35,648 bases of DNA from a virus: positions 1 to 35,648 of the IMG/VR virus record IMGVR_UViG_3300020472_000083; one strand, written 5' to 3'. The stretch's first letter is position 1; each line of letters opens with the position of its first letter. Of this stretch, positions 1-35,648 are shown one piece after another. The position numbers and the translations under genes are program-made. The notes below the pieces were generated by a model, which was not told the origin of the DNA, did no database searches, and was given only the letters and a program-made list of their open reading frames with translations.

Positions 1-1767
1 AACTTTTCTATATTAATCGATACTTTAGCGTATAATTCTTACATTACTGCCTATAATACTAACATGGCAGTCAATGAATCGTTCATTGATAGTGCTACAT
101 TAAGAGAGAATGTAGTATCATTAGCACGAAATATTGGTTTTGTACCTCGTTCTAAGAAATCTGCGGTTGCAACAGTTAGTTTTACAGTAAATGTAAATGG
201 AATATCAGCGAGAAGTGTTAAATTGAATGCTGGACTTGTAGCTTTAGGTTCAGTTGAGAATGGAAATTACATATTTTCGGTTCCAGAGGACATAACAGTC
301 ACTCCAAACAGTAATGGAATTGCAACTTTCTCAAATATTTCAATTTATGAAGGCAATTTCTTAGAAAAGAAGTGGATAGTTAACGATTCTTTACCAAATC
401 AGAAGTATATTATCCCAAATGCCAACGTAGATGCATCAACAATACGTGTTACTGTTGGAAATGAGAATTTTGAGTCCTATTCAAACATTTTTGATGTAGA
501 TGCATCATCAAGATTATTCCTTACACAAGAAATTGAGGACGAAAAGTACCAAATTTTGTTTGGAGACAATATTTTAGGTAAAAAACCAAAAGCGTTAGAC
601 GAAATTACAGCAACTTATATCGTTAATAATGGATCTGCTGGTAATGGAGCAGCAAATTTCACTTTTGCTGGTCGTTTAACCTATCTTTTTGGTGGTGTAG
701 AGACAGATATTACTCAAGGTATCTCTCTTATAACCACTACACAAGCGTCTGAAAACGGTGATGAAATAGAATCTATAGACAGTATTAAATATCTTGCTCC
801 AAGGGTCTATGCATCCCAATATAGAGCAGTTACATCGCATGATTACATTGGATTGATACCATTTTTATACCCAAATATTGACTCTGTGAGTGCATATGGT
901 GGTGAAGAGTTGGATCCACCACAATTTGGAAAGGTTTATGTGACTGTAAAACCTAAAAACGGTGAAGTTTTATCGGATGTTGCTAAAGATTCGATTAAAA
1001 ATGACTTGAAAAAGTATACAGTTGCAGGAATTAAACAAGAATTTATTGATCTTAAGTATCTTTACGTTGAATATGACTCTACTGTATCGTATGATTCAGG
1101 GTTTATCTCTAATAGTCTTGATTTAAATTCAAGAATTATATCTTCAATTCAAAAATATGCCACATCTGCCGATATTAATTCATTCGGTGGACGTTTAAAG
1201 TATAGTAAATTACTTTCTCAGATTGATAATGTTGACACTGGAATCACTTCTAACATTACAAAAATCATAATGAGAAGAAATATGGTTCCTGCATATAATC
1301 AGCTTGCTACTTACGAGTTGTGTTATGCTAATCAATTCCATGCTGATTTGGAAGGATTTAACATAAGATCTTCTGCATTTAAAATTGATGGTGTTGATGG
1401 TGATGTTTTTATAACTGATTTACCAAATGCAGATGGAAAAACAGGAGTTATCAAATTCTTTACTTATAATAATTCTACAATAAATTATATTAATAATAAT
1501 GCTGGTACAGTTAACTATACCAAGGGTGAAATTATACTTTTCCCACTTACAATTACATCTACAACCTTAACTGAAAGGATTGAAGTAGAAGTAACTCCTG
1601 AATCAAATGATATTGTCGCAAAAGAGAGTCTTTATATTGTGCTAGATACTACAGGAAACAGTAAATTGACCTTATTGGAAGATGTTATTGTTTCTGGTTC
1701 TAATAAATCTGGAACCAATTATATTCCACCATCAAGTTTCATTAGCAGTAAAAAATATACAAGATAA
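1..1767 (+). CDS. 6: Baseplate wedge protein gp6 (5' partial)
   Basis: Homologue of T4 gp6, the protein that forms the inner ring of the baseplate and joins neighbouring wedges; it carries a baseplate-J-like fold. The frame is open from base 1, and the codons before the ATG at 64 encode conserved gp6 sequence (ILIDTLAYNSYITAYN), so the true start lies upstream of the window and the ATG at 64 is internal. Family signatures follow: DSATLRENVVSLARNIG with VPRSKKSA near the start, then APRVYASQYRAVTSHDY and AYGGEELDPPQFGKVYV around bases 805-945. The 588 codons seen here are close to the 660 residues of T4 gp6, so only a short N-terminal part is missing. The stop lies three bases before gp7. Identification rests on motif recognition plus the gp6-gp7-gp8 order and is firm. 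Confidence 0.95.
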   Translation, partial: NFSILIDTLAYNSYITAYNTNMAVNESFIDSATLRENVVSLARNIGFVPRSKKSAVATVSFTVNVNGISARSVKLNAGLVALGSVENGNYIFSVPEDITVTPNSNGIATFSNISIYEGNFLEKKWIVNDSLPNQKYIIPNANVDASTIRVTVGNENFESYSNIFDVDASSRLFLTQEIEDEKYQILFGDNILGKKPKALDEITATYIVNNGSAGNGAANFTFAGRLTYLFGGVETDITQGISLITTTQASENGDEIESIDSIKYLAPRVYASQYRAVTSHDYIGLIPFLYPNIDSVSAYGGEELDPPQFGKVYVTVKPKNGEVLSDVAKDSIKNDLKKYTVAGIKQEFIDLKYLYVEYDSTVSYDSGFISNSLDLNSRIISSIQKYATSADINSFGGRLKYSKLLSQIDNVDTGITSNITKIIMRRNMVPAYNQLATYELCYANQFHADLEGFNIRSSAFKIDGVDGDVFITDLPNADGKTGVIKFFTYNNSTINYINNNAGTVNYTKGEIILFPLTITSTTLTERIEVEVTPESNDIVAKESLYIVLDTTGNSKLTLLEDVIVSGSNKSGTNYIPPSSFISSKKYTR

Positions 1768-1770
1768 GAA

Positions 1771-4700
1771 ATGCCTGATAAAAAAGTAAAAATCTCGAAT
1801 ATTCTTAATAGCCAGATTCCAGATTTTATTCTGGATGATGGTTCTTTATTTAAAGAATTCTTAGAACAATATTATGCATCTGAAGAACATGAATATGGTA
1901 CGACTTATCTTGCCGATAATTTAGAATCAATTAAAAAAATATCGACTTTATCTGATATTGCTACTGTTGAAGCACAAACTGTTCCTGCTCCAGGAAGTAC
2001 TGTTCCTTCTTCTCCAGTAGTTGTTGCTGCTGAAGCATACGCATATGATGATGTAATTTACGTTAATCAAACCACTGGATTTCCAGATAAATGGGGTTTA
2101 TTAAAAATTGATGATGAAATTATTACATATACTGGAAAAACTGCTACTTCTTTTACTGGATGTAAACGTGGTTTTAGTGGTATAGATGCAATAGAAACCG
2201 CAGGTAATCCAGAATTTTTAACATTTAGTGAAACTAATTCTTCTCTTCATGATGCAGGGACTCTTGTAGTTAATTTAAGTTTCTTATTTTTAGTTGAATT
2301 TTATAAGAAACATAAGTATCAATTCTTACCAGGATTGGAAGGAAGGAGTTTTAAACAAGGTATTGCGTTAGAAAATATACTCTCTAGAGCAAAAGATTTT
2401 TATAGTTCAAAAGGAACTGACACTGCATTGGAAATTCTCTTCCAGGCTCTATATGGAGAGCAAGTAGAGATAGTCAAACCTTTTAATGAGACTCTTATAC
2501 CATCTGAGGCAGAATGGAATGTTACAGAGGATATGGTGGTCGAGGCTATATCAGGTGATCCATTAAAATTGGTTGGATCAAAGATATTTCAAGATTCAAC
2601 TGCTAATCCTACTGCATCGGGGGCAGTTGCTAATGTCCAACAGGTATTTTTGAATAATAAGAAATATTATCAACTTAAATTTTCTAGAGGATCTCTTAAT
2701 AGTACATTTAAAGTAGGTGGAAAAACAAAAGTTATTGGAACTGCATCTACTACATCAGTAACAACTGTTGATTCTACAGTTGGATTCTCTACCGTAGGGA
2801 CATTTTACTATTTGAATGCTGATAATGTTTATACTTCTGCATCATATGAGTCAAAATCGAGTAATCAATTCTTTGGATGTGTTGGAATTAGTACTGTATT
2901 GAAGGAAAACGATTCAATTATTGATGAAACTTTCATTTTTGGTTATGAAGATAATGATTTGACTAAATTATGTCAAATGAGAGTCACTGGATCAATTTCT
3001 GGTGCATCTGATGCAGATACTAAGTTTTTTGCTAATGATGATGCAATTACCGTAAAGTATTTGGGGGAAAAGGTTGATCCAAATGATCCTAAATTTGAAA
3101 GTTGGTTCTATAATAACATTTCATACATTGATGTAGAAGAAAATATATCAAACAATACCTTCAAAACAAATGAAAAGCATTTTCTTAAAAATGGAGATAT
3201 AGTTGATGTTTTGTATAAGGATACATTGGGAACTGTAGTATCAGAAGATATTGTTAGTGATGTTGTAGGTGATTATCAACTTAAAATTAGTAATAATACT
3301 GTTAATGTTAATGGAAGATATGTTATTAGAAAAAAAATAAATTATGTTAATTCCAAATATGGAATACCTTCTCTACTTTCAAATATCCAGAATACATTTG
3401 TAGATGATGATAAGAATACGTATGTAGCATTTTCTGGTTATCCTTCATTTGATGCTGAAACAACAAATGGATCACAAACTTTCACTTCGAGTGGAGTATC
3501 AACGAATACATCTACTATAAGTTTCGTAAATGATCATAATTTTTATAACGGTGAAAAAATTTATATTGGTATTGGTACAGAAGGAGTTGTTGATGATACA
3601 AACACTATATTTTCTAGTGGATATTACTATGTTAAGTTAGTTGATGTTAAAAATATTCAATTATGTGTGAATCTTTCTACTTTATATGCAGGAATTACTG
3701 AACCTATTAAATTTAATGGAGAATCAGCAAGTGGAATTCATACTGTTACACCAGCAAACTTATATAAAACTGGTAATTTAAAAAATCAAGATAATTTTAA
3801 GAGAATATTAAAATCACCAAAATTAGTAGATAATAATTCAGATATTACTGGACCAATTGGAGTATCTTTGAATGGAGTAGAACTACATTCTCCAATATCT
3901 AATGATTCTGTGTATTATGGTCCTGTTACTGATGTTGATATTTTAAATGAAGGTCAAGATTATGACATAATAAATCCACCAAATGTGTCAATTGCTGATA
4001 CTTATGGTACTGGAGCATCAATTAATGTAAATTTCTCAGGAAGTATTTCTGATATTGTGTTAACTTCAAAGGGATTTGACTATGTTGAAACTCCAGTAGT
4101 TTCCATAACTGGGGGAAATGGATCTGGTGCAATATGTGAAGCCAAGATGAAGGGATATACCCATTCTGAAACATTTACTGATTTTGATGTACAATTAACT
4201 GATCCTGGTAGGATTGATACATCACATAAGTTCTTAGATGGGGAGCAGGTAACCTATACTGCCTATGGAACACCAATTGGTATAGGAAGCACCCAAGTTG
4301 GTTTTGCGACTGATAGATTGGCATCTGGGACAACTTATTATATTGCTAAACATTCAACAAATTCCTTTGGATTAGCAATATCTAGAGCAGATGCTCTTAA
4401 TAAGATAAATTTAATACATTTTAATCAGTATGGAAATACAACGCATGAGTTTAAATCTACAAAAATTAGGAATATAGTTGATAGAATTATTATTAATGAT
4501 CCTGGTTCATCTTATTCTAATAGAAAAGTTACCGTTCAATCTCAAGTATATCCATCAGTAGATGTAATAGATTTATTTAAAACATATGTCGGAATTAATA
4601 CTTTTGATAATTATGTTTATGCAAAGAATCATAATTTCCAAAATAAAGATATTGTAAGTTATTCTAGTTCTAACACAGTAATTAGTGGATTGACTGCAGG

Positions 4701-7700
4701 AGATTATTATGTAACTCTTATTGATGAAAATAGATTTAAATTGAGTAGTAATGAAACAAATTATGATAGAAATATTTTTATTGATTTGAATAGTGTTGGA
4801 GTTGGTACTCATACATTCAAATATCCAGATATTGCAGTTAATATTGATGGTGGAGTTGGTATTGGAACAACTACAACAATAGAATCATATTATAATGCTA
4901 TTGCATATGCTGAAGTAAAAGGTAGTGTTTCAAATGTATTTGTTGAATCTGGAGGATCATCTTATGGTGTAGATGATATCATTAATTATGCTCGTGGACC
5001 AAAAATTAAATTATTGACAGGAAAGAATGCAAATTTACAACCATTTGTTGATAGTACTGGTAAGATTACTAATGTTTTGATATTGAATAAGGGTAGTGAA
5101 TATTCTACTCCACCTGAACTTAGAGTTAGTGAAACAGGTAAAACTTCTGGTCAGTTTGCTAAATTGAGAGCAATTGTTGCCAATGGTGAGATAACTGGTG
5201 TTGATATTATAAATGCAGGTGTAAATTATGATGTTAATAATACAATTATTACCGTTGTTCCAGCTGGAAAAGATGCTAAATTTGGTGCAAATGTATATGG
5301 ATGGAAATTGAATAATGTTTCACAATACTCATATCTTTTAAGTAATCCAGATTATAAGGATATTATACAAATTGGAACTCAAAATGTATTTAAAGAGAAT
5401 AAAATTTGTTCTTTCTATGCAGGAAATTATTATAGACAACTTCTAGGTGATGATATTGAAGATATTTCTGGTGTTTTAAAGGAAAAAACACCAACTTCAC
5501 ATTCCAAAATTATTGGTTGGGCATATGATGGAAATCCAATTTATGGACCAGTTGGAGAAGTTGGTATTGGACTTACTTATATGCAATCCAGTTATGTTAA
5601 AGATCCTGTTAGTGATAGTGGATTAAGACCATCAACTTCCAATTATTCACCTGGATCTTTTATTCAGGATTATGTTTATGATGCTAGTGGAGATTTAGAT
5701 GAATATAATGGTAAATTTGTAAAAACTCCAGAATATCCAAATGGAACATATGCTTATTTTAGTACTATTGATAAAACTTTAACACCAAATAGTGTCCCAA
5801 CATTTCCTTATATAACTAAAAAACATCGTAATAAAACAGATTTATTTAATTATGATGTTTTAATGGATCAATCTGATGAGTTTTTGAATAGTGGAAAGTA
5901 TAAGAGAAATATAACACATTTTGGATTAAATGATAAATTTAAAACATATCCATTATTAAGTGATTCTTTGGATTCAGATGCAGAAATTAGAGTAGATTCT
6001 CTAAATTCTGGAAAAATTTCAAAAATTATTGTAAATGATGGTGGAGAATCTTATAAATCTGGAGAATTAATAGAATTTAATAATAAGAGTATTTCTGCAA
6101 GTATTGATGAAGTTTATGGTAAAAATATCGTATCTGTAGAGACATCCGATACCATTAATGATGATTTAAAATTCTCTATAGTTGATGGTAAAGTTACAGG
6201 ACTCTCTACTCTTCCACATGGCCTTACTAATAGAGATATTATCGAAATTTCGGGTATAACATCTTCTCTTTATACAAATGTAGAGGGATTTAGAGAAATT
6301 GGTGTTTCTTCAGTAACTTCTGGATTGTCTTCTTCTATGGTCAATTCTGGAGTAACTACTTTTATTTCATTACATGATTCAACACTCAGTAATAAATTTA
6401 ATATTAACGATGTAGTTCAAGTAGAATCTGAACAATTACAAGTTATTGCACATGATGATTATAATAACAGATATAGAGTTACTAGGGGATATAATGGAAC
6501 TACTGCATCTGGACATGGTTCTGGAGCAATTGTTTATAGACTTGAAAAGGAATTTACGTATGATATTCCAGAAAAATTAGAGAATAAAAACATAGAATTC
6601 CCCAAAATTCAATATTTTGAAGGAGCAAAATCTGTAGGACTTGGTAGTGTTTATACAGATGTTGTAGTTGGATATGCTGGTAGTGTTGCTATTAAGAAAT
6701 CTATACCACCAAGATCAATATATCTACCAAATCATAAGTTCAAAACTGGTGATCTTTTATCATTTGTTTCGGTTGGATCTACTATATTTGTTTCAGGGAC
6801 AGATGCATTAACACCTGCTGTCGATTTATCTACTTATGGAAATTTATATTGTGTAAAACTTAGTGATGAATTTATTGGTCTATCTACACAAAAAGCAAAT
6901 TATACCACAACACATAGTTGGTTTACTGTAGTTCAAAATACTGGTGGAGATAATAATAGTTTAGAACTTGTTACTAACAACGTTAATGGTCGTTTCAAGA
7001 AAGTAAGTGCAACAGTAACTACTGATTCTAATCATTCATTGGTAGTTAATGATAATGTGAGATTAGATATTTCACCAAATAAAGCACAAATTATTGATCT
7101 TAGATTCAATAGTGATATTAGAAAATTAGTCGTAAATCCAGTTACTATTGCATCTACAGGAATTGGAACAATTACAGATGAAATTACAATTACAGACCAT
7201 AATTTCAATACAGGAGATATGGTTGTTTATAATTCATCAACTCCTGCTACACCATTAGTTGATGATGGAATTTATCATGTTATAGATGAATCAGATAACA
7301 CTATACGTCTTGCGGAAACAAAGTATGATGTTAACTTATTCCCATACAATTATATTGGAATAGGAATTACTGGTGGAGATCCTCATACATTTACTAAAAT
7401 AAATCCAAGAATAGAATTATATGAAGGAAATACAGCTGAATTTTTAGTATCAGATACTAGTTTAGATGGATACGATATTGCTTTTTATAGTGATGAAAAC
7501 TTTAAAACTAGATATGATTCTGGTTTAATTACTAGAACAGGAACAATTGGTGATGGATTAACTGCCAAGATTAATGTTTCTCTTGGGAGTTCTATTTCAA
7601 ATAAGTTATATTATAGAATTGAGGGAAAAGATTTAAATTATACTAAAACTTATCCATCTGCTGTCGAAAGCGATGTTGTAAGATCCTCAGAAATTGAAGT

Positions 7701-10700
7701 AGTAGAATCCAAATTTAATAAAATTCATAGAATTACTGGAGTAGCAAATACTACTTTCACATTTAATATGGTTGGTAGTGGAGAAACTACATTATACAAT
7801 AATCTTGGAATTACAAGTGCATTCTATGCAACAGATTCTAGTTCTGTAATGGGTGGAATCTATTCAATTAAGATTGTTAGTAATGGTGAAAAAGTAAATA
7901 AATTACCAATTATAACTTCTATAGGAACAACTACTGGTAAAAATGCATTATTTACAGTTGAATCCCTTGATATAGGAAAGGTAAACGATACTACGGTTTA
8001 TAATCAAGGATTAGAATTTTCTAGAGATAAGACAATTCCACCAAAGGCTGATAGTAACATAATATTGGAATTGAAGGATGTATTTACATTAAAATCAATT
8101 GGTGTGACAACTGGAGGAACAAATTATACTTCAGCTCCAGTAACTATTGCTATTGATAAACCTTCTATTGTAACAAGAACCAATTTAGTTGGAAATTCAG
8201 TTGATAGTGTTGATATACTTTCAAATGATAGTGGTTTGTCTGATTCATTGAGAATTGTTCCTACTGTTAATTCCAATGGTGTTCAGGTTATAGGTGCTAT
8301 AACCAATTCAACTCAAATAGTTACTTTGGAAATAAGAGGACCAGTTGATGGATTTGATTCAGATAATCCATTCCCATTTGCTGTTGGTGATAGAGTTTTT
8401 GTTGAGAATATAAAAGTAACAGAGGCTGATGCTGATGGATATAATTCTAGTGATTATGAATATAAGTATTTCACTCTTACTGCAATTAATACTACTGGTG
8501 GAACGGAAAGTATAGCATATTCTATTGCTGGTATTGGAAGTACTGGAGGAACTTATGATAGGAGTGTAAGTAATTTTGGTAGAGTTGTAAACGTAAACGA
8601 TTTAGCATCTTATTCTCCAACTTTTGAAAAAACTTCATTCTATGAAAATGAAATTGTTAGAGTTCCAAATAAAAATATATTTGGTTATGTTGCTAAAAAT
8701 GGTTGGGATCCTGAAGCTCAAACTTTAAAATTATACAGTGTAACTGGAGAATTTAATAAAAATGATAGAATAGTTGGTGATGTAAGTAATAATAAAGCAG
8801 GTATTGGTGCAGTTTTCTCATTTGATTTTAATTTAGATGTTAGTAGTACAGTTGAAAATATCAATAAATGGAAAGATGATATTGGGAAATTAAATTTAGA
8901 TAGACAAAGACTTCATGATAATGATTATTATCAAAGATTCTCTTATGCAATTAAAGGTGAGAATATCCCATATCTAACATGGAAAGATCCAGTTAGTAGT
9001 TTAAGTCATACTGCTGGATTTAAAGGATTCTCTAATTTAGGAATTACTTCAGTTAGTCAATTAAGCACAAAGGTTGATTCAGATTTATTTTTAAATGTAA
9101 CACTTGATGCTGAAGCATCAGTATGGGAAAGATGGTATTATGATGATGTTACAGAAGAAACGAATGATTCAAGTTTATCAAAAATTGTTAAATTTGAAAA
9201 TAGAATAATTACAAAGTATAATGAGTCAAGAACTAATAAAGTTTTATTAATAGATGATATTAGTTCACAATTTAATGGTATTACAACTTCTGTTGGTGGT
9301 GGAATTATTGGATTAAGCACCTTTGCTGTATATACTGGTGGTGATAGATTATTCTATAAAAATTTCAATCCTGTAACTGGTATTGATACCACTACACATG
9401 AAGTTACTATTCCTAGACATGAGTTTAATACTGGAGAACGTTTGCGTTATACCCAACATACTGGACCAATTGGTATTGATACAACAACTGTTCCAGGAGT
9501 TGGATCAACAAATATATTACCCACAGATGTTTATGCAATTAAGATAACAGATGATAAGTTTCAGGTAGCGGTTGCTCGTACATTTGCCACTGCTGGTACT
9601 GCTGTTACATTCACTACAGTTAGTGGTATTGGAACTATACACAATTTGCAAGTTCCTACTGAAAATGCTTCAATTAGAAGTGTAATAACTGTTGATAATA
9701 TTATTCAAAGTCCAATTGCAATAACTACTGCAATTAATGTTAATTTAACTGGACCAGTTGGTATTAATACTAATTTTGTTTATTTGAATAGTGCTGCCGA
9801 TATTTCTGGTAAATCTTTAATCAATATTGATCAGGAGATATTTAAAGTTAGTTTAGTGGGTGTTGGATCTGCAAGGGAATTGGATGTTCTTCGAGGACAG
9901 ATGGGAACCGTTGCTGCAGCACATACTGTCGGTGCAGCAGTAACTGTCATTAAAGGTGATTATAAGATAGAAAATGGTAATATCTATTTTTCTGATGCTC
10001 CTTATGGCCCTGCTGGTATTGGATCATTAACGAGTCAATCCACGTTTGCTGGAAGATCATACTATAGATTAGATTATACTTCTAATAAGATAATGGATGA
10101 TATATCTGATCGTTTTGATGGTGCAACTGATAAGTTTGATTTAACTACTAACGGTGCAGAAATGTCTGGAATAACTAGTAGTTTTGGTATGGTATTGGTT
10201 AACAATATCTTCCAAAGACCAGATGTGGATGAACTTAGTGGAGAATCGAGTTCAGATTATTCATTAGTTGGTACTGGTAAGACAATTGATTTCACTGGAA
10301 CATCTGCAAATAAGGATCTTCCTAAAGGTGGTATAATTAATGAATTTGATGTTGGAATAGGTAGTGGATATCAATTACCAAGGCAAGCACTTTTGGATGT
10401 TGTTATTAACAGTAATACAGGAACAATTTCTACAGTAGGAATATTGACTGGTGGTTCTGGTTATCTTAGTGCTCCAATGGTTTCCATTGCTTCTACTGAT
10501 AGACATTTCTCTCATAGTTTCGTATCTGCATCAAATAATGCAGTAAATGGATCATTAACACCAACAAATGCGGAATATACATCGACAACTGGTATGATGG
10601 TATTAACTATACCAGGTCATACTCTTACTACTTCAAATACTGTTCAGTTTGCTAATAACTCTATAACAATGAGTTGTTCTAGAGATAACTATACCACAAA

Positions 10701-12426
10701 TCATACTTATCCAAGAACAACTGACCCTGTTGCTGGTGTTGCAACTGCTATTTTGGCAACTACTACAGATACAGTTACAGTTTTTGTTGGAGTTGGTTCT
10801 GGTGATGATGCAGTTCTTACTACCCACATAACAGATGGATCAGTTTCTTGGGTTAATATAACAAATGCAGGTACTGGATACACATCAACTGGTATAGGTG
10901 GTTCTACTGGTTTTGCTGTGGTTGATACACCAAAACCATATAAAAATATTTCATTATCTGGTGGAACTGGATCAGGTGCTGCTGTTGATGTTGTTGTTGG
11001 AACTGGTGGTAGTATAGTTGATTTTAAACTTTCTAATCGTGGTATGGGCTATGAAATTGGTGAACAATTAGAAATCATTAATCTTCCATTCCAAGCAGGT
11101 ATTGCTACAAGTAGATTCAACATAACAATCAGGAACAAATATCAAGATAAATTTGCTGGTTGGTGCTTTGGTGAATTAATTGAATTGGATGATTTTAGTA
11201 ATTTGTTTAATGGATATAGAAAAGCATTCTTAATTACTCGCACAGGTGCTGCTGGTAAGGAGTATTATAGTGTTGTTGCGAAAGAGGGTTCTGGAATTAT
11301 TCTTGCAAATAATTTGTTCTTATTCTTGAATGATATTTTACAAATACCTGACAAGGATTATGAATTTAATGGTGGAACAAGAATAACGTTCAAAGAAGCA
11401 CCAAAACGTGGAAGTAAGTTCAAATTCTATCTATATGCTGGTTCGGATTTGGATTATGCCGAAGTAGATGTTGATGAGACTGTTAAACCAGGTGATGAAT
11501 TGAAACTTCAAGCTGGTATTAATACCATAACTAATGGAAGAATTCCTGAACAGGATAATAGAATAATTTATGAGTTAATTGCTGCTGATACTGTAGAAAC
11601 ACAAACATACTCTGGTATTGGTATTGTCACTGATCCTGCTGCAAGAAGACCAACAATGTGGAGGAAGCAGACAAAGGATATGCTTATTGATGGTGTAAGA
11701 ATATCTAAAGAAAGAAATTACTTAGAACCACAAATATATCCAACTTCTGGAATTATTAAATCAGTTTCCAATAGTGATAATATAATATGGATTGAAGATT
11801 CTTGGTTATATGATCATGTAGATGAATTAGATCAAGATGTTAATAATGTTCGGATAGTTGGATTAGGAACAATTGCAAAATCCGAAGTAATTGAAAAGGT
11901 TGAATATAAAGGTGACTATGGAACAGTTGTTGGTATTGGAACAAGCGCAGTAGGAATAGGTACTACTACTTCACCTGCACTTTATTTTGATCTTAAAGTT
12001 GCTTCTGAAATATTTGCGGATTCTCCTAATGCTAATCAACTTAAAATACCAGGAATTGGTACTGGTGGATATTTCACAATAAGAGATACCCATATTGGAC
12101 CTGGAGTAACTGGTATTGTGACACATACAAGTGAAGTAGTTTCAGTTGGAAATACTTTCTTAGATAATGTATATTATGCAGCTGATGTAGTTGGTATGGG
12201 AGCAACAACTCTAAGAGTTTTTGCTAATATTACTTCTTTATCTGGTATAGATACATCTATAATATCAGATATTGTAAGGTGTGGATCCTATAGTTGGGGT
12301 TCTTTGACTGGTAGTAGAGGATCTGGTGCAAAATCATATACATTCCATAATCAGAATGGTTTAATTGGAATCCAAACTTCTGCTCAAGTTATACGAGATG
12401 TTCAATTAAAAGTTAAGTATACTTAA
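1771..12426 (+). CDS. 7: Giant baseplate wedge protein gp7 (3551 aa), multi-module
   Basis: Placed between gp6 and gp8, where T4 encodes gp7, the long wedge-initiating protein that links the baseplate hub region to the periphery. T4 gp7 has 1032 residues; this one has 3551. The N-terminal ~270 residues look like the core (FKEFLEQYYASEEHEYGTTY; SSKGTDTALEILFQALYG at ~residues 212-229). The rest is a mosaic: EII-Y/RG-GT modules (~91-138, 1534-1592, 2677-2731), repeated H-F--GD modules resembling FCCH domains, many G-GY--P repeats, a YHYH-like domain (~1240-1350), a YPR-DP module (~2935-3030) and DDIS--FDG modules (~2494, 2775, 3138). No transmembrane segment or signal peptide is evident. The frame is unbroken. 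The gp7 call depends mainly on position; the module descriptions come from the sequence. It starts 3 bases after gp6 without a clear Shine-Dalgarno sequence, suggesting coupled translation. Confidence 0.82.
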   Translation: MPDKKVKISNILNSQIPDFILDDGSLFKEFLEQYYASEEHEYGTTYLADNLESIKKISTLSDIATVEAQTVPAPGSTVPSSPVVVAAEAYAYDDVIYVNQTTGFPDKWGLLKIDDEIITYTGKTATSFTGCKRGFSGIDAIETAGNPEFLTFSETNSSLHDAGTLVVNLSFLFLVEFYKKHKYQFLPGLEGRSFKQGIALENILSRAKDFYSSKGTDTALEILFQALYGEQVEIVKPFNETLIPSEAEWNVTEDMVVEAISGDPLKLVGSKIFQDSTANPTASGAVANVQQVFLNNKKYYQLKFSRGSLNSTFKVGGKTKVIGTASTTSVTTVDSTVGFSTVGTFYYLNADNVYTSASYESKSSNQFFGCVGISTVLKENDSIIDETFIFGYEDNDLTKLCQMRVTGSISGASDADTKFFANDDAITVKYLGEKVDPNDPKFESWFYNNISYIDVEENISNNTFKTNEKHFLKNGDIVDVLYKDTLGTVVSEDIVSDVVGDYQLKISNNTVNVNGRYVIRKKINYVNSKYGIPSLLSNIQNTFVDDDKNTYVAFSGYPSFDAETTNGSQTFTSSGVSTNTSTISFVNDHNFYNGEKIYIGIGTEGVVDDTNTIFSSGYYYVKLVDVKNIQLCVNLSTLYAGITEPIKFNGESASGIHTVTPANLYKTGNLKNQDNFKRILKSPKLVDNNSDITGPIGVSLNGVELHSPISNDSVYYGPVTDVDILNEGQDYDIINPPNVSIADTYGTGASINVNFSGSISDIVLTSKGFDYVETPVVSITGGNGSGAICEAKMKGYTHSETFTDFDVQLTDPGRIDTSHKFLDGEQVTYTAYGTPIGIGSTQVGFATDRLASGTTYYIAKHSTNSFGLAISRADALNKINLIHFNQYGNTTHEFKSTKIRNIVDRIIINDPGSSYSNRKVTVQSQVYPSVDVIDLFKTYVGINTFDNYVYAKNHNFQNKDIVSYSSSNTVISGLTAGDYYVTLIDENRFKLSSNETNYDRNIFIDLNSVGVGTHTFKYPDIAVNIDGGVGIGTTTTIESYYNAIAYAEVKGSVSNVFVESGGSSYGVDDIINYARGPKIKLLTGKNANLQPFVDSTGKITNVLILNKGSEYSTPPELRVSETGKTSGQFAKLRAIVANGEITGVDIINAGVNYDVNNTIITVVPAGKDAKFGANVYGWKLNNVSQYSYLLSNPDYKDIIQIGTQNVFKENKICSFYAGNYYRQLLGDDIEDISGVLKEKTPTSHSKIIGWAYDGNPIYGPVGEVGIGLTYMQSSYVKDPVSDSGLRPSTSNYSPGSFIQDYVYDASGDLDEYNGKFVKTPEYPNGTYAYFSTIDKTLTPNSVPTFPYITKKHRNKTDLFNYDVLMDQSDEFLNSGKYKRNITHFGLNDKFKTYPLLSDSLDSDAEIRVDSLNSGKISKIIVNDGGESYKSGELIEFNNKSISASIDEVYGKNIVSVETSDTINDDLKFSIVDGKVTGLSTLPHGLTNRDIIEISGITSSLYTNVEGFREIGVSSVTSGLSSSMVNSGVTTFISLHDSTLSNKFNINDVVQVESEQLQVIAHDDYNNRYRVTRGYNGTTASGHGSGAIVYRLEKEFTYDIPEKLENKNIEFPKIQYFEGAKSVGLGSVYTDVVVGYAGSVAIKKSIPPRSIYLPNHKFKTGDLLSFVSVGSTIFVSGTDALTPAVDLSTYGNLYCVKLSDEFIGLSTQKANYTTTHSWFTVVQNTGGDNNSLELVTNNVNGRFKKVSATVTTDSNHSLVVNDNVRLDISPNKAQIIDLRFNSDIRKLVVNPVTIASTGIGTITDEITITDHNFNTGDMVVYNSSTPATPLVDDGIYHVIDESDNTIRLAETKYDVNLFPYNYIGIGITGGDPHTFTKINPRIELYEGNTAEFLVSDTSLDGYDIAFYSDENFKTRYDSGLITRTGTIGDGLTAKINVSLGSSISNKLYYRIEGKDLNYTKTYPSAVESDVVRSSEIEVVESKFNKIHRITGVANTTFTFNMVGSGETTLYNNLGITSAFYATDSSSVMGGIYSIKIVSNGEKVNKLPIITSIGTTTGKNALFTVESLDIGKVNDTTVYNQGLEFSRDKTIPPKADSNIILELKDVFTLKSIGVTTGGTNYTSAPVTIAIDKPSIVTRTNLVGNSVDSVDILSNDSGLSDSLRIVPTVNSNGVQVIGAITNSTQIVTLEIRGPVDGFDSDNPFPFAVGDRVFVENIKVTEADADGYNSSDYEYKYFTLTAINTTGGTESIAYSIAGIGSTGGTYDRSVSNFGRVVNVNDLASYSPTFEKTSFYENEIVRVPNKNIFGYVAKNGWDPEAQTLKLYSVTGEFNKNDRIVGDVSNNKAGIGAVFSFDFNLDVSSTVENINKWKDDIGKLNLDRQRLHDNDYYQRFSYAIKGENIPYLTWKDPVSSLSHTAGFKGFSNLGITSVSQLSTKVDSDLFLNVTLDAEASVWERWYYDDVTEETNDSSLSKIVKFENRIITKYNESRTNKVLLIDDISSQFNGITTSVGGGIIGLSTFAVYTGGDRLFYKNFNPVTGIDTTTHEVTIPRHEFNTGERLRYTQHTGPIGIDTTTVPGVGSTNILPTDVYAIKITDDKFQVAVARTFATAGTAVTFTTVSGIGTIHNLQVPTENASIRSVITVDNIIQSPIAITTAINVNLTGPVGINTNFVYLNSAADISGKSLINIDQEIFKVSLVGVGSARELDVLRGQMGTVAAAHTVGAAVTVIKGDYKIENGNIYFSDAPYGPAGIGSLTSQSTFAGRSYYRLDYTSNKIMDDISDRFDGATDKFDLTTNGAEMSGITSSFGMVLVNNIFQRPDVDELSGESSSDYSLVGTGKTIDFTGTSANKDLPKGGIINEFDVGIGSGYQLPRQALLDVVINSNTGTISTVGILTGGSGYLSAPMVSIASTDRHFSHSFVSASNNAVNGSLTPTNAEYTSTTGMMVLTIPGHTLTTSNTVQFANNSITMSCSRDNYTTNHTYPRTTDPVAGVATAILATTTDTVTVFVGVGSGDDAVLTTHITDGSVSWVNITNAGTGYTSTGIGGSTGFAVVDTPKPYKNISLSGGTGSGAAVDVVVGTGGSIVDFKLSNRGMGYEIGEQLEIINLPFQAGIATSRFNITIRNKYQDKFAGWCFGELIELDDFSNLFNGYRKAFLITRTGAAGKEYYSVVAKEGSGIILANNLFLFLNDILQIPDKDYEFNGGTRITFKEAPKRGSKFKFYLYAGSDLDYAEVDVDETVKPGDELKLQAGINTITNGRIPEQDNRIIYELIAADTVETQTYSGIGIVTDPAARRPTMWRKQTKDMLIDGVRISKERNYLEPQIYPTSGIIKSVSNSDNIIWIEDSWLYDHVDELDQDVNNVRIVGLGTIAKSEVIEKVEYKGDYGTVVGIGTSAVGIGTTTSPALYFDLKVASEIFADSPNANQLKIPGIGTGGYFTIRDTHIGPGVTGIVTHTSEVVSVGNTFLDNVYYAADVVGMGATTLRVFANITSLSGIDTSIISDIVRCGSYSWGSLTGSRGSGAKSYTFHNQNGLIGIQTSAQVIRDVQLKVKYT
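2041..2184 (+). repeat. EII-Y / RG-xx-G module, gp7 copy 1
   Basis: Residues ~91-138 of gp7 read as VNQTTGFP, then LLKIDDEIITYTG, then FTGCKRGFSG. This matches a module common in phage structural proteins: a turn, a short strand containing an E-I-I-x-Y core, and a closing R-G-x-x-G. Related copies lie in gp7 (~6370-6543 and ~9799-9963), in the DUF4815-type protein (~20209-20415) and in gp15 (~26840-27014). Confidence 0.7.
3534..4824 (+). repeat. H-F--GD (FCCH-like) modules, first cluster in gp7
   Basis: Three modules of 65-80 residues start with HNFYNGEKIYI (~3534), HKFLDGEQVTY (~4225) and HNFQNKDIVSY (~4629). Each continues with a G-x-YYV/YYI strand and an N-x-F/I-x-L pattern, and two close with a THEF/THTF-like sequence. 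Further copies begin near 6218, 6732, 7198 and 9418. The pattern resembles the FCCH-type beta modules that databases report in phage proteins. Copies are diverged at the DNA level, so these are old protein repeats and not recent tandem duplications. G-GY--P repeats lie between the copies, for example at ~3934 and ~4060. Confidence 0.65.
5488..5820 (+). other. YHYH-like domain embedded in gp7
   Basis: Residues ~1240-1350 contain SHSKIIGWAYDGNPIYGP, followed by DLDEYNGKFVKTPEYPNGTY and FPYI. This closely follows the signature of the YHYH family (I-I-G-W-A-x-D-G-x-P-I-Y-G-P, then D-L-D-E-x-N-G, T-P-E-Y-P-x-G-T-Y and Y-P-Y). The family is usually found in secreted proteins of bacteria and marine organisms and has no firmly established function. 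Here it lies inside a baseplate protein, flanked by G-GY repeats. Confidence 0.75.
10573..10860 (+). other. GH-LT / YPR-DP module in gp7
   Basis: Residues ~2935-3030 contain TGMMVLTIPGHTLTTSN, SITMSCSRD and HTYPRTTDP. This matches a module I recognise from other phage structural proteins (G-H-x-L-T-t, S-x-T-x-x-C-x-x-D, then Y-P-R-x-x-D-P). It is followed directly by a G-GY repeat (NAGTGY). Only one copy is visible in the window. Confidence 0.6.
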
Positions 12427-12431
12427 CCTGG

Positions 12432-12439
12432 TATAAATA
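12432..12439 (+). promoter_or_regulatory. Late promoter box TATAAATA upstream of gp8
   Basis: An exact match to the T4-type late promoter (gp55/gp33-dependent in T4) lies in the 31-base gap between gp7 and gp8. The box ends 18 bases before the gp8 ATG, so the leader would be only about 10-13 bases. No Shine-Dalgarno sequence is visible. Confidence 0.8.
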
Positions 12440-12457
12440 TTCAAAAAAACACTAGCA

Positions 12458-14050
12458 ATGCCAGCAATAATAACTGACCAATACAGAATACTGAATGCTG
12501 AAACGTTCGTTGACAGTTTTGTAGGTATTGGTACCACAGGTAATAACAACTATTACACATTTTTAGGTCATCCAAATCCTAAGAACGTTAATGTTCCAAA
12601 ATATGGAGATGCTGATTGGGATACTAAGATTCCTGACCCTAAAGATAACTTCGATCAAGAAAATCTATACTATGATAGTATGCTCTTTTTGAAGAAGGTA
12701 ACTGAGAATGATGTAAGAAGGGTAGTTAAGAGAGTTGATTGGCAATCTGGTACAACTTATGACATGTATCGGAATAATTATGAGATTAATAATAAAACAC
12801 CACAAACAAAAACATCAACGTTATATGAATCTAATTATTATGTTGTTAATTCGGAGTATAAGGTTTACCTTTGTCTAGACAATGGATCTAATGTAGATTT
12901 CCCACTCGGACAAAAATCACAATATGAACCAAATTTTGTAGATACCGCAAGGCAACAAGCAGGAAATGGATCTGATGGATATTGGTGGAAATATCTTTTT
13001 ACTATTGCTCCTTCAGACATAGTTAAATTTGCTACCAATAAGTATATTCCTCTTCCTAAACAATGGGGTGATACAACAACGGCAACAATTAAGAATGCTG
13101 CAATAGATGGAAAGGTCGAATCAGTTGTACTTAAAAAAATTGGTAGTGGATATGCTGTCAAAGAATCTGGTACAAATGATTCAAGTGGAACTATTTCAAA
13201 TATACCTATTGTTGGTGATGGATCTGGTGGCCAAGTTCAAGTAAAACTTAATAGTGGTTCTATTGAGAGTGTTGAAATGGTAGCAGGTGGAAGTGGTTAT
13301 ACTTATGGAGTAGTTAGATTTGAAGATAAAGTAGCAGGTGGTGACAATAAACAAGTGTCAGGTGGTTCAGGTGGAGAATTTGAAATTATAATTCCACCAA
13401 AGGGTGGACATGGTTCAGACATATATCGTGAACTTGGTGGTTATAAGGTTATGATATATTCTAAGTATGATAATAATGTTGCAGATGCTCCAGATTATGT
13501 TGTTGGTAATGATTTTTCTCGTGTTGGATTAGTTAAAAATCCTCTTGTATACGGTGGAACACAGCTACTAAATAGTACGACTGCCACTAATCTTGGCGCA
13601 TTGAAACTTGCACCTTCTCCTGGTACAGCGAGAACTGATGATGTTACATTTGTCAAGAATGCTCAAATTACTCAGACAGTCGGAGTTGGTTCTACAGCAG
13701 TTGGTTATGTTGCATCTTGGAATCCAGATACTGGAATTTTAAGATACTATCAACCAGTTGGTTTTTCAACTTTATCTCAATATTCTTATAAGAAATTGGA
13801 TTTTGTTGGAGTAGCAGCAACAGTTAATGGTGGTACTGGTGGAAATCTTTGGCCTGATATTACTTTTGATAATGTAAGTTCTATCAAAGTTGGTGGAAAA
13901 GATGTTGATTTAGGACAAACATTTGTTGATGGTAAAGCACCCCCAGACGTTAAAAAATATTCTGGAGATATAATCTATATTGATAATAGGTCGTCAGTCA
14001 CCAGGTCTTCCTCACAAAAAGAAGAAGTAAAAATCGTAGTAGAGTTCTAA
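12458..14050 (+). CDS. 8: Baseplate wedge protein gp8
   Basis: Homologue of T4 gp8, a dimeric wedge subunit that binds gp7 and gp10. The N-terminal part reads AIITDQYRILNAETFVDSF and contains FLKKVTENDVRRVVKRVDW; YWWKYLFTIAPSDIVKF corresponds to the conserved YVWEYLFEIPPD region of T4 gp8. The C-terminus SGDIIYIDNRSSVTRS...EEVKIVVEF aligns well with the end of T4 gp8 (GEMIYMENRPPI...EEINILF). The protein has 530 residues against 334 in T4. The extra length includes two G-GY repeats at residues ~226 and ~277-288, of the type seen in gp7 and gp14. It has its own late promoter and ends 3 bases before the next gene. Confidence 0.93.
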   Translation: MPAIITDQYRILNAETFVDSFVGIGTTGNNNYYTFLGHPNPKNVNVPKYGDADWDTKIPDPKDNFDQENLYYDSMLFLKKVTENDVRRVVKRVDWQSGTTYDMYRNNYEINNKTPQTKTSTLYESNYYVVNSEYKVYLCLDNGSNVDFPLGQKSQYEPNFVDTARQQAGNGSDGYWWKYLFTIAPSDIVKFATNKYIPLPKQWGDTTTATIKNAAIDGKVESVVLKKIGSGYAVKESGTNDSSGTISNIPIVGDGSGGQVQVKLNSGSIESVEMVAGGSGYTYGVVRFEDKVAGGDNKQVSGGSGGEFEIIIPPKGGHGSDIYRELGGYKVMIYSKYDNNVADAPDYVVGNDFSRVGLVKNPLVYGGTQLLNSTTATNLGALKLAPSPGTARTDDVTFVKNAQITQTVGVGSTAVGYVASWNPDTGILRYYQPVGFSTLSQYSYKKLDFVGVAATVNGGTGGNLWPDITFDNVSSIKVGGKDVDLGQTFVDGKAPPDVKKYSGDIIYIDNRSSVTRSSSQKEEVKIVVEF

Positions 14051-14053
14051 AAA

Positions 14054-17000
14054 ATGACACAGAATACTAATTTAAATGTCTCTCCATATTTTGATGATTT
14101 TAATGAAGACAAGAACTATAATAAAGTTCTATTCAAACCTGGATTTCCACTTCAAGCGAGAGAATTAACAACTCTACAATCAATTCTTCAGAATCAGATA
14201 GAAAGATTTGGTCAACATTTCTTTAAAGAAGGTTCGATAGTAATTCCTGGTGGGACATTTTATGATGACAATTATTTTGCGGTAAAGATAGATCCAAATT
14301 TTCTTAATATACCAGTCTTTAATTATACAAAATTCCTTGTAGATAATAATATAGAAATAGAAGGAGAAACTTCTGGAGTAAGAGCGACTGTAGTTAATAG
14401 ATTAACTGCACCTGAATCTACTGATGGTTATGATACATTATATGTAAAATATTCAAAATCTGGACGTGATGGAGTTACTAAGACATTCCAAGATGGAGAA
14501 AATTTAGTTACTTTGTCAGATATTTCATTTTTAAATACAAGTATTGGTGCTAATAGTCAATTTGCTAGATGTATTATATCTGAAGCTTCTAAAACTGGGT
14601 GCTCTTTCTCGGTTAGTGAGGGTATATTCTTTATTAGAGGATATTTCGTTAAAGTTCCAAATTCTACTGTAATTTTGGATCAATATACTAATTTGCCTAG
14701 TTATAGGGTTGGTTTACTTATCAATGAAGAAATAGTACGTGCATCATCTGTAAATTCAGATCTTTATGATAATGCTAAAGGATTTTCTAATGAGGCTGCT
14801 CCTGGTGCTGATAGATTTAAAATCTCTGCTACTTTACACAAAAAAGCACTCACAGATAAAAATGATTTAGACTTTATTGAATTATTACGTGTCGAAAATG
14901 GAATTGTAAGGAATATTGTAACTAGAACACAGTATAATATTATTGCAGATGAACTTGCGAGAAGGACATATGATGAGTCAGGAGATTATTATGTTAAACC
15001 TTTTTCTATTGATGTAAGAGAATCGTTAAACGATAGAGTTGGAAATAGAGGAATATATTTCTCCAATCAACAGACTCAGAATGGAAATACACCATCGGAT
15101 GATATACTATCGCTTCAAGTATCACCAGGAAAGGCGTATGTAAGGGGTTATGAGGTCGATAAAATATCTACTTCGTCTATTGATGTCGTTAAGCCAAGAA
15201 CGACCAAGTTAAAGGAGAATGCAAGTACTCCTATAAGAATTGGAAATTATGTTGATCTTGAGAATGTTTGGGGATCACCTACTATTGGATTCTCTACAAG
15301 TGTAAAATTACTTGATAGAAGATGTAAGGATAATGGAGAAGCACATAGAGATTCTATTGTTGTTGGACATGCAAGGATATTTGATTTTAATCAGAAGAGT
15401 ATATCTGGAGTTTCTACAACCACTCATGAGGCACGTCTATATGACATTCAGACCCACACAAAGGTATCATTGGGTGCAACCATAGCATCTGTGCCAAATA
15501 GCGCACAGATTAAAGGAAAATACAGTGGATCTGTTGGATTTGCAACAGCTGCAAGTACGGATACTCAATTACTCGTTATGAGTGATGTTACTGGACAATT
15601 CCAGTTAAATGAACCGATTTTAATTAATGGAAATGATACTGGTAATAATATTACTGAAGTTACTGATTGGTCATTTGATAATATAAAGGCACTTAATAGT
15701 GAGGCTGGTATTGGTGCTGGAACTTCTACTTTTGCTGCTAATTTATTATTAGATCGTAAAAAAGGTACATTTAACGAAGGAATTGAATTTAGTTTTTCAG
15801 GAAGTGCTGTCCAAAGTGGTGGTGTATCAGACTTTAGAGGACTTGTTAAAGTTGGTGATATAATATCTTATAATCTTAGCACTGGACTTCCTGTATACAA
15901 TAGAGTAACAACTGTCAATCAAACTGCTCTTGTTATCGAAGCAGTATCCAATGTTGATGGAGTATGTAGTGGAGTCTTGGCAGGTGGTACAACCCCAACT
16001 GGTGTAGATGTTCTTATCCCTTCCATTAAGCAAGGAGATGATCCTGGATTTAGAATGAAATTGCCACATAATTATGTGTCATCTATTAATATTCTTGATA
16101 GTTCTTATATTGTAAGAAAGCAATTTACTAATGTTACTATTAGTTCAGTTGCTTCTCACACTTTTCAGATAAGTGCTCTTTCTGATAATTCCGATCTATA
16201 CTTTGAACCATTTACAGAACAAAACTATACTTTAACTTGGAGTACTGGAGAAAAGGAAATAGTTAGGGAGTCTCAAGTTACAATTAGTGCAAATTCTAAA
16301 GAACTTGAAATAAAAACTCTTTCAAAAACAGGAACAGCAACTCTTACTGCTTCAGTAAGAAGAAGTAAACTTTCATCTAAGGATAAAGATTTAGTAAGAT
16401 GTGCTAATCTTATTATTACAAGATCAAATGATACTTCATCTGGTATTACAACCTTTACTAAAAATGATGGATTAACTGTGAATGCTGTTTACGGAACGAG
16501 AGTACAAGATGAAGAGATTTCATTGAATGTTCCAGATGTGAGTAGAATATTAGGAATATTTGAATCTACCGATGGAACTGATCCTGATCTACCATCTGTA
16601 TCAGTATCAACACAATCTGATACATTTACTAATAACGTACTTGTTGGTGAAGAGTTTATAGGTGCTACTTCTGGTGCCGTTGGTCGTGTAGTGTCCATTG
16701 TCAGTGGTACACAGTTGCAATTTGTTTATGAAAACGAAAATACGTTTGAAGTTGGTGAATCATTTACATTAAAAACTGCTGGTATTTTAGCAACAATTTC
16801 TGCTTTAGTTAAAGGTGATACAAATATAGTTAACAACTATAAGTTGGATGATGGGCATAGAGAAGAATTTGCTGATTATTCAAGAATAGTAAGAAAGAAA
16901 GGCATTGCAGCACCTTCAAGAAGATTGAGAATAATTTATGATCATTATACAAATAATGAAGGTACTGGAACTCTAGAAACAGTTAATAGTTATACTGGAT

Positions 17001-20000
17001 TAGATTATTCAACAGAATTGCCATTTGTTATTGATAGTTGGGCATCAGATTTTCTTGATTTAAGACCAAGGGTTACAGCATACAACACAAGTAGTGGAGA
17101 TTCACCATTCTCATTTGCGAGTAGAAACTTTTCCACTTCTACTTCAGAAACAGTAGTTTCTAATAAAAGTGTTGTTGTTGACTATAGTTACTATCAAGGA
17201 AGAATTGATAGATTATACTTAACAAAAGATGGATTATTTGAAGTTAAGAAAGGGAGTCCAGCTGATAGACCAAAAACACCATTACCAAATGATGAAGCAA
17301 TGGAAATTGCTGTCATTTCATTGGAACCATATATTCGCAATGCTACTGCTGAAAGTGCAGTAAAAACAATTCCACATAAGAGATACACCATGAAAGATAT
17401 TGGTGGTCTTGAAAGTAGAATTAAGAATCTCGAAACATATACTACGCTTTCTCTTCTTGAGACTGATACTAAGAATTTGTCAATCAAAGATCCTAATACT
17501 GGATTAGATAAATTTAAGTCTGGTTTCTTTGTAGATAACTTTAGAAATCATGCATCTCATAATTTAACTGGTGAGTCTAAGTTTGATATTGATATGGCAA
17601 CTGGTGAAATGAGACCGAGATCAGCTGAAAGAAATGTTAAGTTGATGTTTGAGACTGTTAGTACTTTAGCAAGTCCATCTACTGCAGATTATCGTTGGGT
17701 AGAAGATTTTGCGGATGCTAATGTTACAAGAAATGGTCCTGCGGTTAGTCTTAAGTTTGATGAAGTTGAATTCCTCGATCAACCACTAGCAACAAGAACG
17801 GAGAACTTAAATCCATTCCATATTGCACTATTTGCAGGAACAATCGCACTTAATCCTGAATCTGATTTCTGGATTGAAGAAGTTCCATTGGGATCCCCTG
17901 AAGTATTCAGAATTGATTCACCATTCAATGCAATTGCAGATCTTCTTGGTGTTGAGGATCGTGAAAATGGTGGAATGGGGGCATCTTATTGGAATTCTCA
18001 TGAGCAAACTTGGACTGGAAGTGAAGTAATTGATGAAGAAGTTATAAACAGCGAAGTAGTTTCCAGTGAAGTGGAGAGTATGCGTGGAAGAGGAAGAAGA
18101 GAGATTACTACAACTGTTATTAATGAAGATATTTTACAAACTGTTAAAGAAACAGGAATTGAGAAGACATTTAATTTTGATTTAACTGTTGGACAAGAAA
18201 CCATAGACCTTGGTAAGAAAGTTATCGGAGTCGATGTTCTCTATAATGTTAGATCAAGGAATGTTGAGGTTATTGGTAAACGATTAAAACCAAATACAAG
18301 ATATTATGTCTTCATGGAAAATGTTGACATGACTAAGTATGCTATTCCCAAATTGTTACCTATAACAATGGTGAGGGGATCATTTGCACCAGCTGATATT
18401 GTAGACAGTACTACTCCTGCAGGTTCTGGAGTTGCAGGTATTAGGTTTAGAGCAGCAACATCTAATCATAAAGAAGGTAAGTTTAACGAACCAGACGATA
18501 TAGTAACTATATTACCATATCCTTTACCTGGAACTACACTTCCTGGAAGTTATTCAAGTACAAGTTCAGTATTGAATGTTGATACTGCTGGTCTTGCAAT
18601 GCATACTGCACCTGATCATCTTGGTTGGGTTAAGCAGGGTATGACTTTGGTTAATATGCAAGGAAGTGCAGAATGTACTATTGATGAACTCAAGTTAGTA
18701 AGTGATGAAAAGGGAGATTTGATTTTCTCTTTACATATTCCTGATCCTACTATTGCAAGTAATCCTAAGTTCCTTACAGGTACTAGTACAATTAGATTAA
18801 CATCTAGTGCAACAAATGCAGCAGTTCTAGATCCAGGTGAAAGTTCTGCAGAAGCAAATTATCTTGCTAGTGGACATGCTCAAAATACAACTGAGCAAAC
18901 TTTAGCCATTAAATCTGCTCATATTGAACGGAAACAAGTAGGTTCTGATCAACCTGTAACTAGAATTACTGATAATCTTCTTGAGGATCAAGTTAGAACA
19001 GATGTTCATGATACTGGATGGTATGATCCACTTGCACAATCATTCCTAGTAGAAAGAGATAGATTCCAAGATGGAATATTCATAACTGGTGGAGATTTAT
19101 TCTTTAAGAAGAAAGATAATACTGCTCCAGTAACAGTTCAGCTAAGAACTATGAGAAATGGAACTCCAACTACAACTATTGTTCCATTTGGCCAAACTCA
19201 AATAGATTCAGCTGATGTTAATCTATCAGATGATGGTAGTGCTGTTACTAATTTTAAATTTGAGACACCAGTGTATTTGCAATCTGGATATGAGTATGCA
19301 ATAGTATTAATTGCTCCTACAGAAAAGTATCTAACATTTATTACTAGGATGGGAGAAGAGGATTTAATTCTTCAGTCTGTAAGTAATAGACAACCATACT
19401 TAGGATCACTATTCAAATCACAGAATAGTTCAACATGGACTCCAAGTCAGTATGAAGATCTTAAGTTTAAACTCAATAAAGCAAAGTTTGTAACTAATAC
19501 TCCTTCTAGTGTTATTTTCTATAATACGGAGTTACCTTTAGGTAAAATTAGAAAAAGAAATCCAGTTGTTGGATATTCAAATAGAGCAGCAGTATCGATA
19601 GCAACAACTACTAAAACTTACACTGAAGGACATGAGTTCTTCCAAGGAACTGATACTGGAAGACTTCTTAAAGCAGGTGGACCAGTAAGTCTTGGTACGA
19701 CTACTATGACATTAGTACCAAATACTGGTATTGGTTTGACTGATTTTGCTTATACTGGAATTGGATTTAGTTCTCTTACTGGAGATGGAACAGGAGCACA
19801 AGCAACAGTAACTGTTGCTTCTAATGCAATCACATCTATTGATATAACGGCTGGTGGTAGTGGATATGTTGCTGGTGATTCTCTTCTTATGAACAATCTA
19901 GGTGCCGAAGGTTCTGGTGTAAGAACAGTTGTTGCTATCTCCACTTTAACAAATTATCTTCTTATGGATGAAGTTAATAATAAATTTGTAGATAATGTAG

Positions 20001-21328
20001 ATTTAACTTATGTTGATGGTAGTGGTGCTCGTAGTACCATTTCTAATTCTGATATTAGTGGAGTTGCTTCTGATACATTCAGAGATGGATATACGTTGAA
20101 GTTTGATCATAGAAATCATGGTATGCATTCAAGTCAAAATAAAGTTAAAATTGTAGATTTTGCAAGTGATATTACTCCAACAACTTTATCAGCAAATGTC
20201 GATAATGATTCAACAACATTAACTGTTGCTGATGGTGCTGCATTTGCTACTTTTGAAGGAACTGCGGTTGGAGCAGGTCAAACAGGATACTTAAAGGTAG
20301 ATAAAGAAATTATTTCTTATAATAGCATTTCTGGAAATGATATTACTATTAATACTAGATCAATTGATTCTAGTTTAAAATCTAATCATGCAGCAAATGC
20401 TTTTGTTCATAAGTATGAATTTAATGGTGTTTCTTTAAGGAAGATTAATGGAGAACATGACATTGACCCTAGAGAAAAAACATTTGATAGTTATCATGTC
20501 AGGATTACAGATAATAGTAAATCATTCAATATAACAAAATCTGGTGGTGGTGATGTTCTTCAAGTATCCCAAAATGTTCCATTTGAAGTTATTGATCCAA
20601 GAATAAGTACGATTACTCCAACTGGCACAAGTATTACTTCTAGGATTAAAACAACTTCTGGAACAAGTATAAGTGGCAATGAAGCTTCATTTATTGATAA
20701 AGGATATGAAAATGTTGCTCTCAATAAATTAAATTACTTAGATACTCCAAGAATTGTTGCTTCTAAAGTTAATGAATTTGGAATACTTAAAAATCAAAGA
20801 TCATTTGCTCTTGAGATGACATTAGCAACTGATAAAGAAGATGTTTCTCCTATTGTTGATTTAGAAACAGCAAATATTATTACAATGAGCAATCTTGTAG
20901 ATCAACCAATTTCTGATAATAATTGGGTAACGGATAGTAGACCAAGGGTTGCTGGAATGGATCCAAATAATGCAATTTATGAGACTAAGAAGATTGCACT
21001 TGAATTTACATCCAATTCACTGTATGTTCAATTAGATGGGCATAGAGAGAAGGGAGCAAATATTCGTGCTTTCTATAAACTCTATAGACTAGACGGATCC
21101 GAATCAACTTCTTATATTCCATTCAATACAAATGGTTTACCAGATAAAGAAGTAAATTCAAATAACAATAGAAGAGAATTTAGTGAGTATAAGTTTACTG
21201 CTGAAAATACTACACAATTCAATGCATTTATGATTAAAATTATTATGACTTCTACAAATCAAGCAACACCACCAAGAATTAAAAACTTTAGGTCTATTGC
21301 ATTGAGATCATTTAAAATTGACGGATAA
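14054..21328 (+). CDS. DUF4815-type giant virion protein (gp9/gp10 position)
   Basis: 2424 residues. The N-terminus (FDDFNEDKNYNKVLFKPGFP, then LQARELTTLQSILQNQIERF) is the hallmark of the DUF4815 family of phage structural proteins. Later family blocks are a coiled-coil stretch at ~1120-1140 (ESRIKNLETYTTLSLLE) followed by GFFVDNF, then DPLAQSFLVERD at ~1658, LFFKKKD and WTPSQYEDLKFKL at ~1795. A G-GY repeat lies near residue 1935 and an EII-Y/RG-like module at ~2054-2120. It follows gp8 where T4 has gp9 and gp10, so it is probably a baseplate protein of the outer wedge or a fibre-attachment site, but I see no direct similarity to T4 gp9 or gp10. Its stop codon overlaps the next start by one base (TAATG). 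Family membership is secure; the exact role is inferred. Confidence 0.82.
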   Translation: MTQNTNLNVSPYFDDFNEDKNYNKVLFKPGFPLQARELTTLQSILQNQIERFGQHFFKEGSIVIPGGTFYDDNYFAVKIDPNFLNIPVFNYTKFLVDNNIEIEGETSGVRATVVNRLTAPESTDGYDTLYVKYSKSGRDGVTKTFQDGENLVTLSDISFLNTSIGANSQFARCIISEASKTGCSFSVSEGIFFIRGYFVKVPNSTVILDQYTNLPSYRVGLLINEEIVRASSVNSDLYDNAKGFSNEAAPGADRFKISATLHKKALTDKNDLDFIELLRVENGIVRNIVTRTQYNIIADELARRTYDESGDYYVKPFSIDVRESLNDRVGNRGIYFSNQQTQNGNTPSDDILSLQVSPGKAYVRGYEVDKISTSSIDVVKPRTTKLKENASTPIRIGNYVDLENVWGSPTIGFSTSVKLLDRRCKDNGEAHRDSIVVGHARIFDFNQKSISGVSTTTHEARLYDIQTHTKVSLGATIASVPNSAQIKGKYSGSVGFATAASTDTQLLVMSDVTGQFQLNEPILINGNDTGNNITEVTDWSFDNIKALNSEAGIGAGTSTFAANLLLDRKKGTFNEGIEFSFSGSAVQSGGVSDFRGLVKVGDIISYNLSTGLPVYNRVTTVNQTALVIEAVSNVDGVCSGVLAGGTTPTGVDVLIPSIKQGDDPGFRMKLPHNYVSSINILDSSYIVRKQFTNVTISSVASHTFQISALSDNSDLYFEPFTEQNYTLTWSTGEKEIVRESQVTISANSKELEIKTLSKTGTATLTASVRRSKLSSKDKDLVRCANLIITRSNDTSSGITTFTKNDGLTVNAVYGTRVQDEEISLNVPDVSRILGIFESTDGTDPDLPSVSVSTQSDTFTNNVLVGEEFIGATSGAVGRVVSIVSGTQLQFVYENENTFEVGESFTLKTAGILATISALVKGDTNIVNNYKLDDGHREEFADYSRIVRKKGIAAPSRRLRIIYDHYTNNEGTGTLETVNSYTGLDYSTELPFVIDSWASDFLDLRPRVTAYNTSSGDSPFSFASRNFSTSTSETVVSNKSVVVDYSYYQGRIDRLYLTKDGLFEVKKGSPADRPKTPLPNDEAMEIAVISLEPYIRNATAESAVKTIPHKRYTMKDIGGLESRIKNLETYTTLSLLETDTKNLSIKDPNTGLDKFKSGFFVDNFRNHASHNLTGESKFDIDMATGEMRPRSAERNVKLMFETVSTLASPSTADYRWVEDFADANVTRNGPAVSLKFDEVEFLDQPLATRTENLNPFHIALFAGTIALNPESDFWIEEVPLGSPEVFRIDSPFNAIADLLGVEDRENGGMGASYWNSHEQTWTGSEVIDEEVINSEVVSSEVESMRGRGRREITTTVINEDILQTVKETGIEKTFNFDLTVGQETIDLGKKVIGVDVLYNVRSRNVEVIGKRLKPNTRYYVFMENVDMTKYAIPKLLPITMVRGSFAPADIVDSTTPAGSGVAGIRFRAATSNHKEGKFNEPDDIVTILPYPLPGTTLPGSYSSTSSVLNVDTAGLAMHTAPDHLGWVKQGMTLVNMQGSAECTIDELKLVSDEKGDLIFSLHIPDPTIASNPKFLTGTSTIRLTSSATNAAVLDPGESSAEANYLASGHAQNTTEQTLAIKSAHIERKQVGSDQPVTRITDNLLEDQVRTDVHDTGWYDPLAQSFLVERDRFQDGIFITGGDLFFKKKDNTAPVTVQLRTMRNGTPTTTIVPFGQTQIDSADVNLSDDGSAVTNFKFETPVYLQSGYEYAIVLIAPTEKYLTFITRMGEEDLILQSVSNRQPYLGSLFKSQNSSTWTPSQYEDLKFKLNKAKFVTNTPSSVIFYNTELPLGKIRKRNPVVGYSNRAAVSIATTTKTYTEGHEFFQGTDTGRLLKAGGPVSLGTTTMTLVPNTGIGLTDFAYTGIGFSSLTGDGTGAQATVTVASNAITSIDITAGGSGYVAGDSLLMNNLGAEGSGVRTVVAISTLTNYLLMDEVNNKFVDNVDLTYVDGSGARSTISNSDISGVASDTFRDGYTLKFDHRNHGMHSSQNKVKIVDFASDITPTTLSANVDNDSTTLTVADGAAFATFEGTAVGAGQTGYLKVDKEIISYNSISGNDITINTRSIDSSLKSNHAANAFVHKYEFNGVSLRKINGEHDIDPREKTFDSYHVRITDNSKSFNITKSGGGDVLQVSQNVPFEVIDPRISTITPTGTSITSRIKTTSGTSISGNEASFIDKGYENVALNKLNYLDTPRIVASKVNEFGILKNQRSFALEMTLATDKEDVSPIVDLETANIITMSNLVDQPISDNNWVTDSRPRVAGMDPNNAIYETKKIALEFTSNSLYVQLDGHREKGANIRAFYKLYRLDGSESTSYIPFNTNGLPDKEVNSNNNRREFSEYKFTAENTTQFNAFMIKIIMTSTNQATPPRIKNFRSIALRSFKIDG
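20209..20415 (+). repeat. EII-Y module in the DUF4815-type protein
   Basis: Residues ~2054-2120 contain LTVADGAAF, then YLKVDKEIISYNSI, ITINTRSIDSS and NHAANAFV. The order and spacing match the EII-Y/RG-GT-H modules of gp7 and gp15, though the R-G-x-x-G-T part is degenerate here (TRSIDSS). It lies in the C-terminal third, upstream of the conserved C-terminal domain. Confidence 0.6.
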
Positions 21329-21552
21329 TGAATAATTTTGTAAAGGTAAAGTCAGATGTCTCTTTAGTAAGAGACATGGACTCTAATGCCATAGTAAATC
21401 AAAATAAAAGTGAATTTGATAAATTTATGCAATTATCAGAGACAAAATATAAAGAAAAAAGGAGTTTAGATCAAGTAAAAACCGATTTAGACTCTTTAAA
21501 GAGTGAAATGGAAGAGATAAAAACTCTTTTAAAGCAAATGGTGAGTAAATGA
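21328..21552 (+). CDS. Small coiled-coil protein (74 aa)
   Basis: Function not recognised. The C-terminal half (LDQVKTDLDSLKSEMEEIKTLL, about residues 48-69) has regular leucine/isoleucine heptads and strongly suggests a coiled coil; the N-terminal half is polar (VKVKSDVSLVRDMDSNAIVN). The start codon overlaps the stop of the giant DUF4815-type gene by one base, so translation is probably coupled. Small proteins of this kind occur at the same place in marine T4-like phages, as far as I recall. Its position at the head of the fibre block makes a fibre or baseplate assembly role possible. It might also be a minor virion component. Reality as a gene is supported by the overlap, coupled spacing and coherent sequence. 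Confidence 0.75.
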   Translation: MNNFVKVKSDVSLVRDMDSNAIVNQNKSEFDKFMQLSETKYKEKRSLDQVKTDLDSLKSEMEEIKTLLKQMVSK

Positions 21553-21554
21553 TT

Positions 21555-21562
21555 TATAAATA
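21555..21562 (+). promoter_or_regulatory. Late promoter box TATAAATA upstream of the fibre genes
   Basis: An exact TATAAATA lies immediately after the stop of the 74-residue gene and ends 29 bases before the next ATG. It probably drives the fibre-like genes from 21592 onward. No strong Shine-Dalgarno sequence lies near that start. Confidence 0.8.
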
Positions 21563-21591
21563 CCTGAAGGTAGATTTTAACTGATTTAATA

Positions 21592-21930
21592 ATGGCAGCA
21601 TACGTTAACAATATAGTAATTGATGCTGGGGCTGATTTTAATCAGACTTACACACTTGAAGATAATAATAGTGCTCCTTTGGATTTAACAGGGTATACAG
21701 GTGATGCAAAGATAAAGAAGCATCCAGCTTCTTTAAACGATACTGCAACTTTTACTGTATCATTCCCTAATAGAACACAAGGACAATTGAAGATATCATT
21801 GACAGATACCATTACCAAGACATTAAAGTCTGGTAGATATAGTTATGATATACTAGTCACTGATGCTGGTGGTACAAAAACCAGAGTTGTTGGTGGTAGT
21901 GCAATTGTGACTGCTGGAGTTACCCTATAG
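21592..21930 (+). CDS. Small beta-rich virion protein (112 aa)
   Basis: The sequence alternates short beta strands: VIDAGADFNQTYTLED near the start, LDLTGYTGDAKIKK at ~36-49, SGRYSYDILVTD at ~81-92, and a valine-rich end (VVGGSAIVTAGVTL). This pattern (D-x-T-G-Y-x-x-x-x-x-I, then G-x-Y-x-Y-D-I) resembles the immunoglobulin-like N-terminal domain of phage upper baseplate proteins of the BppU type and the proteins that attach fibres. The likely role is a virion structural or fibre-base protein. It opens a gene run behind a late promoter and is followed 4 bases later by the 75-residue gene. Family assignment is by pattern only and moderately uncertain. Confidence 0.7.
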   Translation: MAAYVNNIVIDAGADFNQTYTLEDNNSAPLDLTGYTGDAKIKKHPASLNDTATFTVSFPNRTQGQLKISLTDTITKTLKSGRYSYDILVTDAGGTKTRVVGGSAIVTAGVTL

Positions 21931-21934
21931 AAAT

Positions 21935-22162
21935 ATGGCAGACATTAAAGTTCGAGTTGGATCGAAAAACGCTACTAAAGTTGTATCTGCGATTGCAGGT
22001 AGTGGAGGTACTTTGGGGGCATTAGGTGACGTTGACATTTCTGGTGGACTTGGTAATGGAATGGTATTAGTTTATAATACCTCCACATCTAAATGGGAAG
22101 CCACATCGGAATTGACCCCAGGAGCAACACAAAACTTAAATATCAACGGAGGTAGCTTTTAA
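21935..22162 (+). CDS. Short fibre-like virion protein (75 aa)
   Basis: Glycine-rich small protein with LGALGDVDISGGLGNGMVLV and YNTSTSKWEAT. The first resembles the L-S-D-V-D-x-x-G-x-x-x-G-x-V-L-x-Y-N motif common near attachment regions of marine phage tail fibres. The N-terminus (ADIKVRVGSKNATKVVSAIAG) is also fibre-like. It ends NINGGSF, nearly the same as the end of the neighbouring 481-residue fibre (TIDGGQF). The stop is followed directly by the ATG of that fibre gene, so the two are translated together and may act in the same structure. Probably a virion protein; exact position in the particle unknown. Confidence 0.75.
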   Translation: MADIKVRVGSKNATKVVSAIAGSGGTLGALGDVDISGGLGNGMVLVYNTSTSKWEATSELTPGATQNLNINGGSF

Positions 22163-23608
22163 ATGGCCAGTATTATTCGAGTAAAAAGATCGACTGGTGC
22201 AACTGCTCCGTCAACTATAAATTATGGTGAATTAGCGGTCACCATGACCAATGGAACCCAAGGAAATGGGGGTGGTAGATTATACGTAGGTAATAACGAT
22301 AATCCAGATTCTAATCCAATTAGTATCGGTGGTAAGTATTACACCGATATGATGTCAAGTACACCAGGAACAGTTGCTGGTGGTGCAAATGCAAATGGTA
22401 GTACACTGTCTAACGGATTTATTCCAATTCTTGATGTATCCTCTGCAGGTAGTCCTGGTTTAAATGCTACTGGACTTGGTGCAGGAACTGCTGATGCAAG
22501 TATGCCAAGAGTTGATCAGTGGAACGTAGATAATTTAACAATTGATGGAAATACAATATATTCTAACAATACAAATGGAGATATCAATTTTGTTACTAAT
22601 GGTTCACCAGGATCTAATGGTCATATCGTAATTAACGATGATACTAAACTATCATTTGGTGCAAATAAAGATGCAAGTATTGAATATGATGAAAATGGAA
22701 CCGATACGGTTCAAGTAACTGGTAAAGCATGGGTTTATAATTCTGGAGTAGAAATTGTAGGTGGACTTGTTGTTGACAACATTGGAATTTCTTCCAATGT
22801 TATTTCAACCAGATCTGGTGGTGGTAATACACTATTCATTGACCCATATCCCGATGGATTGAGTAGCGATGGTTTAGTTGTAGTTAAAGGTAGTTTACAG
22901 GTTGATGGAACAACAACTACTGTTAACTCTACCAATGCTACTGTAAATGATCCAGTTATGGTTATTGGTGATGTTACCAGTGTAAGAACAGTTACTGCTA
23001 CTGTTGGATCTGGTACTTCTGCAATTACTCTTGATGGTATTGTTGGTGTTAATACTGGAGATACTATTACTGGTAGTTCAGCACTTCCAGGTGCAGGAAC
23101 AACAACTATAGCATATTATGGAACAGCTGCTGGAATTTCAACAGTTTATATTGATGGTCAAACAACTGCTGGTATTACAACAACCACTCAATTAACCATT
23201 ACACATGGTTATGATACTAACACTGACCGTGGTATTGCTTACAACTATAACATTAGTTCTGGTGTAGCAAATAATAAAACTGGTTTCTTTGGTATGAATG
23301 ATAGTGCTGGAGAATCCAACACTAATGTTCCAGAAAGATCATGGACTTTTATTCCAGAAGCTGTTGTAACAGGTAATGTTGCTGCTGGTATAAGAGGATT
23401 CCTAGATGTTAGGGGTATCTACTACCAAGGTGCAACTAGTGGATCAGGAGATTGGTGGGCTAGTGGTGCAGCATATTTTGATGCTACTGGTAAGTTAACT
23501 TCAACTTCAAACCCTGCTGCAGGTATCTCTACTTCCAACTATATACTAACAACGAATGCTTCTGGCATTCCAGTCTGGACGACAACAATCGATGGAGGTC
23601 AATTCTAA
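22163..23608 (+). CDS. Tail-fibre-like structural protein (481 aa)
   Basis: The N-terminus (ASIIRVKRSTGATAPSTINY, then GELAVT and RLYVGNN) is the typical opening of fibre-like virion proteins in marine T4-like phages. It continues with VDQWNVDNLTIDGNTI, GDINFVTNGSPG and NDPVMVIGDV, then DRGIAYNYN, TGFFGMNDS and SWTFIPEA, a block common in such fibres. It ends with SNYILTTNASGIPVWTT and IDGGQF. Residues ~284-348 hold a V-G-D/V-N-T-G-D-type module also seen in the tail sheath. Likely a fibre or adhesin on the baseplate or collar. The gene abuts the 75-residue gene with no gap and is followed by the 63-residue coiled-coil gene. No chaperone or enzymatic domain is visible. Confidence 0.82.
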   Translation: MASIIRVKRSTGATAPSTINYGELAVTMTNGTQGNGGGRLYVGNNDNPDSNPISIGGKYYTDMMSSTPGTVAGGANANGSTLSNGFIPILDVSSAGSPGLNATGLGAGTADASMPRVDQWNVDNLTIDGNTIYSNNTNGDINFVTNGSPGSNGHIVINDDTKLSFGANKDASIEYDENGTDTVQVTGKAWVYNSGVEIVGGLVVDNIGISSNVISTRSGGGNTLFIDPYPDGLSSDGLVVVKGSLQVDGTTTTVNSTNATVNDPVMVIGDVTSVRTVTATVGSGTSAITLDGIVGVNTGDTITGSSALPGAGTTTIAYYGTAAGISTVYIDGQTTAGITTTTQLTITHGYDTNTDRGIAYNYNISSGVANNKTGFFGMNDSAGESNTNVPERSWTFIPEAVVTGNVAAGIRGFLDVRGIYYQGATSGSGDWWASGAAYFDATGKLTSTSNPAAGISTSNYILTTNASGIPVWTTTIDGGQF

Positions 23609-23610
23609 AC

Positions 23611-23802
23611 ATGAATCGTGAACTTGATGTGAATATTTTGGTTAATCATTATCATAAAAAATTATCAGAATTGATTAATCAAAACGTTCTAATGGAAGCA
23701 AAAATAGCATCTATGACCAAAGACTATATGGATTTGGAAGAACAGTTTCTCAAATTACAAAATGGAGAAACAGAAGATAACGAAGAAGGATTCGACGAAT
23801 GA
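23611..23802 (+). CDS. Small acidic coiled-coil protein (63 aa)
   Basis: Function not recognised. Residues ~5-51 (LDVNILVNHYHKKLSELINQ, then NVLMEAKIASMTKDYMDLEE) form amphipathic helix with a heptad pattern, and the end is strongly acidic (ETEDNEEGFDE). It starts two bases after the fibre stop and overlaps gp13 by four bases (ATGA), so it sits in a coupled run. Small helical proteins at this position are usual in marine T4-like phages, to my recollection. It may be a helper for fibre or neck assembly or a minor virion part. The four-base overlap and clean sequence support it as a real gene. Confidence 0.75.
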   Translation: MNRELDVNILVNHYHKKLSELINQNVLMEAKIASMTKDYMDLEEQFLKLQNGETEDNEEGFDE

Positions 23803-24623
23803 GCAAACCATCAACCAGACAAGGATTAATAGATTATAGTCTACGAAGACTAGGATATCCTGTATTGGAAATTAATGTAGATGATGATCAGATTGATGAT
23901 CTGGTAGATGACGCTCTACAATATTTTCAAGAAAGACATTTTGATGGTATTGAGAGAACTTTTTTAAAGCACAAAGTAACTTTAGAAGAAAAAACAATAC
24001 TTGAGGGAGGTGCTTCTGGAATTACAACTAGTACAGCAACAACTGGTGTTGGTGTAACTACATTAGGATGGCAAGAAAATTATAATTTTTTACAACTACC
24101 AGATCATGTGATTGGTGTAGAAAAAGTATTTAAAATGGATAATAGTACCATATCTAGTGGTATGTTTAATCTTAAGTACCAGTTGTTCTTGAATGATCTT
24201 TATTATTATGGAGCACTTGATTTATTAAATTATACAATGACGAAAACCTATATGGAAGATTTGAGTAGATTAATTACTCCAGATATTCAAATTAGGTTTA
24301 ATAAAAAACAACATAGATTGTATATGGATATTGATTGGAAGGAATTTACTGAAGATCAGTATATAATTTTAGATTGTTATAGAATTGTAGATCCAGCAAA
24401 TGCATCAGATATCTATAATGATTTCTGGTTAAAACGGTATTTAACCGCAATTATTAAGAAACAGTGGGGGCAAAATCTTATTAAGTTTCAAGGAGTTATG
24501 TTACCTGGTGGAGTTCAATTAAATGGTAGACAGATTTACGATGATGCAGTAAAGGAAATTGAGCAAATTGAATATGAACTTAGGAACGAGTACGAACTTC
24601 CTCCACTGGATATGATAGGATAA
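23799..24623 (+). CDS. 13: Neck protein gp13
   Basis: Homologue of T4 gp13 (309 residues), which forms a ring with gp14 on the portal vertex and closes the filled head before tail joining. The N-terminal LIDYSLRRLGYPVLEINVDD and DDALQYFQERHFDGIER correspond to the T4 I-L-R-R-L-G-x-P and Y-x-E-Y-H-F-D-G-V regions. The C-terminal block (KRYLTAIIKKQWGQNLIKFQ, then GVMLPGGVQLNGRQIYDDA) matches T4 (ALAKELNGQI...QGMMLPGGVTIDGQRL). 274 residues is close to the family length. A threonine/glycine-rich stretch (GASGITTSTATTGVGVTT) is inserted near residues 72-89. It overlaps the upstream 63-residue gene and is followed by gp14, as in T4. Confidence 0.95.
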   Translation: MSKPSTRQGLIDYSLRRLGYPVLEINVDDDQIDDLVDDALQYFQERHFDGIERTFLKHKVTLEEKTILEGGASGITTSTATTGVGVTTLGWQENYNFLQLPDHVIGVEKVFKMDNSTISSGMFNLKYQLFLNDLYYYGALDLLNYTMTKTYMEDLSRLITPDIQIRFNKKQHRLYMDIDWKEFTEDQYIILDCYRIVDPANASDIYNDFWLKRYLTAIIKKQWGQNLIKFQGVMLPGGVQLNGRQIYDDAVKEIEQIEYELRNEYELPPLDMIG

Positions 24624-24627
24624 TGTT

Positions 24628-26058
24628 ATGCCACTTTCTCCGTATTTCCTTCAAGGATCATCCAATGAACAAAGATTAGTTCAGGATCTAATTAATGAAC
24701 AATTAAAAATTTATGGACAGGACGTAGTATATCTTCCAAGAAATGTCATAAACAAAAATACTATTATGAAAGAGGTTACTGCCTCTGTATTTGATGATGC
24801 TTATCGGATGGAAGCATATTTGTTAAATTATGAAGGATTTGAAGGTAATGGAGATATTTTATCTAAATTTGGAGTTCAAACAACTGATCAAGTTACTTTT
24901 GTAGTATCTAAAGAAAGGTATGAGGATTTTATTAGTCCATTTATGGCAGCAGATAGTCAAATTGAATTAGCAACAAGGCCAGAAGAAGGTGATTTAATAT
25001 ACTTACCTTTAGATAATACTATGTTTGAGATTAAGTATGTTGAAGGTAAGAAACCATTTTATCAGTTGAATAATCTCTATGTTTACACATTAAGTTGTGA
25101 AGTAATGGATTATGCTGCTGATGAACTAATTGATACAAGTATTGCCGAAGTTGATGAGGCTGCAGTTGAGTTTGGATTTACACAAAGACTTACTATGGTT
25201 GGTCTTGGTGCATCAACAGCAACTGCTACTGTTGTTGTAGCAGAAAATACTGGATCACTTGGAACTGGACGTTATTCAGTATCTCAAGTTGATTTAATTA
25301 ATGATGGAACAGGATATACAATTGCACCATTAGTTGGAATTGCTACTGCTCCAAGTGGTGGAATAAATGCAACTGCTGTTGCAATCATGACAAGTAGAAC
25401 TGGACAGACTGGTCAATCGATTGATAATATTCAACTTACTAATCCAGGTTATGGTTACACTGTACCACCTGTTATTACTATTAGAAGTCAGAATGCATTT
25501 GGAACTGGTGGTATTGCAACTGCTATAATTTCACAAGGATCTCTAACTATACCAACTATAAACGATTCTGGTGCAGAATATGGATCAACACCAACTGTTC
25601 TTATTGGAGTTGCCCCATCTGGAGGAACTAATGCAGCATCTGTTGCTATAGTTAATACTGCTGGTGGTTTGAATGCTATTAGATACACTAATGCTGGTGC
25701 TGGATATACAGTAGCACCAAATGTTATTATAGATGCTCCTGCCTCTGGTATTAACACTGGAAATTATCTCTTTAGAGAGATGGTTAGAGGTGTTTCTACT
25801 GGAAGTACTGCATATGTTGAATCTTGGGATAGTGATGATAGGATTCTTAAGATTAACAATATTTCTGGAAGTGGTTTTGCAATTGGAGAAGCAGTTGTTG
25901 GTATAGGAACTTCTAATAATGGATCTGATGCTAAGTATATTGTCCAGAGTACATCTGACCAAGATGAGTATGATCTTTACAATGAAAATATTCTTGTAGA
26001 ATCAGAAGCAGATGCACTTTTGGACTTTACTGAAGATAATCCATTTGGAGACTTCTAA
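24628..26058 (+). CDS. 14: Neck protein gp14 with a G-GY repeat insertion
   Basis: Homologue of T4 gp14 (256 residues), partner of gp13 in the neck. The N-terminal half matches T4: LVQDLINEQLKIYGQDVVYL then PRN, YLLNYEGFEGNGDILSKFG, and EGDLIYLPLDNTMFEI followed by PFYQLNN. The C-terminal ~30 residues (DEYDLYNENILVESEADALL then ending NPFGDF) correspond to the T4 end (SPFDNDFMD). Between them, residues ~195-435 are an insertion with four G-x-G-Y/G-x-E-Y repeats at ~222-370 (GTGYTIAP, GYGYTVPP, GAEYGSTP, GAGYTVAP), like those in gp7. The protein is therefore almost twice the T4 length. The split core around a repeat block is unusual in shape but the frame is unbroken. Confidence 0.93.
   Translation: MPLSPYFLQGSSNEQRLVQDLINEQLKIYGQDVVYLPRNVINKNTIMKEVTASVFDDAYRMEAYLLNYEGFEGNGDILSKFGVQTTDQVTFVVSKERYEDFISPFMAADSQIELATRPEEGDLIYLPLDNTMFEIKYVEGKKPFYQLNNLYVYTLSCEVMDYAADELIDTSIAEVDEAAVEFGFTQRLTMVGLGASTATATVVVAENTGSLGTGRYSVSQVDLINDGTGYTIAPLVGIATAPSGGINATAVAIMTSRTGQTGQSIDNIQLTNPGYGYTVPPVITIRSQNAFGTGGIATAIISQGSLTIPTINDSGAEYGSTPTVLIGVAPSGGTNAASVAIVNTAGGLNAIRYTNAGAGYTVAPNVIIDAPASGINTGNYLFREMVRGVSTGSTAYVESWDSDDRILKINNISGSGFAIGEAVVGIGTSNNGSDAKYIVQSTSDQDEYDLYNENILVESEADALLDFTEDNPFGDF
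25291..25733 (+). repeat. Four G-GY--P protein repeats inserted in gp14
   Basis: Four copies at ~37-50-residue spacing (DGTGYTIAP, PGYGYTVPP, SGAEYGSTP, AGAGYTVAP), each followed by a V-x-I strand, and by A-P-S-G-G in copies 1 and 3. Copies 1 and 4 are also similar in DNA. The same unit recurs in gp7 (for example ~3934, 4060, 5077, 8100, 10438, 11029), gp8 (~13132, 13287) and the DUF4815-type protein (~19834). Confidence 0.8.
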
Positions 26059-26067
26059 ATATAATAT

Positions 26068-26074
26068 AAGGAGG
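26068..26074 (+). promoter_or_regulatory. Perfect Shine-Dalgarno sequence of gp15
   Basis: AAGGAGG lies 7 bases upstream of the gp15 ATG (26082). It is the strongest ribosome binding site in the window and decides the gp15 start. Most other genes here start by overlap or have little Shine-Dalgarno complementarity. Confidence 0.85.
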
Positions 26075-26081
26075 ACTTGAT

Positions 26082-27134
26082 ATGCTAGGAACCTATTATT
26101 ATCACGAGATTATTAGAAGGACTATTATTGCCTTTGGTACTCTTTTCAATACAATTGATATTAAACATCAAACATCTGCAGGAGCAGCCTTTTCTACGGT
26201 AAGGGTTCCCATTGCTTATGGACCAACAGAGAAATTTCTTGCAAGATTAGAACAAAAACCAGATTTAAGAAAGAGAGTTGCAATAACATTACCAAGAATA
26301 GCATTTGAGATGGATGGAATTTCTTATGATTCATCAAGAAAAGTTTCAACAATGCAAACTTTTAAAGCCTTTACTACAGATGGATCCAAATCTGCTAGAA
26401 AGGTATTCATGCCAGTTCCATATAATTTAAGTTTTAAGTTATATGCAATGACTCAATACAATGAAGATTCTTTACAAATTATTGAACAGATATTACCATA
26501 TTTTCAACCATCATTTAATTTGACAGTAGATTTGGTTAAATCTATTGGTGAAAAACGAGATATACCAATGGTTTTGGAAAGTGTATCATTTGACGATAAT
26601 TATGATAGTGGAATGGATGAAAAAAGAGTTATAATCCATACTTTAGATTTTACTGCTAAAACATACTTATTTGGACCAGTTGCAGATAGTTCTACTGGAC
26701 TTATTAAGAAGGTTCAGGTTGATTATTCAACTGAAGCAGTTAAGACTGCACCAAGAACTCAAAGATATGTTGCTGAACCAAGAGCACTTAAGGATTATAA
26801 CGATGACAATGCAACAGTTCTTGGAGAGGATATCACTAAGTCTAAGACTAAGTTCCTAGTTGCAGATGCATCTGGATTACTTGTTGATACTTACATTGCA
26901 ATTGGAAATGAATTAATGTTTATTAAGGCAATTGATGGTAATAATATTACTGTTAAGAGAGGTCAAGATGGAACAACCACAGATACTCATATTAATGGAG
27001 ATTCTATAGATGCTGTAAATGCTGCTGACGATGCTCTTGTTGAAATGGGAGATGACTTTGGATTTAGTGAGCAACGTTATGATTTTGGTGTTGATGGTTT
27101 AAATTATAGTCCAAGTAAGGGTACTGACGTATGA
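26082..27134 (+). CDS. 15: Tail terminator / sheath stabiliser gp15
   Basis: Homologue of T4 gp15 (272 residues), whose hexamer caps the completed tail tube and sheath and joins the tail to the neck. The N-terminus (LGTYYYHEIIRRTIIAFGTL followed by FNTIDIK, then RVPIAYGPTEKFLARL) parallels T4 FGYFYNSSFRRYATLMGDLF and RVPITYASKEHFMMKL. ITLPRIAFEMDGISYD and IIEQILPYFQPSFNLTVDL match T4 ILPRINLHLVDFSY and IVEQILPYFQPHFN. Residues ~254-311 add an EII-Y/RG-GT-H-type module (FLVADASG, then ITVKRGQDGTTTDTH) that T4 gp15 lacks; it probably projects from the neck. The gene has a perfect Shine-Dalgarno sequence and overlaps gp16 by 4 bases. Confidence 0.93.
   Translation: MLGTYYYHEIIRRTIIAFGTLFNTIDIKHQTSAGAAFSTVRVPIAYGPTEKFLARLEQKPDLRKRVAITLPRIAFEMDGISYDSSRKVSTMQTFKAFTTDGSKSARKVFMPVPYNLSFKLYAMTQYNEDSLQIIEQILPYFQPSFNLTVDLVKSIGEKRDIPMVLESVSFDDNYDSGMDEKRVIIHTLDFTAKTYLFGPVADSSTGLIKKVQVDYSTEAVKTAPRTQRYVAEPRALKDYNDDNATVLGEDITKSKTKFLVADASGLLVDTYIAIGNELMFIKAIDGNNITVKRGQDGTTTDTHINGDSIDAVNAADDALVEMGDDFGFSEQRYDFGVDGLNYSPSKGTDV
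26840..27014 (+). repeat. RG-GT-H module in the gp15 C-terminus
   Basis: TKFLVADASGL, then YIAIGNELMFIKAI and ITVKRGQDGTTTDTHINGD. The arrangement (V-x-D-A-S-G, I-x-I-x-x-E, RG-x-x-GT, H-x-x-G) matches modules of gp7 and the DUF4815-type protein. It is placed after the gp15 core and before the C-terminal tail. Confidence 0.75.
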
Positions 27135-27580
27135 GTAAATTTGATGCTATAGACAATGCTTTAGACATTGAAACTAAGGAAGTAGAAGCAATCGACACTC
27201 CAGAAGGTGGGGGTACAACAAGAAAGGATCAATTAAAAAATGTTGGAGAAAAAACAGAATCTACTGTTGATTACGAATATACAAGAGGTAATCTTTATTC
27301 GTTAATAGAAAAGGGTCAGGAAGCAATTAATGGTATTTTGGAAGTAGCACAAGATGGCCAATCTGCAAGAGGTTATGAAGTTGTTGGACAATTAATTAAA
27401 AGTGTTGGAGATACTACTGATAAATTGATTGATCTTCAAACTAAGATGAAGGAATTGGGTAAAGAAGATAAGAAAGGACCAACAACTGTTAATAATGCAC
27501 TATTTGTGGGTTCCACCTCAGATTTATCTAAACTAATAAAGGAAGGTGTTCTAAATACTAAAGGGGAATCTGAAGACTAA
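27131..27580 (+). CDS. 16: Terminase small subunit gp16
   Basis: Homologue of T4 gp16 (164 residues), the ring-forming regulator that brings DNA to the packaging motor and stimulates gp17. The core DYEYTRGNLYSLIEKGQEAI, then EVAQDGQSARGYEVVGQLI, parallels T4 D-Y-G-V-V-R-R-N-M and A-K-N-A-D-S-P-R-H-M-E-V. The end (NNALFVGSTSDLSKLIKE) matches the T4 N-A-T-V-F-M-G-S-P-T-E-L region. The length of 149 residues fits the family. It overlaps gp15 by 4 bases (ATGA). Unlike T4, where gp17 follows directly, the next gene here is an unrecognised basic protein whose start overlaps the gp16 stop (TAATG). Confidence 0.92.
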   Translation: MSKFDAIDNALDIETKEVEAIDTPEGGGTTRKDQLKNVGEKTESTVDYEYTRGNLYSLIEKGQEAINGILEVAQDGQSARGYEVVGQLIKSVGDTTDKLIDLQTKMKELGKEDKKGPTTVNNALFVGSTSDLSKLIKEGVLNTKGESED

Positions 27581-28488
27581 TGAATTTATCTGATTTTAGA
27601 AAAAAAGCAGTATCTGCAATGAATAAAGTTGCAGGTAAAAAAGATAAAAAGAAAGAGCCTCAAAAGGCAATGGATGCTGGTGCAAGAGCAAAGAGACAGT
27701 TAGCAAGAAAGGTACATGCTAAGTATGTTTCTGGTAGCACTGAGAATGTGCCAGATGATATACAAGATGATTATAAGATTGATGAGAGTAGTCTCTCTAG
27801 AATCAAATCTAAATCCGATAAGGGTGGAATGGCAATCATCTCTGGAAGTCGTGGTGACAAATCTTCTAAGGAAAATAAGGCAAGAGCAAAGCAGTTAGAT
27901 CGTGATATTAAGGGTAAGGGTCTTCCTGGTGCTACTAAGGTACAAGGTAGATGGGACGAGAAAGATGACAAGACTGGTGAAGTAACTAAGGTTAAAGAAC
28001 GTAGTCACGTTGTTACCTCTGGTAAAAAAGGTAAGAGAAAGTTTAAGAAAGCAGTAAAAGAACTTGGTAAAAAGTATGGACAAGATGCAGTTCTTACTCA
28101 GACGAAGAAAACTGGCACTGTTACTGCAACGAGAAAAGGTGGACTTGGTAAAGACAGTGAAGGTAAAAAGGGTAGAAATATCAAAAGATTTACAGCAGGA
28201 ACAATGAAACCAGGTAGAACTGGTGAGAATGATACTAAGATCAAGAAGAAAACATTTACTTATGAGTCATATCTTCGTCTTCAGGAAAGAGGTAAAACTT
28301 ATGTGATTTTTGTAAATTGGAGAGGAAGAACTATCAAGACTCAAATGTTCTTTGGTAAATTCTCAAGACCAACCAAAGCAGAAGTAAGAGCAGAAATAGA
28401 GAAAGTTTATCCAAAAGGTATGGTTCTTTATTATAATCCAGTAAGAAGAGATCCAACTGAACCCTTATTGTATGCAGGAAAAAATTAA
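27580..28488 (+). CDS. Unknown lysine-rich protein between terminase subunits
   Basis: 302 residues, strongly basic, function not recognised. The N-terminal ~65 residues are lysine-rich (FRKKAVSAMNKVAGKKDKKK). A middle domain at ~82-175 contains GGMAIISGSRGDKSSKENKA, a QLDRDIKGKG helix, ERSHVVT and ELGKKYGQDAVLTQ. The order I-x-x-S-R-x-x-x-S-x-x-E-N-x-x-R, ERS, then G-Q-D-A-V recalls DUF3293-like proteins, a tentative comparison. A separate C-terminal domain at ~224-302 (KTYVIFVNWRGRTIKTQMFF, then RPTKAEVRAEIEKVYP) looks like a compact alpha/beta fold seen in marine T4-like phages. It overlaps gp16 by one base and lies 2 bases before gp17, so it is made with the terminase and may bind DNA. 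No nuclease motif is evident. Confidence 0.75.
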   Translation: MNLSDFRKKAVSAMNKVAGKKDKKKEPQKAMDAGARAKRQLARKVHAKYVSGSTENVPDDIQDDYKIDESSLSRIKSKSDKGGMAIISGSRGDKSSKENKARAKQLDRDIKGKGLPGATKVQGRWDEKDDKTGEVTKVKERSHVVTSGKKGKRKFKKAVKELGKKYGQDAVLTQTKKTGTVTATRKGGLGKDSEGKKGRNIKRFTAGTMKPGRTGENDTKIKKKTFTYESYLRLQERGKTYVIFVNWRGRTIKTQMFFGKFSRPTKAEVRAEIEKVYPKGMVLYYNPVRRDPTEPLLYAGKN

Positions 28489-28490
28489 TT

Positions 28491-30155
28491 ATGTCTTCTG
28501 AAAATATATATCTGGGTAATCCTAATTTAAAAAAGGCAAATACCCCAGTTGAATTTAGTGCAGATCAGATTAGCGAATTTATAAAGTGTAAGAAAAATCC
28601 AGTTTATTTTGCAAAAACGTATGTTCAGATTGTTAATCTGGATGAAGGTCTTGTACCATTTGCACCTTATAAATTTCAAGAGAAGTTAATAAAAAGATTC
28701 CATAAAGAGAGATTTAATATATGTAAAATGCCACGACAGACTGGTAAGTCTACAACGGTGGTTGCATATCTATTACATTATGCTGTCTTTAATGACAGTG
28801 TTAATATTGGTATTCTTGCTAACAAGGCTGCGACTGCTAGGGAACTTCTTGGTAGATTGCAGACTGCTTATGAAAATTTACCAAGATGGATGCAACAGGG
28901 AATTATAGCATGGAACAAAGGTTCAATGGAGTTGGAAAATGGTTCAAAAATCTTGGCTGCGTCTACCTCTGCTAGTGCTGTTAGGGGTATGTCTTTCAAT
29001 ATCCTTTTCTTGGATGAATTTGCTTTTGTTCCCAATCACATCGCTGACTCTTTCTTTGCTAGTGTTTACCCTACTATTACTTCTGGTAAAAGTACAAAAG
29101 TAATAATAGTTTCAACCCCACATGGTATGAATCACTTCTATCGAATGTGGCATGATGCAGAGAAAGGTAAGAATGAGTATGTCCCTACAGATGTTCATTG
29201 GTCAGAAGTTCCTGGTAGAAATGCTAAATGGAAAAAACAAACTATAGCAAACACATCTGAACAACAATTTAAAATTGAGTTTGAGTGTGAGTTCTTAGGA
29301 TCCATTGATACATTAATTGCTGCAAGTAAGTTAAAAACATTAGTATATGATAATCCAGTAACCAAAAGTGCTGGATTAGATGTATATCATCCTGTTCAAG
29401 ATAAACATGATTATTTAATTACTGTTGACGTTGCACGAGGGGTAGGGGAAGATTACTCAGCATTTGTAGTAGTTGATATCACTGAGTTCCCCCATAAGGT
29501 AGTAGCAAAGTATAGAAATAATGAAATTAAACCAATGATATTTCCCAATATCATATATGAGGTTGCAAGAAATTATAATAATGCATTTATTTTATGCGAA
29601 GTGAATGATGTAGGGGATCAGGTTGCTGCTATTCTAAACTTTGATCTAGAGTATACCAATTTATTGATGTGTTCTATGAGAGGTAGAGCAGGTCAGATAG
29701 TGGGTCAAGGATTTTCTGGTAAGAAGACTCAATTGGGAGTCAAGATGTCTAAGACAGTTAAAAAGGTAGGAGCACTCAACCTTAAGGCTATGATTGAAGA
29801 TGATAAACTATACTTTAATGATTATGAAATTATTTCAGAATTAACTACTTTCATATCTAAGAGTAATTCATTTGAGGCAGAGGATGGATGTAACGATGAC
29901 CTTGCTATGTGTTTGGTAATTTATGCATGGTTAGTTGCTCAAGACTACTTTAAAGAACTCACAGATCAAGATGTAAGAAAGAGATTATATGATGAGCAGA
30001 AGAACCAAATAGAACAGGACATGGCACCTTTTGGTTTTGTGTCTGATGGGTTAACTGAAGACACCTCTTTTGTAGATCCTGAAGGTGAAAGGTGGTATGC
30101 AGATGAATATGGAGATAAGGGTGGTGGTATGAACTACATGTGGGACTACATGTAA
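28491..30155 (+). CDS. 17: Terminase large subunit gp17
   Basis: The ATP-driven DNA translocase and headful nuclease of the packaging motor, docked on portal gp20. The N-terminal ATPase has Walker A PRQTGKST (residues 81-88), Walker B ILFLDEFAF with D175 and catalytic E176, and the coupling motif STPHG at 208-212. The C-terminal RNase H-like nuclease has the acidic residues D313 (ITVDVARG), E370 (LCEVND) and D470 (NDDLAMC), which correspond to T4 D401, E458 and D542. With 554 residues it is slightly shorter than T4 gp17 (610). AGGA 11 bases upstream is a plausible ribosome binding site. All catalytic positions are intact, so the protein should be active. Confidence 0.97.
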   Translation: MSSENIYLGNPNLKKANTPVEFSADQISEFIKCKKNPVYFAKTYVQIVNLDEGLVPFAPYKFQEKLIKRFHKERFNICKMPRQTGKSTTVVAYLLHYAVFNDSVNIGILANKAATARELLGRLQTAYENLPRWMQQGIIAWNKGSMELENGSKILAASTSASAVRGMSFNILFLDEFAFVPNHIADSFFASVYPTITSGKSTKVIIVSTPHGMNHFYRMWHDAEKGKNEYVPTDVHWSEVPGRNAKWKKQTIANTSEQQFKIEFECEFLGSIDTLIAASKLKTLVYDNPVTKSAGLDVYHPVQDKHDYLITVDVARGVGEDYSAFVVVDITEFPHKVVAKYRNNEIKPMIFPNIIYEVARNYNNAFILCEVNDVGDQVAAILNFDLEYTNLLMCSMRGRAGQIVGQGFSGKKTQLGVKMSKTVKKVGALNLKAMIEDDKLYFNDYEIISELTTFISKSNSFEAEDGCNDDLAMCLVIYAWLVAQDYFKELTDQDVRKRLYDEQKNQIEQDMAPFGFVSDGLTEDTSFVDPEGERWYADEYGDKGGGMNYMWDYM

Positions 30156-30179
30156 AAATGCATGTAAGAGTAAGTAATT

Positions 30180-30187
30180 TATAAATA
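30180..30187 (+). promoter_or_regulatory. Late promoter box TATAAATA upstream of gp18
   Basis: An exact TATAAATA lies in the 74-base gap between gp17 and gp18, the largest gap in the window. It ends 42 bases before the gp18 ATG. The remaining gap is AT-rich and holds the gp18 Shine-Dalgarno sequence GAGGG at 30219-30223. Confidence 0.82.
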
Positions 30188-30229
30188 ATTTTAGTAAAAA
30201 AAATTGAATTTTCTATAAGAGGGAAAGAC

Positions 30230-32707
30230 ATGTCGCTTAACTTAGTATCACCTGGAACCAAGGTAAGGGAAGTTGACTTAACTATTGGTAGCATTACAGG
30301 AGCAAATGAGCAGGTTGGTGCAATCGCAGGTCCATTTGAGAAAGGACCAATCGATGAAGCAATCTTAATTGAGAATGAACAAGATCTTGTCGCTACCTTT
30401 GGAAAGCCACTTTCAACAGACGCACAGTATGAGTATTGGTTAACTGCATCTAATTATCTTTCTTATGGAGGAATCCTAAGAGTATTCAGATCAGACGGAA
30501 CAACACTCAATAATGCGAATTCTGGAACAACACCTTCATCTACTGGAGGAGCAACTTTAAAAATTAAATCGTATGATAATTATCAAGAGAATTATACAAC
30601 AACTTCAAATGAACCATTAACATTTTCATATGCTGCTAAAGATCCTGGCACATGGGGAAATGATTTAAAAGTTTGTACAGTTGATGCTGGTGCTGATCAA
30701 AGAGTTGCAATTACTGCTACTAAAGACGAAGCAGCTAATTATGCAGTTGGTTTGGGAGTTACTCAATCAATTGCTGCAGTAGTTCGTGCTGCTGTTGGTA
30801 CTGGAAATACTTCATCTTATGATGGATATTTGAGAGGTATAGTTACTGGTCTTTCAACTGCAGTTACAACTGGTTCAACAACAAACTGGGATTATACAGT
30901 TGATATAAAAATTACCGATTGGGTAAGTGATGCAGGTGTTTCGAGTGTTACTGATTATGGGGAACTTTCTTTTGCAACACCAGTAGTAACAAGTGTTCCC
31001 ACTTCTACTGGTCTTGGAACAACAGAGGGTACTACTGATACTGCATATGATATTACCATCACTGGTATTACTACTTCAAATCTTAATGGAGATGCAAGTA
31101 AAGATCTTGCAGTAGGAGACGTTGTTTCTACAGCATCTACTCTTGTAACTGTTCCAACAGGAACTAAGATTGTTTCAATCGGAACATCTGAAGTTACAGT
31201 AGATCAAACAATTACTGGTATCGGTACAGTAGGATTTGCATTCACAAGAACTGTAGATACCAATACTAATACAAACGTAATGTATTTTTCTGATGCAGCT
31301 CACACTGCTAAGAAAACTGTAACATCTGTGACATCTGTAAAGGATTGGTATAATGAGCAAACTCTTGGATTAACTAATCAAGATATTCCTTGGAAGACAA
31401 TTGCAGAAAAACCTGGAACGTCTCAGTATTCTTCAGAAAGAAGTGCTAAGAACGATGAAATGCATATCGTTGTTGTTGATGACAAAGGAACCGTAACTGG
31501 AATTGCAGGAAACATTGTTGAGAAGCACACTTATCTATCTAAAGCAAAGGATGGAAAAGTTTCTCCAACTGAAAAATACTATGTTAAAGATGTTATTGCA
31601 CAGACTTCAAATTACATTTATGTTGGTTATTCAACTTCAGGTTCTGCATCTGGATTGACTGCTGGTGCAAATAACACATTTACAGCAACAAATACTGGAA
31701 CTACTGGGCAAGATGCACAGGGAGTTACATTTGATGTTCGTGGTGCTGAGACTTTTACATTAAGTGGAGGTCAAAATTACACTTCTGCTGGTGGATATGC
31801 TGCAACTCGTGGAGACATATTACAATCCTATGGAAAACTTAGGAATCCTGCAGAGTATGACATTAACTTCATACTTCAAGGACCATCTGGTGGTTCTAAT
31901 ATCTGGGATTCACAAGCAAAGGCAACAGAACTAGTTGCTATTGCATCTGAAAGAAAGGATTGTATTGCTTGTATTTCTCCACATCGTGGAGGTGTTGTTA
32001 ATGTATCAAATAGTGATACACAGACAAATAATATACTTGATTACTATGATAAGATTCAATCATCATCTTATGCGGTGTTTGATTCTGGTTATAAGTATGC
32101 GTTTGATAGATGGAATAATGAGTATAGATATCTTCCTTTAAATGGTGATATTGCTGGATTGATGGCAAGAACATCAATTAATTCCTTCTCTTGGTTCTCA
32201 CCTGCTGGATCTTCTAGAGGTGCAATCAATGGAGCAATTAAACTTGCATACAATCCATCACAGGCACAGAGAGATCTACTTTATCCTAAGAGAATCAATC
32301 CAGTTATTGCTTCTCCTGGTGCTGGTATTATTCTCTTTGGAGATAAGACTGGACTTGGATATGCTTCTGCCTTTGATCGCATTAACGTTCGTCGTTTGTT
32401 CCTTACTATTGAGGATACGATTGAAAGAGCAGCAAGAGATCAGTTGTTCGAGTTTAATGATGTAATTACTAGGTCGAACTTCTTGAATATTGTTGATCCT
32501 TATCTACGTGATGTTAAAGCGAAACGAGGAATCAATGAATATGTAGTTATTTGTGATGAGACAAATAACACACCTGACGTTATTGATTCTAATCAATTTA
32601 GAGCTGACATCTTTGTTAAACCAGCAAGATCTATTAACTTTATCGGACTTACTTTTGTTGCAACTCGCACTGGAGTTAGTTTTGAAGAAGTCGTTGGAAA
32701 CGTTTAA
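30230..32707 (+). CDS. 18: Tail sheath protein gp18
   Basis: Homologue of T4 gp18 (659 residues), the contractile sheath subunit. The N-terminus (SLNLVSPGTKVREVDLTIGS, then AGPFEKGP and VATFGKP) is typical of the family. The conserved C-terminal sheath domain follows: YDINFILQGPSGG, KDCIACISPHRGGVV, GAIKLAYNPSQAQRDLLYP, then IEDTIERAARDQLFEF and TGVSFEEVVG at the end. 825 residues exceeds T4. Residues ~270-342 hold an added module (LAVGDVVST, then VPTGTKIVSIGTSEVTVDQ) resembling one in the 481-residue fibre, probably on the outer surface. The gene has its own late promoter and a good Shine-Dalgarno sequence, as expected for a highly expressed protein. Confidence 0.96.
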   Translation: MSLNLVSPGTKVREVDLTIGSITGANEQVGAIAGPFEKGPIDEAILIENEQDLVATFGKPLSTDAQYEYWLTASNYLSYGGILRVFRSDGTTLNNANSGTTPSSTGGATLKIKSYDNYQENYTTTSNEPLTFSYAAKDPGTWGNDLKVCTVDAGADQRVAITATKDEAANYAVGLGVTQSIAAVVRAAVGTGNTSSYDGYLRGIVTGLSTAVTTGSTTNWDYTVDIKITDWVSDAGVSSVTDYGELSFATPVVTSVPTSTGLGTTEGTTDTAYDITITGITTSNLNGDASKDLAVGDVVSTASTLVTVPTGTKIVSIGTSEVTVDQTITGIGTVGFAFTRTVDTNTNTNVMYFSDAAHTAKKTVTSVTSVKDWYNEQTLGLTNQDIPWKTIAEKPGTSQYSSERSAKNDEMHIVVVDDKGTVTGIAGNIVEKHTYLSKAKDGKVSPTEKYYVKDVIAQTSNYIYVGYSTSGSASGLTAGANNTFTATNTGTTGQDAQGVTFDVRGAETFTLSGGQNYTSAGGYAATRGDILQSYGKLRNPAEYDINFILQGPSGGSNIWDSQAKATELVAIASERKDCIACISPHRGGVVNVSNSDTQTNNILDYYDKIQSSSYAVFDSGYKYAFDRWNNEYRYLPLNGDIAGLMARTSINSFSWFSPAGSSRGAINGAIKLAYNPSQAQRDLLYPKRINPVIASPGAGIILFGDKTGLGYASAFDRINVRRLFLTIEDTIERAARDQLFEFNDVITRSNFLNIVDPYLRDVKAKRGINEYVVICDETNNTPDVIDSNQFRADIFVKPARSINFIGLTFVATRTGVSFEEVVGNV
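31037..31255 (+). repeat. GD-V / GT-I module inserted in the sheath
   Basis: Residues ~270-342 of gp18: YDITITGITT, LAVGDVVST, VPTGTKIVSIGTSEVTVDQ, then TGIGTVGFAFTR. The 481-residue fibre (~23012-23204) has a parallel stretch with TLDGIVGVNTGDTITGS, LPGAGTTTIAYYG and VYIDGQT. The module looks beta-rich and is absent from T4 gp18 to my knowledge. Confidence 0.55.
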
Positions 32708-32719
32708 TTAATTTACTTA

Positions 32720-32724
32720 GAGGA
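32720..32724 (+). promoter_or_regulatory. Shine-Dalgarno sequence of gp19
   Basis: GAGGA lies 8 bases upstream of the gp19 ATG (32733) in a 25-base gap after gp18. No late promoter box is seen in this gap, so gp19 is probably transcribed from the gp18 promoter. Confidence 0.7.
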
Positions 32725-32732
32725 AAACATTA

Positions 32733-33368
32733 ATGGCCAACCTAAACATTCCTGCAACGAAGGATAGAACCCTTGATGCATTCAAGGGTAGAATGGTCGG
32801 GGGTGGTGCTCGTCCGAATCTATTTGAATGCGAGTTATTCTTCCCCGACGAAGCAATCCCTACTTCATCAACAAGAGATGAAATTACGGATAAAGTTAGA
32901 TTTCTGGTTAAAGCAGCTGCTCTTCCAGCATCTAATATTACACCAATCAATATTCCATTTAGAGGAAGGAATTTAAAGATTTCTGGAGACAGAACCTTTG
33001 ATCCTTGGACAGTTACCGTTATCAACGATGTTGATTTCGGAGTTAGAACTGCTTTTGAAAGATGGATGAACTTAATTAATAAGCATGAAGATAATGCAGG
33101 ATTGACAGATCCTACATCATATCAGAAAGATGTATTTGTAAGACAATTAGGAAGATCAGCAGTTGGTGGTATAGTACCAGCAACAGATACTAATGTTCCT
33201 GTTCTTAAGGCATACAAGTTCTACGGTGTATTTCCAACTAATGTTTCGGACATTGCTCTATCATACGATAGTTCAGATGTTATCGAAGAATTCAGTGTCG
33301 ATTTACAAGTACAGTGGTGGGATGCTCTAGATCCTAGAGGAGAATCACAACTTGGCACTGGCGCATAA
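32733..33368 (+). CDS. 19: Tail tube protein gp19
   Basis: Homologue of T4 gp19 (163 residues), the subunit of the inner tail tube through which DNA passes. It contains the tube fold landmarks GARPNLFECELFFP near the start, FLVKAAALPASNITPINIPF at ~54-73, RGRNLKISGDRTFDPWTVTV followed by INDVDF at ~74-99, and FERWMNLINKHED at ~105-117. The C-terminal part has YKFYGVFPTNVSDIALSYDS and EEFSVDLQVQWW. It directly follows gp18, as in T4. At 211 residues it is longer than T4 gp19, with the extra length mainly in the 120-160 region (TDPTSYQKDVFVRQLGRSAV) and the C-terminus. No membrane segment or signal is present. Confidence 0.95.
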   Translation: MANLNIPATKDRTLDAFKGRMVGGGARPNLFECELFFPDEAIPTSSTRDEITDKVRFLVKAAALPASNITPINIPFRGRNLKISGDRTFDPWTVTVINDVDFGVRTAFERWMNLINKHEDNAGLTDPTSYQKDVFVRQLGRSAVGGIVPATDTNVPVLKAYKFYGVFPTNVSDIALSYDSSDVIEEFSVDLQVQWWDALDPRGESQLGTGA

Positions 33369-33369
33369 T

Positions 33370-33377
33370 CATAAATA
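33370..33377 (+). promoter_or_regulatory. Late promoter box CATAAATA upstream of gp20
   Basis: CATAAATA fits the N-ATAAATA form described for marine T4-like phages but differs from the T4 consensus at the first base. It begins 2 bases after the gp19 stop and ends 30 bases before the gp20 ATG. A second AT-rich stretch (TATAATA, 33382-33388) follows and could act as a host-type -10. No Shine-Dalgarno sequence is evident. Confidence 0.65.
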
Positions 33378-33407
33378 ATGCTATAATAGTAGCAAAACAT
33401 TTATACA

Positions 33408-35075
33408 ATGGCAAAACTGTTTGGATTTAAAATCCCCGATGGGGATGACAAATCAAAGGGGGTCATATCTCCTATACCCCCTAGTGATGAGGATAAGTCA
33501 GATTTTTATGTCTCTAGTGGATTCTATGGGCAGTATGTGGATATTGAAGGAGTTTATAAAAGTGAGCAAGATCTGATTCGTAGATACCGTGAAATGTGTC
33601 TACATCCAGAGTGTGATAGTGCTATTGAAGATGTTGTGAATGAAGCAATTGTTTCTGATTTGAATGATTCTCCTGTAGAGATTGAATTATCAAATCTTAA
33701 TGCATCAGATAAGTTAAAAGATCATATTCGATCAGAATTTAAATATATCAAAGAGCTCATGAACTTCGATAAGAAGTGTCATGAGATTTTTCGTACCTGG
33801 TATATTGATGGAAGAGTTTTCTATCATAAGGTAATAGATATACAAAAACCAGATAATGGTATTCAAGAGATTAGATTTATTGATCCACTTAAGATTAGAT
33901 TAGTTCGTCAAGTTGAAAGGACTGGATCGAATAATATGTCACCTTTTGATGTAAGTAATAATGCAACAGATATAAAAGCATATGATGCTCCTAAAATTAA
34001 TGAGTTTTATCTATATGATCCAAATACCGTAACTAAGGGTAGTGGTATAATTCCAACAAAAGATCAAAAAGGTGCAGTAAAAATAGCAAAAGATGCAATT
34101 ACATTTGTTACTTCGGGATTAGTAGATCGCAATAAGCAAACAGTATTATCTTACTTACATAAAGCAATTAAAGCACTTAACCAGTTGAGAATGGTTGAGG
34201 ATAGTCTTGTTATCTACAGATTATCTCGTGCTCCAGAAAGAAGAATATTCTACATTGATGTAGGTAATCTTCCTAAGATCAAGGCAGAGCAATATCTGCG
34301 TGATGTTATGAACCGTTATAGAAATAAACTGGTTTATAATGCTGATACTGGAGAGATTAGAGATGATAAGAAATACATGGCAATGTTGGAAGATTTCTGG
34401 CTTCCTAGACGTGAAGGGGGTAGAGGAACTGAAATCACAACTTTACCTGGTGGACAAAACTTAGGTGAACTTACTGATATTGAGTATTTTCAGACTAAAC
34501 TTTATAAGTCACTCAATGTTCCATCGAGTAGACTCGATAGTCAAGGTGGATTCAATCTAGGTAGATCATCAGAAATTTTAAGAGATGAACTTAAATTTAC
34601 TAAGTTTGTTGGTAGATTACGTAAGAGATTCTCTGGTGTATTCAATGATATGTTGAAGACTCAGTTAATTCTTAAGAATATCATTACTCCAGAAGATTGG
34701 GATTCATTAGAAGAACATATTCAGTATGATTTCTTGTATGATAATCACTTCTCCGATCTTAAAGAGAATGAACTTCTTCAAGAGCAGTTAGGTGTTCTTG
34801 CTTCTATGGAACCATATATGGGCAAATATTTCTCTGCTCAATATGTAAGATCAAAAGTTCTTAAGCAGACAGAAACTGAAATGGAAGAGATGGATAAGCA
34901 AATAGCAAAAGAAATTGAGGATGGAATTATTGCAGACCCTAATATGCCAGTGGATCCAATGACAGGTATGCCAGCTGATCAAGCACTTGCAGGTCACGAT
35001 ATGATGGGTACTGTTCCAGATGGAATGCCAGAAGAGCAAGCACCGACTCAAATGCCGAAGGGTGGAGAGATATAA
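33408..35075 (+). CDS. 20: Portal vertex protein gp20
   Basis: Homologue of T4 gp20 (524 residues), the twelve-subunit portal that starts head assembly, docks gp17 for packaging and then binds the neck. Landmarks are YREMCLHPECDSAIEDVVNE followed by AIVSD, FDKKCHEIFRTWYIDGRVFY, IRFIDPLKIRLVRQVE, the clip/stem region LNQLRMVEDSLVIYRLSRAP then ERRIFYIDVGNLPK, YRNKLVYNADTGEI, and LGRSSEILRDELKFTKFV. All are familiar from gp20 genes of marine T4-like phages, where this gene is used as a diversity marker. The C-terminal ~60 residues are rich in methionine, proline and acidic residues (GMPEEQAPTQMPKGG). The stop codon lies inside the next late promoter box. Confidence 0.97.
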   Translation: MAKLFGFKIPDGDDKSKGVISPIPPSDEDKSDFYVSSGFYGQYVDIEGVYKSEQDLIRRYREMCLHPECDSAIEDVVNEAIVSDLNDSPVEIELSNLNASDKLKDHIRSEFKYIKELMNFDKKCHEIFRTWYIDGRVFYHKVIDIQKPDNGIQEIRFIDPLKIRLVRQVERTGSNNMSPFDVSNNATDIKAYDAPKINEFYLYDPNTVTKGSGIIPTKDQKGAVKIAKDAITFVTSGLVDRNKQTVLSYLHKAIKALNQLRMVEDSLVIYRLSRAPERRIFYIDVGNLPKIKAEQYLRDVMNRYRNKLVYNADTGEIRDDKKYMAMLEDFWLPRREGGRGTEITTLPGGQNLGELTDIEYFQTKLYKSLNVPSSRLDSQGGFNLGRSSEILRDELKFTKFVGRLRKRFSGVFNDMLKTQLILKNIITPEDWDSLEEHIQYDFLYDNHFSDLKENELLQEQLGVLASMEPYMGKYFSAQYVRSKVLKQTETEMEEMDKQIAKEIEDGIIADPNMPVDPMTGMPADQALAGHDMMGTVPDGMPEEQAPTQMPKGGEI

Positions 35076-35078
35076 ATA
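35071..35078 (+). promoter_or_regulatory. Late promoter box TATAAATA overlapping the gp20 stop
   Basis: An exact TATAAATA contains the gp20 stop codon (TAA, 35073-35075) and ends 28 bases before the ATG of the gp67-like gene. It probably starts a prohead core/protease/capsid transcript. Confidence 0.8.
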
Positions 35079-35106
35079 TCTTTAGTTTTAATTACAATGT
35101 AACAAA

Positions 35107-35307
35107 ATGGATGATTTAATCGATATGATGGTGGCTGACAAATCTGCCAATGATGTTAGTGATAAGATTAAAGAGATCTTGTATGCTAAAAGTGCAGAGA
35201 AAGTAGACGCATCAAAACCAAGTGTTGGTGCTTCAATGTTTGGTGACCAAGAAGTGGAAAGTGAAACCGAAATAGACAATACTGCTGAAACAGAATCTGA
35301 AGAATAA
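35107..35307 (+). CDS. 67: Prohead core protein, gp67-like (66 aa)
   Basis: A small protein directly after portal gp20, where T4 has gp67 (80 residues), a component of the prohead scaffold that the gp21 protease degrades. The N-terminal helix MDDLIDMMVADKSANDVSDK, then IKEILYAKSAEKV, recalls the T4 gp67 start (MEGLIEAIKSND...). The C-terminus is strongly acidic (ESETEIDNTAETESEE), as in T4 gp67. The match is by position, size and charge pattern more than by clear sequence identity, so the assignment is probable and not proven. It has its own late promoter, and its stop overlaps the next gene by one base (TAATG). Confidence 0.75.
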   Translation: MDDLIDMMVADKSANDVSDKIKEILYAKSAEKVDASKPSVGASMFGDQEVESETEIDNTAETESEE

Positions 35308-35648
35308 TGAAAGTATTATCTGCTGAGACGGGTTTAGGATCTGCTACAAATATAAGCAAAGCTCCAGTAGTAAGAGTTTATAACAGTGATTCTTCTGCTG
35401 TAACTCTTACTAGAAAGGATGCTGCTGGAATAGTTATTGGAACTTATTCTCTTCCTTCAGATAAAGTTATATACTGTCAAAAAGGTTATACAGATACTTT
35501 AGAAGGTGGTGCAAATTTAAAGGCTACTGCAATTGGATACACTGAAATGTTGGATATTATAACTATCGCTGGTGGTGCTGGTGGTGTTATAACTGATAAT
35601 TTAATGTTTCATTTGGATGCTGGTAATGCAGAATCTTATGGAGATCAA
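35307..35648 (+). CDS. Structural protein, possible lectin-domain fusion (3' partial)
   Basis: The ATG at 35307 overlaps the gp67-like stop, and the frame stays open through the last base, so only the first 114 residues are seen. Residues 1-~88 (KVLSAETGLGSATNISKAPV, then VRVYNSDSSAVTLTRKDAAG, ending IGYTEM) resemble a small beta-rich domain typical of short marine phage proteins. After a glycine-rich linker (AGGAGG) comes VITDNLMFHLDAGNAESYGD. The L-x-L-D-A-G-N-x-x-S-Y pattern is how concanavalin/LamG-like lectin domains often start in marine phage fibres and structural proteins. T4 has gp68 here, which this does not resemble. A cell-surface-binding or capsid decoration role is possible, but the missing 3' part prevents a firm call. 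Confidence 0.72.
   Translation, partial: MKVLSAETGLGSATNISKAPVVRVYNSDSSAVTLTRKDAAGIVIGTYSLPSDKVIYCQKGYTDTLEGGANLKATAIGYTEMLDIITIAGGAGGVITDNLMFHLDAGNAESYGDQ

Follow-up and report, generated by a model that had tools for sequence, protein, structure and literature searches.

T4-like cyanophages are among the commonest viruses of the ocean, and their host recognition is poorly known. The viral contig analyzed here (35,648 bases, referred to below as the window) carries at 1771–12426 an open reading frame that runs from ATG to stop with no internal stops and encodes a protein of 3,551 residues. The frame lies between gp6 and gp8, and T4 gp7 has 1,032 residues. This locus raises the question of whether the protein is a gp7 and, if it is, where the conserved wedge protein ends and the rest begins. 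The frame, all features within it, and the genes for gp6, gp8, and the VrlC-type protein are on the plus strand.

Results

Genomic Context and Family of the Enlarged gp7

The gene order of the window is gp6, gp7, gp8, VrlC-type protein, fiber-like genes, neck proteins, sheath stabilizer, terminase, sheath, tube, and portal. The sheath was assigned by Pfam and the terminase by homology; the tube, portal, and fiber-like genes are named by sequence and order only. The terminase is 81–85% identical to the terminases of Synechococcus and Prochlorococcus T4-like phages, and so the window phage is of the cyanophage type. The gp6 gene (1–1767), the expected partner for the gp7 core, has its 5′ end cut by the window and matches phrog_219 (E = 8e-170), with Gp6 Pfam domains just under the cut-off. 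On the other side, gp8 (12458–14050) matches phrog_438 (E = 2e-148) and PF09215 (E = 6e-13) and is followed by the VrlC-type protein (14054–21328; 2,424 residues), which contains DUF4815 (PF16075, E = 8e-51) and belongs with phrog_358. The first-pass annotation had named gp7 from its position and had put it at more than three times the length of T4 gp7. Both flanking genes bear the position out, as does homology to the T4 gp7 core (below), and the measured ratio is 3.4-fold. Elsewhere in the window, the sheath protein (30230–32707; 825 residues) has a Pfam sheath match limited to its C-terminal part (31913–32350), and its middle looks like added β-rich sequence.

The window gp7 matches phrog_2885 ("baseplate wedge subunit") with 2318 bits in four stretches, the best of which covers residues 1–2502. 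An enlarged gp7 is not new: phrog_2885 is an annotated cyanophage "baseplate wedge initiator" family, consistent with the earlier remark that enlarged gp7 proteins are known in marine T4-like phages. Relatives were found in 470 phage records, all of them cyanophage or marine and none above 60% identity. The full-length frames (n = 53) encode 2,669 to 5,195 residues with a median of 3,562, showing that large size is the norm for gp7 in these phages and that the window copy is of average length. The longest is that of P-SSM2 (AAX44489; 5,195 residues), and its C-terminal part has matches to tail fiber families (phrog_5342). The shortest full frame (L029) has little of the C-terminal part and is possibly a truncated copy. 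In phage S-CREM2, ORF122 (77594–83407, ~1,937 residues), which lies between gp6- and gp8-like genes, was detected with 91 unique peptides (PMC10665884). Gp7 is thus likely to be in the virion, if ORF122 is the orthologue that its gene order and size, the only bases of the comparison, suggest.

The Conserved gp7 Unit Is Split

The core of the window protein aligns to residues 646–808 of T4 gp7 (hhalign P 96.7, E = 3.5e-10). An HMM built from cyanophage sequences only found T4 gp7 with E = 1.6e-9, compared with 0.016 for the best of 280 shuffles, and a tblastn search with the first 275 residues, from which the stretch holding EII module 1 had been removed, retrieved T4-like gp7s (best, Acinetobacter phage Acj61, E = 4e-5). 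Of the HMM E-values, those from the cyanophage-only models are independent; those from an iterated search had the targets included. The helical core consists of a first part at residues 8–66 (1792–1968), which hhalign places on T4 gp7 from 645/646 onward and which has HMM matches in all compact relatives, and a second part at residues 166–330 (2266–2760), which contains an FYSSKGT motif and matches phrog_26741 and, by HMM (E = 1.6e-9), T4 gp7 728–759. Nested between them is EII module 1 (residues 92–150; 2044–2220), identified by profile self-comparison and HMM; the whole inserted stretch covers approximately residues 67–165.

A further part of the unit lies some 2,000 residues downstream. The PHROG family of unknown function phrog_26741 (497 positions) matches the window protein twice, residues 203–354 corresponding to positions 84–237 and residues 2360–2442 to positions 371–448. 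This two-part match is repeated in P-SSM2, DSL-LC03, S-CAM9, and viral contigs, and in Desulfovibrio phage 7757 both parts fall inside one 587-codon frame. That frame, which begins at ~5968 and is unannotated, encodes a compact gp7 that has both the core and the closing segment. These matches show that phrog_26741 is a gp7. We call the second region the closing segment (residues 2318–2445; 8722–9105; HMM E = 5e-16 to Desulfovibrio phage 7757).

A reduced window profile (residues 8–66, 166–330, and 2290–2445) aligns to residues 8–304 of the Desulfovibrio phage 7757 protein (P 98.8, E = 7e-17). A gp7 profile built from seven T4-like phages aligns, at T4 645–896, to residues 8–287 of the same protein (P 94.4, E = 9e-8). 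With cyanophage-only HMMs, the closing segment was detected at E = 2e-18 to 2e-15 in Desulfovibrio phage 7757, Cr30, Melnitz, phiM12, and HTVC008M and, weakly though in the same position, in all seven T4-like phages (E = 0.0034 to 0.2). Compared directly with T4 gp7, the closing segment is colinear with 810–889, again weakly (P 35, E = 4e-4), and a control profile with the closing segment placed before the core left the best T4 score unchanged, so that the two arrangements are not separated in T4 itself. The link to T4 810–896 is therefore transitive, strong through the Desulfovibrio intermediate and weak directly.

Judged from these alignments, the conserved gp7 unit of ~300 residues is split into a core at residues 8–330, with EII module 1 nested in it, and a closing segment at residues 2318–2445. 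Between the two lie ~2,000 residues of modules, and ~1,100 residues follow. The module array is thus largely inserted within the unit, rather than extending its N-terminal part. The first-pass annotation was right to place conserved sequence at the N terminus but confined it to the first ~270 residues, whereas it reaches approximately residue 330 and returns at 2318–2445. It missed the split unit, the EII module inside the helical core, and the turnover of inserts at fixed sites (below).

The gap from core to closing segment varies widely, being 76 residues in Desulfovibrio phage 7757, 350 in Melnitz, 488 in HTVC008M, 518 in Cr30, 775 in phiM12, 1,546 in S-PM2, 2,084 in the window, and 2,065–2,354 in the remaining full-length proteins of the cyanophage type. 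The residues after the closing segment range from 14 (phiM12) to 2,666 (P-SSM2). The nested stretch from the first helix to the core measures ~110–155 residues in cyanophages, HTVC008M, and Melnitz, ~200–230 in four contigs, and only ~20–30 in Cr30, phiM12, and Desulfovibrio phage 7757; in HTVC008M and Melnitz the EII HMM was below threshold. Profile comparison gave no alignment of T4 gp7 residues 1–640 to the window protein. Because the compact relatives also start at the core, the N-terminal domains of T4 gp7 look specific to the T4 branch and, in our view, are not a defining feature of gp7.

Repeated Modules of the Array

BLAST of the window gp7 against itself found no repeats, because the repeats are too diverged. 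Profile self-comparison, in which windows of an alignment of 53 full-length orthologues were compared with the whole profile, gave 91 off-diagonal matches at P ≥ 50, and a reversed-profile control gave none. Module HMMs count six HFGD modules, nine GY repeats (a tenth has E = 9e-3), four EII modules, and three DDIS modules in the window protein, to which a YHYH-like domain and a YPR-DP module add one copy each. In 200 shuffled versions of the window protein, none of the four HMMs had a match at E < 1e-3. Since these copies had also served to train the HMMs, the search was repeated with one copy left out at a time. All HFGD (6/6) and DDIS (3/3) modules then gave E-values far below that of the best of 100 shuffles, as did seven of the nine GY repeats; EII modules were recovered only at shuffle level and are borderline by HMM. 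The EII family is supported by hhalign pairs (P 76–87) and by solved structures that two copies match in common (below). A mosaic with six or more kinds of module, as described from the first reading of the sequence, is thus confirmed, including its three correctly placed DDIS units and single YHYH-like and YPR-DP domains. Its other units are real but differ in number, with approximately seven HFGD, ten GY, and three EII units having been counted.

The six HFGD (FCCH-like) modules, each seen by profile self-comparison, HMM, and leave-one-out, lie at residues 565–667 (3463–3771), 797–902 (4159–4476), 934–1025 (4570–4845), 1637–1732 (6679–6966), 1788–1881 (7132–7413), and 2528–2635 (9352–9675). 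The same three methods support GY repeats 1 and 2 (residues 716–798; 3916–4164) and 6 (residues 2105–2145; 8083–8205); repeats 3–5 (residues 1051–1171; 4921–5283) were identified by profile self-comparison and HMM, repeat 7 (residues 2883–2907; 10417–10491) by hhalign, and repeats 8 and 9 (residues 3022–3106; 10834–11088) by HMM. EII module 2 (residues 327–384; 2749–2922) was found by profile self-comparison and HMM, and modules 3 (residues 1529–1598; 6355–6564) and 4 (residues 2654–2734; 9730–9972) by HMM and structural matches. DDIS modules 1–3 occupy residues 2484–2541 (9220–9393), 2761–2844 (10051–10302), and 3126–3210 (11146–11400), as judged by HMM and leave-one-out. The YPR-DP module (residues 2911–3010; 10501–10800) directly follows GY repeat 7 and is nested in a GY repeat, with hhalign aligning residues 1085–1157 to 2871–3041 across the insert.

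Modules of the same kinds occur elsewhere in the window. The Hc2-type neck protein (24628–26058) has, toward its C terminus (residues 216–368, in the C-terminal half), four GY repeats like those of gp7, the VrlC-type protein has one (residues 1926–1944), and the module HMM finds GY repeats in gp8 too. The tail sheath stabilizer (26082–27134) has an EII module at residues 263–310 (E = 2e-7).

The YHYH-like domain (residues 1234–1340; 5470–5790) matches PF14240 with E = 4e-19 and 69.8 bits against a cut-off of 25, and the match is limited to positions 82–189 of the 193 in the profile. Alignment with cellular YHYH proteins, made to examine the YHYH motif and the histidine set, showed that the motif stretch AHVQPDGTYHYHG is absent from gp7. 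The cellular set was collected by a DGTYHYH search and so contains the motif by design. The second YHY of the cellular relatives reads YAYF in the window and in P-SSM2 and also in the family consensus. We therefore describe the domain as YHYH-like and degenerate.

Insert Turnover and Selection

The gp7 of one relative (L004) is 94.8% identical to that of the window and has 242 extra residues at residues 992–996 (4744–4758), inside HFGD module 3. This insert matches phrog_5939, a tail protein (E = 4e-26), and a tail protein of Synechococcus phage ACG-2014j (49%), and it has no match in Pfam. Its C-terminal pattern, FYLWGAQIEKGQVTSPYIPTT, is one known from phage jelly-roll domains. Five other relatives carry inserts at the same site, which makes an assembly error in L004 unlikely. 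The six inserts form three groups (L004 with L057 and L058; L039 with L061; and L064 alone), and comparison between the groups found no convincing similarity. Other shared insert sites are at residue 2507 and at residues 3363–3369. The insert at the latter site, ~300 residues with RSTDNGxTW motifs in eleven relatives including S-CAM9 and DSL-LC03, looks by eye like a BNR or Ycf48-type propeller. Of the relatives, 27 have no YPR-DP module and another 10 are without most of it. Modules are gained and lost at fixed positions.

Comparison of the window gp7 with those of two contigs that are 94–95% identical gave dN/dS values of 0.05–0.46 in every 200-codon block, with generally higher values across residues 600–1600. 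The protein is under purifying selection throughout.

Predicted Structures

The predicted model of residues 560–1720 (mean pLDDT 79) shows separate β-rich domains and not one continuous fold, in keeping with the repeated domains proposed earlier, and contains a poorly predicted stretch at approximately residues 1367–1460. Among predicted viral structures, a search with this model retrieved the counterpart of gp7 from Synechococcus phage Bellamy. The top PDB matches returned by Foldseek (hepatitis E capsid, rmsd 29–37) were dismissed as β-rich chance matches. The model of residues 2310–3509 is weak (mean pLDDT 62.8), and the DDIS modules and closing segment could not be placed in it. The closing segment is unfolded in this model (pLDDT ~30), which may be due to the core being missing from the modeled segment.

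HFGD module 2, modeled as residues 796–898, resembles the FCCH region of ubiquitin E1 enzymes (UBA6, Z 8.3, rmsd 2.1 over 75 residues), a borderline similarity since a Z of ~8 can reflect a common arrangement. The FCCH profile (PF16190) had no match in the window protein at E ≤ 1 and reached E = 0.21 in L004. The FCCH likeness suggested earlier from sequence thus finds borderline agreement in the predicted fold. EII modules 3 and 4 were taken from two separately predicted models. Module 3 (model residues 954–1034) matches chain b of the JBD30 baseplate (8rk3_b) with Z 11.7 and Vibrio phage VP1 9in6_M with Z 10.8; module 4 (model residues 344–436) matches 9in6_M with Z 11.5 and 8rk3_b with Z 10.1. 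The EII unit is therefore predicted to be a known kind of phage β-barrel and to share its fold with a domain of solved phage tail or capsid proteins. Sequence-only PDB searches gave chance-level matches for EII copy 3 and no match for the whole protein.

Discussion

We propose that the 3,551-residue protein of this T4-like, cyanophage-type phage is a true gp7 orthologue in which a fixed wedge core serves as a chassis for exposed domains, and we put the probability of this reading at roughly 0.62. The conserved unit of ~300 residues most likely packs with two copies of gp6 to form the wedge, in the manner of (gp6)2-gp7 in T4 and (gp16)2-gp17 in XM1. The unit would have been opened at an internal position from which ~2,000 residues of β-modules leave and to which they return, the cyanophages having filled gp7 loops such as those in XM1 and Alg12 with large module arrays. 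With one copy per wedge, the modules would form a peripheral framework on each wedge, the exposed loops of which accept extra domains (by motif, jelly-roll-like, BNR/Ycf48-like, and YPR-DP) that may contact the host or fibers. The host-facing surface could then be varied without touching the assembly core. Insert turnover, together with the solved gp7-like proteins (PMC10457771, PMC8894135), suggests that the array may extend far from the wedge and contact a receptor, and domains exchangeable at fixed sites probably help the virus to meet its host. More tentative is an evolvable chassis in which interchangeable carbohydrate-binding domains sit at fixed loops and one wedge protein is at once assembly core, platform, and variable receptor-binding surface, an idea that we regard as possible but doubtful.

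The identification as gp7 conflicts with a report that cyano- and pelagimyophages lack gp7 and have VrlC in its place (PMC7029224); on that reading the protein would be an unrelated cyanophage structural protein. The probability of this is close to negligible given the profile matches to the T4 gp7 core, the gp6-gp7-gp8 order, and the presence of a VrlC-type gene in addition, after gp8. The pelagiphage HTVC008M likewise has a 1,016-residue gp7 relative (33435–36485; 15436–18486 in L115), annotated "putative structural protein", between its gp6- and gp8-like genes, and its VrlC follows gp8 in the same order as in the window; the gene after gp8 in P-HM2 is also annotated VrlC. Replacement of gp7 by VrlC is not supported, since both are present. 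The counting of gp7 among the non-cyanophage core genes (PMC3037559) is explained by the divergence of cyanophage gp7.

What the modules do is a separate matter. Those of the neck and sheath-stabilizer proteins are of the same kinds, and so the modules need not be receptor-related. They might be mainly structural, acting as spacer, scaffold, and docking site for VrlC and fibers in place of the T4 periphery (gp9–gp12), with no host contact. The GY repeats in the neck protein, gp8, and VrlC, the EII module in the sheath stabilizer, the nearly constant internal gap in most cyanophage-type proteins, and the main role of T4 gp7 in holding gp9 and gp10 (PMC3004832) all favor this view. The differing inserts at one site in near relatives count against it, suggesting selection for variety on an exposed loop and not a fixed docking surface, and we consider a mainly structural role unlikely, though worth serious attention. 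Much less probable is a role for gp7, through its YHYH-like domain, as a metal-dependent hydrolase that is associated with the tail and attacks the host envelope. YHYH domains are predicted to be zinc-binding hydrolases with a zinc site formed by conserved histidines (PMC7824862), and the Pfam match is significant, but it is partial, and with AHVQPDGTYHYHG absent and YAYF in place of YHY those histidines are missing.

The reading of gp7 as a split core carrying exposed domains marks the boundary between the wedge and the variable part in the largest baseplate protein and names the sites at which domains are gained and lost. The work also corrects the published statement of a missing gp7 and identifies phrog_26741 as gp7. 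No description of the module architecture or the split core was found in the papers searched, mostly those available without subscription and in their main texts, and the library search turned up no baseplate structure of a T4-like cyanophage.

The phrog_2885 proteins of P-SSM2 (AAX44489), P-HM2, S-CAM9, and DSL-LC03 share the gene place of the window gp7, and in the cyanophage gp7s of this family core, modules, and closing segment follow one another as in the window; that of DSL-LC03 is 34% identical to the window protein over 96% of the first 3,000 residues. They differ in length, from 3,048 residues in S-PM2 to 5,195 in P-SSM2, and in C-terminal content: P-SSM2 has several YPR-DP modules where the window has one, and S-CAM9 and DSL-LC03 have a 300-residue insert at residue 3369 that the window gp7 is without. 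The compact relatives (Desulfovibrio phage 7757, 587 codons; Cr30, 767 residues; Melnitz, 896; phiM12, 1,007; HTVC008M, 1,016) have the core and closing segment in common with the window protein, but they contain no HFGD, EII, or DDIS module at E < 1e-3 and only 0–4 GY repeats, and both their gap and their tail are far shorter.

T4 gp7 is a monomer, present six times in each tail, and is in contact with gp6, gp8, gp9, and gp10 (PMC3004832). It has a helical core and closing segment (645–896) colinear with those of the window. Its unit is unsplit, however, and it has none of the four module types modeled by HMM. Two further proteins, compared here by their published descriptions, are XM1 gp17 and the gp7-like part of AlgoCIS Alg12, which form a wedge core bundle with gp6 partners. 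XM1 gp17 (242 residues) joins two copies of gp16 in the core bundle by way of a helix-turn-helix and binds the tail spike through residues 80–106 and 201–242 (PMC10457771). In its general inter-helix location, the EII stretch nested in the window core may correspond to XM1 residues 80–106. The gp7-like part of Alg12 is lateral and fiber-binding and has been named a hotspot of evolutionary re-engineering (PMC8894135).
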